The notes beneath the pieces are model-generated. The model was not told where the DNA came from. It did not search any database and worked only from the letters and a program-made list of their open reading frames with translations. From the NCBI GenBank assembly GCA_025267735.1, contig CM046301.1:12088190-12152189 (forward strand): a stretch of 64,000 nucleotides of DNA. The letters are read 5' to 3'. This DNA is from Mactra quadrangularis (taxonomy: Eukaryota; Mollusca; Bivalvia; Venerida; Mactridae). Below are positions 1-64,000 of this stretch, in pieces; position 1 is the stretch's first letter; each line of letters begins with the position of its first letter. The position numbers and the translations under genes were made by a program.

Positions 1-642
1 ATACAGGAAGTAAGTCAAGAGAAAGATCTAGGAGTCATTATTGACAATAAATTAATATTTGATAAACACATCTACAAAAAAGTTAACTTGGCTAACAGAA
101 ATCTTGGACTAATTGTCAAAAATTTTACTTATATGAGTAAAGAAATGTTCCTATCTCTATATAAAGCACTAGTAAGGCCACATCTGGAATATGCTTCAGT
201 AATATGGTATCCACTCTACAAAAAAGAAATGCTAGCCATTGAAAATGTCCAGAGGAGAGCTACAAGAGCCGTTCGAAGTCTCCAAGGTCTTGACTACACG
301 CACAGGTTATTAAATCTCGGCCTCCCTACACTTGAATACAGGAGAACAAGGGCTGATTTAACTCAAGTATATAAAATAATCAACAAGTTAGATATTATAG
401 CTAATGAATTTTTACTACTAAACCAAAGCTCAACAAGAGGTCATAATGTAAAACTCTTTAAACAAAGAGCAAATAGAAATGTTAGAAAAAATGCTCTAAG
501 TCACAGAATAATAGACACTTGGAACGCCCTGCCGAGCAGCGTAGTAGAGGCTCCTACATTGAACTCCTTCAAAGCCAGACTCAACAAAAACTGGAACATT
601 CCCTGCAAATTTAGATCTACATGCTACCACCCCTATCAGTAA
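1..642 (+). CDS. 3' end of a LINE reverse-transcriptase ORF (cut by window edge)
   Basis: The frame is open from base 1 to the stop at 640-642, so the true start is outside the window. Residues encoded around 150-270 read LYKALVRPHLEYASVIWYP followed by ENVQRRATRAV. This is the block after the polymerase palm in CR1/jockey-like non-LTR retrotransposons. The end of the ORF (WNALPSSVVEAPTLNSFKARL) is also typical of those elements. No stop or frameshift is visible in this part, so it may be a fairly young copy. The 3' UTR probably runs to about 830, ending in an AT-rich tract; the exact 3' end is not clear. It lies upstream of THADA on the same strand and has no visible link to it. Confidence 0.85.
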   Translation: MQEVSQEKDLGVIIDNKLIFDKHIYKKVNLANRNLGLIVKNFTYMSKEMFLSLYKALVRPHLEYASVIWYPLYKKEMLAIENVQRRATRAVRSLQGLDYTHRLLNLGLPTLEYRRTRADLTQVYKIINKLDIIANEFLLLNQSSTRGHNVKLFKQRANRNVRKNALSHRIIDTWNALPSSVVEAPTLNSFKARLNKNWNIPCKFRSTCYHPYQ

Positions 643-1294
643 CCATAACACGTCTTAGTCTATATCTTAGTTTAAATAAATAGATTCATGCCAAAAATAA
701 ATGTACATAATTTTAGATACTTGTTTTAACCTGTATATAACTCTAAAAGTGTAAATGTATGAAAAGAAATTATTAAGTATCATCATCAAGATGACTGATA
801 TACATTGTACATATCTTATTTAAAAAACAATAGTGCCTGTACGAAAACCACTGAACAGTGTGTGCTGTTGTGAAAAACAGTTTTTTAGGGAAACCATATC
901 CAAAAATGGCAAGAAGCATTTAATGCTTAACTCAATGAGTATGTAGCCATTAACTATATGAACTATATGAACTATGGTGGCTAGTGGCTATGTCCCTAAA
1001 AATGTTTAGCAGCTGTGTTGTTGATATTAATGATACATGGTCGAATTTCCCCTTAAAGTTAAGTACATAGCTGCTGCATTCCTAATGATTTTAGTACATA
1101 CTGCTTGGTCACAGTGTCCCAAATATTTTAGGTACACAGCTGCTTTGGTCCTCATAATTTTGATATCTGGAAAGTTGCTATCATTTTTTTTTAATCAGCA
1201 TTACGCCTCCTGTTCTATTAGATTTTTACTTCAATATCTATCAATAATTAGTTTGGATTCTTTAGATTTACTAACATTTTCTATCTAATTTCAG
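643..1294. other. Non-coding stretch between the LINE fragment and THADA exon 1
   Basis: Bases 643 to about 830 look like LINE 3' UTR. The rest is AT-rich DNA with a short repeat of the phrase aactatatg near 952-975. A 5' UTR exon or promoter for THADA may lie here or left of the window, but none can be recognised. The 83-codon ORF at 1037-1288 has no recognisable content and stops just before the exon 1 acceptor. Confidence 0.4.
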
Positions 1295-1382
1295 ACTCTT
1301 TAGACATGGGTGATTCGGAGAATTTTGTGGATTGCTTCTTCCGTAATGATCCTACTCTAGTGAAGGATTTAGAATTGCATAG
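1295..1382 (+). CDS. THADA: THADA exon 1 (first coding exon; ATG at 1306)
   Basis: Acceptor TTTCAG ends at 1294 and donor AG/gtaatt follows 1382. The ATG at 1306 begins MGDSENFVDCFFRND; the exon ends after two bases of a codon. The 11 bases before the ATG would be 5' UTR or part of an earlier coding exon. Confidence 0.7.
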
Positions 1383-4300
1383 GTAATTTTGTTTGAAGAT
1401 CTAAAATGGGTTGTTAAAACCATAAAAGAGACCTGGATTGGTAGTTAAGTTGGTAGTTCACAGGGATTTTGATCTATAATTTCCTAAGGGAGTACAGGTT
1501 CAAATTCCCACCTGGGGCATTATACCCTTCCATGAAAATTTGACAATAATGTCAATTTTCCTCATTAATAAGGTTTATGGAAAATTTGCTGGCCTTGTGG
1601 AAGGTTAGGTGAGTATTAGTTATAGACAAGGGTCCAGGAATGCTAGGTTTGGTGCACTGGCCACTGTACAATAATCTAAATTGTGTTTACATGACATTTA
1701 ATCCAAGATAGAATGAATAAACGAACATTGAAGGTGATTAGATTATGTCTTGAATTGCTAAGTCACAAACTGCCAATATTAAGGACTTGTGTAATAATGT
1801 CTCACTTTCGCTTTGCAACCATGCAGTCTTTGATTTTTTGGCAACTAAAATATTACAATGAAAAAAGGAGCAAAGGAACCTGTAAGGGCTGTTTGTAGCA
1901 ACCACTTTTAAACCCTGCAAACTTGTCTTGGCTTTTTTTTAAGATTTATGACAGCAGCATCCCATTACTGTGTGCTTTAAGACATTCTTGGGAATGTATC
2001 ATGTATCCACCATTCACTTAGAACAAAAAGCTAGACATCAATTGAATGAAAATATATGCTAATTATGATAACAAACTCTAAATCTTTTTCACATTTTTTT
2101 TCAGGAATGGAAATCCAAACAAACTTATAAGCAGACTTGATGCTGTACTGAAGTATTGCAAAAATAATTTTAAGGAATGCAAATGGTCTGAAACTGAAAT
2201 TCATTCTTTGATAAATGTTTTAGTGAAAAGTTACATTAATACAGCTGATTCTATCAAGGTTTCAAGAGCTGTTGAAAAGGTAATGTCTATGTAATATATT
2301 AGTTTGTTACCTGTTTGTGTTACATAGAAATAGAATGTATTTCTCGTGGTCTTGCTGTGCTTTTCTGAGAGTGTGACACTTAATTTAAAAAAAATAATGG
2401 CCTCTATTTGCATCTATGGTAGTTATTATATTGAACATGTGGTTCAAAGCTTTAAGTGATTAAAACATACATTTATTAAGTAACTTTAGGGTATGACTTA
2501 TTGGTTGTCACCTGTCTTGCTAAATTCTATAACATTTTCTTACTTTCTGATAATATTGTTTCTTTCCTTGACCTTTAGATAAATCAAGGTTTGCCCGCAA
2601 GACTAGTAACTCACTCTTTAACGCAATGCACTCACTACAGCCTTGCAGGCAACCCTCCAAATATCAATCTCCGTAAACAGATATCCTGTAGCGTGCTGTT
2701 GTACAGGATCTCTAAGGTTTGCTAGGAGGGTCACGTCAAGATCACCTTTGTGTCAATCTATCAATGCGTAGCTTTCATCTAGAAGAAATACTATTAATAG
2801 CATTTTGATTTTGTAATTTCCATTTATAGACCGAGGTTTGCAAGCTAATTTGACGGTGGTGTTATTCAATGGCTGTGATTGGACGGCTCATTTCAAATTG
2901 CGTAACATAGACAATGTAAACAAGTTACTAAGCATAATGATTGCATCATGAATATTATAATGAGAAAAGATTACTTAAACATGACGCTCATAACCAAACA
3001 GCCAGATCTAAATTAGCGAGTAGGCAAACAGAAATTTTAGACATATATCAAGGTTACAACATTGAAGACTTGTTGACTTTTTTAAAAAAAAATGCATTAA
3101 GAAATATTCCTAAATAGTTTTGTTCACTAGTTCATTCATCATTACAAATGTGTTTTAAACTCTTAATCTTTTTTATATTTAATAGCTATGGCAACAGTTT
3201 GAACCCTCATACAGTAAATACATACATTCCTGCCTAGAAGAACATGTTATTAAATTATTTCTGAATGCTGATTGGACGGATAGTGAACTTATTTGGAAAG
3301 GTAAAGTACTATTTTGTATTGAGTGTTTAAAAATCAGTGTTTTCTTTATTTATCAATGAAATGTTTGAAGGTATGCTTAATGGCCAAGTCTTGTATAGTG
3401 TTTGGGTTGTTCAACATTTTTTTTATTTGTGTCACTAGCAATATATTCTAAGTATATTTTTTTACCACAGCATACATGTATACATTATTATAATTTCAAT
3501 CCACTAGTGATGGCCAATATTGGCTGATGTCTCTCATACATGGTTTAAGCAGCCTTTATAATGTAAGTATGAGTGATACACATTTCACAGAAAATGATAA
3601 AGATTGTCTTGTTGATATTACCTGGTAATTTTATATCATAGGACACCTGTTATATTTATCGTAATGTACTGCAATAAAGTTCTTCTAACTATTAAGATCA
3701 CCTTAGTTGTAGGAACATCATGTAATTTTTGATGATTTTTATGTTCCAAATGCTTATTTTTAGAATAAAAAGTCCTTATATTAAGACACTTCCACTATTA
3801 AGGTCATCAATTTTGATGGTCCTAGGACCATACCATTGTCAGGGCCATCTATTTCGATGGTTCTAAAAGTGGTACTTCACCATAAAAATCATGGTGAGTT
3901 TTCATGATTTTATATCATATTTCAGTGTCAGTATTGTTAGAACAAAATAAACAAGTTCAGAAGATCTTTCACTGTCATTTTGAGCAAGTTACTACACTAC
4001 TATGTGAACAATTTTCTTCTGTGATTAAATTATCTCCCTTTGAATTGACTACTGAACAATCTAATCAACTCTATGTTTTAGCTAAGGTATTTATACATTC
4101 ATGTTGATATTTTTACCTAAGATGATGCTTTTAATTGAGAAAAGGTAAAATTTTAGTTATTTTGAATACCAAACAGAATCATATGTTAGACAAAATCTTG
4201 GATTTCCCGGTAATTAAAGGGCATTTTTCTGGAAAAAAATTGTAATAGTAATCTGAGCTATTTTATGTTTGATGATAATGTTCAAAATTTAATAATTGTA

Positions 4301-7300
4301 TCTTTCAAAAATGCATTTTCTGATTCAATGTAGCTGTTACTTTTAAATGGTAGAATTCAGATTGTCTATCAAGAATGATAATTTATCATAATAGAACCTG
4401 TGAGCTAGCTGTAAACACATTAGACTTGTAATCACCATATAGCCCGCTCACTCTCTGTGGTTTGATTTTTAAAATTTTATTTGGTTTAACCCCATGTCAA
4501 CACAACTTAGGTCATTTTACGGTGTCTAACCTAACACACCTAACCTAGCTTTCCTGGACCCTTGTCTATAACCAGTACTCACCTACCCTTCCACAAGGCT
4601 GGAAACTTCTCCATATATCTTATTATTGGAGAAAAATTGACATTATTGTCAAATTTTCATGGAAGGGTATAACCTCCCTGAGTGGAATTCAAACCCGTAC
4701 CCCCTTCAGGACACAAGATTCCAAACACCGTTGTGCTACCAACTGCGCCACCTACTGGGGTTTCTATGGTTTGAATTTAATCCAAAACCTAAGCTGTTGT
4801 TTCCTTGAGCAGGAAATTTTACCATGATTACTTTGTACTTAGGGATTAGGAAAGAGAATAAAAAAGTGATAAATATCATACACATGCAATAGTTTTTGTT
4901 GAGCTCATATGGATTTATATAAATTAATTGTGTATGTATGTTAGCAATGTTTATGTACAGGGATTGCCAAAAAAAATATCAGGCCACAACAAGTTGATCA
5001 TAATTATTATGTTCCATGGATTCCCTCACACCTTAATTTTGATGGGTTTTACAAACTTTTTTTTATTTCCTCGCTTGCTTACATAAATTTGGTCAAAGGC
5101 TATATAAAGCAACAGTATTATGAGTTTTTTTCTTCACTCCCTGGCCCCATTTTTCCCCAGAAAAATTTGTAGAACACATGATCAACTTGTTATGGCCTCA
5201 AGTATTTACATCAGTGAGGGTAATATTTGTGCAACTGACAGTTGAATAAAATTAAACCTTATCTACTCATTTATTTTTTAGATATGTTTACAATTATTCC
5301 AAGTATGTACAAGTGAAGTAAGGACTCATGTATGGATGAGACAATGTAAACAGTGTGATACAAAATGTTCTGTTAAAATTATAGTAGAAAATCTGGTTCA
5401 TATTCTACAAACTCAGGTATTGTTGAACTTTTATTAATTTTCCATATGTCTTGAGCAACAATTTCAAATGTCAAAAGTGTGGAGTGAATTCAAATGAAAA
5501 TGTGAATATGAGAGTCACTTTTTTGTCAGGGATTTTGTCCATATTTAGGAACAGAGATTGCAGTCAGATGAATATGGGTAGCATATGTTTTGCAAATTGT
5601 AATGGAATGTCATCTCAATCAAAATTAAATTTTGATAGTTCAAGATAAGCCTTATTTTTTAAAATCACATGACATTGCTAATAAAGTTCTACCATTGCTG
5701 CATGGAGCTGGATATTTTATATAATATTATAATTTTTATAATGAGTTTATTTTGGTAACATTGTCTAGTGCACTTCAAGCACAAATTACAGGAATTTTTA
5801 CCTTAAAACGATGAAGATGTAAAATGTCATGCAGTCTATGCCTAAGATATTAAACTCTATCAGTCAGTCGGGCTGGTAAAGACAGTAAGCCTGTCTGTCA
5901 AAATGATAACTTGCTGGTCCAAATGTTAATATCGATATTTTGTACTAAAATAAACCTTAGTGTCATATATCAAATAAAGCTGTTCATAGGATACAACATA
6001 AGAAATCAGAAATTTTCTCTTAACTGCAATGATTTATTCAAATCTCAGAATATTTAATCATTCAGCAGATTAACTTTTCTTTAAAGAATGATTTTTATGT
6101 TCTATATGTAGGAATTTAATAAATGATTTTCGAGCACTGGGTTTAATGTAGTAGCTAAGTTTATCAGGAATTTTCCTTTATTTTTACAAAGACCGACAGA
6201 CTGATCATGTATTATATGATATGACTATTGTTATTTCAGGGTTATCATACAGATTGTGTTATGTTATGTGGTACAGCTATTGGTCTCATGTACAATTGTT
6301 GTAATGATAAAACTATAGTTGTGAAATCTTTCTTTACTCTTCTACATCATGTATTGTGTTCAGGTATGAATTTTATGTAGCTTTTATTAGTTCTCAGGCA
6401 AACTGTTGTTTAGATGAGCAGTAGAGTGTATATTAGTGATCAACTAGTCATTAATTTGTGTGTTCCCATCTCATTTTAAGCTTCACTAATTTCTGAAATA
6501 TCAATAATTTTGTTAAAATCAAATGAGAATATATTTCCAAAGTTGATACTGGGTTTATGGACCCTGGAACCCCTAGCAATTTCAAGATACTATTAGAATG
6601 CAATTCACAAATAGATTGTATCAGGTCCCTGGTCTGAAAAAAATTACTAACTTAAATATCGGAAAAATGTATCATGGTTCTTCACCTGCATAATCATAAA
6701 ATAAACTGTTGCTACTTATATACCCATATCAAAAACTTAACAATTTTTCAAACTCCACATTTTCAAATAACCACCATTACTTTATGTATAGTCGTAATAA
6801 ATTTAAACTTAGAATACTTTCAAATTATATTAACCTACAAAGAAGTGGTGTGTAAAATTTATTGTGAAAAACATAGTTTGCTAGTTTCATGAAGCATGTG
6901 CATTTCAAGTTTTTTGCCTTGTAGTTGCTACCAATGAGTAGAATACATACAAAACTACACATATCTAGGCTGTAAGTATAGATATGTTCGAAAAACATCT
7001 CTCTTTAAACCCCAAGCTATAGTTATGACGAGGGTTTCAGTAGAAGATAGAAAGTGTGCTGTTGGCACAAGGTGGACACATACGCCATTAAATTTCAAAG
7101 TTGCAGACATGCCATAACATAAACTCTGTTACAAATGCATGAAATACATTCTTATAGATTTACAATGGTTGTCTACTAATTTAATAAATCAGGCAATAAT
7201 ATAAAATGGACATTTTTAATCATCGGAGCATCAAAGAAATATTACCTGAAAAACAAGTGTGGAGTTAGAAAAGTTAAGTATACTAGTCATAGATTACATA

Positions 7301-10300
7301 AATAATAAGAAACTGCTAAGGTATTGTACTTACCTTTCACCTTTCCATGAACTATCCCTTGTGCGTATTCCTTTAACTTATCTATTTGTCTATTTATAAT
7401 ATTAAGTCCAAATATTTCCTTAGCACTAATGTTTACTTCAAATGTTTATTTAAAAGTTGAAAAAAACAGCAATTAATGTATATTGATCATGCATTTAGAA
7501 AACCAACACATCAACTTCCTTAAACCACTAATTTAAAAAGTTTAATTGCACTTATCTCCCTCCTTCACAATGCTTCACTTTTAGTACTAAATTTTTTGCT
7601 AGGATGCATCTGCACCTTGAATGATTCAATCAATAATAAATTAAAATTTGAAAGTAAACACTTTCATTGCTGTACATTAAAACTGAAAGTATTACTGACA
7701 TGGGTAGAAATTGCGTTGTAATCTAATGAAACTGTGATGTGTCTCACAATATATGCAGTATATTTGGCTCACTCCTTACATAAGTAAGTTCATTGCCATT
7801 AAATAGGAATTTCATATCATTTTAACTATACTTGTAGTCTAATGTAATGATATATACCCATCAACAGACATACTTTAATTCTTATATTATTGTTCATGTC
7901 TCATCATGGTAAGTAGTAAACAGTATATTCACTAATGTATTAGTAGTCTGCATGCGATGCCAAAAACACAAAAATCCAGATGGTAGAAAAAAGATTGATT
8001 GACCTTATATGGGCATATACACTATATGCAGTCCTCCCTTGGGAGTTGGTATCCATTTTTATACCATTTGGTTCCATTTCCAGACTTAACAAATATCCTT
8101 GCAGTCTGTTACAATTCATGAGAGTAATTACTTGCATTGACAGTTATTGTATAGTCATTGAATTCCTCTGGGAGTTTAAAGTAGAATGTATCATGCTATC
8201 TTAATCTGAGACGCAATTTATTGTAAGATATTCTCGTATGTTCTACTTATGTCTGGATTGTGATGGATTATGAAATGTTTACCTGCTAGTGCATATTATG
8301 GTATTGTTTTATTAGAATGTAATTTTTGTATAGCATATTTATTAGAAATTGATATTAAAATATATGTACATTGTACATTGAATTAAAAAGGAGTAATATT
8401 GTGCTATTGTTAGTCAATTAATAATCAATGCTGATATAAACTAAAGGCAAAAATCTTTCAAAATTAAAACTATCAAAATAAACATTATTTACAATTAAAA
8501 GAAAAATGATTGACCTGACCCCTTCTTCAATAAAGCCCCAACATGTTAGTACAACTTGTAGAAGCTGAAAAGCATTATAGTTCTTTTGTATTATGGGTCT
8601 TTTCCAGCCGTAGTACATGTGTAAAATTTATATTTCACAAACTTTATCATATGTATTTGGTCAAGGCAATTATAAATGTTCATTTATGTCTGTACATTTC
8701 AGGGAATAAATTCAATGTTCAATCATTACTTGACACACCAGAAGATATCAGCCATCATGATCAGCTTCGTACCAAGCTTACTGAGTGTACTAGTCATACA
8801 ATAGGACCAGTGGCTGTTCTACGTGGTATTGTTGCCTGTGGGAATTCCGACATTCTATTTTTAGACTGTAGTCATGACAACCAGGAGACTGTGCCATTCT
8901 TTTATAAATTGTTTGAATACATCTCAGTTCTTTGTGAAGCAGACCTTACAGTTCATTACCAAGCTTTCTTGATTCTTCAAATCTGGTATTCAAGATTGGA
9001 TAAAATCTCCTCCACTTTTGAGAGTAGCCTGAATGGAATCAATTTTACCTCTATATTAGAGAGCTCATGGACTTTAGTGTTATTAAATTGGGATAGTCCA
9101 GTAGAAGATGTACCTGAGATTGTAGTCAATGTTTTCACATCTATGATGTCTGTATGGACTAGAATTAAAGGTAAATTCATGATCTATGGTCTTTTTAGCC
9201 TAGGAGCAGTTGTCAGGCACACACCTGCCCTAAGGTGATTTCAGTGATCCGAGGGTTATTGTAAAAATAATGACAGCTGAACATGTGTATGGAAGCAGAT
9301 TTTCAACCATGAAATAACTTTTTTGCTTTTTAAATTGTATCCCTGTGAATTAAAATTGATTTTCAAAATTTAAAACTTATTGAATTAAGTTTTGCTTATG
9401 TATGCTTTGTTGTTTTGAATATGTCTGAGGGTTGACATAAGCCAGCCAAAAGCATGTAATTTTTGTTTAATTTCAAAGGAGACATGCTTGTTTCCCAGCC
9501 ACATATATTCGTATTGCTAATAAAACTGTTGCTATTGAATGACAGATCAAAGGCTGGTACATGTAGTAGTAAACTTTTCTTAGAATTAAGTCTAATTGAT
9601 TGATTTATTTGTTGATACTCAAGTCAAAAAAGTTAGTTATACACATGTACTTCCATTCATTCTAAGACTTACAAAATTCTTATTTCAGACTCACATATAG
9701 AATTTCCAGACACTATATTGAAGAATTTATTAAACACCCCATGGTATGTTAAAGGAAAATATAGAATTTTAGCTGCTTTACTGAAATATGTGGACCTGGA
9801 TAAAGTAAGTATGAAGTATATAAATTCTGAAATAAGACATTTGACCTGTAAATATTACAGTTATTTTATGTTGGAACAATGGTAGGACATGCACTTTGGG
9901 ATCTAGAGGTCCCGGGTGTGTACCCCACTAGTTGAACTGCCAATTTCCTTAAGCAAGAAATTAACCTACAGTTACTCCTCTTCACTCATGTGTAAATTGG
10001 TATTATTACCTAATGCTCTATATAAATGTCAATTTGCTATTTTTAACTGTTTTTCAACTATTCTGATTAAACCTTTTATGTTTTACTGCGCAACGCCACT
10101 GCGCATGAAACAGTTTTGACTGTTGCCCTCGCGTGCGAACTGTTGCCCTCACGTGCGAACTGTTTCATAGAGTGCAGTGCCAAGGGAAGTAACCGCATTT
10201 AAAAAACTCCAAGCGTCCAATGAGCGAGATCATTGCAAGCGTCTTTAGAGTTGCCAAATGTAAAGTAGAAAAAAAGTAAATTCTGTTGAAAATATCTATG

Positions 10301-13300
10301 ATATGTCGCTGTTTGAAGACATTGAAGAGAGGGATCTCGAACTTTTGCTGAGAATCGGGACTAGCTAAGCACACATAATGTCATCCGCTTCTGAAACTAT
10401 CTTTATTGCCATGTTATATCTGTACTTGCATTAGGTAATAAAACACTTATTGCATGGGTGTTTGGTGAACAGTCAAAACTATTATCCCTTGGTATCAGGG
10501 ACAACTTAAGAACTGTTGCCCTCGGCCTAATGGCCTCGGGCAACAGTTCTTAAGTTGTCCCTGATACCTCGGGAAAATAGTTTTGACTGTTCCCCAAACA
10601 CCCATGAAATAAGTGTATATTATTACCTGTTTGCTTATATAAATGTAATGTAATTCAATATTTTCAACTGTTTTCTGAGTGAACTGTTGACCGGTCAATA
10701 GTTTTGACTGTTTCCCGCGTGTGCTCTGATTCCACGCAATGTTATTCCAATTGTTACTGTACTGATATAAGGGGAAGTAACTGCTACGAGATTTAAGACT
10801 GTACCAGACGCTTTTGGATGCATCAAGCATTCATAGATCTTGATTTTGCAGAGGTAAACATGTCAAGTACTGTTAAAGTAGTAATTGTCCTGGTAATAAA
10901 ACAGTTCTTTCATAAGTGATTTGGGAACAGTCAAACTGCTGTCCCTCAGTGTAAGGAATAGTGTTTTAAACTGTTCAAAACACTATTCCCCCACCTCTGG
11001 CCAACAGTTTGACTGTTCCCAAATTACATATGAAATAACTGTATACTGTTAAGGATCATATGCCTGAAGATGATTTCAATGATCAGATGTTGTTCTATGT
11101 TATCAAAATTGTACAGTTAACTGTACATGGAAGCCCTTTTCAAACCTGATTGTTTAAATATGTGTACTGAATGACTATTTACATGACAAGTTGGCTGAAT
11201 GTTATTATTTGCAGGTTGTATATTCTGCTACGTGAATCAAGAGACATTTCATATGTTAACATTACTAGCTGCTAGCATATTGTTTTGACTTATTCTCTAG
11301 GTATATGATGAGAATGGAGAACTACAACATCAATTATTACATTGTTTAACAACTAATCATTTCTCATCATCTGCTACCAATGTGTATAAAGCTTTTCTAC
11401 AGAAATTACAGTAAGTGTTATTAACTTTAAATAATCTACATCTACTAGGTACATCAGAGCAGTCAGTGTTGACATTGTGCCCGTTGCCTAAAGATTTCGC
11501 TATGAAAAAGCGCTTTCTTGTAGCTATTCTTCATAGGAAACGGCTTGCTATTTTCGTCACAAACCAAGATGGCGGCCTATGCTGATATATTGAAAGCGCT
11601 GATTGCAATTGCATGTTTTTAGGGCAATTTTCAAACCAAATAAGTCTTTAAAAAGTATAAAATCATTGCAAAAACATATGCTTATATGAACAATTACAAA
11701 TATTAATTAATTTCAATTCATCTATAGTTGGCCAAACATTAAAAACAAATAGTCGGCAAACAGAAAGTCACATTTCTGCGGATACAGCCATTTTGATTCC
11801 TAACAGGGCTCTCGGGTAGCAAAGATTTTTTATGCTAGCTCTCATTATGTAGCGAAATGAAGCGATATCTTGATTTTGCTATCTAGTGATACCTAGCAAT
11901 ATGCTTAGGCAATGGGCCCTTGAAGTTTTCTTGTATGTCAAGATAAGAGTGGGTGTGGTCGAGTGGTTACTACATTGGACTGGTAATCCTTGGATAGCCA
12001 GCTTTGCCTTGATTGGATTCCCATCCAAATCTACCCTCAGAGCTGTTGTTTCCTTTAGCAAGAAACTTTTTCTTACCAGCTCAGCCCTGGGGCACCTGGT
12101 AGTGGACTCGAAAGTGATTATACATAGTTATAAGAACTTGTTTTACTATCAATTTAAAATAAATTAGTTTAAACTGAGATAATGAGCTGTAGCGTTAAAG
12201 TAAATACATGTATCGGGAAAACTGAAGTAGTTAGTTAGAAAGAGGAATAGGAAAGTTTGGGTCCAAGCTTGTTCAACCGCACAAACCTAAACCAATCCAG
12301 TTAGGGAGCTGCTGCAGATACAGCCTTTGGAAGCATTATGATTTTCTTACATAGATTAGAACCCAAGCCTGTCTGTGTCTGAGACATTACTTTATCAAAT
12401 GTTGCAAGGTAATTTTGAAGACCTTAGGTGGACCACATTTCAATTTTACTGCTAGCTTGACCATGTAGAAGTAAACTAGAGTGGCAGAGAGCTCAATAGG
12501 TTTTACATCTTTGATGTAATCTTTCATTTTAATTATTTTGTGGCTCCTTCCATATGCTTAAGAAATGTATGTCAATTTCTATCTTAAATTGTTATTTTTT
12601 TAAGAAAAAAAGAGAAATTCATAGGTATCACTCAAGAATTGTGATCTGCTTGTCAATTGCCATTCTCCGAAACCAAAGGTCAACAATAATATGGTTACTG
12701 AGGGTATCTGGTGATCATAAATTGCAAGTCAGTTGGTCTGTCATCAGTAGGAATAAACTTCTTTAACATATTTTGTAGTTAAAATACCATTAGACTGTGT
12801 AACTGTTTAGTATTGTACTGAGACTTTATGTAATAGTTTTCTATAATTTCTAGACTAAAGGATTCTGCTGTAGATGATTGGAAGACAGCATGGTTACCTA
12901 CCTTAATGGAAGGATTAGTTAGTAATGACAGGTAATACAATCTTCACTTAAACCTCATATTACATGTATGTACATGTATATACTGGATATGTTTTTTATC
13001 TGAAGTTAAAAAATATTGGCATTTGTAAGATGTTTTATTATGAAAGTTTTATAGGTTTCTTTTTATCATTGGCATTTTGGTGTGCCTATCATGGACTAGA
13101 ACTTTACTTGTTTTTTAAATTTGCATTGCATTGTTTATTTTCTTGTATGTACCTACTAAATTGAATCAAAGGGCCAATAGTGCTGTCAGACATGGGGTTT
13201 TGATGGCATATATGGCTGTATACAACAAACGGAAGTGATACAAGGGACCTTTACCTTACATAAGCCAGATTAGATATACATGTACTTCTTATCGTCTGCT

Positions 13301-16300
13301 TGTTAACGCGTAATGCGGACTACATTAATTGCAGTAGTAATTATCCCTTGGAATGCGCACGCACAGCCGAATGTAATCGTCCGCGACAAATTTTGATGAG
13401 GATTTGCCACAGTCCACTACTAAACATGGGAAACCCCATGTAAAAAGTATTTGTTCCTTATAATATGTAGCTTTAAGTTTGCTGATCATTGTAATGAGTA
13501 TATCAATATCAAGCATTTCAAACTTTACTTTGTCTAAAGTTCAAACCGTTTGGCTAGTGCAATCAGTAGCACAAAAGTCTACTGTTTAAAGGGTTGAGTG
13601 TTTTATTCCTAGACTGGTATACTTTGGCAGAGTTTGGTCATGAAGTAATTTCTATGACCATTCTCCTTGCTACTACTGATTCCTTATTATACCCCCGCTT
13701 CGAAGAAGAGGGGGGTATACTGTTTTACCCTTGTCCGTGCGTGTGTGTGTGCGTCCGTCCGTCCGTTACGAAATTTCCGTCGCAGTTTTCTCAGCAACTA
13801 TAACATGCAGCAGTCTAATACTTTGCATATTGCTTCATCCCATAGTCCCATGTGGTGTAAAGCGATTTCATGCTCCTTGCTCATCTACTTCCTGTTTGTC
13901 GCATATTTTTAGATTTTGGCGGGGATTATCACTAGTGAGCATTAGCTCACAGATTTACTTGTTATATAGGGCAGTTAGTTGTCAGTCACTGACTGAAGTA
14001 TATGCCTATTAACTGGTTAACAGCTAAATCCAGAGATTTAACCTTTCCGGGAATGGTGAGTAGGTTGACTGAGCACCATGATTTGACATACACAGTATGT
14101 TGCTACAGTATTAAACTCAACCAAAATAAACCTATGATTTAAATTTTTTGTCTATTTTACAGTCTGTTAAGATATAACACCAGTCTACATTGGATTCCTG
14201 TTACATTTCGTCATCTACCAGCCTCATCATCTGTCATGCAGGAACACCTATTATCTACAATGGAATCACCCATTTCATCTGAACACTATACTAGATTACT
14301 TCATGCATGGATCATTGTGGTCAAGTCTATTAGAATATTTACAGGGGTGTCAGATTTGGTATGTATCTAATGGTTTTATCTTTGTCAGTGATTATTGATT
14401 GGCTTGTTTATTAGAGCTTAAATATTTCTCTGTACATTTCTGACTGATCTTAAAACTGACTATATTTAATTGATTAACTATTATTTTTCTATTTTACTTT
14501 ATTTCTGTATCTTGATTTAATTTTGACCAATACTCATTTAAAATGCTATGCAAACAAATATCAGCCTTTTCTATAGTATATGACCTCAGTTCTACTGGTT
14601 TTGATATTTAATTTATACATTCGTATTTAATCAGTAAAAACTTATTAATCTTGCATAGAGGTCCAATTAACTCTTCCCTGTCAATTTATAATTATTGATT
14701 CAGTTACAAACTTTCTTTAAGTCTTCAAAACAAACTTTCATCAGCAATGGACATTCTATCCAGCAAAATGGATTTTTTCACTGGACAAAATGAAAGTTTA
14801 CTAGACCAAAAATACTCTTAGTTATATGTTCAAATATGCAGTCAAATATAATGATTTAGCATAAAATATTCTTATATTAAATAAACAATATAACAACAAG
14901 CAATGTTTTTTATTGGATATGGAAAGTGGGGGCTGTAAAAAGCTGGTGGACCATTGGGCCACTAACATTCTTAAAGTCACTGGACCGATGGCAATTTTGA
15001 TGGACTCGGTCCATGGTCCAATGGCTAAATTTTAAGTCCAAAGTTAGGTGTGAAAAATTCTTTTTTAATTTAAGTTATAATTTATTTGATGATGATCCAT
15101 ATAATTTAAATGGTAGCACAATGCATGTTGTAGCACTATATTTCAGGATCATATAAATGTAAGAGAAGCTTTGTACCATGCTGATGAAGATGTTAGATCT
15201 GATGCCATGGCTTTAGTTTGTACTACATTGAAAAAAGCTGGTAAGATGGTTACTTAATGTTATGTTTCCAATCAGAAACCCACCGTGCTTGTCCATTATA
15301 ATACCCTGGGTAACTGAGAATGTGTTCAAAGGTGCTGTGTTTGTTTCTTATAATGAAGCAGAATGAATACTCTAACTGGTCTCTGTTACTGAAATTATTG
15401 ATAATGAAATAGCATGTGCATATTACCCTGAGGCACTAATTTCAACATCACATTAATTGCACTGTAACCAAGTACAAATGTAGTACAATAAATACTTGCT
15501 ATCTTGAAATTGTATTTAACAGGTTCTTGTTTTTCATTATTTGTTTGTTCATTTTATAACAAAAGTTTAAAAATCAAACACATCTCACTCTTTGCTTTTT
15601 GTCTGTGTGGAAGGTCAGGGGTATTTACTGTTGCTGTTCGGAGTGTTCCTAGTATTTTTTCAGACTCCCTTTTTTATATTAACTCTTATTATTTTAAAGG
15701 TCAACATATTTATTTCAGAATGTATATCAACAGTAGAAGTGAGACTCTTGAAGGAATATTTACCATATAATATAAAAATAGATTCAGCACCATTTAGACA
15801 ACATTTAGGATCTGATATAAGAAAATTACTGGTTAGATTACGTGACAGTTGTATAACATTGCTAAGATCACCATCTAGTAACAAGGAGAAGTTAGGTAAG
15901 TGTGGCTCTTTAATTTGTTATAATACCTTTTCCACAAATTTAATTATGGGAATAGGTGAAGATATAAGGAACATATAAAGGAGTCAGCTTGTCCCCCAAA
16001 ACTTAATTAAGGGGTTTAAGGGACATATAAAAGCATCAGTTTATTAGTTTGGCCATTCATGGACTTGTCTATCTTATGGTTTCTGGGTCATTATTTGCAA
16101 TTTAGGCAATTAATTAAACAAACTTTTTTATAATTGTGAAGAAATACTTTGAACCTTAAGCATTAAGTCTATGGAGCAAAAAATAACTGCTGTTCCCACT
16201 GTTTACTTTACCACCATATGACAGAACTAAGTACTATAAGGCCATTTTTAATCAATAATTTATTTGAATATAACCATAATCTACATTTTGAAAGGGGTAA

Positions 16301-19300
16301 CATGGACAGTTTCTTATTCTGAAAACAAAAATACAGCAATAAATTAATAAAATCACTCCTGCAATACTTTTGCATAACAACACTTTAAGTATTCATTAGA
16401 CGTCCCTCTGCAACACTTTGCTGAGATTGCCCTGTGCCTATACATATATCATGTACATTGAATTTAGCACTTCTTCTGTTCAATTTTAGAAGGGTTTACT
16501 AATTTTATCTTTTTTCTTTCTATATTTGTTTCTACAGACTGTGCAATAGAGTTTGTAAACTGGTTACATGATTTATGTATAAGTTATCTACTACCTGGTG
16601 CTTCATATCAGAAACGTAAAGGCAGTCTAGATTTACTACATGTTTTATATGAAAGTCTTATATATTGTCCTGATAGTAAACAAAGGAAGGGATTTGTACC
16701 AGGTTTGTATGTTAGTTAACTCCCTTTAATTGTAGCTCCTTTGATTCATGATTTAATTATGTTTGCAAATCATCTTTTTATTGAATGATTTACGGTGGTT
16801 TGTTCACCTTAACACTTTTTACCTTGAATTGTATATTCCAATGCTCTCTTACCTTTTCATACAGTTTATTTTTCAAGATAATAGGCTATTGGCCTATGAA
16901 TCAACTTTGTATGTTAACACTTAACTGTATTCCTTTGTGATTGATGCTGCTTTATTTATAGATTTAGATTTTTTAAACTAATTCAAACAATACATTGTGT
17001 GTTTGTTTTTCTTTGTGAGCATGTCAATTTAAGAGTTTAAGCCTTGGTTTATTCAAATGATTTTGAAAAATTTTGTACCCCAAGAAGTGTTAGGGATGAT
17101 TTTAGTGACTTTTGTACTGTACTTCTCACAAGCTATGGTCAGTTTTCCATAGAATATTAAGAATTTTTTTACACAGTTACAGACAGTTACTAGTAATCTT
17201 GAAAGTTTAGGCCAAATCTGTAAGTGAGCTGCTTAATAGTACTCTAACATTTGTCCTACAACTGATTTCATAGTTTGTTTGCTTATCATTCATATATCTA
17301 CTTGCATGTCTGTTCATTTTACATTTTATATGTTACAGAAAATGCCCTTAAACTTGTAGACTTTGCTAACAAGTCAAGACAATGGATGTTTTTTACTGAC
17401 AATAGTTTACAAGCTTTGATCACATGTCTGCTTGATGGAGCTGATGAGGTATATATGAGCATTTTACTTTATATGAGCTTGCCTGTACTCAAGGCTTATC
17501 ATTCAAAATAAGCTTGCATTTATCTTTTCATTTTATCAATAGTTTGCAAAGAATTTTATGGATTTAAAGACATCTGTGTTTCTCTATAAGAATTTAAAAC
17601 ATCCAACTAAAGCTTTTTTATTTCACATTGAAACAGTTCTAATTTTTAAAATTTAATAAGACGAAAATAAAAACATTTTCTCATAGCCATTGTATTTTTA
17701 TGGTGCAACAACAACAACAACAACAACAACAACATGTTTATTTGTATCAGGCCTCCAGCCCATAACAAGTACAACAAGTTATAAAGTGAACATAATGTAC
17801 ATGGTAAACAACAATGGCAGATGACAATGATATGAATTATAGTATGAAAGTTTGCAAACTAGCAATTTATATAATATACATAATAACGCGTACATGTATA
17901 TATGTAGGTTTATATATACATACATAGTTACATGCATACTCGTTTTTATAGTAAAATAATGATATTGGTATCAAAGTTATAGCCTTAGAACCATCATTTT
18001 TCTTGCAGTTGCATGACATATATAAAAGGCAAGGTTTCTTTTAATGGTCTGGTTTTTACTAGATAATAGGATGTTCAGTTTGTTTATTGATGGATTAATA
18101 TAGAATTTTGAAGGAATGAATAGCTGCCGGATATCAGAATATACAGGGCAAATTAATATAAAATGTAACTCATCTTCGATTCGGTTTGTCGAACATATCA
18201 TGCAAATACAAGATTCTCTAGGCTTTTTATAGTATTTACCTCTTACAACTTCAAGATGCGGTAAACCAGATCTAAGTTGTGCATAACAATGTCTGAATTT
18301 ACGTATATACAGAATGTCAATATATGTTTCTTTATCAAATGATAGTTTTATTTGTTTATACAAATGAAGAGCAGAAGAAGATTCAAGTTTACTATACCAT
18401 TCTTGGAGAAACTTATCTTTAAGTCGTTGGGTAAAAGTATATAAAAACAAATGTTCATTTTCAACGTATTGGTTATCCCAGACGTATCCAAAGCCGTTGC
18501 TACATAAAAGATGCTTAATTTGGTTGGCCCAATTAAAATAATGAATACAATCAAGTTGTTTAAGCATAGTATAACATTTCTTTACATATCTTGTGTCGGG
18601 CATTTTCAAAATCTTTAGCCAATACTTAAGACAACGTTTTGAAGATTCGACCCAGATTGGATAACGCTCACAATCACCTAAGACAGACGCGTTATATGAT
18701 AATTTATTTACGCATAAAAATCGCTTACAAGCTAATCGAAGAACCATTTCACTGCTTTCTCTAGATTGGTACCCCCAGATTTCTGAACCGTATAATATAA
18801 TTGGTGAAATTTTTGTATCAAAAAGTTTAAAGTATGTACTATATGGTAATTGGCCATATTTATACAAGGATGAAAGCAATGTAAGGAGAGTGCGTTTAGC
18901 TTTAATAGCAAGTTCATTTGACATTACGTTCAATGATAATGTGGAACTAAATGTAACACCGACATAAGTAAATTTGTTAACAATTTCTAATGGATCAGCT
19001 CCATAATAAAATTTTTCATTTGCAGCCAATTTACTACCTTTCTTAAAAACCATTACTTTGGTTTTAAGTGTATTAACAATCATTCCATTAACATTACAAA
19101 ATTGCTGTAGTAAATTTAATTGATATTGTAAACCTTTAACCGTATCAGCCATTAAAGCGACATCGTCAGCAAATAAAAGTTGCCATATAGATATATCATT
19201 AGGCATAGTTTGTATACCTGTTACATTATGATCATTATTCATAAGAGTTGCAAGTTCATTAATAAACAGAGAAAATAATTTTGGAGAAGCTAAACAACCT

Positions 19301-22300
19301 TGTTTAAGACCAACCGGACAATTAAAATAAGTGGTGCAATTACCATTTGCACGTACACAGGATTTAACATGCTTATACATACCCATGATAGAGTTTAACA
19401 ATTTTCCACGTATATTTGCATTAAACAATGTTGACCACAATTTATCCCGATTTACTGAATCAAAAGCGGTTTTAAAGTCAATAAAAGCAACATACATTTT
19501 ACCTCTTTTCTTAGAAAGTGATTTAGATATAAGAGATTGCAGAACAAAAACATTATCAATTGTGGAATATCCTGATCGAAACCCTGCTTGAGATTCATCA
19601 ACTTTATTATAAATGTTTGCATAAAATGATAAACGTCTGTTAATTATACTTGTATATATTTTACCAAAGATGTCTAATAATGAAATCCCGCGATAATTAG
19701 ATGGTGTATCTTTGTCACCTTTTTTGTAAAGGGGGACAATGATAGCACTTCCCCATGCTTCTGGGAATTCACCTCGATCGAACAATCGATTGAATAAACA
19801 TAAAAATAATGGCATTAACAAGTCATATGTGTGTTTATAAAAATTTGGTGGAATACCATCTTCACCAGGTGATTTAGACGATTTCAAAGAGCGAATACTC
19901 ATAATTATCTCTTCGTCTGTTATTTCATCATTAAAAATAGAATGTTCAATTTCAGACAAATTTTCATTAAGATCAATACCAGAATCGAAAACAAAATTAT
20001 CCTCTACGATTCCTTGAAAAAGATTTTCAAAATGTTCTTTCCAAGAATCTAAACAAATATTGTTTCGTTTGTTCTCAAAAGACGTAAATTGCTTTAGTTT
20101 ATTCCAAAAGGATCGAGGATTTCCTGACAATTTTACTAACTTATCCAATTCGCTGTCAAAAAAGGCTTTTTTCTTAACATCACACAGAGTTTTAAATTGC
20201 CTCTTAGCAGACAAATAATTTTCTAAATGTTCATTTGATCTGTGTGATCTAAACGTACGCAATGATTTAAACTTAATTTTTTTCGATTGCTGACATTCTT
20301 TGTCAAACCATTTTGGTTGACATTTATTATGTTTCTTTCTACCTTGTTTTATAATACAAGATGAAGAATCATGTATAATTTCCATGATAGTACTTAACAC
20401 ATCATTTATACTATTACTAGAATTTTTAATTAACATAGATAATTCGTGAACTTTGCTGTTAGATAATATATCAGTAAGATTTAGTCTCAATTTTTGTATT
20501 GAAACATCATCAAAATTAAACAGAACATTTGAATTAGTAACAGGCTCATTTACAGTAGAACTAGTATTTACATTAACAGCATTGTTACATAATAGTGTAG
20601 CTTCAATTGGAAAATGACTTGAGTCAGTTTGAGATCCTACATTAAAATCAGACACCAAATGAAAAATTGAATTTGCTATGATCATGTAATCTATTACACT
20701 AGATCCATTAAAACCAATGAACGTAAAGTTACCTGTATACTTATCGCTACCACATCTACCATTAACAATGTTTAATGCATATGTTTTGCAAAATTCTATA
20801 AGTTTGCGACCTGGACAATTAAATACAGAATCAGATGATATTCTACTAGGAATGTCGTTATACATAATATCTTCACATTCTGACAATTGTGGAACATTTC
20901 GGACAGTATCAATGCAATCACTATGGTTACCAGTGCGTGCATTAAAATCTCCCATCAGAATAAAATCAACCTCAGCAATATTAATATCAAGTTCATACAA
21001 ATATTGTTCTAAAAGCTCAATACCTTTAGACTGCTCATACCTATAGGCCGGAGAATTTTCAGGTGGCAGATATACAAAACATAGTACAATATCTTTTAAA
21101 GAACCAAATAAAGACTTGTCTATTTTCAGAAATATACAAAATTTACAATCAGACTTCAACTGTGTTACATAGTAGTTATATGCTTTTTTAACATAAACAA
21201 CAATACCAGCCATGGCTCTACCATGAACATCATACCTAAAAGCATTAATATAATGACAAACATAGTCATCAATAACATTTACAAAATTGTCATGACAAAT
21301 TTCCCAAGTTTCTAACAGACAAAATATAGTGAATGATTTTAAATAGTCTAAAGTACTTTTAAATTCAAGCTTGTCCTTGATTCCATCAATGTTCCAACAC
21401 ATAATCTTAAAAGTATTTAAAGAGTCAGAAGTAGTTAGGCCTCGGCCTGATTCCTATTGAACATCCATATGTTGCTGGGTTGAAGAAGAAGATGGTTGAT
21501 CTGGTGAGTTATCAGCACTTACATTAATATGTTTATTGTTGGTGTCAGATTGGGAAGGATTAGACCTGATGCACAATTTGCCTTTGTAAAAATAGCCAGC
21601 TTTTCCTTCCGACACTTTCAGGTTTTTTAACGTTTTCCTCTGGTTGAAGGTAAGGTCATCTCCCACTCTAATAGAACACTGACGTAATATATCTCGACCA
21701 CTAAACACTCTAAACTTATCATCTTCGAATCGAAATGTGACAATTACTAATGATGCTTCATTTTGTTCAGTTTTAGATGGAATTAATCTTATATTTTTTA
21801 TATCATCAAAATGCCATTTAAAACCAGGTACGGCAATATTCAGAACCTTTTCAATGACTAATTTGACTAATGCATTGTAGCTTATGTCCATAGGCACTGA
21901 CAAACCAAAAACCCGCATATTGTTAGAAATACTTTTAATATTCAAGCGTTCCACATCCTGGCTAAGATTTGATAGAAGATCACGATTTAATTCAGATGTA
22001 TTATGTACATGTTCTATATCGAGATGAATATTTTCAGTTTCGTCTTGGAGCGATGCAATATTTCTGTCGATACATTGTATATCCTTTTCAACAGAAACTT
22101 GTCTACTCTGGATGGAATTGAAATCAGTTCTGAGTTTCATTTGTTCCGATTTCAAAGAACATATATCGGTTTTAATTTCATGTATATCAGATCTAACCGA
22201 AACAATCTCATTATAAATTCTATCCTCAGCTTGTTTAATGGCAGAGAGTAATGTTTCAAATTCAGTTGGACCAGGGTTAGATTCCACATCCACAGCCAAC

Positions 22301-25300
22301 ATAAGCTTATATTGAGAGATATTAAAGTTTGAGTTTAGCTGGAAAATATCATCAGGTGAATGTAAGCTGCAGGAATAACATGTACCAGTTGACATACTAA
22401 CATAATTTAGATTAAATGTGGAAGTAGAATGATGTACACTCATCACCGGATCCATATCTTTCAAAAACTGATGGCACCACAATGTCCAATATGTACATTG
22501 TAGAATACATATAATCAAGCTGCAGCTTAGAAATACTCTATAATGTATGTCTGATGATTTGGAGTATGGATTATACTTTGAAGATTTATATTTTGGTGAT
22601 GAAGCTCTAGGTGTAAATGTCCCTATACGGCATCTGTATGTCTGAATATCAATACCCATCTCTGTTTTAATATATCTAACGTAGAGTATAGTTTATGGCA
22701 ATAACGCGCTTCCGTAGATTTTTTCAAGCTTACTTCTGTGTACACAGATATTGTCCGATACACATGATATAACAATGACCACTGGACGAATATTAGTAAT
22801 GGCCGCTCAAGTAGTACACACAGTTACAACAAATGGTGTTAGGTTTAAACATTTCAAATGACGAAAAATGTCCAAAGTTCATATACCGACAGAATCTCTG
22901 TGACTTCACAAACAACTTGATATAACTTGTAGCTCGCTAAGATGATTTTAACGTGAGAAAATATTTGTTAAACGTCAAATCAATTTGCCATGTCTACCAT
23001 GTACCGGTGTCATCGTAATATCTATGGTGCAGTTTGGTGAAGTTAAGTTGTTAGGTTTGCTGACTTTAAATCACTGTAATCAATTAGTGAATCTGATAGA
23101 AGACCAAAAGCTTGAGCTCAGCATCTGTCATGACTTTAATATGTGAGAAAGTATGCTGTTGCTTTCAGTGAATGTGAGTCTTGTACTGGTGCATTCTTTC
23201 TTTTATGGTTGAAAATGGACTTTGAAAAATATTTTGTGATTGTTTTTTGTTGTTTTTTTTTCTTACATGAGTACGGTGTATTTAATTTGTCTTTTTCTTA
23301 CACATGTATGGTATATTTTATTCATGTTTACTTAACTGATATAATTATACCCCCGCTTCGAACAAGAGGGGGTATACTGTTTTACCCTTGTCCGTGCGTG
23401 CGTCCGTCCGTTACAAAATTTCCGTCGCAGTTTTCTCAGCAACTATAACATGCAGCAGCCTAATACTTTGCATATTGCTTCATCCCATAGTCCCATGTGG
23501 TGTAAAGCGATTTCATGCTCCTTGCTCATCTACTTCCTGTTTGTCGCATATTTTTAGATTTTGTTAAATGAAAGTTACATTATGATAGTCATATTTCTCA
23601 CAGCGGTGGTGTCACTAGTGAGCATTAGCTCACAGATTTATTTTATTTCCAGATTCAGACGTCAGCTTACAAAATAATAACAAGATATTATAGTAAACCA
23701 ATGTTAAATGATGATAAATCATCTAATGGTTTATGTTGTCATCTAACATCAGCAGCTTTAAAGTTATGTAATAGTCCTAAAGGTCATGAGGGTCAGAGTG
23801 GGGCTGTCTTATGTAAACTAGTATTTAACAAGTAAGTTATTAAAATATTATTGATAGCACATGTAATCTTTTATGTGCAACACTATAACTTTGAGATTGA
23901 AATTTTTTATCTCACAATTAAAGATTGTGATTGTATGACATTACCTTCAGACTGCTTATTTCTGATACAGAAACCAAATTTGCTTAGAAGTCATTATGCA
24001 GCTGAAATTCAGTTTTGGGGCATTCACTCTTCAAATCTAAAATGATAGGAATTACAAATTCTGACATTATAATGATACTGTATCTATAAACTTGTAGATT
24101 TAAACACAGTCAGTGGTACATTTCATTGACTGCAAACAAAAAAGTGATCATTTGCCAATATATTTGTTTCATTACCAATAATCCTTTGCAGATATATTCT
24201 TGAGTCTAACATAAATGTTGATTTCAAGTTGAAATCTACTACATCTAGATATGATGTTACTGTTACCAAGGGAACCAGCAATCACACCACAGTTGCCATG
24301 GAAACCAGTAATCATCCATGTATACAGTTCTTATCATCTATGTTAAGTGAGATAAGACAACAATTAAAACAAGCAGATATGGATTTAGTTAAAGCTTCTA
24401 AACAATATCCTATACATGGTGAGTATAGTTTATTAATGTTAGATGCTTGATGTTGCTTAGACCTGTGATGGTAAGCCCTGAAACAAACAAATAGTTAGCA
24501 ACCAATTCGGCTAGTTCCATTTTATTTTCAATGAAAATATCTGTGCAGGCCCTTGAGGACCTATATTTGAGTTCAGAAAATTTGTTACTGCCAGTAAACA
24601 TTCGGTTCAAAATTAATGTCAAGCTTTGCAGTCCATATTGTAATAAAACAATAAGCATTTTGTTATTAGCATTTGTGACCATGTTTGCACCTGAAATGGC
24701 CATTTGACTTCTATTCTACATGAACTATTTTATAGTTATGCCTAATTTGATTCATATTTTGCTCCAGTGATTTACCTAGAATGATAAAATCTTCATAATA
24801 TTTTAAAAATTATTTTTGTCTTATATAATTACATCCTATTGTTGTTAAGCCTTTTGGTTGCAGTAATTTCCCATGATAATCTTGCTCAGGTAAAAATCTT
24901 CTGTATTGTCTCTCAGGTATATTGACATGCCAAACAAATTCAATATAAATGTCTCATAAAGTTACTTATAGATTTCAGGTATGATCTCAGCATTCACTCA
25001 ATGTTGTGATGTTATATGGGAGACATTATATACTGATATATTTGTTATATTCTAGGTATGATCTCAGCATTCACTCAATGTTTAACAGATTGTGATGTTA
25101 TATGGGAGACATTATATACTGATATATTTGTTATATTCTAGATATGATCTCAGCATTCACTCAATGTTTAACAGATTGTGATGTTATATGGGAGACATTA
25201 TATACTGATATATTTGTTATATTCTAGGTATGATCTCAGCGTTCACTCAATGTTTAACTGATTGTGATGTTATATGGGAGACATTATATTCTGATATACT

Positions 25301-28300
25301 TGTTATATTCTAGGTATGATCTCGGCGTTCACTCAATGTTTAACAGATAGTGATGTTATATGGGAGACATTATATACTGATATATTTGTTATATTCTAGG
25401 TATGATCTCAGCATTCACTCAATGTTTAACTGATTGTGATGTTATATGGGAGACATTATATTCTGATATATTTGTTATATTCTAGGTATGATCTCAGCGT
25501 TCACTCAATGTTTAACTGATTGTGATGTTATATGGGAGACATTATATACTGATATATTTGTTATATTCTAGGTATGATCTCAGCATTCACTCAATGTTTA
25601 ACAGATAGTGATGTTATATGGGAGACATTATATACTGATATATTTGTTATATTCTAGGTATGATCTCAGCATTCACTCAATGTTTAACAGATAGTGATGT
25701 TATATGGGAGACATTATATACTGATATATTTGTTATATTCTAGGTATGATCTCAGCATTCACTCAATGTTTAACTGATTGTGATGTTATATGGGAGACAT
25801 TATATTCTGATATATTTGTTATATTCTAGGTATGATCTCAGCATTCACTCAATGTTTAACAGATTGTGATGTTATATGGGAGACATTATATACTTGTTAT
25901 ATTCTAGGTATGATCTCAGCGTTCACTCAATGTTTAACAGATTGTGATGTTATATGGGAGACATTATATACTTGTTATATTCTAGGTATGATCTCAGCAT
26001 TCACTCAATGTTTAACTGATTGTGATGTTATATGGGAGACATTATATTCTGATATACTTGTTATATTCTAGGTATGATCTCAGCATTCACTCAATGTTTA
26101 AGAGATTGTGATGTTGTTTTATGGGAGACATTATATACTGATATACTTGTTATATTCTAGGTATGATCTCAGCATTCACTCAATGTTTAACAGATTGTGA
26201 TGTTATATGGGAGACATTATATACTGATATATTTGTTATATTCTAGGTATGATCTCAGCGTTCACTCAATGTTTAACAGATTGTGATGTTATATGGGAGA
26301 CATTATATTCTGATATACTTGTTATATTCTAGGTATGATCTCGGCGTTCACTCAATGTTTAACAGATTGTGATGTTATATGGGAGACATTATATTCTGAT
26401 ATATTTGTTATATTCTAGGTATGATCTCAGCATTCACTCAATGTTTAACTGATTGTGATGTTATATGGGAGACATTTTATACTGATATATTACTGATATC
26501 AGAACAATTTATTATATTATGTCATGAGATTATACAGAAAATGTTAAATATCATGTCCGGAGTAGCTGGACAAGGTAAGTTAAGTATTTACTTACTAATT
26601 TATTTTAGCTTGATTGTGAAACAAGTTTTGTTTGTTTGTTGGGTTTAATGCCATAGCAACACAATTATAGGTCATATAACGGCAGTCAGGCAACCTACTC
26701 ACTCCTCCTGGAAAGGCTAAATCTCTAGATTTTTCTGTTAACCAACTACTAAGCGCATGCTTTCGTCAGTGACTGACAACTGCCCTACATAATTAAAAAT
26801 CATTAGTAGGAGGGAGAATGGCCTTAGAAATAATTTCAAGACTATCCCTTAGAAATAATTTCAAGACTATCCAATGATCCAACTTCATAACCCCTTGGGC
26901 ATGCCCGCTCCCTAAGTATAGACTTATAAATTTTTATATACATGTAGATTCATAACTTTATGTAAAGAATCTGGATTCAAGTTTATCAAACTTGTGAGCA
27001 AACTCTATGCCTAATACTTAGTTTTGTTTTTAAACATTTCTTAATTGATGTCAAACTGAAATTATGAACTGATTCATCATAGTATTTAAGTATTTTGGAA
27101 TACCCGGTAAATAAATGCAAGAAATTTTGGAAACAAATTGAGAAGTTAACACAATGAATACTATATAATTTAACAGTCATTGCTTTTAATTTGCTCGAGC
27201 ACTAGCTCAATTTATTATGTTATAAGAGGGCAAAATTATCAACTAGCCCAACTGTATGAAGTAAGTAATTTTACTAGCCTGCATCAAATTTATTTAAAGG
27301 GTTTTAAAGGTAACATGTGGATTTAGCTGATGACTGTTATAGTGTGTATACTTTGTTTATCATAACAGAAGCATGTCCATCATTTGCTGAGATTGGTATA
27401 GCGTTAGAGAATCTACTATCAGAGAATGAAACATATACAACTAGTACATCTATAACACCAGAATATCAATATATGTTATCATGGTGCTGGAATAATATCA
27501 AGGTTAGTCATTTCATGTACTATGTTTCCTTAAAATAAATCTAGTACACCATATACTTTATTAAATGCCCCTACCCTAATTCCCCCCCCCCCCATTTTTG
27601 AAAAAATATCAATTTACCTACATGATTTCAATTTATCATAGATCCCAGAAATTAAGCCATGCAACAGGTATTTGCTGTTTAATATTATATTTCAATTGAA
27701 TGAATACACAACAAAATGCAAATTACACCCCTTTTTTCAGATCACTATGTACATGTATTCCAATTGAATGACACACAAAAAAAACCATTAACGAGTCAGT
27801 AATTTTTGTTTTCCCAAATGCCATGGATGCTTCTAAAATCATAATTTGAAGATGCATCAGTTTCTTTGACTGTTTTTTTTAAATAATAAATGTTGATGAT
27901 CCATTGATTATTAAATTCTCATATTGTTTCTGTGATATATATTTTCCAGGAATGTTGTATCAGTCTAGGGGAGGTAACTTATATAAGTATAAAATCTGGT
28001 CATCCTCTATCAATATCAACATTACAAGACAACAGTTCTACGTTTCTTACTGTACTTACAAAATGTAGACATAAGGTTTGTACTCAGTTATTTCTTATTT
28101 TGGAATGGTGTTGTCTATCAGAGTTATATGAATTGACAGTTTACCTAACCACTGTTTCTAGGGTGCATTAGTACTTAACTACCACCCTTTGTGAACATCT
28201 GGTCACTTTTTTTAACAAAAAGTGCTATAGTCACTAGCTTGACTTGAATCTGATACCCTCTGATAGTGAAAGGGTTCCATTGATTTGAAGTGAGCCACCT

Positions 28301-31300
28301 TAGACCTCAAACACAAAGGCCAGCTTTTTTACTCTTAGGAGTTATGATTTTTTTTCTGAACACGAAGAATATCCATTATCAAAAGGTACTGGCACATTGC
28401 AATTAAAGATAATATCTTCTCACTTTTTAAAATATCCGTCTTTGTGTTTTGGCTGTGTGGTAGGTCTGTGTTTTTGACTGTTGCTTTTCCTGATATGTTT
28501 GCTTACACCTTTTTCTACCTAAGTATTGATATTAATTAAAGTGAGCCTATTCTACCTAGTCATTCATGTACTTAGTGATTTATGTTATCCTTTCATTGTT
28601 AATAGGGCCATTAGCTGCAGTTTTTGTTGGTTCTCATTGAATGAAATGAGAATAGAACATAGGTTTTATATGAAGAGAAAATGTATTGATGGTGTATATG
28701 TATATTTACAGGGTGTTATTGAAGGGTGTAGGAGTGCTTATATTAGATTCTGTTCTGCTCTGTTCTGTAGTAATCAACATGAGATATTTACTATACCATC
28801 AAAAACACTGGAGCAGGTATACAATATTTTCCATTTGAAACAATTATTGCTTGCCGCATAAGTATTCAATAAATGATGATCCATTTGTTAAATAATTCTT
28901 ATAAGTTTACTCATGATGTATGGCAATGTTACGTTTTACTGTCATTTTGATAATACATCTTTGAAGTAAACTACTGTGTATTCTCTAGTAAGCACCCCAG
29001 GGGCTTTACAATTTTCAAAAGAGGAGTGGTTTTAAAAGTGTTGCAAGTTTTGTCTTTTGTAGTCCAATTAAGAGGTTTTGAAAATTCTTAAATAACTTTT
29101 GTATTGTCTGATTTCTGTACTGAGGCAATTTTTACTATTCTATTATTGTGCTTACATATAGAACAATGTTTTCAGATGTTAACCAATTTAAAATCTAAAG
29201 GTATATCAAGTTCTGTTACACGTAGATCTGCTGGCCTTCCTATAGTTATACAAGCTGTATTAGTTAGTGAAAAATCCTTAAAAAAGGTAAATATTTTATT
29301 TACAAATTGTTAAACTAGTTTTGCACTGACATATCAATATGCTCTGACTTTTTTCTATTTGTCATGTGATAGTGGTATTGCCTCAAATGTCTCTGACTGT
29401 TGAAAAGGGGCAAAATCTTACCATTTCTGTGTTTTTGTTGATGTTTTTTGGGACCTGAGGTAGGATTATTTTCCTATGTAAATGCTTTTAAAGTCATAAA
29501 TATTCGAAAATTCAGGATGTTTTAAAATAATTACTTTCACCCATGCAAATGTTGTTTTTACTTATTGTAAAGTACATGTTTGTATTTCAGACTGTGTTAC
29601 TTAATCAAGCTTTAACAAGCCTATTTGAGATATGTGAGCTTCCATTGGATACAGATCATGGATTGACTGATCTACCACAAGTACATGGTCTCAATATACT
29701 GAATGCTTTATTTAGTGATGCAAGCCTCACAGGGAGTCTGATCGGACATACCAGTCGTGCTGTGATCTTGGTCATCCAACAGTTTGCATCTCCTTCATGG
29801 GCTATCAGAAATGCTGCTACACGTTATTTCAGTAAGTTTTTATTATGACACTGTAGTATGTTGTTGTTGTTGTTGTTGTTGTTTTGTTGTTGTTGTCATA
29901 AACAATTTGACTTGTGTTAAAGACCCTTGCTCAATTTGGCTTATGGCATTACTTAAAAGGTTCTCTTCAATGTGACTTCAACGTATGCCTTTTTTCTTGG
30001 GGTCAAAATTCGACCTTTCCCTTCTTTTGGGGTAAAAAGATTCACAATGCGGAAACCTTAAAGATTTATTCATAGGAATGCAAAACAAGAGAGTAACAAT
30101 TCAAGTCATAAGTTTGTACTAATCAAGGACATGGCAAAAATCAAGGACATGGCAAAAATATCAAAATTTGTTCGGTTTAGACATTTCTTACACTAACAAT
30201 AGCAGCTAGCAGTAGCTAACAGCATATTTAATTAATATCAACCATGATGGCCAGAGACACTTGTCTATATATCTGTCTTTTCCTATCTGAAAACCAGTGA
30301 ATTAATGAAATTCAAGAATTCCAGGATTTGAAGAAAAATTGTACTTCAACCTATGTGATATTTTCTTCTTTATTACAGGTACTCTAGTCACTAGAATATT
30401 TGGTCAGAAGAAAAGTAATGATGGCATGTTATGTAACTCTGTATCTTATCAAGAATTATTATCATACTATCCTGAGTTACCTCCCTTTCTATATAGTATA
30501 TTACAAGAGTCATCAACTGTAGATATCAAAGATATAAGTCATATACACCCTGGACTGTTTCCTACATTAACTGTTCTGTCCTGTCTAAAACCTATGGATA
30601 AAAATAGCGATAACGTAGACAGGTATTTATGCTTTCTAAATTACACATCGTTTAAAACTTTGATAGGTCAGTGCAAAACTAGTCTTGTTATATATGTAAA
30701 CAAAGTTTACCCAGTGACTGTTTTTCTTGGAAGTTATAATTTTGTACTGTCAGTTACAGCTGTTTATAGGCTGTACTGTAAGCTGTGATGTTATCATTTT
30801 GGACTGGTATTGCTTGATGTGCTAGTTAGGTAAATAGCATACAAAGCCAAAAGTCTAGTTGCTTCTTTCAGACAGAATTTTTTAAAACTTTCATTGTGTT
30901 GAGACAGAAACTCTTCAAGACGTTCTTAGTATTAAAACTTGGACTTTAAAATCACAATTATAAGTAGGTATGGCTCCACCCCAAAGAAAGCTCTATCTAT
31001 TCGCTAGGTTTTGGATTAAAATGTGTATTCATTCAATTTTATTTTATAAAATTTTACTTAAATTACAAGATAGTTTTCTATCAGTGGAAACTAGGTTGGG
31101 GTGATGACATGAGTTCATTGACAATTTTAAGGCCTTGTACTACATTAGGTGCAATCAAGTAAAATTCTTTTTTTAGAAAAAATATTTCTGAAACTTTCTG
31201 CTGGATTATGTTGCAATATATTTTAATTACTCTGTTCTCAGATTCTATTTTCTATTGTCATATTTCAGGGAGGTGAAGGATATATTCAACATTATTTTGT

Positions 31301-34300
31301 CATTTACCCAGAGTCCTGTGTACCAGTTACGCCATCTGGTGGCAGCAGCACTTGTTGCCTTGGTTACCAAAGAAGATATGATGTCATATATGACATCATG
31401 CATAAATGACCATGTGACATCTCAGAAATCAGTGCCATGTAAACAATACAATAGTCTACATTCTAATTTACTATTCATTGAGAAAATGATTGAAAGACTT
31501 CAAAGGTAAGTTATTATCTGGGTCATGTTTTCTTACAGGTGATCAGGTAGAACTCTCCAAGTAAAAACTATATAATATGTAGACTGCAAATTGGTATCAG
31601 TGGAATTCTAGATTAAAATGCTTAATTAGGAGGGGAATTCTAGTTTTAAGTGCTTTTTTGAAAGATCTTTATTCAAATGTTGATAATAGATCTAATTTGG
31701 AACTCAAACTCAAACAAAGGTTGTCTCTCAATTTTGTTGAAAAGCACAAAGAAAAGTCCTATTGTTCATTGTACAAATATTTCCATTTAGACCATGAAAG
31801 TCTGTTTGTACCACAGGGGAAAACCCAAATATTTGAATTCCCGATATAGTCTATTGTTTCTAGATGACTTTAAGTGTAGAATACAGTTCTAATGCTGAAA
31901 GAATTTTATGAATCATCTAATCTCCGTGAGCCATCACTTCCTTTGAGTGATTTTTCTTTTGAGCAACCACTTTAAAATCCTCCATTGTGATTTCTTTATA
32001 TTTATACCCCCGCTTCGAAGAAGAGGGGGTATACTGTTTTACCCTTGTCCGTGCGTGCGTCCGTCCGTTACAAAATTTCAGTCGCAGTTTTCTCAGCAAC
32101 TATAAGATGCAGCAGCCTAATACTTTGCACAATGCTTCATCCCATAGTCCCATGTGGTGTAAAGCGATTTCATGCTCCTTGCTCATCTACTTCCTGTTTG
32201 TCGCATATTTTTAGATTTTTGCAGGGGTATCACTAGTGAGCATTAGCTCACAGATTTACTTGTTTTATTCTTTTAAGCAACTTTTAAAATTCTTTTAAGC
32301 AACTTTTAAATAGCTTAACCATGAACCACCATTTCCCCATCTAGAAAGACTTAACACCTTTTATTATGCAACCACTTTAAGTCTGTCCTTAAGTTAATTT
32401 CTTAATAGAGATTGGACTGTTCATATTTGGTTATATTTGCAGTAAGGAAGATATTGTATCAATATGGACAATATTACTACAAGAATCCTGGTTACTGTAT
32501 GTTAACAATGGTATAGTATCATCTGTATATGTGAAGATATTACATAAATTATTACAAACACAATATATACCATGGAATAAGAGTATAGAAGATTTGTTCT
32601 ACAATCTCATCAAATCTGGCTGCCAAGTAAGTTAAAGTTTTAGCTTTAATAATACTTGCTTTCATTATTATAGCATTTGTAATGACATTATGTCGGTATG
32701 AATAGCTTATTCATAGCTAATGTTAAACTGTATTTGTTACAAATTGTTCAACAATAAATAAAGTTTGTATTGTATTGTATTGTATTATTTATTGTATTAT
32801 GACTCATAACATCTAGGTTTGTTTCAATATAACTATCATACTAGTCAACTAAATAAAAAATGGTTACTATGTCGCTGTCTACGAAATTAGGATATAAAAG
32901 TGGTTGTCCTAACAGATCATTTTAAGAGCATGAACTACATCTCAATTGCAGCATTTTGATTGCCCAGCTGGGTGGGTAAGTAAAGTACCACTACTAGAAC
33001 CATCAAAATTTGTGGTCTTAATAGCCAAACAGTCTTTATATTGGCACCTTCTTCTCAAATTAAGTATTTGGGATTTAAAATTGTCCCAAAATCACATAAT
33101 TTTGCCAAAATTTAGGTAGTATTTATAGCATAATTTTACTGTAACTATTTTCTTTATCATTTCTAGGTAGTTGGTGACAGTGTGCTATGTATATCTATAG
33201 TACAATTATTATGTGATGTTTATACAGGGAAACAACTATGTCTATCAACATTAACTGATATATTACTGAATGCTGACAATATAGAGATGAGAAAATCTTG
33301 TTTGGAGGAATTAGAAACTGTGGTGATGAAATCTGGGGATACATTAAATGATAGCACTAAACTTATAGTAAGTAAAATGGTCGAATTACTTTTTCAAACA
33401 GGATTTAATATACATATATATTGAATGAGTTATCTTGATAAGGTGTATTGTTACATTTACCATACTTTTTGTTTTATGTAATAAAGTTTTACTAGTATAC
33501 AGTAACTCATATTTGACAAAATACACTGTTTTCAATTACAAGTATTGTTGTGAATATTATTACATATGTCTTTTCTACAGCATTCTGCTGGCTTGATGAT
33601 TTATTATACCCCCGCTTCGAAGAAGAGGGGGGTATACTGTTTTACCCTTGTCCGTGCGTGCGTCCGTCCGTTACAAAATTTCCGTCGCAGTTTTCTCAGC
33701 AACTATAACATGCAGCAGCCTAATACTTTGCATCTTGCTTCATCCCATAGTCCCATGTGGTGTAAAGCGATTTCATGCTCCTTGCTCATCTACTTCCTGT
33801 TTGTCGCATATTTTTAGATTTTTGCGGGGGTATCACTAGTGAGCATTAGCTCACAGATTTACTTGTTCTTATTCAGTTAATCGCTTTGTTTATCTCTTAG
33901 GTTGTATGGCAGTGGCAGAGTTTGAGAATTTATGATGAACAATTTGACTTGACTTGTTCGTTTTTTGTTTTGTTGTTTCATTTGGTTTGTTTTTATTCTA
34001 TGATGCCATTATACACAAGATGTTTATAATAGGTTGGATTACAACATTTTTGCAGTAAGTTTCAGTTTCTTTTCATTGAACTATTTTTTCCATTTTCAGA
34101 CTATTCTTTGTCAGCACCTTTCAACAGAGACTAATCAAAGAATACAATGTGGTATTTTATCACTTATATCTAGACTGTATCTGTTAACTTCATCAATGAA
34201 AGACCAGTCTCTACAACAACTGTTTGACTGGTACACAAATTATAATCTAGGTACTGGTCACTGTAGTCAACATAGAGGTATCCAGTCTGATTATGTTTTA

Positions 34301-37300
34301 AGATCAGTACTATCTGTAAAAGCTATGTTGATAAAAGCTGAGAAAATTACCAATGAAGAACATTTAAAGTAAGTTATTTTGGATTTATAAAAGGTTAATG
34401 CTAAACTGTTTAGTTATGTTCTGTTCTTGTGGAAAAAGTTTAGATTTATTTTGTAGAATGTCTAAATATCATTATTGTGGAGGTAGAAGATCGGAGGTGT
34501 GAACACTTTTCTAAAATCATAATCGCTTTAAGTTAAACATAAGTTGGGTTGACCATACAGCGGCAAAGTTCCACAATTAAAATGTACCAAGTTACAAATT
34601 GTTACATTTGATATATAGGAGAAGATGCTTAGATTGCATCTATGTCCCTCTAAGCGTGCTTACTTTGTTATTTTTGGTTTGGGCTATCAAGGAGAGCAAT
34701 CGCTAGGTTTGTGTGTATAAAATTGGTTGTCACAGACAAGAGCACTGCCAATTTGGTTCTAAACATACATCTAGGATGTGATTCATGATATCACAGTTTA
34801 TTTGTAGTGCTTTCATATAGAGTTGACTTAACCATAGCAATTAAATTCTTATCGTTGGAGCAGTGGTCCCATGGATGGACGCCCAATTAGGAATCAAGAG
34901 GTCCTAGGTTTGAACTCCACTAGGGGCTCTTCTAATTTCCTTGAGCAAAATATTTATCTACAGATGTTCCACACCAACAAAGTGTAAATGGATACTGTAA
35001 TGGATTACCTGCCGAAAGTTGATTTCAATGATCAGGGGTTATCATACAAAATTGTGAAGTCAGCTGAACATGTGCAGCTATATGAAAGCAGACTTTAATC
35101 CACACTTAAACTTTTTTTATTGCTCAGTTATACCTCTGTTATGTTACAGGATATTCTGTGATAATGTAAATACATTTAGTCAATCTGTAAATGAAAATAA
35201 AAGACATACAGCTGTAAGATGTTTACATATCACTGGTGATCAGTTACTGAAGATTGCTTCACAAAGACAGCACACTAGTTGGCTTTCAAAGTTGGTTGGA
35301 ATTTGTTGTTAAAATATTGTAGACCATTGCATCAAGTTTTTGAAGACTGTTTTAAGAATTGATTTAATTTATAGTTGTACTTAATTTACATCAAATGCAT
35401 TTTCAAATACTGTCCAACTTGTGCTAATGGCCACCCCGGAATAGCGGGCACCTGCAGACAGCGGCCATTTCGATTCCCCCCCGACCGAAAACCTTCTTAA
35501 AAATGCCATGAATAATGGCCACCTGTCAACTGCAACCAGCAGCCAGTCAATATCATCACCATGGCTAGTTTAGATCTGTGAACAACGGTCACAGGATTGT
35601 TTGATGACAGTCTTTCATATAAAGATGATTTCGAAAGCAGGCCGCTTGCCCAAATCAATGTCACAAGTCCCAGGCTTCAGGTTAGTGTGATAATGCAGTG
35701 ATTGTGAGTATACATATGGAAACATGCACATAGAAACAATCATATTTACATGTCTGCCTACTTAAAAATGTAAATAATGACATTTAGCTTCCACCGAACT
35801 TCCTTAATGTATTTGAAGTATTTTTGCAGCAATTGATTTCTGGGGTATACACTTGATGCAAGCAAGTACATGTATGTATCATGTCTATATTTGATATTTT
35901 CAGTATATTAGATACATGTATAAGACTGATACAAGATGAAGACATTGATGTAAGATATGATATGTGTTCATTTATATCTAAAATACATTGGATACATAAA
36001 CCATTGCAGGTATATTTATAATTTTCATTATATACATGAGAGATTTGGTAGGGCAAATGCTCCAACAACTTAATTATATAATTGGATTAATTTTTTTATT
36101 GACTAAAGATTCGTTAAAAATGCACATTTCATAATTTATACCACATTTAAAGTTTTTAGTTCACTTTGATATTGAACAGATATGCATTTTGTACATTTAA
36201 GCCACAGTTGTGGTTCAGTGGTTAGCATCATTGACTTTAATTCTGGATTCAATACTTGACTACAGCAGGTCAAACCCTTTTATAAAAAGTCTATAAAAAT
36301 GTTGATTTTTTATGTTTAGTGTGAAATTGTTGGCTCTTAGTAGTAAGAGTAAGTGAGTATTTGTAAAAATATAAAAGACCTAGAAAACTGAGTTGGTGAC
36401 CTTGAATAACCAAATAAAAAGGTGGTTTAGTCCCATAGAATGCAGCACAAGCAGGACCTCAGAAATTTGAATGTTACAATGCCAATGTGCAAGGCAGACA
36501 AAAGTCAACCTGGGATGACCTGGTTAGGCAAGATCGACCAGTACTTAAAATAGATGGTGCCAACCCTCAGGATGGCCAGACATGGAAAGGAAGACTTGGC
36601 TCAGACGAGACAGACAGGCCTCACCCATGCCAAAGGATAAAGCGAACGGCCTGTTCTAATCTAAATTGTATAATGATGATGATGAGATAAATAATTTCAA
36701 ATACTAAAGAAATATTTGAAAATTACTTTGTGTATTTATAATTAAGTTAATCTTTGTTAATTGCAGTTTACAAGTTTTCACAGTAATATATGTTATAAGG
36801 TAGGTGATTTAAATATTATTTTAAGCTAGTATGTTTCACATTTCAATTCATTTGCAATGCATAAATTGACATTGATTATCATGTTTATGTTGCCTTAATA
36901 TTGTAATGTAGTTCAATAATTTAATATCTTCAATTAAATATGGGTTTGACAGTAGTGACTTAGGGTGCGTTGCTTAAGCAAATCGCTACGTTTCGCTTCG
37001 TAGCGAAATGCTAGGAAACGGCTTGCTACAATATATCGCTTCATTTCGCTACGTAGCGAAAGCTAGCGAAAAAATTCTTCGCTACCCCATTCGGAACTAC
37101 CTCGGCTTTCACAAATCAAAATGGCTGTCTCCGCCGAAATGTAACTTCCTGTTTGCCGACAATTTATGTTTTTACGTGTGACTGACTAATCATGAATTGA
37201 AATCAATAAATATTTGTAATTGTTCATTTAAACATAAGTTTTTGCAGTGATTTTGTACTTGTTAAAGCCTTATTAAGTCTGAAATCGCCCAAAAACATGC

Positions 37301-40300
37301 GATAGCAATGAGCGCAAAAGTTTTACTCGGCAAAGGCCACCATCTTGGTTTGTGACGTAAATAGACATTCGGAACCACCTGGGCGATGATCGCCGAGTTG
37401 TTCCAAATGGTAAATAGCAAGCCGTTTCCTAAGACGAATCGCTACAAGAAAGCGCTTTTTCAAAGCGAAACGTAGCGATTTTCGTTAGGCAACGCGCCCT
37501 TACTGACTTATCAATGTAAGGGAGATAATTATGCTGGTCATTCATGCTTTTTAAAGGGAGATCATTTTGTCCACAAAATCAGCATATTTTTGTTTATTTC
37601 CCTTTTTTAAATTGATTGATTGTCCACTGTGAAAGACGAAAGTGATTTCCTATTTGTGAGATTTCAATCTAAATATTTGTATGAATGAATGGAATGTGTT
37701 TTTTTGCCGTTGTGGTCTTGGGTTTATACACCAACAAACAAAAATTAGGGAAAGGATTTTAAAAGAATGAGCTTCTTGATGTATAGGTTGAACAGTTTAA
37801 TAGTTTTCTGAATAAATAACTCACTAAGTAGGTATTACTGTGAGTGAAAATATTTGGTACACTGGTGCAATAAAACAGGTCAAATTTAATTTAGATATTA
37901 ATAGGGTTAAAAACTAGGTCACCAGAGCATAAATTTCTTCAAATCACCCCAAGTCTAGTTGTAACTTACTGAAATAATGAAATTTTTTTTTTCCATTGTT
38001 TTCAGTTATTTCTACAATACCTAGGAGACAATCTATCATCATCTCTAGAATGTATACAATTCTTACTGTCACAGTTATCTACCCCTAGTATAGAAACATT
38101 ACTAACTACTAGAACCTCAACACAATATCAACAATTATTTGATCAAGATGATAATAGTTTCTTTGCTGAAAAGATTTATAATATATTTGATGTCCATTCT
38201 TGTTTAAAGGTAAGTGTTTGTTATATGGCTGTGTGGTTGGTCTATGTTTTATTAGGGATGTCAACTGAAGTCTAGATATCCAAACCTTCGGATCATGATT
38301 CAGTAACCGGATGCAATTTTGACATCCGGATTTTCATATAAAATATATCAGTTGTTGTTAAAATGCCAGTAAAAATGGGCTGGAGTCATGTCATATATAT
38401 GTTTTGTATACTAGCAAACAAAAATAACTTTAATTTCAATACAATATGAATATAGTCTGGGATATGTTGTCGATTTTTTATTGAGAATCTGGCAAGGAAC
38501 AGTCTAAGATGGTCGCGAAAAGTGGTCATGTCATATCGGCGGATAATGATCCGAACATCTGGATATATCTGGATGTCTGATCCGGATAGTGATTTTGGAT
38601 CTGGTTGACATCCCTAGTTTTTTTACTGTTGTTGTTCCTGACATGGTTTTTTTAACCTTTTTATTACAATACACCCATTTAATGCTTGTAACATGCAAAA
38701 ATTTCAAGACTAGTCCTGAAGTACAGGAATTTTGGTACCTGATAATAGATCCTATTCACTTGTTAAAACTGCTGTAATCAAAACATAATTCAAGAATTTC
38801 ATCATTTTGATGTGCATGTTTCAAGTTGCACAATTAATTGAGGAAATTTCCTCATGAACTTTATTTCATCTATAATTGGGGTTGTTTATAAAGCTGTGGA
38901 AATTACATCCCTGAAAATATCACCCTGTTTGCAATCAGAGTTTTTAAATTGGCTTTAATTTTGTGTATATAAGTATGTTTTTTTGTACATTTATTCATTT
39001 GTACTTGTTTGTCTTCACATACATATACATTTATGTATGAATCTCACACGTCAAAGCCACTGTAATGTGATAGTTCTCATGTACTCATGATACAATATTG
39101 CTTACATAAATAAAATGTCAAACACACTTGATAGGTTTATTATATTTAGAAATAGTCTGCAGCATTTCCTGATTAATAAATTACTTGTATTCTATGTTTT
39201 TTATTTGTACGAGGCTTCAGTCCTGAACAAATATATGTACCATATATCAAACCCTTGCTGATTTTGAAATTTACCAAATCCAGAAGTAGTCCCTCCGTAT
39301 ATAAGTGTATAGCAATTCAAAAAGATCATCTGCTATGACAGGCACAAGAATTCCTGACATCAACTTGTAAACGGGACTAGATTTAAGCCTAGGTTTGACA
39401 TTAAATGGGTGGTGCGTCTCAGTAGAGAATTTTATGTCTTTTTATGTAATAGAATGTTTATGTACAACAATTTAGTCACCCCCTATTGTGCGTCCTGGTA
39501 GTCAGAAGAGATGTTACATTGTCTTATGTAATAGAACGGTTCTATAGGAAAAGTTTAAAGATCATAGTTAATGACTTCGAATGATATCTAAATATGGAGT
39601 TGTGTTTATCATTTTACGTACAGTTACATTAGAATAAATGTGCAAGAATGATAACTATAAACCTGTGGTAATTAAACTATGCTCCTATTTGTTTTGTTAA
39701 AAATAATCACTTCTTGATCAATGTTAATATGTTTTTCTACCAAACAGGTGTCACTGAATTATTCTTTGCGTACACTTGTTGTTGGAGCATGAAATCTAGC
39801 TTACAATCAGTTTTCAAACCCGAACAAATTCAGTGCTTCAGTGCTTTGATTAAGTATCCTTGGATGTTTAACATAACATAAGTGAAGTTGCAAGCTTTCA
39901 TATTTTAGATTTATATAACCAAGAAACAATCACATACACATACACGGAAATGTTACAATCGCAAAAGTTGCTAAATTGAAAATAGCAAAACCATTCCTTA
40001 GTTTACAGAACTTCCTTCTTAGATAAAACCACACACAGTACCAGCTAAAAGTTTGGAGACAGAAGAAATGTACTAAAATTCTTGAATTTTGATGATTATA
40101 TTTGTAGAATCATTATTATTAATATATTCAAATACAGTTTGTGATAAAATGAAAAAAAAATTCATTAATGCAGCACATTAGTGGTGATGAGCATATGTTA
40201 TACTAAGGCCTCCAAAACTATCTTAGTTGTAATTATTTTCCATAACATAGCTTTTATTTTATTTGTCACAGTTTGACAGATATAAGTGTAATGTTAACAA

Positions 40301-43300
40301 AAAATAAAGTGTAACTAAAAAGCATTTTAAAAAAAAAGGGTAATCAAATTTTAGATAAAAACTATTCAGTAGGCCTACTGAGTGAAAATGTCTCCAAACT
40401 TTTGTTTGGTGCTGTACTTGAATGTATGACTATTGTATGATTTTAAATTAATTCTTACTATATCTCAAAAAGTACAAAACTTAGTTCGGAATTTAGAATT
40501 GTCTATGTTGTGTTGAATTACGTATTTTGATGAATGGTTTAATAACTTGGATTTGTGGTCAGGATTTTGTGTGATTTTATCTTAAGTATGTGTTAAATTT
40601 TACTTATTATATGGTAGATATACTCATACATATACTGGGAATGACAACCATTGTTCTGATATAAATATGGTCCCCAACTTTATTTTTTGAGTTATATGCT
40701 GTAGCATCACATTGTATTGGTCATTTAACCTGCTGGAATTGAACCTTCAACCCCCCCCCCCCCAAGCAGGTTGTACTTTTGTGGAGATAGGTAATAAGAT
40801 AATTTCTAAGGCCATTCTTCCTCCTACCACTGATTCTTTATCATGTTTGGCAGTTGTCAGTTACTGATGGAAGTATGCAACTAGTAGATGGTGAACAGCT
40901 AAATCCAGTGACTTAGCCTTTACAGGAACAGTGAGTAAGGTGACTGATCGCCATAATATGACCTAAACAATGTGTTGCTGCAGCCTTAAACCTAACCAAT
41001 ATGGATTTAAACTACATGAACATGCATCTTGATAGAAGTTTCAACATATTAGAAAAGAAATCAGAATCAAAACTATTTTTTAATTTGACTTAAATGTGCT
41101 AAAAAGCCCTGTGGATCTGCATATGTGTGATTCAAAAGTCAATTCTAGTGATAAATTTCCTTGTGTGTTTTTGGGTAATGTTTTTAATTAATTTATAAAT
41201 GATTGAAAGTACCAGTATTAAAAACTATAAATTAGAAAATCAGTTGTAAACTTATTTTAGTGCAGAGTGCTTATTTTTTCCTGGAAAGCCCCGTTACCAA
41301 TTTTATGAGGTGTATAAACAATGATTTAAGCCTGTATCTTGTAAGCTTGCAATCTTGCTGACATGGTGACACGTCAGCAACTTAAGATATTGATCTGTCA
41401 ATTTTGAAGTTATGACATTGATAGGGTTGGTGAAATACTTGTTTGTTAACAGCTAGCTCAGTGAGAAGGGCATCAGTCTACTGATCAAAGAATTGTACTT
41501 TTATGTTTGACTATTTCTACAGCCATTCTCTTTCCTACTAATGATTTCTAAATCATGCAGGACAGTTGTCAGTTACTGACGAAAGAATGCCATATTAACT
41601 AGTTAACATCTAAATTCAGTTATTCAGCTTTTCTAGAAACAGTGAGTCTGTTGACTTACTGCCATGATAGGACCTACATTCTATCAATTCCCCCCTTCAA
41701 GTATACTGAACAAAAAGAGTATGAATTTTGTGTCTACTCAATAAAATTTGACTATCCAACCAACTAACCTCATTATATTAAACTTTTATACCGGTAGTTA
41801 AACCTTCATCACAACGTTTTTACATCTGTCATTCTTTACACAGTAATTTGAAATCGAAACTAGGTTACACGGTTTAACTATGCACCTATACCTACAGAGG
41901 TTTAAAAGTACTTTGAATATACAGATTTATATTCCTGTAGCTATGAGTGATCATTTATTTTACATTTCAACAACGAGTTTGTCAAAAAACGAAAACAACC
42001 AACGATTTTGTCTTCATGCGCCGCACTTTATTCTGTTGCGTACCAAACGCCGAATTTTGGGATGGGTGCGCATCTTAGTATAGAGGTGATATCTTCACCT
42101 TCTATTTATAGAATGTGATAGGACCCTCCATGTGTTGCTATGGCAATAAAACCCTCAATTACGCCATGATAGGACCCTCCATGTGTTGCTATGGCAATAA
42201 AACCCTCAATTACCGCCATGATAGGACCTACTATGTGTTGCTATGGCAATAAAACCCTCAATTACCGCCATGATAGGACCCTCCATGTGTTGCTAACTTG
42301 CTATGGCAGTAAATCCCTTAATTACCGCCATGATATGACCTACTATGTGTTGCTATGGCAATATATCCCTAAATTACCGCCATGATAGGACTTACAATGT
42401 GTTGCTATGGCAATAAAGCCCTCAATTACCGCCATGATAGGACCCTCAATGTGTTGCTATGGCAATCAATCCCACATAAAAAGCTAGTTTCATATTTCCC
42501 ATGTTGTCATATTTTCAGTGTTTGTTGAAACAATGTCAGAATGAAGAAGTTATGACAGAGTTCCATGGTTACCTTGACACCTTAGCTGTTACAATGATGA
42601 ATGATTTGAAGTTTTTGTTGACTGTACTGGATGATATAGAAACAGGTAATAATTTGTTGTGGTGTTATTTATGATAGCTGAGCTTTTCAAGAAAATTATT
42701 GGTTTGATAATAAATCTGATACCTTAAAAATATTAAATTATAATGTTTACTCTATTGAACGGGGCTTCAAGTTATGAGTGTTTTAAGTTTGCTTTGTCAA
42801 AGCTGTGATGCAGTGGTTTACTTGTTCTATTTTAGTCTTATCTATTTGGCTTTAAGTTTTGTTGCTTCTTGCCATACCCTTCAATAAAAATTTGAAAATA
42901 ATATTGATTTCTCTTCAACTGGTTCCTTATGGAAGGGTAGTGGTGGGAGCAGTAGTCTAGTGGTAGGACACGCGCTTAGGGATTGAAAGGTCCCAGACTC
43001 AAACCCCACCAGGGGTACTGTTAATTTCCCAGAGCAAGAAATTTACCTGTGCGATTGCTTTGTTTCACCCAGGTGTAAATGGGTACCCTAACACCCCCCC
43101 CCCCTGGAAGATTGATAGATAGATACCAGTTGCCTTATGACCAGGGGTAATATATCTAAAGTCCGTGAACATGCATAAGAATGAAACTTAGACTATAAAA
43201 TTCAACTACTTTAAATTTACTATAAGGGTAACAGATTACAGGTTTTAGAGAAATGACCAGCAAAACGGGTTAGATGGTCTGTCCACTGAATATGACAAAT

Positions 43301-46300
43301 GTTAATAAACAACATAAAATCAGAAAAAAAGAGTTCTTGTTGGAGATGTGTTGGTTTTCTTCTAAGCTGGTTAAATTTCTTTGTTAAAATTGTTGGTTGT
43401 CGAACCTTGTCACACTCGACTATTTTTTGTTTGCCTTGACAAATACTTGAAGTTCACCTCCATTTGAAAATGTAAATGCCATTCTATGACCTTGACCTTG
43501 ACTTTCCCTGATACATGATATTTTACCCAACATGCTAAGCTTCCTAACAAATTAGAAAAAAACTAATATTCTTGTTTCTCTTTGATATGAGCTAATCTTT
43601 TAAAGTCTTATGTTTCCTCAATTTCTTAATAACAGATCATAAAGTTTTAAAATGATTAAATTTTTGTGAAATAAAATTTCTGTTCAAAGAATTTCAAGCA
43701 TCATGTGTGATGTTTATGATTATGTTATTATGAAGTCTAGATCTGTAAATAATTGAAACCATATTTTATCTGAACAAAGTTATACCATTAAGTATATGGA
43801 GCCTTAAGTTTTATTGAATTCCAAATGTCTTGATATCAGTATTTTGCTTTAATGTATTATATAACTGCCTTCTGGCAATCCTTAAGGAAGATCAATGGTT
43901 TTAGTTATAAAAAAAAGAATTGTTCTGTATTAGGTTATGAAATGACTCTCAAAGAGAAAACCATAATTGGTTATATTCTAAAGGAAGATGAACAAGATTT
44001 ATTCTTATAAATAGTCACTGCTTCAAAGAAATTGTCTGATTCTAAGAAATTCTTTTATTTTCAGATTCTGTGATAAATATCTGTAGTGATAACACTGTGC
44101 TTGGAAATATTTCCTCGTTTTTGTTACTTTGTGATATTGTTTCCATGGTAACCAATGATTTAGACATGAAGCAATGTTTATTGACTGTTGTTAAGGTAAC
44201 AATGTGTTATTATCATTATTTATCTCATAGTTTGTAGATAATTGGTCTGATTGCATGTAGTTAGTGATAATTTGTGGAGATAATTGGTGAAATAAAGTGA
44301 TTATTTATAATGATGACACCAAAGTATGAACATATTTCACATTCAGTTTTTTTCTATATTTGGGGAAGAGACATGGGGCATTTATTTATTTACATGTAAA
44401 CTAAGATTTTGAGAAATTTTAGTGCGATTTCAATGACAGGGAAAACTAGAGAGAAATCCAAGTTCAACTCTAAATTTGGATAAAACTGCATGAATTCAAA
44501 GAAGTGATTGGAGGGAAAGGGGCATGCAAATGGTCCCTTTTATATGAGGAGAAAAGCCCTGACCTTAGTGTGGCAAATCAAATTTAAACTAATGACTGTG
44601 AAATTAAAAATCAAAAGATTTTTAAGTAAAAATGAAAACCATTCAGATAAATCAGATCAAGTAGATTTAATAGACGACTTAAAGCATGTCACAGACCGAT
44701 GTTTACATCTCATTTTATGTATACTAACTACAATGTCTATTCAACAACTGTAAGCTACACAGAAATTGTTAGAAAAATTGATTGTGAAACACATAATTTG
44801 TTAGGAACATTAAGCATGTCCATTTCACACATCCGCTTATATAATTCGAAAGTTGCAGACATCACGACATGACATGAAATCTATCATAAATGCATGAAGC
44901 ACATTCAAATAGATTTACTATGATTGTCAACTAATTAAATAAATCGGGCAATATAATATAAAAAAAGTTTTTTTATACATCAGTGCATCATAGAAATATT
45001 ACCTGAAAATGACTAAGGAGTTAGAAATGTTGTTAAGTATATACGATATGGTATACCTAAACCCTTACATATTGACTTGGTCTAAAACTGGAAAATAAGC
45101 AAAATGCATCATTTGTAATTTTCTGTCACATTATGTTACTCATCCCTGTTAGCACGTATAGAATGACGTACATTTGTATCTGCATGTGTTCATGTGTTAG
45201 CTTTAATTATAAGTACAATTGCTGTTTAACTAAAAATAATTGGTTCAAAATTGTTAAATAATAATTCCCTGACAATTACTTGTGCATGCATGCACGTTAC
45301 AATCCTTTGTTTATCACCACTATTTATTTCTATTTGTATTCATTTTATTTTCAAGTTGCATGTTATATAACTATCACAGACTTCATGATGCCTATACCAT
45401 GTGAATTTATGTGCTCAGTGGAGGTTAAAATATCATAACAAAGGACTGTCAAGGATTTTCTTCCATATTTGTTTTATTATTTCACCATTTTTTATAATAA
45501 CATGCAGTGCTCATTCCCTTTACTAGATAAACACTTTTTGTAAAGTGAAACAGCTTGATTTTTACTGTTCAAACATACTTTATTAATTAACAAAAATGTA
45601 TTTTTTCTAAAAAAAATTACATATTAGTTAAGTTACTTATTAGGAGTTCACCCAAAGTTACTCCATATAACATAAAAGTAAAAAAGTTATGGTAAGAAAA
45701 CATACCTGGACAGTTTCAATATTTTGACAAACATGTAGAAAACACATAGATCTTTATAAGAACAAAGACAATGAATGTAACACATTTACAATGCTAATAT
45801 GCACTCACATTGAAGATTTACATTACCTGATTGTTAACTTATTCAGTATCACATCTTACCCTATCTAGGGGTCGTAGGCCTGAATTCTTGGCAGGATATT
45901 TACTCTGAGTACTATGACTGACTGCCAAAATATGATTGAAAAAAGTTTAAACTGTGATGTGTTGGACTATTGCATCTTTTAAAGATTTACAAGAAATATT
46001 GTATCTTTTAAAGATTTACAAGCCAATTTAAATATTTGTATATCTAAAATTCACAAATCATTACATAACGAAAAATACTTCATGAATATAAAAATTGCTT
46101 ATGATACAAATTGTATGAAATTATGTAAATTATTTTTTATTCTTCACTGTACAAGATTTATAGTGTTCAAGTGCAATATTTAGCATGTTTAATTATTATG
46201 TACAATGATACACGTGTCTTTCTCGACCTCCAACTGTGCAAATATAATGTCAGAGAGTCCATTAGGTGAAAATAATGTTCAAGGAACATGAAACATTTCT

Positions 46301-46563
46301 TTGTTATTCTACTATTGTAATGTTTTTTAAATTGTTAAAGTTTCCTGTATAATTCCAATTAGTCAACATAAATTCCTCTGACATTTTATGTTTGACATTT
46401 TGTGTTTATATAAGTTATTTCCAGTTATAAAATTGTGAACTTGTAGTTGACAATGAGTGCATGATGATTATTATTTTATTCATTGCAGAAACCAGGAATG
46501 CTGGCAAATGTAAGAAGAAAATTAACTACTGCATTATTAGATGACACTGAAGTTGGATTATGA
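1306..46563 (+). CDS. THADA: THADA (tRNA 2'-O-methylation regulator, DUF2428/HEAT-repeat protein), 36 exons
   Basis: THADA is the animal counterpart of yeast Trm732, which partners Trm7/FTSJ1 for 2'-O-methylation of tRNA position 32. I traced the gene by joining GT-AG exons whose reading frames agree; coding length is 5,670 nt including the stop (about 1,889 residues, human about 1,950). Signatures: the WCWNNIK block at the exon 20/21 junction (human has CCWRSMK), RRSAGLP in exon 23, PQVHGLNILNALF and WAIRNAATRYFS in exon 24, and VTRIFGQKK in exon 25. The rest is leucine-rich helical repeat sequence. The start is provisional: the ATG follows an acceptor by 11 bases with no in-frame stop between them, so an upstream exon could add residues. 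Introns hold many repeats, and exon 19 and exons 34-36 are duplicated. Exons are listed separately. Confidence 0.93.
1436..1700 (+). repeat. tRNA-derived SINE, family 1, forward copy
   Basis: A tRNA-like head (TTAAGTTGGTAGTTCACAGG as a degenerate A box; GGTTCAAATTCC as a B box) is followed by a body containing CTTCCATGAAAATTTGACAA and ACAAGGGTCCAGGAATGCTAGG. The same body occurs inverted at 4468-4760. Intron 1 is otherwise plain. Confidence 0.75.
2105..2279 (+). CDS. THADA: THADA exon 2
   Basis: Acceptor TTTTCAG to 2104, donor AAAAG/gtaatg after 2279; enters in phase 2 and leaves in phase 0. It encodes about residues 26-84, a helical region (LISRLDAVLKYCKNN) that aligns in position with the human N-terminal repeats. 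Confidence 0.85.
2579..2716 (+). CDS. THADA: THADA exon 3 (probable)
   Basis: An open 46-codon block between CCTTTAG and AAG/gtttgc is in phase 0 on both sides, so it can be included or skipped without a frame change. It reads INQGLPARLVTHSLTQCTHY and later LRKQISCSVLLYRISK, which looks like one more HEAT-type helix pair. The donor is weak and the conservation is modest, so this could be intronic chance. Confidence 0.5.
3186..3300 (+). CDS. THADA: THADA exon 4
   Basis: Acceptor TTAATAG to 3185, donor AAAG/gtaaag after 3300; phase 0 in, phase 1 out. Encodes LWQQFEPSYSKYIHSCLEE and a following helix. Confidence 0.85.
3926..4086 (+). CDS. THADA: THADA exon 5
   Basis: Acceptor ATTTCAG to 3925, donor CTAAG/gtattt after 4086; phase 1 in, phase 0 out. 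Helical, contains CHFEQVTTLLCEQFSSVIKL. Confidence 0.88.
4468..4760 (-). repeat. tRNA-derived SINE, family 1, inverted copy in intron 5
   Basis: Read on the - strand it starts CCCCAGTAGGTGGCGCAGTT with a B box GGTTTGAATTCC and the same body as 1436-1700. It ends ATGACCTAAGTTGTGTTGAC followed by a GGGTTAAACC tail. That tail resembles the tail of SINE family 2 in this window. Confidence 0.8.
5282..5416 (+). CDS. THADA: THADA exon 6
   Basis: Acceptor TTTTTAG to 5281, donor CTCAG/gtattg after 5416; phase 0 both sides (45 codons). Helical repeat sequence ICLQLFQVCTSEVRTHVW. Confidence 0.88.
5417..6239. other. Intron 6, no recognised content
   Basis: AT-rich intron. I see no repeat family, RNA gene or ORF with recognisable content; the 65-codon ORF at 5451-5648 looks like chance. 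Confidence 0.5.
6240..6363 (+). CDS. THADA: THADA exon 7
   Basis: Acceptor TATTTCAG to 6239, donor TTCAG/gtatga after 6363; phase 0 in, phase 1 out. Reads GYHTDCVMLCGTAIGLMYNC then a helix. Confidence 0.88.
6364..8702. other. Intron 7 with an old repeat copy at about 6690-7300
   Basis: Roughly 6770-7300 resembles 44800-45050 and 56200-56560. Shared phrases include CTCCACATTT, GTTGCAGACAT, AAATGCATGAA and GAAATATTACCTGAAAA. It is diverged and has no coding content. The remainder of this 2.3-kb intron, including ORFs at 7940-8204, shows nothing recognisable. Confidence 0.6.
8703..9170 (+). CDS. THADA: THADA exon 8 (largest coding exon)
   Basis: Acceptor CATTTCAG to 8702, donor AAAG/gtaaat after 9170; phase 1 both sides, 468 nt. 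It encodes about residues 309-464 with the conserved block GPVAVLRGIVACGNSDILFL followed by helices up to VWTRIKG. The longer open frame from 8543 is intron read-through. A diverged SINE family 3 tail follows at 9185-9320. Confidence 0.92.
9185..9320 (+). repeat. SINE family 3, 3' fragment
   Basis: Contains the family 3 3' phrases GATTTCAGTGATCCGAGGGT and CAGCTGAACATGTGTATGGA, also seen near 11060-11140 and 35000-35090. The tRNA-like head is missing, so this copy is 5'-truncated. Confidence 0.6.
9689..9804 (+). CDS. THADA: THADA exon 9
   Basis: Acceptor ATTTCAG to 9688, donor TAAA/gtaagt after 9804; phase 1 in, phase 0 out. NLLNTPWYVKGKYRILAALL matches human LLRLEWHIKGKYTCLGCL in position. 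Confidence 0.93.
10434..10627. repeat. Long near-perfect inverted repeat (hairpin), arms about 93 bp
   Basis: The left arm begins GGTAATAAAACACTTATTGC and the right arm ends ATAAGTGTATATTATTACC. The arms pair almost throughout, with a GGCCTAATGGCC centre near 10530. This is typical of a fold-back or MITE-like element. It has no coding content; the 111-codon - strand ORF here is a by-product. Confidence 0.85.
10893..11047. repeat. Second inverted repeat, same family
   Basis: The arms begin TAATAAAACAGTTCTTTCAT and end ATGAAATAACTGTATACTG, with a TTTTAAACTGTTCAAAAC centre near 10960. It shares the GGGAACAGTCAAACT phrase with the hairpin at 10434-10627 but has a different centre. Confidence 0.75.
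11301..11410 (+). CDS. THADA: THADA exon 10
   Basis: Acceptor TCTCTAG to 11300, donor TTACA/gtaagt after 11410; phase 0 in, phase 2 out. Reads VYDENGELQHQLLHCL and then AYKAF-like helical sequence. Confidence 0.88.
11477..11921. mobile_element. MITE-like element with terminal inverted repeats, copy 1
   Basis: The ends read GTGCCCGTTGCCTAAAGATT and GCTTAGGCAATGGGCCC, which are inverted repeats. The interior contains AAGCGCTTTCTTGTAGC and CAAACCAAGATGGCGGC, which reappear in opposite orientation in the copy at 36962-37501. No ORF; it is a non-autonomous element whose transposase family is uncertain. Confidence 0.75.
11945..12130 (+). repeat. tRNA-derived SINE, family 4
   Basis: A head GGTGTGGTCGAGTGGTTACT resembles the tRNA-Ser/Leu class A box, with GGATTCCCATCC in place of a B box, then a non-tRNA body containing TTTAGCAAGAAACTTTTTCT. 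It cannot fold as a working tRNA. Confidence 0.6.
12854..12931 (+). CDS. THADA: THADA exon 11
   Basis: Acceptor TTTCTAG to 12853, donor ACAG/gtaata after 12931; phase 2 both sides. DWKTAWLPTLMEGL matches human IDQWHETWVSPLLFIL in place and pattern. Confidence 0.92.
13590..14125 (+). repeat. SINE family 2 copy interrupted by a family C element
   Basis: The SINE body (TGACCATTCTCCTTGCTACT to about 13686) resumes at about 13966 (AGGGCAGTTAGTTGTCAGTC) and ends with the family tail GTTGCTACAGTATTAAACTC. The sequence between is the family C element at 13687-13965. Confidence 0.75.
13687..13965 (+). mobile_element. Family C non-autonomous element, copy 1 (inside a SINE)
   Basis: It begins with a hairpin (TATACCCCCGCTTCGAAG then AAGAGGGGGGTATACTG) and ends with another (GTGAGCATTAGCTCAC). 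Between them is a body with CGTCCGTCCGTTACGAAATT and TCATGCTCCTTGCTCATC. A GCGGGGGTAT-like inverse of the left end lies just before the right hairpin. Four copies occur in the window, all on the + strand. ORFs inside are not genes. Confidence 0.85.
14163..14358 (+). CDS. THADA: THADA exon 12
   Basis: Acceptor TTTTACAG to 14162, donor GATTTG/gtatgt after 14358; phase 2 in, phase 0 out. Ends RLLHAWIIVVKSIRIF and GVSDL, matching the human block LGALMACLRIARAHG in position. Confidence 0.9.
14359..15146. other. Intron 12, no recognised content
   Basis: AT-rich. A stretch at about 14740-15030 repeats phrases such as GGACCAT and GGTCCA and could be a degraded repeat; nothing firm can be named. Confidence 0.4.
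15147..15240 (+). CDS. THADA: THADA exon 13
   Basis: Acceptor ATTTCAG to 15146, donor GCTG/gtaaga after 15240; phase 0 in, phase 1 out. Reads DHINVREALYHADEDVRSDA, a HEAT-type repeat with the usual acidic turn before VR. Confidence 0.92.
15719..15895 (+). CDS. THADA: THADA exon 14
   Basis: Acceptor TATTTCAG to 15718, donor GTTAG/gtaagt after 15895; phase 1 both sides. STVEVRLLKEYLPYNIK then SDIRKLLVRLRDSCITLLR, matching the human RQQICSLLKKLFCRI block. Confidence 0.93.
15896..16537. other. Intron 14, no recognised content
   Basis: AT-rich intron without a repeat or RNA gene that I can name. Confidence 0.5.
16538..16702 (+). CDS. THADA: THADA exon 15
   Basis: Acceptor TCTACAG to 16537, donor ACCAG/gtttgt after 16702 (weak); phase 1 both sides. 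FVNWLHDLCISYLLPGASYQ matches human FMSSICNSLFEALFPGSSY closely. Confidence 0.93.
17339..17448 (+). CDS. THADA: THADA exon 16
   Basis: Acceptor TGTTACAG to 17338, donor GATGAG/gtatat after 17448; phase 1 in, phase 0 out. NSLQALITCLLDGADE matches human RFQTLMECFTSTFED. The next intron is 6.2 kb and hosts a full LINE. Confidence 0.92.
17699..17707. repeat. Candidate LINE target-site duplication, left copy
   Basis: TATGGTGCA; the identical 9-mer is at 23023-23031 on the other side of the element. Confidence 0.65.
17706..17733. repeat. (CAA)n microsatellite = (TTG)n 3' tail of the LINE
   Basis: About nine CAA units at the left end of the - strand LINE. LINEs of this type often end in a short microsatellite instead of poly(A), so this marks the element's 3' terminus. 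Confidence 0.8.
17977..21402 (-). CDS. LINE ORF2: AP endonuclease + reverse transcriptase
   Basis: 1,141 residues from the first Met; the frame is open further upstream, back to the ORF1 stop. N-terminal APE-type endonuclease (about 1-250): CWNIDGI at the start, LLETWE, GDFNARTG at about 151-158, SVIDYM, and TDSSHFPIE in place of the usual SDHxP. Reverse transcriptase (about 500-800): PLYKKGDKDTPSNYRGISLL, QAGFRSGYSTIDN, FIDFKTAFDSV, GLKQGCLASP and the catalytic FADD at 744-747 (19162-19173). The C-terminus has a Cys/His knuckle (CMIC, then EDELHFILICPVY). It nicks target DNA and copies the element RNA into it. All key motifs are intact. ORFs on the + strand here are shadows. Confidence 0.97.
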   Translation of the reverse strand: MCWNIDGIKDKLEFKSTLDYLKSFTIFCLLETWEICHDNFVNVIDDYVCHYINAFRYDVHGRAMAGIVVYVKKAYNYYVTQLKSDCKFCIFLKIDKSLFGSLKDIVLCFVYLPPENSPAYRYEQSKGIELLEQYLYELDINIAEVDFILMGDFNARTGNHSDCIDTVRNVPQLSECEDIMYNDIPSRISSDSVFNCPGRKLIEFCKTYALNIVNGRCGSDKYTGNFTFIGFNGSSVIDYMIIANSIFHLVSDFNVGSQTDSSHFPIEATLLCNNAVNVNTSSTVNEPVTNSNVLFNFDDVSIQKLRLNLTDILSNSKVHELSMLIKNSSNSINDVLSTIMEIIHDSSSCIIKQGRKKHNKCQPKWFDKECQQSKKIKFKSLRTFRSHRSNEHLENYLSAKRQFKTLCDVKKKAFFDSELDKLVKLSGNPRSFWNKLKQFTSFENKRNNICLDSWKEHFENLFQGIVEDNFVFDSGIDLNENLSEIEHSIFNDEITDEEIIMSIRSLKSSKSPGEDGIPPNFYKHTYDLLMPLFLCLFNRLFDRGEFPEAWGSAIIVPLYKKGDKDTPSNYRGISLLDIFGKIYTSIINRRLSFYANIYNKVDESQAGFRSGYSTIDNVFVLQSLISKSLSKKRGKMYVAFIDFKTAFDSVNRDKLWSTLFNANIRGKLLNSIMGMYKHVKSCVRANGNCTTYFNCPVGLKQGCLASPKLFSLFINELATLMNNDHNVTGIQTMPNDISIWQLLFADDVALMADTVKGLQYQLNLLQQFCNVNGMIVNTLKTKVMVFKKGSKLAANEKFYYGADPLEIVNKFTYVGVTFSSTLSLNVMSNELAIKAKRTLLTLLSSLYKYGQLPYSTYFKLFDTKISPIILYGSEIWGYQSRESSEMVLRLACKRFLCVNKLSYNASVLGDCERYPIWVESSKRCLKYWLKILKMPDTRYVKKCYTMLKQLDCIHYFNWANQIKHLLCSNGFGYVWDNQYVENEHLFLYTFTQRLKDKFLQEWYSKLESSSALHLYKQIKLSFDKETYIDILYIRKFRHCYAQLRSGLPHLEVVRGKYYKKPRESCICMICSTNRIEDELHFILICPVYSDIRQLFIPSKFYINPSINKLNILLSSKNQTIKRNLAFYICHATARKMMVLRL
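21454..21456 (-). other. Single in-frame UAG between LINE ORF1 and ORF2
   Basis: On the - strand the codons read CAA TAG GAA TCA GGC, and the frame then stays open through 17 sense codons into the ORF2 Met. A short palindrome AGGCCGAGGCCT follows within 10 bases. CAA before UAG also occurs at known leaky stops, although the base after the stop (G) is not the best-known leaky context. Confidence 0.85.
21454..22659 (-). CDS. LINE ORF1: membrane-type segment, 2A-like motif, coiled coil, RRM-like domain
   Basis: 401 residues. Residues 42-62 are strongly hydrophobic (VFLSCSLIICILQC onwards). Residues 124-131 are DVESNPGP, an exact match to the 2A ribosome-skipping consensus, preceded by YKLMLAV, the usual hydrophobic lead-in. 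Residues about 135-230 have a heptad-like pattern (EIVSVRSDIHEIKTDICSLK) that suggests a trimeric coiled coil. Residues about 240-360 (NNMRVFGLSVP to GDDLTFNQRKTLKNL) resemble the RRM and C-terminal domains of L1-type ORF1 RNA-binding proteins. The tail is Ser/Asn/Gln-rich. The Met chosen is the first after an in-frame upstream stop. ORF1 and ORF2 share a frame with one TAG between them. Confidence 0.92.
   Translation of the reverse strand: MGIDIQTYRCRIGTFTPRASSPKYKSSKYNPYSKSSDIHYRVFLSCSLIICILQCTYWTLWCHQFLKDMDPVMSVHHSTSTFNLNYVSMSTGTCYSCSLHSPDDIFQLNSNFNISQYKLMLAVDVESNPGPTEFETLLSAIKQAEDRIYNEIVSVRSDIHEIKTDICSLKSEQMKLRTDFNSIQSRQVSVEKDIQCIDRNIASLQDETENIHLDIEHVHNTSELNRDLLSNLSQDVERLNIKSISNNMRVFGLSVPMDISYNALVKLVIEKVLNIAVPGFKWHFDDIKNIRLIPSKTEQNEASLVIVTFRFEDDKFRVFSGRDILRQCSIRVGDDLTFNQRKTLKNLKVSEGKAGYFYKGKLCIRSNPSQSDTNNKHINVSADNSPDQPSSSSTQQHMDVQ
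22267..22290 (-). other. 2A-like ribosome-skipping motif in LINE ORF1
   Basis: Codons for DVESNPG/P, residues 124-131 of ORF1. In known 2A peptides the ribosome skips the bond between the final Gly and Pro, releasing the upstream part. Here that would give an N-terminal product of about 130 residues and an ORF1 body of 271 residues starting with Pro. 2A-like motifs are documented in ORF1 of some animal CR1/L2/Rex1/Crack-type LINEs. Confidence 0.85.
23023..23031. repeat. Candidate LINE target-site duplication, right copy
   Basis: TATGGTGCA, identical to 17699-17707. It defines the likely 5' end of the LINE at 23022. Confidence 0.65.
23345..23642 (+). mobile_element. Family C element, copy 2
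   Basis: Starts TACCCCCGCTTCGAACAAGA and carries the same body and the terminal GTGAGCATTAGCTCAC hairpin. It has about 40 bases (TTAAATGAAAGTTACATTAT onwards) that the other three copies lack, so it may be closer to the full form. It lies 10 bases from the exon 17 acceptor. Confidence 0.85.
23653..23831 (+). CDS. THADA: THADA exon 17
   Basis: Acceptor ATTTCCAG to 23652, donor AACAA/gtaagt after 23831; phase 0 in, phase 2 out. TSAYKIITRYYSKPML and HLTSAALKLCNSPKGH; the family C element next door may supply part of the acceptor's branch-point region. Confidence 0.9.
24192..24418 (+). CDS. THADA: THADA exon 18
   Basis: Acceptor TTTGCAG to 24191, donor ACATG/gtgagt after 24418; phase 2 in, phase 1 out. 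FLSSMLSEIRQQLKQADMDL then ASKQYPIHG, matching human LEEEVSQAENSLLQAAAAFPMYG. Confidence 0.93.
24979..26489 (+). repeat. THADA: 18-unit tandem array of a 3' splice site plus exon 19 head
   Basis: Units start at 24979, 25056, 25142, 25228, 25314, 25400, 25486, 25572, 25658, 25744, 25830, 25908, 25986, 26072, 26161, 26247, 26333 and 26419. Most are 86 bp; the first is 77, two (25830 and 25908) are 78 and one (26072) is 89. Each holds GTATGATCTCAGC at its start and, except before unit 1, is preceded by TGTTATATTCTAG (a splice acceptor). Before unit 1 the acceptor is TTATAGATTTCAG instead. Unit 3 has lost the first G. Units differ by a few recurrent substitutions, so the array has grown by slippage or unequal exchange. 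Only unit 18 continues into a full exon with a donor. Confidence 0.97.
26419..26574 (+). CDS. THADA: THADA exon 19 (last, complete copy)
   Basis: Acceptor ATTCTAG to 26418, donor GACAAG/gtaagt after 26574; phase 1 both sides, 52 codons. It joins exon 18 as G/GMISAFTQCLTDCDVIWET and ends IMSGVAGQG. It matches the human block ITGALQKLSLNSLQLVSEW to VVSPVIQSSSPEG in position. Only this copy gives an open frame into exon 20. Confidence 0.92.
26640..26850 (-). repeat. SINE family 2, inverted copy in intron 19
   Basis: Reverse complement of the family: GTCAGTCACTGACGAAAGCA, then ATGACCTATAATTGTGTTGC and a GGCATTAAACCC tail. The tRNA-like head is not clear. Confidence 0.75.
27369..27502 (+). CDS. 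THADA: THADA exon 20
   Basis: Acceptor CATAACAG to 27368, donor ATCAAG/gttagt after 27502; phase 1 in, phase 0 out. Ends YQYMLSWCWNNIK, the counterpart of human MVLVCCWRSMK, a hallmark of the DUF2428 domain. Confidence 0.94.
27950..28075 (+). CDS. THADA: THADA exon 21
   Basis: Acceptor TTTTCCAG to 27949, donor CATAAG/gtttgt after 28075; phase 0 both sides. ECCISLGEVTYISIKSG then DNSSTFLTVLTKCRHK, matching human EVALLLG to QSRHRG. Confidence 0.93.
28712..28816 (+). CDS. THADA: THADA exon 22
   Basis: Acceptor ATTTACAG to 28711, donor GAGCAG/gtatac after 28816; phase 0 both sides. GVIEGCRSAYIRFCSALF corresponds to human GAFELAYTGFVKLTEVL. Confidence 0.92.
29176..29286 (+). CDS. THADA: THADA exon 23 with the RRSAGLP motif
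   Basis: Acceptor GTTTTCAG to 29175, donor AAAAAG/gtaaat after 29286; phase 0 both sides. It encodes SVTRRSAGLPIVIQAVLVSE. RRSAGLP (29221-29241, residue about 1138) is the most conserved motif of the THADA/Trm732 family and has been tied to Trm7-dependent methylation in yeast. It is intact here. Confidence 0.96.
29591..29831 (+). CDS. THADA: THADA exon 24
   Basis: Acceptor GTATTTCAG to 29590, donor TTTCA/gtaagt after 29831; phase 0 in, phase 1 out. PQVHGLNILNALFSDASL and FASPSWAIRNAATRYFS match human PQVHALNILRALFRD and FTSPVWAVRNSSTLLFS almost block for block. Confidence 0.97.
29860..29896. repeat. (TTG)n microsatellite in intron 24
   Basis: About eleven TTG units with one TTTTG break, 29 bases after the exon 24 donor. 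It may be a plain microsatellite or the tail of a lost LINE copy; no LINE sequence is seen beside it. Confidence 0.8.
30379..30622 (+). CDS. THADA: THADA exon 25
   Basis: Acceptor TATTACAG to 30378, donor GACAG/gtattt after 30622; phase 1 in, phase 2 out. TLVTRIFGQKKSNDG then YQELLSYYPELPPFLYSIL, matching human ALITRIFGVKRAKDE and REFFSRFPELYPFLL. Confidence 0.96.
31269..31505 (+). CDS. THADA: THADA exon 26
   Basis: Acceptor TATTTCAG to 31268, donor CAAAG/gtaagt after 31505; phase 2 both sides. SPVYQLRHLVAAALVALVTK matches human SPVYHSREMAARALVPFV; NSLHSNLLFIEKMIERLQ matches NHIHGTLLQVFHLLQA. Confidence 0.96.
32004..32268 (+). mobile_element. Family C element, copy 3
   Basis: Same left hairpin (TATACCCCCGCTTCGAAG), body and right hairpin as copies 1 and 4, in intron 26. 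It lies about 1.6 kb upstream of copy 4 in the same orientation, with exons 27 and 28 between them. Confidence 0.88.
32443..32626 (+). CDS. THADA: THADA exon 27
   Basis: Acceptor ATTTGCAG to 32442, donor TGCCAA/gtaagt after 32626; phase 2 in, phase 0 out. SIWTILLQESWLLYVNNG then VYVKILHKLL, corresponding to human KAKLWLAKRQNPCLVTRAVYIDIL. Confidence 0.93.
32740..32790 (+). repeat. LINE-type 3' tail with (TATTG)n
   Basis: AATAAATAAAGTTTGTATTG followed by more TATTG units is the kind of 3' end left by a severely 5'-truncated non-LTR insertion. Only the tail and perhaps 50-100 bases upstream remain. Confidence 0.55.
33167..33367 (+). CDS. THADA: THADA exon 28
   Basis: Acceptor ATTTCTAG to 33166, donor CTTATA/gtaagt after 33367; phase 0 both sides. 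DNIEMRKSCLEELETVVMKS is a clear HEAT repeat, like human AFPEVRSLTLEALLEKFL. Confidence 0.94.
33604..33867 (+). mobile_element. Family C element, copy 4
   Basis: Best-preserved short copy: left TATACCCCCGCTTCGAAG hairpin, body, GCGGGGGTATC inverse of the left end, then GTGAGCATTAGCTCAC. Intron 28. Confidence 0.88.
34100..34368 (+). CDS. THADA: THADA exon 29
   Basis: Acceptor CATTTTCAG to 34099, donor TTTAAA/gtaagt after 34368; phase 0 in, phase 2 out. TNQRIQCGILSLISRLYLL and a following helical part. Confidence 0.92.
34850..35100 (+). repeat. SINE family 3 copy in intron 29
   Basis: Head GAGCAGTGGTCCCATGGATG, B box GGTTTGAACTCC, then TTCCTTGAGCAAAATATTTA and the 3' phrases TTTCAATGATCAGGGGTTAT and CAGCTGAACATGTGCAGCTA. 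This is one of the most complete copies of the family. Confidence 0.78.
35150..35290 (+). CDS. THADA: THADA exon 30
   Basis: Acceptor ATGTTACAG to 35149; phase 2 in, phase 2 out with donor TCAAA/gttggt after 35290, a weak site chosen because exon 31 is only open in that phase. NENKRHTAVRCLHITGDQLL matches human SEIQSVALRLASKVI. Confidence 0.85.
35440..35570. repeat. Possible dispersed repeat, richer in G+C
   Basis: Phrases ATGGCCACCCCGGAATAGCG, GACAGCGGCCATTTCGAT and TGGCCACCTGTCAACTGC stand out from the AT-rich intron and look like a fragment of an interspersed repeat. No second copy is in the window. Confidence 0.35.
35904..36009 (+). CDS. THADA: THADA exon 31
   Basis: Acceptor ATTTTCAG to 35903, donor TTGCAG/gtatat after 36009; phase 2 in, phase 0 out. 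CIRLIQDEDIDVRYDMCSFI is a HEAT repeat like human VLTLLQSEEQAVRDAATETV. Confidence 0.93.
36190..36290 (+). repeat. tRNA-like SINE head fragment in intron 31
   Basis: CAGTTGTGGTTCAGTGGTTA and a degenerate B-box-like CAGGTCAAACCC. Truncated; no intact tRNA fold. Confidence 0.45.
36440..36690 (+). pseudogene. Relic of a LINE ORF2 C-terminus with (ATG)n tail
   Basis: The frame reads STWDDLVRQDRPVLKI, then DGQTWKGRL, the pattern seen at the C-terminal end of RTE- and Ingi-like LINE polymerases (TW-D-VRxD and W-x-x-R-L). It runs into ATGATGATGATG at 36674-36685, a usual tail of such elements. 5'-truncated; all catalytic parts are missing. Confidence 0.6.
36767..36799 (+). CDS. THADA: THADA exon 32 (33-nt microexon)
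   Basis: Acceptor AATTGCAG to 36766, donor TATAAG/gtaggt after 36799; phase 0 both sides, 11 codons (FTSFHSNICYK). Together with exon 33 it corresponds to human FCQVDASIALALALAVL. It could be skipped without frame change. Confidence 0.75.
36962..37501. mobile_element. MITE-like element with terminal inverted repeats, copy 2
   Basis: Ends AGGGTGCGTTGCTTAAGC and TTAGGCAACGCGCCCTT are inverted repeats, with inner arms AATCGCTACGTTTCGCTT and AAGCGAAACGTAGCGATT. It shares AACGGCTTGCTA, GTTTGCCGAC and CATCTTGGTTTGTGACG with copy 1 in inverted orientation. No ORF. (G/C)TGACTTA on both sides is a possible target duplication. Confidence 0.8.
38006..38209 (+). CDS. THADA: THADA exon 33
   Basis: Acceptor GTTTTCAG to 38005, donor TTTAAAG/gtaagt after 38209; phase 0 both sides, 68 codons. 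NLSSSLECIQFLLSQLSTPS then AEKIYNIFDVHSCLK, matching the human LLQQWDQLAPGLPILLGWLLG to FEKAEVNFWAE block. Confidence 0.93.
38254..38616. mobile_element. hAT-like MITE in intron 33
   Basis: Terminal inverted repeats AGGGATGTCAAC and GTTGACATCCCT with a candidate 8-bp target duplication, GTTTTATT (38246-38253) and GTTTTTTT (38617-38624). The sequence is rich in TCCGGAT/ATCCGGA repeats. TIR form and 8-bp duplication suit the hAT superfamily. The host DNA on both sides belongs to an older repeat (GGCTGTGTGGTTGGTCT) also found near 15600 and 28445. Confidence 0.78.
38625..40724. other. Intron 33, central part, no recognised content
   Basis: About 2 kb of AT-rich DNA. I see no ORF with recognisable content, RNA gene or clear repeat family. 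Confidence 0.5.
40725..41012 (+). repeat. SINE family 2 copy in intron 33
   Basis: CAGTTGTCAGTTACTGATGG, GTGAACAGCTAAATCCAGTG and ATGACCTAAACAATGTGTTG followed by CTTAAACCTAACC match the family body and tail. A run of 14 C lies at about 40750. Confidence 0.75.
41444..41690 (+). repeat. SINE family 2 copy with tRNA-like head (copy A)
   Basis: AACAGCTAGCTCAGTGAGAA gives a tRNA A box; the body GACAGTTGTCAGTTACTGAC and the ATGATAGGACCTACATTCTA tail follow. The partner in copy B is at 53344-53600. Confidence 0.75.
42107..42477 (+). repeat. 52-bp tandem array (copy A), seven units, just before exon 34
   Basis: Unit phrase GCCATGATAGGACCTACTAT, GTGTTGCTATGGCAATAAAA, CCCTCAATTACC. It equals the 3' tail of SINE family 2 amplified in tandem. 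The last unit ends about 40 bases before the exon 34 acceptor. Confidence 0.9.
42519..42645 (+). CDS. THADA: THADA exon 34
   Basis: Acceptor ATTTTCAG to 42518, donor AACAG/gtaata after 42645; phase 0 in, phase 1 out. CLLKQCQNEEVMTEFHGYLD then MMNDLKFLLTVLDDIETG. Repeated at 53955-54081. Confidence 0.93.
42945..43200 (+). repeat. SINE family 3 copy with clear tRNA-like head (copy A)
   Basis: GCAGTAGTCTAGTGGTAGGA and CCAGACTCAAACCCCACC supply A and B boxes; then TTAATTTCCCAGAGCAAGAA and GACCAGGGGTAATATATC. Duplicated at 54380-54665. Confidence 0.8.
44065..44195 (+). CDS. THADA: THADA exon 35
   Basis: Acceptor ATTTTCAG to 44064, donor GTTAAG/gtaaca after 44195; phase 1 in, phase 0 out. DSVINICSDNTVLGNISSFL then DMKQCLLTVVK. 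Near-identical copy at 55518-55648. Confidence 0.93.
46489..46563 (+). CDS. THADA: THADA exon 36 (terminal, stop TGA)
   Basis: Acceptor CATTGCAG to 46488; phase 0. KPGMLANVRRKLTTALL and DDTEVGL, then TGA at 46561-46563. Short and basic/acidic compared with the human tail. Confidence 0.9.
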   Translation, partial: KPGMLANVRRKLTTALLDDTEVGL

Positions 46564-46641
46564 GAGAAACGCAAGCGGGACTTGAAGTGGCAACTCACAA
46601 TGTTTGGAATTTAATAGCGTCTCTTCTGGTTATATGTTTTA

Positions 46642-46647
46642 AATAAA
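46642..46647 (+). terminator. THADA: Polyadenylation signal of THADA (copy A)
   Basis: AATAAA 79 bases after the stop codon, followed by a T/G-rich stretch (GTTTTGAAAGC, then TTTTGGACTC). It predicts a very short 3' UTR. Confidence 0.75.
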
Positions 46648-47549
46648 GTTTTGAAAGCTAATTTTGGACTCATAGTGTATTTTGTACGGCTACAATTTAT
46701 GATGTATGATTCGAATTAGTGTCAATTGAAATTGTACCCAAAATAAAAATTTGAATGTAACTTTTTTAGTCTTTATTTTTCATTCGATATTTTTTAAAAC
46801 TAATTAAAGATGCATAAATTGCGTGAGATAATTCTGATTTTAAAATAATCGATTCTTTCATCTTTAGCATATTATGCTTTCTTATTTGCTCAAGAACCTC
46901 AATTTGAAGAAACACTAAGTTCTAGTGAACACCCTGGACAGCCAGATCTGGCTTGTTGTTTACAATGATGAAATTTTGTCTAAGTCGCTTTGAGCAAGTA
47001 CCTCTTCGCCAGTTTATTATTTCTTGGATTCATATAATTATTAATAATGTATGTAGCCACTATGGATAGTTTAATAGTCATATGATGACCAGAGAACATG
47101 TTACAAATACTATACAGAAGGTGTGGCTTATCAGCACATTTAACAGTAGTACAACATGATTGGTATATTGTAAATACACAACAGCAATGTCTTAGCAACA
47201 TAACAATTAGCAAAAGGAATTTGAAAAATATCTGTAACAGTCAAAAAGCAAAGAAGGGGGTGTTTTTAGATGTTTCAACTGTTGTTATAAAAAGGACAGC
47301 ATAAACGAATTATAAAAAGACAAATTTAATGGGTTTCTGCCTTGGAACTTGGAAGTGTTAGTGGCAAAACGCAGATAAAGGATCAGAAAACCTCTTTATA
47401 AACTTTCACATTGAAGATTAATTATATGTATGTACAAATACAGTTGAATGAACTTTACTTTGTAACAATATTTTATGTGCCATCTGACATGTCAATATAT
47501 ACATAAATATTTACAGTGTAGATCATAATATAGATCATAACACAGCTTC

Positions 47550-47715
47550 TAAATCATGTAATAAAATGTCAGTCACTGACAGTAGTTTGCGCTTAGTAAC
47601 TGGTTAACAGCTTAATCCAAGGGTTTGGCCATTGAAGAACGATCAGCAGGTTGACTGACCCACATGATATGATCTAAATAATATGTTGCTACGGCGTTTA
47701 ATCCAATACAAAAGT
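47550..47715 (+). repeat. SINE family 2, 3' part (copy A)
   Basis: GTCAGTCACTGACAGTAGTT, ACTGGTTAACAGCTTAATCC and ATATGTTGCTACGGCGTTTA. The cleanest tail of the family in the window; partner at 59060-59232. Confidence 0.78.
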
Positions 47716-48589
47716 GACATTTGCGGCATCTTCTTTTATCTTGTCAGATGACTCATTCAAACTTCCACATTCTAAATATAGGAAACGTTTTATATTCCCC
47801 ATGTGTGATATAAAACTAGCAGAGCTTATTTTGACGACGTGGTTATGTTACAACCTGACAGGTTATTTATCAGAAATATTTCAATTGTCTACTGATATAA
47901 TTCTGATTTATATTTCATGTGGTGCAGATTTACATATGTTCAGTAAACCGAACAGTAAACCAATCTAAAAGTTAGAAGCTCTTAAATGACAAACATTTTC
48001 ATGACTTTCTTATGTTCTATTAGGATGTCCATAAACTCAACTATTACAGTTGCCCGAAAAATCAATTCTCTCATGTGCATAGAACTGGAAAACAAACATC
48101 CTCAAAATGTTTTTCTGGTTCTCCAGCACAACTTAAAAACGTCAAGCTAAAATTCCAAAGATTTTGGCCAATCTTTTCCAAAGAGTTTGAAGCCTGTAAG
48201 TATTCCCCAGAACATTTCGGTAAATTTCATCTCACTGAATGGTTATGATTTTAAACGGTCAAACTCTTAGGTTGTAGAATATACGACGTAAAATATATAC
48301 AAAAATGTCAATGCTCAAATTCGTTGCACTCTAGAATATACAATATAAAATGGTCAGCTCAAACTTATTAGTTGTCGTCAGAATTGTGATGGCAAAAAAC
48401 TGCAATACAAACTCTTTGAAATTTTAGCTCGATTACTAAAGAAACTTTATCAAGGGAGCCGCTACATTTTTGACAATCTTCACTAAATTTCATTTTAAGC
48501 TCATTGCAACTGAAACTATTTTTATTTTAACAATTCACCTGTTTCGGCTAAATATAGTATTATGGTCACTGATAATGGCAGTAGTATAC

Positions 48590-49700
48590 AGGCTGTGCTG
48601 ATGTTATTTGGGTTAATGGCAATATTCTATGCATTTATTTTATTCTTAATATACTTACATTTTTTGTGCTCACTGTATTTTCTCATTAGCGAGTGCATTC
48701 CTTTGATATATTATCCCAGTTGCCTTATTTCATGACAATATAATACAACAGTAGGCTACAATATTACTTGATTTGTAATTAGAATTGAGATAAAGTGTAA
48801 TTGGATAATCTTCGTTTCTTTTTTTGATTTACGAGATACCTCTACTCATGGCATTTAAATGCAATTACGATGCCATCGTCCTAGATGAAACTGGCATTTC
48901 TCTCTGACACAACACTTCAATGAATTATTTTGAAATTGAGACATAAAGCAAGCTAAATCTAGAAATTGTTATTTAATCCCTTTGTGACAGAAATGTCGAG
49001 GAAGTAAATTGCTCATACTAGTCCGCTAAAACTTTTATCTTTAAGTGAACGTCATCACAGTGCATGTTATTTATCTTCCTCACCGGAGGGTTGGTGCACC
49101 CTTGGTTTTACACATAGTTTATTCTAAATGATTCAATTGATTAGAAACAAATAGATGTAATTATTAGTCTTCAATGTTGTCTAAAGTAATGTTCTTACGA
49201 AAGAAATGAGAGTGAAAGCATACCACGAAAAACAACAACAGTAGAAGAATAAAACCCTTACAGCGAAAAAGGAAAGAAATAAGGAATATATCATTGCACG
49301 AGGAAACAGTGACTTTGTTTTGGTGATGAATGCATCGCAACATTAAAGGTCAATGATTTACTGATGAAAAAAGAGGACAGATTCTAATTAATTATTCTGT
49401 TAAATGCCAAGATATTGAGTGACCAGACCATTGTCTTAACAAAGCTGACACGCATGTTGCTGCATAAAATTATATGGGCGTTTAGCTATTGGAGAATTGC
49501 GTGATTTCAAACCATTTGTGTACCATTACATGTCAATTAAGTCCAAATAGAGACAAATCGATGTTGACAAATTAACTAACTGGCGATGAATGAACCTAAA
49601 TTTATGTGCTTTAATTTTATTCGACAAACAAAATACAAATCGTTAAGTGTAATGAATATTTAAGGTATTCCTAAAGTTATTGTTTATAAAGATGGTGATA
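48590..49700 (+). repeat. Older internal duplication, member A1
   Basis: Shares blocks with 51120-52330 (A2): TTATCCCAGTTGCCTTATTT, GCAATTACGATGCCATCGTC, ACCATTGTCTTAACAAAGCT and GTCAATTAAGTCCAAATAGA in the same order. More diverged than copies A and B, so it predates the large duplication. Confidence 0.8.
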
Positions 49701-50433
49701 TTGATTTTGTTAAAATAAAAGGTGCATTGTATACAAGTGCTGTAAAAGTTTATTTTATGATACAAAAAGGCATATTATTAAAGCGATGAAATATACATAT
49801 TACAATTTTCTAATTGTATGTCAGCTAACAGATGACATTTTTCAGTTATAAGTTCTAGTTACCATCTGACTGTTCTGCAATCACGATGACTTTTTTATGT
49901 ACATTTTGTTAAGACGAAGACGTGGGTCACATCAAAGCTGCATCTGTCTTTTCAAATATGTCTTATAAGTAACGTACAGCATTTTTTTAAATAATCATTT
50001 CTGTTTATGCTGTCATGCTTAGTCAAACTTTTAACGATCTCGGACTTCGCAATATATTCTCAATTGAACACTTTGTTTTATATATTCGATGGCCGTTGCT
50101 TCAGTCTTAATTGTAACTAAGTTAAGTCAAAACGTCAACTAAAATGATGAAAAATGCATATATGGATTTGATACATGAACGTTAATGTATATACTACAAA
50201 AATACGAAACATTGCTTGCTAGAAATACCACATCGAACAAAATGTGTTTATTAGTATTAGTATTTTCAAAACTTATTTTGAACTATTTTTCAAACTTTGC
50301 TGTTGCTTTTTTTTGTTTTCACGGTAGTTAATTAACTTATGCATTACAGATATCAGTCGACCACCCACTGTGTAAATATAATATTAGAGAATCCATTACT
50401 TTTAAGAAATGTTTTAGGAATATGTTATATTTA

Positions 50434-50777
50434 CGGTGGCATAGAGGTGACATGGAGAAATATTTAAATTTTACGTGCGCACGCAATAACGTTTACGTGT
50501 CCACGCAATAGCTGTACGTGCGCACACCCAACAAAATGGCCGCCAATTTCGACAACTCTCATTGGTCAATCATAACGTGCGCACGTAAAGTTATTGCGTG
50601 GCCACGTAAACGTTATTGCGTGCGCACGTAAAAGCTACTTTGTGCACACGTAAAGCTATTACGTGGCCACGTAAACGTTATTGCGTGCGCACGTAATAGC
50701 TACTGCGTGACCACGTAAACGTTATTGCGTGCGCATGTAAATTTTAAATATTTCGCCATGTCACCTCTATGCCACAG
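50434..50777. mobile_element. Palindromic MITE present only in copy A
   Basis: Termini CGGTGGCATAGAGGTGACAT and ATGTCACCTCTATGCCACAG are inverted repeats flanked by TA on both sides (50432-50433 and 50778-50779). The interior alternates ACGTGCGCACG and TTACGTGGCCACG-type palindromes in both orientations. A TA target duplication suits Tc1/mariner-like transposition. No ORF. Confidence 0.85.
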
Positions 50778-51119
50778 TAGATATTTCTTTGTAATCCTAC
50801 ATTTTTCAGTTTGTTAACATTTCCTGTATTATTCCAATTGGTCAATACTAATTACTTGACATTTATTGTTTTATTATGTTATGTCCAATCATTAACTTGT
50901 GTAGTTGTACATTGTATATTTGACAAAATGTGTATGAATGTTTCGTTTTATGCATTGTAAATATCAGTAATTTTGTCAAACGGATATTATCCACTGAAAT
51001 ATTAGAGTACAATGACTATTTCCTTTCTTTCAATGTCAATGTAGATGTTACGTAAGTACAAGTGAATATTTAATTAGGTGATTAATTGTTAAAATACATA
51101 CATTTCTTTGTCTGTCTGT

Positions 51120-52330
51120 CTATATTTTCTTATTACCGACTGCCTCCTTGGATATACTCGTATTATCCCAACTGCCTTATTTCATGACAATACAACAGTA
51201 CAATGTTTCTTGATTTGTAAATTGAGATAAAGTTTGATTGAATTATCTTAGCTTCTTTGTTTGATTTATGAGATACCTCAGCTCATGACATTAAAGTGCA
51301 ATTACGATGCCATCGTCCTAGCTAATCCTCGCATTTTTCTCTTTGAAATTCACCTCCTTGCATTTAGATTTTCAACGAGTAGAAGTAATATCTCTTCATG
51401 AAAAAATGTACAGACAGTTTTGTGGTGTACATCTGATCTCATCAAAGCTAAAATAATTATCTTTTGTAAAAAAAACCTTATAAATATGTTTTAGCTCGAT
51501 GTAGCCTCTAATTGAACACCATTAATTTATGTAATATATGCGTTATTTTAAGATTTTATTACATTGATCTGAATGAAAGGACTGTGAAAATTTGAATCAA
51601 GCTGTTTAAATTTTTGCCTTGAATATTCCCTACTGTGTCTGCTTTTCAAGTTTTCCAGTTTAACTATAGATAATTCTAAAAGTAAATTTTACCGAGTTCT
51701 ATGCGTCTAATGGTCACGCAGTAAAACAATAATGTATCGTGTTGAATTTCACGTTATTTAAATCCTTTATTCATTCTTATCATTTGATAATTGGTTTAGA
51801 TTACTTAAATAAGTTCTGTAAGTTTTTATTGACATTCTATTTAACTACTCAATAAAGAAGAGACAAATCTTGAAATATCAAGTTTTAAATAAGCCTATAA
51901 AATTCATAAATAAACTAGGCATTTTAAGTTTTGTTCTAAATAATTGGAAAATATGATTTCGTTATGAAACCAACGATTTTTTTGCATGCTAAGAAGTCAA
52001 GGTTAGAGTTTTTCTCGCGAAAGCTACAAAATAGATTCCTAACATGATGTAGTTAAATGGCAAAATATTAAAAGATTACCAGACCATTGTCTTAACAAAG
52101 CTAACACGCATGCTGCTGCCTAAAAAAATTTGGACTTAATTGCATTTAGTTATTAAAGAATTGCGTGACACCAAAGCATTTGCATTTCATTAAATGTCAA
52201 TTAAGTCCAAATAGAGACAAAGTGATGTTGACAAATTAGCTTGCTTGCATCTAATGAATTAAAATGTGTGTCTTTATTATCCGGCAAAATACAAACGGCA
52301 AAATGTAATGAATGTTTCACGCATTTCTGA
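51120..52330 (+). repeat. Older internal duplication, member A2
   Basis: Second member of the A1/A2 pair, with the same ordered blocks about 2.5 kb downstream of A1. Corresponding members in copy B lie at about 59935-61030 and 61685-62870. Confidence 0.8.
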
Positions 52331-53343
52331 TGTTGTAATGATGCTGATTGTATTGTGGGTGGTGTTATATTCTGATGGTCAAATAGTGTTTGATTGTTTA
52401 TATTGTTTCACAAAACACTTAGACCAATAGACTGTCTCCACCAGTTACATTCACTCCTGTCGTCATTTTCTTGTTGATGTCGCTAAATATAATCTGGTCT
52501 TAGTAAGTCATTGTTTGTAACCTTAGCAATAAGCTTTTTTGTTTTCATGCGTTAGTGGTTTTTTTTGCATGCAACATTGTCGAGTTGAAGGGTAGATTGA
52601 AGCTTTTTTAACTAAGACAATTTGTTATTTTAATTTTTCATCTTACATGATTCTGCTTTGGCCAGCGTGAGGTTAGTGTATCCTTAAGCTTGGTTTAACC
52701 CCTAGTAGCAATTAAAAGTTAAACAATCCAACACTAGCCTCCGACATAAAACATAAACGGTATAATATTGCTCAAAAAATTAATTATTACATCAATATCA
52801 AAAAATAAATAAGTAGGGTCAGAAAACGTCCTTGAAATAACATATCGATTAGTTAGACATTAGTTATAAACAATACATAGTTATATAAGTTGACACTGAG
52901 AACATCTATATCAGTTCCATCATACAAATTTATCAGATTTAAAACTTATTTAATCCAGCTTTCTCTCTTAAGAGATACAATTTATGTACGAATGATTTGA
53001 ATAAACGTAAATTTATCAATATTGTTACGTAATCAAATTTTATAAACACTAGACTAGATATTTATGGACCGTAACATTATAAAGAAGATTTATAACTTAT
53101 AAATTAATGATTAACTTATGAATGATTGAAAGTATTAAACACTATAAATTGGAAAATCAATTGTAAACTTATTTTAGTGCAGAGTGCTTGATTTTTCTTG
53201 GAGAGCCCCCTTACCAATTTTATGAGGTGTATAAACAATGATTTAAGCCTGTATCTTGTTGACATGGTGACTCGTTGGCAACATAAAATATTGATCTGTC
53301 AATTTTGAAGTTATGACATTGTCATACTTGAAATACTTGTTTG

Positions 53344-53600
53344 ACAATAGCTACCCAGCTAGCTCAGTGGGTAGCTCACTGGTCTTCTGATCCAGTAGTC
53401 ATATGTTTGACAATTCTGCAACCATTCTCCCTCTTACAACTGATTTCTTAATGATATAGGGAAGTTGTCAGTTACCGACTAAAGAGTGCTCTTTGTAACT
53501 GGTTAACAGCTAAATCCAGAGATTGAGCCTATTCAATAACAGTCAGTAGATTGAATTACCGCCATGGTAAGATGTGTTGCTATGGCAATAAAACCCTCAA
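53344..53600 (+). repeat. SINE family 2 copy with tRNA-like head (copy B)
   Basis: AGCTAGCTCAGTGGGTAGCT is a good tRNA A box; body and tail as in the other members. It merges directly into the 52-bp array, which shows how the array arose from the SINE tail. Confidence 0.8.
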
Positions 53601-53912
53601 TTACCATCATGATAGGACCTACTATGTGTTGCTATGGCAATAAAACCCTCAATTACCGCCATGATAGGACCTACTATGTGTTGCTATGGCAATAAAACCC
53701 TCAATTACCGCCATAATAGGACCTACTATGTGTTGCTATGGCAATAACACCCTCAATTACCGCCATGATAGGACCTACTATGTGTTGCTATGGCAATAAA
53801 ACCCTCAATTACCGCCATAATAGGACCTACTATGTGTTGCTATGGCAATAACACCCTCAATTACCGCCATGATAGGACCTACTATGTGTTGCTATGGCAA
53901 TAAAACCCTCAT
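53560..53912 (+). repeat. 52-bp tandem array (copy B), seven units
   Basis: Same unit as at 42107-42477 but more regular, with a two-unit higher-order alternation (GCCATGATAGG/AATAAAACCC and GCCATAATAGG/AATAACACCC), so it was re-amplified after the duplication. Confidence 0.9.
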
Positions 53913-53954
53913 GAAAAAGTTAGTTTCATATTTTCCATGTTGTCATATTTTTAG

Positions 53955-54081
53955 TGTATGTTGAAACAATGTCAGGATAAAGTAGTTATGACAGAGTTCC
54001 ATGGTGACTTTGACACCTTAGCAGCTACAATGATGAATGATTTGAAGTTTTTGTTGACTATACTGGAAGCTATAGAAACAG
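53955..54081 (+). CDS. THADA: Duplicate of THADA exon 34
   Basis: Acceptor ATTTTTAG to 53954 (copy A has TTTTCAG), donor AACAG/gtaata after 54081; 127 nt, same phases as exon 34. It differs at several residues (CMLKQCQDKVVMTEFHGDFD; ILEAIETG) but is fully open. Whether it is spliced into mRNA is unknown. Confidence 0.75.
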
Positions 54082-54379
54082 GTAATAATTTGTTAAGATG
54101 TTATTTATGATAGCTGAGCTTTTAAAGAGAATTATTGGTTTGATAATAAATTTGATACTAAAAAAGGTTGCGGTGTTTACTCTATTGAAGTAGGCTTCTA
54201 TTTATGAGTGTTTTCAGTTTACTCAGGCAAGGCTGTGATGCCGTGGTTTACTTGCTCAATTTTAGTCTTACAGTTTGTCTTTAAGTTTTGTTGCTTCTTG
54301 TCATACCTTTCCATAAAAAATAGAAAATAATATTGATTTTCTTGCATACAAATAATGTTAAATGGTTCCTTATTGAGGG

Positions 54380-54665
54380 GTAGTGGTGGGAGCAGTAGTC
54401 CAGTAGTAGGACACGCGCTTAGGGATTGAAAGGTTTGGGGTTCAAACCCCACTAGGGGTACTGTTAATTTCCCAGAGCAAGACATTTACCTGTGATAGCT
54501 TTATTTCACCCAGGTGTAAAAAAGGTACCTCCGAGAGTGGTATTATTGTGTCAGTTGCACGAAGGGGAGTAAAAGGACTCCCCAGAGATTGATAGATATA
54601 TAACTATAGATGACCCAGGGTATTAGCTCTAAAGTCGCTGAACATGCATAAGAATGTAACTTAGA
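54380..54665 (+). repeat. SINE family 3 copy (copy B)
   Basis: Partner of 42945-43200 with the same head (GCAGTAGTCCAGTAGTAGGA) and an intact B box (GGTTCAAACCCC). The - strand ORF at 54219-54485 is the reverse reading of this SINE. Confidence 0.8.
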
Positions 54666-55517
54666 CTATAAAATTCAACTACTTTAAATTTACTATAAGG
54701 GTAACAGATTATGGGTTTTAGAAGAACGACCAGGAAAACCGGTTAGATGGTCTGACCACTGAATAATGACAAATGTTAATTAACATCATAAAATCAAAAT
54801 TAAAGAGTTCTTGCTGGAGATGTGTTGGTTTTCTTCTAAGTTGGTTGGATTTTTTGTTAAAATTGTTGGTTGTCCAACCTTGTCACACTCTACTATTTTT
54901 TGTTTGCCTTGACAAATACTTGAAGTTCACCTCCATTTGAAAATGTAAATGCCATTCTGTAACCTTGACCTTGACTTTCCCTGATACATGATATTTTACC
55001 CAACATGCTAAGCTTCCTAACAAATTAGAAAAAACTAATAATCTTGTTTGTCTTTGATATGAGCTAATCTTTTAAAGTCTTATGTTTCCTCAATTTCTTA
55101 ATAACAGATCATAAAGTTTTAAGATGATTAAATTTTTGTGAAATAAAATTTCTGTTCAAAGAATTTCAAGCATCATTTGTGATGTTTATGATTATGTTAT
55201 TATGAAGTCCAGCTCTGTAAATAATTGAAACCATATTTTATCTGAACACAGTTATACCATTAAGTATATAAAGCCTTAAGTTTTATTGAATTCCAAATGT
55301 CTTGAATTCAGTATTTTGCTTTAATGTATTATATAACTGCCTTCTGGCAATCCTTAAGGAAGATCAATGGTTTTTAGTAATTAGGTTATAAAATGACTCT
55401 CTCAAAGAGAAAACCATAATTGGTTATATTCAAAAGGAAGGCGAACAAGATTTATTCTTATAAATAGTCACTGCTTCAAAGAAATTGTCTGATTCTAAGA
55501 AATTCTTTTATTTTCAG

Positions 55518-55648
55518 ATTCTGTGATAAATATCTGTAGTGATAACACTGTGCTTGGAAATATTTCCTCATTTTTGTTACTTTGTGATATAGTTTCCATG
55601 GTAACCAATAATTTAGACATGAAGCAATGTTTATTGACTGTTGTTAAG
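55518..55648 (+). CDS. THADA: Duplicate of THADA exon 35
   Basis: 131 nt with intact acceptor and donor; the protein differs from exon 35 by one residue in the part compared (NNLDMK for NDLDMK). Such close match at protein level may be due to recent origin or to selection. Confidence 0.8.
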
Positions 55649-58011
55649 GTAACAATATGTTATTATCATTATTTATCTCATAGTATGTGGATAATTGGTC
55701 TGATTGCATGTAGTTAGTGATAATTTGTGGAGATAATTGGTGAAATAAAGTGATAATTTATAATGATGACACCTAAGTATGAACATATTTCACATTCAGT
55801 TTTTTTTCTGTATTTGGGGAAGAGACATGGGGCATTTATTTACTTACATGTAAACCAAGATTATGAGAAATTTTATTGCAATTCTAATGACAGGGAAATT
55901 AGAGAAAAAACCAAGGTCAACTAAACTTGGGGAAAACTGCATAATTTAAAGAAGTTTTTGATGGGAAAGGGGCAAGCAAATGGCCCCTGTTGTATAGAAG
56001 ATGTATGGAGAAAAGCCGTGACATTAGTTTGGCAAATCAAATTTAAACTAATGACTGCACAATTAACAATTTTAATAAGTTCAAAATTGAAAACCATTCA
56101 GATAAATCAGATCAAGTTAATTTATCAAAATTTAATGCATGTGGCAGACCAATGATCAGATCTTATTCTATGGTATATATACTACAATGTATACTCAACA
56201 ACTTTTCCAACTCCACATTTGTAAATGTCATTTCTTTACGTTTGACATATCATATTTAAAAATAGAGAACTTTCAAATTACTGTTATCTACACAGAAATT
56301 GTGTGTTAAATTGATTGTGAAAGACATGATTTGTTATGTCCATTAAGCACGTGCATTTCACACATCCGCTTTTAAAATTCGAAGTTGCAGACATCACAAC
56401 ATGACATGAAGCACATTCAAATAGTTTTACTATGATTGTCATCTTATTAAATTAATCAGGCAATATAATGGAAAAAACGGTTTTTCAATACATCAGTGCA
56501 TCATAGAAATATTACCCGAAAATGACTGTAGAGTTAAAAATGTTGTTAAGTATATACGATATGGTATACCTAAACCCTGACATATTGCCTTGGTCTAAAA
56601 CTTGAAAATAAGCAATGCATCATTTGTAATTTTCTGTCACATTTGGTTACTCATCCCTGTTAGCATGTATACGAGTAGAATGACGTACATTTTGTATCTG
56701 CATGTGTTTGTGTGATAACTTTAATTATAAGTACAATTGCTGTTTAACTAAAAAATAATTGGTTCAAAATTGTTAAATAATAACTCCCTGATAATTACTT
56801 GTGCATGCATGCACGAAACAATCCTTTGTTTATCACCACTATTTATTTCTATTTGTATTCATTTTATTTTCAAGTTGCATGTTATATAACTATCACAGAC
56901 TTCATGGTGCCTATACCATGTGAACTTATGTGCTCAGTGGAGGTCAAAATATCATAACAAAGGACTGTCAAGGATTTTCTTCCATATTTGTTTTATTATT
57001 GCACCATTTTGATAGGATAGCATGCAGTGCTTATTTCCTTTACTAGATAAGTACTTTTTGTAAAGTGAAACAGCTTGATTTTTACTGTTTAAACATACTT
57101 TATTATTTAACTAAAATGTATTTTTTCTAAAAAATTTACATATTAGTTAAGTTACTTATTAGGAGTTCACCCAAAGTTACTCCATATAAAATGGAGTAAA
57201 AGTAAAAAAGTTATGGTAGGAAAACATATGACAGTTTCAATATTTTGACAAACATGTAGAAAACATGTAGATCTTTATAAGAACAAAGACAATGAATGTA
57301 ACACATTTACAATGCTAATATGCACTCACATTGAAGATTTACATTACCTGCTTGTTAACTTAATCAGTATCGCATCTTACCTTATTTAGGGGTCGTAGGT
57401 CTGAATTCTTGGCAGGATATCTACTCTGAGTACTATGACTGACTGTCAAAATATGATTGAAAAAAGTTTAAACTGTGATGTGTAGGACTATTGCATCTTT
57501 TAAAGATTTACAAGAAATATTGTATCCTTTAAAAGATTCACAAGCAAATTTAAATATTTGTATATCTAAAATTCACAAATCATTACATAGGGAAAAATAT
57601 TTCATAAATATAAAAACTGCTTATAATACAAATTGTATGAAATTATGTAAATTATTTTTTATTCTTCACTGTACAAGATTTATAGTGTTCAAGTGCAATA
57701 TTTAGCATGTTTAATTCTTATGTACAATGATGCTCGTGTCTTTCTCGACCTCCAACTGTGCAAATATAATGTCAGAGAGTCCATTACGTGAAAATAATGT
57801 TCAAGGAACATGAAACATTTCTTTGTTATCTTACTATTGTAATGTTTTTTTAAATTGTTAAAGTTTCCTGTATAATTGCAATTAGTCAATATAAATTCCT
57901 CTGACATTTTATGTTTGACATTTTGTGTTTATATAAGTTATTTCCAGTTATAAAATTGTGAACTTGTAGTTGACAATGGGTGCATGATGATTATTGTTTT
58001 ATTCATTGCAG

Positions 58012-58116
58012 AAACCAGTAATGCTGGCAAATGTGAGAAGAAAATTAACTACTGCATTATTATATGACACTGAAGTTGGATTATGGGAAAAACGCAAGCG
58101 GGACTTGAAGTGGTAA
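58012..58116 (+). CDS. THADA: Duplicate of THADA exon 36 with extended C-terminus
   Basis: Acceptor CATTGCAG to 58011. KPVMLANVRRKLTTALLYDT then EVGL; the TGA of copy A is TGG here, so the frame continues WEKRKRDLKW to a TAA at 58114-58116, adding ten mostly basic residues. An intact AATAAA follows. Confidence 0.75.
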   Translation, partial: KPVMLANVRRKLTTALLYDTEVGLWEKRKRDLKW

Positions 58117-58164
58117 CTCACAGTGCTTGGAATTTAATAGCGTCTCTTCTGGATATATGTTTTA

Positions 58165-58170
58165 AATAAA
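58165..58170 (+). terminator. THADA: Polyadenylation signal of the duplicated terminal exon
   Basis: AATAAA 48 bases after the extended stop, in the same surroundings as the copy A signal. Confidence 0.7.
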
Positions 58171-58179
58171 GTTTTGAAC

Positions 58180-61100
58180 GCTGATTTTAGACTCATAGTG
58201 TATTTTGTACGGCTATAATTTATGATGTATGATTCGAATTACAAATGTAGTTTCAATTGAAATTGTACCCAAAATAAAAATTTGAATGTAACATTTGTAG
58301 ATTCATTTTTCATTTGGTATTTCTTAAAATTGTAATAAAAGATGCAATTAATTGCTTGCGAAAATTCTGATTTAAAAATAATTGATTCTTTCATCTTTAG
58401 CATATCATGCTCTTTTATTTGCTCAAGAATCTCAATTTGAAGAAACACAAAGTTCTAGTAAATACCTTGAACAGCCAGATCTGTCTTGTTGTTTACAATG
58501 AAAAATCTATGTCTAAGTCGCTTTGAGCAAGCACCTCGTCGCCAGTTTATTATTTCTTGGGTTCATATAATAATTAATAATGTATGCTATAGTGGCTAGT
58601 TTAATAGTCAGATGATGACCAGAGAACATGTAACAAATACTATACAGAAGGTGTGGCTTATTAGCATGTTTAACAGTAGTACAACATGATTGGTATATTG
58701 TAAATACACATCAGCAATGTCTTAGCAACATAACAATTAGCAAAAGGAATTTGAAAAATATCTGTAACAGCAACAGTCAAAAAGCAAAGAAGGGGATGTT
58801 TTAGATGTTTCAACTGTTGTTATAAAAAGGACAGCATAAACGAATTACGAAAAGACAACCTTAATGGGTTTCTGCCTTGGAACTTGGAAGTTGAGGCAAA
58901 ACATAGATAAAGGATCAGAAAACCTCTTTATAAACTTTCACATTGCAGATTAATTAAATATATGTACAAATACAGTTGAATGAACTTTACATTGTAACAA
59001 TATTATGACAAGTCAAGATATACATGTAGATGTAGATCATAATGTAGATCATAACACAGCTTCTAAATCATGTGGAAAAATGTCAATCACTGACAGAAGT
59101 TTGCGCTTAGTAACTGGTAAACAGCTTAATCCAGAGATTTGGTCTTTTAAGAACGGTGAGCAGGTTGACCGACCCCGTGATATGACCTATATATATAATG
59201 TGTTGTTACGGCGTTAAACTCAATAAAAAAAGAAATTTGCGGCATCTTCTTTTATCTTGTCAGATGACTCATTCAAACTTCTACATTCTAAATATAGGAT
59301 ACGTTTAATATTCCCCATGTGTGATATAAAACTAGCAGAGCTTATTTTGACGACGTGGTTATGTTATAACCTGACAGGTTATTTATCAGAAATACTGCAA
59401 TTGTCTACTGATATAATTCTGATATATATTTCATGTGGTGCAGATTTACATATGTTCAGTAAACCGAACTTCTCCAATCTAAAAGATAGGAGCTCTTAAA
59501 TGACAAACATTTTCATGACTTTCTTATGTTCTATTAGGATGTCAATATACTCAACTATTACAGTTGCCCGAAAATCAATTCTCTCATGTGCATAGAACTG
59601 GAAAACAAACATCCTCAAAATGTTTTCTGGTTCTCCAGCACAACTTAAAAACGTCAAGCTAAAATTCCAAAGATTTTGGCCAATCTTTTCCAAAGAGTTT
59701 GAAGCCTGTAAGTATCCCCCAGAACATTTCGGTAAATTTCATCTCACTGAATGGTTATGATTTTAAACGGTCAAACTCTTAGGTTGTAGAATATACGACG
59801 TAAAATATATACAAAAATGTCAATGCTCAAGTTCGTTGCACTCTAGAATATACAATATAAAATGGTCAGCTCAAACTTATTAATTGTCGTCAGAATTGTG
59901 ATGGCGTCAAACTCTTAACAAAAAAAAACTACAATACAGGCTGTGCTGATGTTATTGGGTTATTTGGGTTAATGGCAATATTCTATGCATTTATTTTATT
60001 CTTAATATACTTACATTTTTGTGCTCACTGTATTTTCTCATTAGCGAGTGCATTCCTTTGATATATTATCCCAATTGCCTTATTTCATGACAATATAATA
60101 CAACAGTAGGCTACAATATTACTTGATTTGTAATTAAAATTGAGATAAAGTGTAATTGGATAATCTTCGTTTCTTGTTTTGATTTACGAGATACCTCTAC
60201 TCATGGCATTTAAATGCAATTACGATGCCATCGTCCTAGATGAATCTGGCATTTCTCTCTGACACAACACTTCAATGAATTATTTTGAAATTGAGACATA
60301 AAGCAAGCTAAATCTAGAAATTGTTATTTAATCCCTTTGTGATAGAAATGTCGAGGAAGTAAATTGCTCATTCTAGTCCGCTAAAACTTTTATCTTTAAG
60401 TGAACGTCATCACAGTGTATGTTATTTATCTTCCTCACCGGAGGGTTGGTGCACCCTTGGTTTTACACATAGTTTATTCTAAATGATTCAATTAATTAAA
60501 AACAAATAGATGTAATTATTAGTCTTCAATGTTGTCTAAAGTAATGGTATTACGAAAGAAATGAGAGTGAAAGCATACCACGAAAAACAACAACAGTAGA
60601 AGAATAAAACCCTTACAGCGAAAAAGGAAAGAAATAAGGAATATATCATTGCACGAGGAAACAGTGACTTTGTTTTGGTGATGAATGCATCGCAACATTA
60701 AAGGTCAATGATTTACTGATAAAAAAAGGACAGATTCTAATTAATTATTCTGTTAAATGCCAAGATATTGAGTGACCAGACCATTGTCTTAACAAATCTG
60801 ACACGCATGTCGCTGCATAAAATTATTTGGGCGTTTAGCTATTGGAGAATTGCGTGATTTCAAACCATTTGTGTACCATTACATGTCAATTAAGTCCAAA
60901 TAGAGACACACCGATGTTGACAAATTAACTAACTGGCGATGAATGAACCTAAATTTATGTGCTTTAATTTTATTCGACAAACAAAATACAAATCGTTAAG
61001 TGTAATGAATATTTAAGGTATTCCTAAAGTTATTGTTTATAAAGATGGTGATATTGATTTTGTTAAAATAACAGGTGCATTGTATACAAGTGCTGTAAAA

Positions 61101-64000
61101 GTTTATTTTATGATACAAAAAGGCATATTATTAAAGCGATCAAATATACATATTACAATTTTCTAATTGTATGTCAGCTAACAGATGACATTTTTCAGTT
61201 ATAAGTTCTAGTTAACATCTGACTGTTCTGCAATCACGATGAACTTTGTTATGTACATTTTGTTAAGACGAAGACGTGGCTCACATCAAAGCTGCATCTG
61301 TCTTTTCAAATATGTCTTATAAGTAACGTACAGCATTTTTTTAAATAATCATTTCTGTTAACGCTGTCATGCTTAGTCAAACTTTTAACGATCTCGGACT
61401 TCGCAATATATTCTCAATTGAACACTTTGTTTTATATATTCGATGGCCGTTGCTTCAGTCTTAATTGTAACTAAGTTAAGTCAAAACGTCAACTAAAATG
61501 ATGAAAAATGCATATATGGATTTGACACATGAACGTTAATGTATATACTACAAAAATACGAAACATGGCTTGCTAGAAATACCACATCGAACAAAATGTG
61601 TTTATTATTAGTAGTATTTTCAAAACTTATTTTGAACTATTTTTCAAACTTTGTTGTTGCTTTTTGTTGTTTTCACGGTAGTTAATTAACTGCCTCCTTG
61701 GATATACTCGTATTATCCCAACTGCCTTATTTCATGACAATACAACAGTACAATGTTTCTTGATTTGTAAATTGAGATAAACTGTGATTGAATTATCTTA
61801 GCTTCTTTGTTTGATTAATGAGATACGATACCTCAGCTCATGACATTAAAGTGCAATTACGATGCCATCGTCCTAGCTAATCCTCGCATTTTTCTCTTTG
61901 AAATTCACCTCCTTGCATTTAGATTTTCAACGAGTAGAAGTAATATCTCTTCATGAAAAAATGTACAAACAGTTTTGTGGTGTACATCTGATCTCATCAA
62001 AGCTAAAACAATTATCTTTTGTAAAAAAACCCTTATAAATATGTTTTAGCTCGATGTAGCCTCTAATTGAACACCATTAATTTATGTAATATATGCGTTA
62101 TTTTAAGATTTTATTACATTGATCTGAATGAAAGGACTGTGAAAATTTGAATCAAGCTCTTTAAATTTTTGCCTTGAATATTCCCTACTGTGTCTGCTTT
62201 TCAAGTTTTCCAGTTTAACTATAGATAATTCTAAAAGTAAATTTTACCGAGTTCTATGCGTCTAACGGTCACGCAGTAAAACAATAATGTATCGTCTTGA
62301 ATTTCACGTTATTTAAATCCTTTATTCATTCTTATCATTTGATAATTGGTTTAGATTACTTAAATAAGTTCTGTAATTTTTTATTGACATTCTATTTAAC
62401 TACTCAATAAAGAAGAGACAAATCTTGAAATATCAAGTTTTAAATAAGCCTTTAAAATTCATAAATAAACTAGGCATTTTAAGTTTTGTTCTAAATGATT
62501 GGAAAATATGATTTCGTTATGAAACCAACAATTGTTTGCATGCTAAGAAGTCAAGGTTAGAGTTTTTCTCACGAAAGCTACAAAATAGATTCCTAACATG
62601 ATGTAGTTAAATGTCAAAATATTTAAGATTACCAGACCATTGTCTTAACAAAGCTAACACGCATGCTGCTGCGTAAAAATATTTGGACTTAATTGCATTT
62701 AGTTATTAAAGAATTGCGTGACACCAAAGCATTTGCATTTCATTAAATGTCAATTAAGTCCAAATAGAGACAAAGTGATGTTGACAAATTAGTTTGCTTG
62801 CATCTGATGAATTAAAATGTGTGTTTTTATTATCCGGCAAAATACAAATGGCAAAATGTAATGAATGTTTCACGCATTTCTGATGTTGTAATGATGTTGA
62901 TTGTATTGTGGGTGAGGTTTTATTCTGTTGGTCAAATATTGTTTGATTGTTTATATTGTTTCACAATACACTTAGACCTTCCAATAGACTGTCTCGACCA
63001 TTTACATTCACTCCTGTCGTCTTTGTCTTGTTGATGTCGCTAAATATGATCTGGTCTCTGAAGTCATTGTCTGTTACCTTAGCAATAAGCTTTTTTGTTT
63101 TCATGCGACATGCAACATTGTCGAGTTGAAGGTTGGGTTGAAGTTTTTTAACTAAGACAATTTGTTATTTTTCATCTTATATGATTATGCTTTGGACAGT
63201 GGAGGTAAGTGTACCTTTAAGCCTGGTTTAACCCCTAGTAGCAATTAAAAGTTTTACAATCCAACATTATTCTCCGACATAAAAAATAAACGGTATAATA
63301 TTGTTCATAAAATTAATTATTACATCAATATCAAAAATAAATAAGTATGGTAGAAAACATCATTGAAATAACATAATGATTAGTTAGACATTAGTTTAAA
63401 CAATAAATGAAAATGAGCTGACTCTGAGAACATCTATATCAGTTTCATCATACAAATTTATCAGATTTAAAACTGATTTAACCCAGCTATCTCTCTTAAG
63501 AGATACAAGTTATGTACGAATTACTTGAATAAACGAATATTTTATCAATTATTGTTACATAATCAAATTTTATAAACACTAGACTAGATATATACGGGCC
63601 TTAATTTAAATAACTTGAATGTACCATGTAACAAACGTCTTTTACCCACTTATGTTTCTCCACGCTTATGACATAGACTTGGCGTTTATAGAGTGTATTT
63701 GACTTATGTATAATATTTCTATTCAATGATTTTTAAAAATAATTTCTCAATATTAACTTCAGAAACATTTTATAATCAACTAATCGACGGTCAAAGGTTT
63801 TTGCATGAACAGCTTATTTTTAAAACTCATCATACCATATTATAGTATATCACAGGATGTGATTTTGATCCTCGAACTTTCGAAGCAGGTACCTTAAATG
63901 TCATATACACATGTCTTGAGATGTCAACGATTTAATTAATATATAATAGTAAGTACACATATTTTTTGTGTGTTATTTAAAATTTCCCTAGTCAGGTTTT
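58180..64000. other. 3' flank of copy B and unique DNA after 63600
   Basis: It repeats the copy A flank: SINE family 2 tail at 59060-59232 and the older duplication members at about 59935-61030 and 61685-62870. No gene is recognised. From about 63600 the sequence is not matched elsewhere in the window. Confidence 0.6.

Follow-up and report, generated by a model that had tools for sequence, protein, structure and literature searches.

Human UBC, a polyubiquitin gene, and VCX3A have been described as carrying tandem arrays of dual-specific splice sites (DSS), and a “DSS expansion” model for the creation of introns was given alongside (PMC10809524). A single-step duplication across an intron-exon border is reported for potato RdRp, with support from RNA reads and outgroups (PMC4974935). 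A third related process is recursive splicing, for which a broader range of intron sizes is reported in humans (PMC10156609). A search of the open-licence literature by word match (titles and beginnings of abstracts, among the matches listed) returned no array like the one described below and no THADA tandem repeat associated with splicing.

The array was found in the window, i.e., the whole stretch of 64,000 nucleotides of the bivalve Mactra quadrangularis that was analysed (contig CM046301.1); coordinates are those of the window and all features given are on its + strand. An initial annotation had assigned the gene to THADA, which agrees with the domains detected on the concatenated ORF pieces of the window (DUF2428, E = 1.3e-33; TPR_Trm732_C, 5.2e-29; TPR_Trm732, 4.1e-12) and with a match to chain A of PDB 8y2o, “tRNA (32-2'-O)-methyltransferase regulator THADA” (E = 1.2e-26). 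A weak stretch of this match (4.4 bits) crosses the inferred exon join without a gap (...YPIHG|MISAFTQCL to ...FPMYGRVHCITGAL); when PDB was searched again with a shorter piece, no THADA match was obtained (best E = 3.7, unrelated). Exon numbers are the labels of the initial annotation. In the inferred gene model, exon 18 (24192..24418) ends in phase 1 with ...CATG and precedes the donor ATG|GTGAGT (24419..24424; 6.4 bits with the local matrix). Exon 19 (26419..26574) has 156 nt, i.e., 52 codons from phase 1 to 1, and its skipping joins exon 20 (27369..27502) in frame. Its donor AAG|GTAAGT (26575..26580) scores 13.2 bits with the local matrix, a value obtained for a site within the training set, the best leave-one-out value of 15 donors being 12.8; its 9-mer is identical to that of the other top-scoring donor among the 15 placed. 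The placed introns (n = 15) have a median length of 646 nt and the placed exons (n = 12) of 192.5 nt.

The intron preceding exon 19, which is 2.0 kb long, holds an array of 18 tandem units of typically 86 nt (24979-26504). The 18 unit starts (24979, 25056, 25142 ... 26419) agree with the initial annotation in copy number, coordinates and exon. TRF gives the array a score of 2620 (period 86, 17.5 copies, 95% matches), the best score in five Markov resamplings of the window being 57. Units 1 to 17 measure 77 nt (unit 1, with a 9-nt gap), 78 nt (units 11 and 12, with an 8-nt gap), 89 nt (unit 14) or 86 nt (the other 13), while unit 18 continues into the exon tail, which is present in a single copy. 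These 17 units comprise 14 distinct sequences, including three identical pairs, and exact repeats within the array reach 171 nt. No repeated block (higher-order) pattern was seen at lags 1-13 or by a neighbour test, and two exon-head probes (up to 2 mismatches) revealed no stray unit copies elsewhere in the window. Outside the array, the 13-mer of the acceptor has seven two-mismatch matches in the window, both strands included.

The acceptor was indeed amplified, as previously noted: TGTTATATTCTAG lies directly before 17/17 units that follow unit 1, which is itself preceded by a different one, TTATAGATTTCAG. Because the exon starts with GTATGA, 17 of the 18 borders read AG|GTATGA and would fit both as acceptor and as donor. 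Unit 1 (24979..25055, 77 nt, lacking 9 nt) carries a CAG|GTATGA donor of 7.5 bits behind its own acceptor (6.9 bits). The typical unit 2 (25056..25141, 86 nt) runs from AG|GTATGA to ACTGATATATTTGTTATATTCTAG, with an acceptor of 10.0 bits, a donor of 6.1 bits and a branch-like CTGAT whose A is separated from the exon by 19 nt; the branch motif is yTnAy. Unit 3 (25142..25227, 86 nt) starts with AG|ATATGA, and so keeps its acceptor while its donor is lost (0.6 bits). It is followed by seven units of 86 nt bordered by AG|GTATGA (units 4-10, 25228..25829), then by units 11 and 12 (25830..25985, 78 nt each), open in-frame cassettes in which an 8-nt deletion takes out the CTGAT ahead of acceptors 12 and 13. 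Units 13-17 (25986..26418) have AG|GTATGA borders and bear stops, unit 14 (89 nt) having 3 additional nucleotides. CTGAT lies at the same short distance ahead of 15/17 repeat acceptors. A complete unit thus has the layout of an intron, namely a donor, the branch-like CTGAT and an acceptor, as well as that of a poison exon.

Splice matrices were built from 15 inferred introns of the window, picked from 21 core pairs after the array intron had been left out and five uncertain ones dropped. Since these introns were chosen with the generic splice consensus, the matrices have a tilt towards this consensus built in. The repeat acceptors score 9.1-10.0 bits, inside the leave-one-out range of genuine sites (1.9-12.1), and the unit donors 6.1 bits (6.1-7.5 over 17/18 borders), also inside the genuine leave-one-out range (4.9-12.8). 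With these matrices from an inferred gene model, 17/18 borders score as both acceptor (6.9-10.0 bits) and donor (6.1-7.5 bits). Over the whole window outside the array, no AGGT reaches the level of unit 2 on both scores (0/176 on the + strand, 0/195 on the - strand), compared with 10/18 borders within the array; among the remaining borders, six have an acceptor 0.9 bits lower, that of unit 1 has a lower acceptor and the donor is missing from that of unit 3. Sixteen of the upstream (decoy) acceptors differ from the last one by at most 0.9 bits, acceptor 1 falling short of it by 3.1 bits.

These data modify two statements of the initial annotation. The first, that a donor is reached from the last unit only, is right as regards the strong AAG|GTAAGT downstream, but 17/18 units start with a donor-like GTATGA exactly at their acceptor. 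Likewise, the nearly identical competing acceptors do exist as amplified acceptors; since acceptor and donor motifs stand together at 17/18 borders, they become a candidate tandem array of dual-specific splice sites. Furthermore, the competition would not be an even one: CTGAT is gone from units 11 and 12, which also read open in frame, the donor is missing in unit 3, and acceptor 1 is weaker (6.9 versus 9.1-10.0 bits).

Fifteen of the first 17 units bear a stop, and only units 11 and 12 are both open and frame-neutral. Thus, the frame stays open in four of the 131,072 unit combinations (none, 11, 12, 11+12) and is closed in the other 131,068. If no further splice occurs, the last acceptor alone gives an unbroken frame, the head of unit 18 being open together with the exon tail; 17/17 decoys reach a stop after 25-80 codons.

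The array would have arisen by tandem duplication of a THADA segment made of an intron end and the start of the exon behind it; further rounds of duplication, with exchange that shuffled the copies, would have led to 18 units. As the exon happens to begin with GTATGA, each duplication would have made an AG|GTATGA site usable as acceptor and as donor. Exchange between copies is suggested by the occurrence of all four combinations in 9/15 pairs of variable sites and by neighbouring units being no more similar than expected by chance (p = 0.37). The repeat structure also makes the previously proposed length variation (VNTR) plausible. The unit acceptor and acceptor 1 share 8/13 identical positions, compared with 5-10/13 for 15 other THADA acceptors, and this alignment is equalled by 0.82-0.91 of shuffles; the unit acceptor is thus no demonstrable copy of acceptor 1. 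Four targets were compared with the 13-15 nt intron end of the unit, using two queries, and none is convincing as its origin: the match to acceptor 1 is not beyond chance, that to the exon tail (10/11) is equalled by 0.03 (15-nt query) or 0.107 (21-nt query) of shuffles, that to the upstream intron by 0.09 and 0.23, and that to the downstream intron by 0.74 and 0.46. No evidence of selection on the decoy heads was obtained: 3/7 substitution types are synonymous versus 38/198 possible changes (p = 0.13), the seven types having been counted by hand in the head codon columns of the alignment (columns 1, 45 and 75 excluded), with one of them private to unit 18.

Judging from the sequence, the strong donor of exon 19 probably, if by no means certainly, imposes use of the last acceptor through exon definition, the array being lost as one 2.0-kb intron with some leakage to decoys. 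To make the normal mRNA, the donor at 26575 would mainly pair with the acceptor closest to it on the other side of the 156-nt exon, that of unit 18, so that exon 18 would be joined to 26419 and the array removed with the intron. If splicing had first chosen an upstream acceptor, the normal mRNA could still be recovered by splicing the regenerated GTATGA to a later one; without this second step, the product would contain a stop, or an in-frame insert of 26 residues for each of units 11 and 12. The regenerated donor ATG|GTATGA scores 4.9 bits, the TAG|GTATGA of the following unit 6.1 bits and the exon 19 donor 13.2 bits; this last being far above the regenerated one (although scored within its training set), retention of exon 19 should be favoured. 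The placed introns are mid-sized and the placed exons short, and it is reported that, between large flanking introns, the splice sites nearest across the exon are preferred, and that the general preference for the upstream one of two acceptors is significantly reduced by an exon-definition architecture (PMC9225289). The acceptor data of this source nevertheless give weaker backing to choice of the last acceptor than its abstract implies. All 17 decoys are nearer to the upstream donor and are transcribed earlier, and 16 of them score almost as high as the last acceptor (a difference of at most 0.9 bits); intron definition would therefore favour a decoy. When two alternative acceptors are occupied at the same time, splicing is reported to be inhibited (PMC5389562). 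Concealment of the decoys in RNA structure is not supported, since the folding of one, two or four units does not surpass that of Markov-resampled sequence (z = +0.4, +0.3 and +1.3, respectively).

Frequent use of the decoys, putting stop-bearing exons or an extended exon into the mRNA so that THADA output drops with copy number, is rather unlikely. It would fit the unit acceptors and donors that lie inside the genuine score range, the closure of the frame by nearly all unit combinations, the overall preference reported for upstream acceptors (PMC9225289) and the stochastic splicing of the UBC array, which yields a ladder (PMC10809524); its cost to a conserved gene speaks against it, as does the absence of any sign of selection maintaining the sites, on the few changes available for comparison. 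Stepwise (recursive, ratchet) removal, in which an upstream AG|GTATGA is used, the regenerated donor reused and the array leaves piecemeal, is unlikely. Both motifs at 17/18 borders and the branch-like motif ahead of the acceptor within units would suit it, and recursive splicing is reported to work via joined acceptor-donor pairs (PMC8605326) and in small to medium introns (PMC10156609). However, a strict one-unit-at-a-time route from unit 1 would halt at unit 3, where the missing donor breaks the chain (longer jumps could pass), and the donor-competition rule reported in PMC8605326 would favour the unit as an exon, the regenerated donor being weaker than that of the next unit. Moreover, regenerated donors at annotated exons of such type are reported to be repressed by the exon junction complex (PMC6224609), and conventional lariats to be favoured in introns <1,000 nt (PMC10156609), although the array intron as a whole has 2.0 kb.

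Two other explanations have still less in their favour. The array might hinder the definition of exon 19 to the point that it is mostly skipped, giving a protein 52 residues shorter. The length and phases of this exon permit such an in-frame join; the head of unit 18 and the tail are still open, however, and the donor has the 9-mer of the other top scorer among the 15 placed, which makes skipping very unlikely. Expansion of a short array during assembly is extremely unlikely: exact repeats of up to 171 nt exceed a 150-nt read and there are three identical unit pairs, but units 1-17 show 14 distinct sequences whose variants are shuffled, no repeated block pattern was seen, and a 1.5-kb array fits within single long reads.

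The locus is a natural competition test, with 17 acceptors, 16 of them nearly identical to the last and most of them donor-like, ahead of the acceptor from which an intact protein results. In one transcript, the predictions of intron definition, which points to the first acceptor, can be told from those of exon definition, which points to the last, and from those of random choice and recursive repair, and the array has built-in mutants: unit 3 without donor, and acceptors 12 and 13 without a nearby branch motif. It is also conceivable, if quite unlikely, that the length of the array serves as a rheostat for splicing: through unequal exchange, individuals would differ in their number of decoy dual sites, and each further unit would cut the share of intact THADA mRNA or add in-frame repeats (of the type of units 11 and 12), so that THADA dose and tRNA position-32 methylation would vary heritably with copy number.

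By its sequence, the array is a candidate member of the kind published for human UBC (PMC10809524). In both, the borders of tandem repeats carry an AGGT usable as 5' or 3' site, a unit could be intron or exon, and introns would equal multiples of the repeat length. However, the UBC units are coding, in frame and 228 nt long, whereas the THADA unit has 86 nt, 15/17 non-terminal units are stop-bearing, and the array spans an authentic intron-exon border, each unit including an intron end; dual use is a prediction here. Frame-neutral removal or retention of units, which characterizes UBC rather than DSS in general, applies in THADA to units 11 and 12 only. Compared with the recursive (ratchet-point) splicing described in Drosophila and human (PMC8605326, PMC6224609), the likeness is that an acceptor adjoins a donor and that splicing would regenerate a donor. 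Drosophila ratchet points are reported to lie mostly in long introns (PMC8605326), whereas the 17 THADA sites are 77-172 nt apart in an intron of 2.0 kb (compared with the median of 646), and one border among them has no donor. The array also looks like an iterated version of the intron gain reported for potato RdRp, in which an intron-exon border was duplicated in tandem (PMC4974935). According to what is described there, the duplicated segment likewise joins the 3' end of an intron to the 5' head of an exon; the new intron is formed by the exon head of one copy together with the intron end of the following one, the repeat supplying both branch site and acceptor. The potato case rests on one duplication, RNA reads and outgroups, while the THADA array has 17 further copies; in addition, its donor lies exactly at the exon start, leaving no exon residue between units, and its branch-like motif belongs to the copied exon part instead of the intron part. 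The THADA array is a candidate intermediate stage on the way from one tandem duplication to a set of new introns.

The composite protein assembled from the ORFs of the window matches the Pfam families DUF2428 (THADA/TRM732), TPR_Trm732_C and TPR_Trm732, and it also matches the solved THADA chain 8y2o_A; THADA was not recovered when a shorter query was used. A weak stretch (4.4 bits) of the 8y2o_A alignment runs gap-free over the inferred junction of exon 18, which lies upstream, with the array exon (exon 19, 26419-26574; exons are numbered as in the initial annotation), which supports GTATG... as the probable true start of the array exon. The initial annotation had described an acceptor and exon head amplified 18-fold in this gene, and its coordinates were borne out: 18 unit starts were found, from 24979 to 26419, in a run with a TRF score of 2620 and 95% matches (best score over five Markov resamplings of the window: 57). 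Units 2-10, 13 and 15-17 are 86 nt each, unit 1 is 77 nt, units 11 and 12 are 78 nt each and unit 14 is 89 nt. Unit 18 continues into a unique exon tail followed by the donor AAG/GTAAGT at 26575. Exact repeats inside the array extend to 171 nt at most, too long for 150-nt reads on their own to bridge the whole array; long reads could.

The window also contains other repeats. The inferred 6.2-kb THADA intron from 17449 to 23653 contains a minus-strand non-LTR retrotransposon (17977-22692), whose 1158-aa stop-free frame carries endonuclease and reverse transcriptase domains (Exo_endo_phos, E=3.4e-07; RVT_1, E=9.8e-33) and is preceded by a 412-aa frame with no Pfam match. Four same-strand copies of a dispersed repeat of about 230-280 nt (13684-13967, 23337-23563, 31997-32270 and 33597-33874; 91-98% pairwise identity) lie in different inferred THADA introns. 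Just 3' of the array exon, another dispersed repeat (26627-26834) has diverged (76-79%) relatives in opposite orientation at 13977, 40799, 41512 and 59081, and the same intron holds a perfect 25-nt tandem duplication (26822-26872). Downstream of the placed THADA exons, some 10-11 kb of sequence occurs twice in tandem (about 42130-53074 and 53572-63604); the five longest pieces of this block are 87-98% identical (e.g., 48603-50337 versus 59959-61691 at 98.1%), and a 52-nt repeat array stands at the start of both copies. At 50470-50741 there are arrays whose 21-22-nt unit has many CACGTAA-like words.

The amplification itself was correctly recognized initially, but the donor-like exon start at the unit borders had been overlooked. 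These borders read TTCTAG/GTATGA, an acceptor with a donor-like exon side, and since the array exon begins with GTATGA, 17 of the 18 carry both motifs. The unit 1 border has TTTCAG in place of TTCTAG but retains GTATGA; the exception is unit 3, which starts with ATATGA. On splice matrices derived from 15 introns that were inferred in the window, array intron excluded, acceptors 2-18 score 9.1-10.0 bits (leave-one-out range of genuine acceptors: 1.9-12.1) and acceptor 1 scores 6.9 bits. Unit donors score 6.1 bits, apart from those of unit 1 (7.5) and unit 3 (0.6); the array exon's own donor, which belonged to the matrix training set, scores 13.2 bits. Elsewhere in the window, none of the AGGT sites (0/176 on the plus strand, 0/195 on the minus strand) matches unit 2 on both scores, a level reached by 10 of the 18 array borders; six others have an acceptor 0.9 bits too weak, unit 1 likewise has a weaker acceptor than unit 2, and in unit 3 the donor is missing. 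A branch-like CTGAT, sitting within the copied coding sequence, is found at a constant short distance upstream of 15 of the 17 repeat acceptors. Loss of 8 nt from each of units 11 and 12 takes this motif away from acceptors 12 and 13, whose nearest yTnAy then lies 48 nt away. Judging from these motifs, a full unit has three shapes at once: with its donor, branch-like motif and acceptor it is a putative short intron, with its acceptor and the next donor it is a putative 86-nt exon, and it can equally be plain intron ballast.

If no further splice follows, the frame entered at any of the 17 upstream acceptors meets a stop within 25-80 codons; with the last acceptor (unit 18) the exon is open. 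When ordered subsets of units 1-17 are joined before exons 19 and 20, only 4 of 131,072 are open (no unit, 11, 12, and 11 with 12). Exon 19 is 156 nt long and its skipping keeps the frame. This frame test shows which splice readings the protein tolerates, and since a conserved gene needs an intact frame, the last acceptor would be the likelier one to be used. Under exon definition, the strong donor would pair across the 156-nt exon with this acceptor. According to passages of a database study (PMC9225289), sites flanked by large introns favour the nearest partner across the exon, which would designate the last acceptor, 156 nt from the strong donor, whereas sites in short introns favour the nearest partner across the intron, in which case acceptor 1 would be chosen. 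Here, placed introns are mid-sized (median 646, n=15) and placed exons short (median 192.5, n=12). The acceptor section of the same study is less favourable to last-acceptor use: acceptors favour the upstream site overall, a preference lessened by exon-definition architecture.

The dual borders could also suggest strict unit-by-unit ratcheting, a splice to a unit acceptor joining GTATGA to the upstream exon end and so regenerating a donor. This donor scores 4.9 bits, at the lower edge of the genuine range (4.9-12.8), and is weaker than that of the following unit; under the donor competition described for recursive splicing in part of PMC8605326, poison inclusion would be favoured. Furthermore, a chain stepping through units 1, 2 and 3 would halt at unit 3, which has no donor, and the repression of regenerated donors by the exon junction complex, as presented in an extract of PMC6224609, also counts against ratcheting, which appears unlikely. 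Longer jumps past unit 3 are possible, and would restore a normal mRNA from any first-used acceptor except acceptor 3.

In layout, the array corresponds to a tandem duplication spanning an intron-exon border, as in the potato RdRp gene. The potato case, in the portion of PMC4974935 that describes it, involves a single duplication creating one new intron from an exon head and the intron end that follows it, whereas in THADA such border-spanning duplication would have recurred. Across units 1-17, the states of six two-state sites occur in shuffled combinations, all four being present for 9 of 15 site pairs, and neighbouring units are no more alike than in random order (p=0.37), which points to probable exchange between units, or to repeated mutation. 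Units 2/15, 6/10 and 8/9 are identical pairs. Comparison of the unit's intron end with acceptor 1 cannot show derivation from the latter.

The closest system found is human UBC, for which the sections of PMC10809524 bearing on it describe a tandem array of dual-specific splice sites, with nine 228-nt in-frame units and stochastic splicing, and propose that introns are created by expansion of a repeat containing such a site. The THADA array, a candidate member of this kind, shares their sequence features but lacks the frame-neutrality of UBC. It comprises 18 units versus 9 monomers, is placed on an authentic intron-exon border, and its units are mostly stop-bearing. The THADA array would thus be a variant of an already known arrangement.
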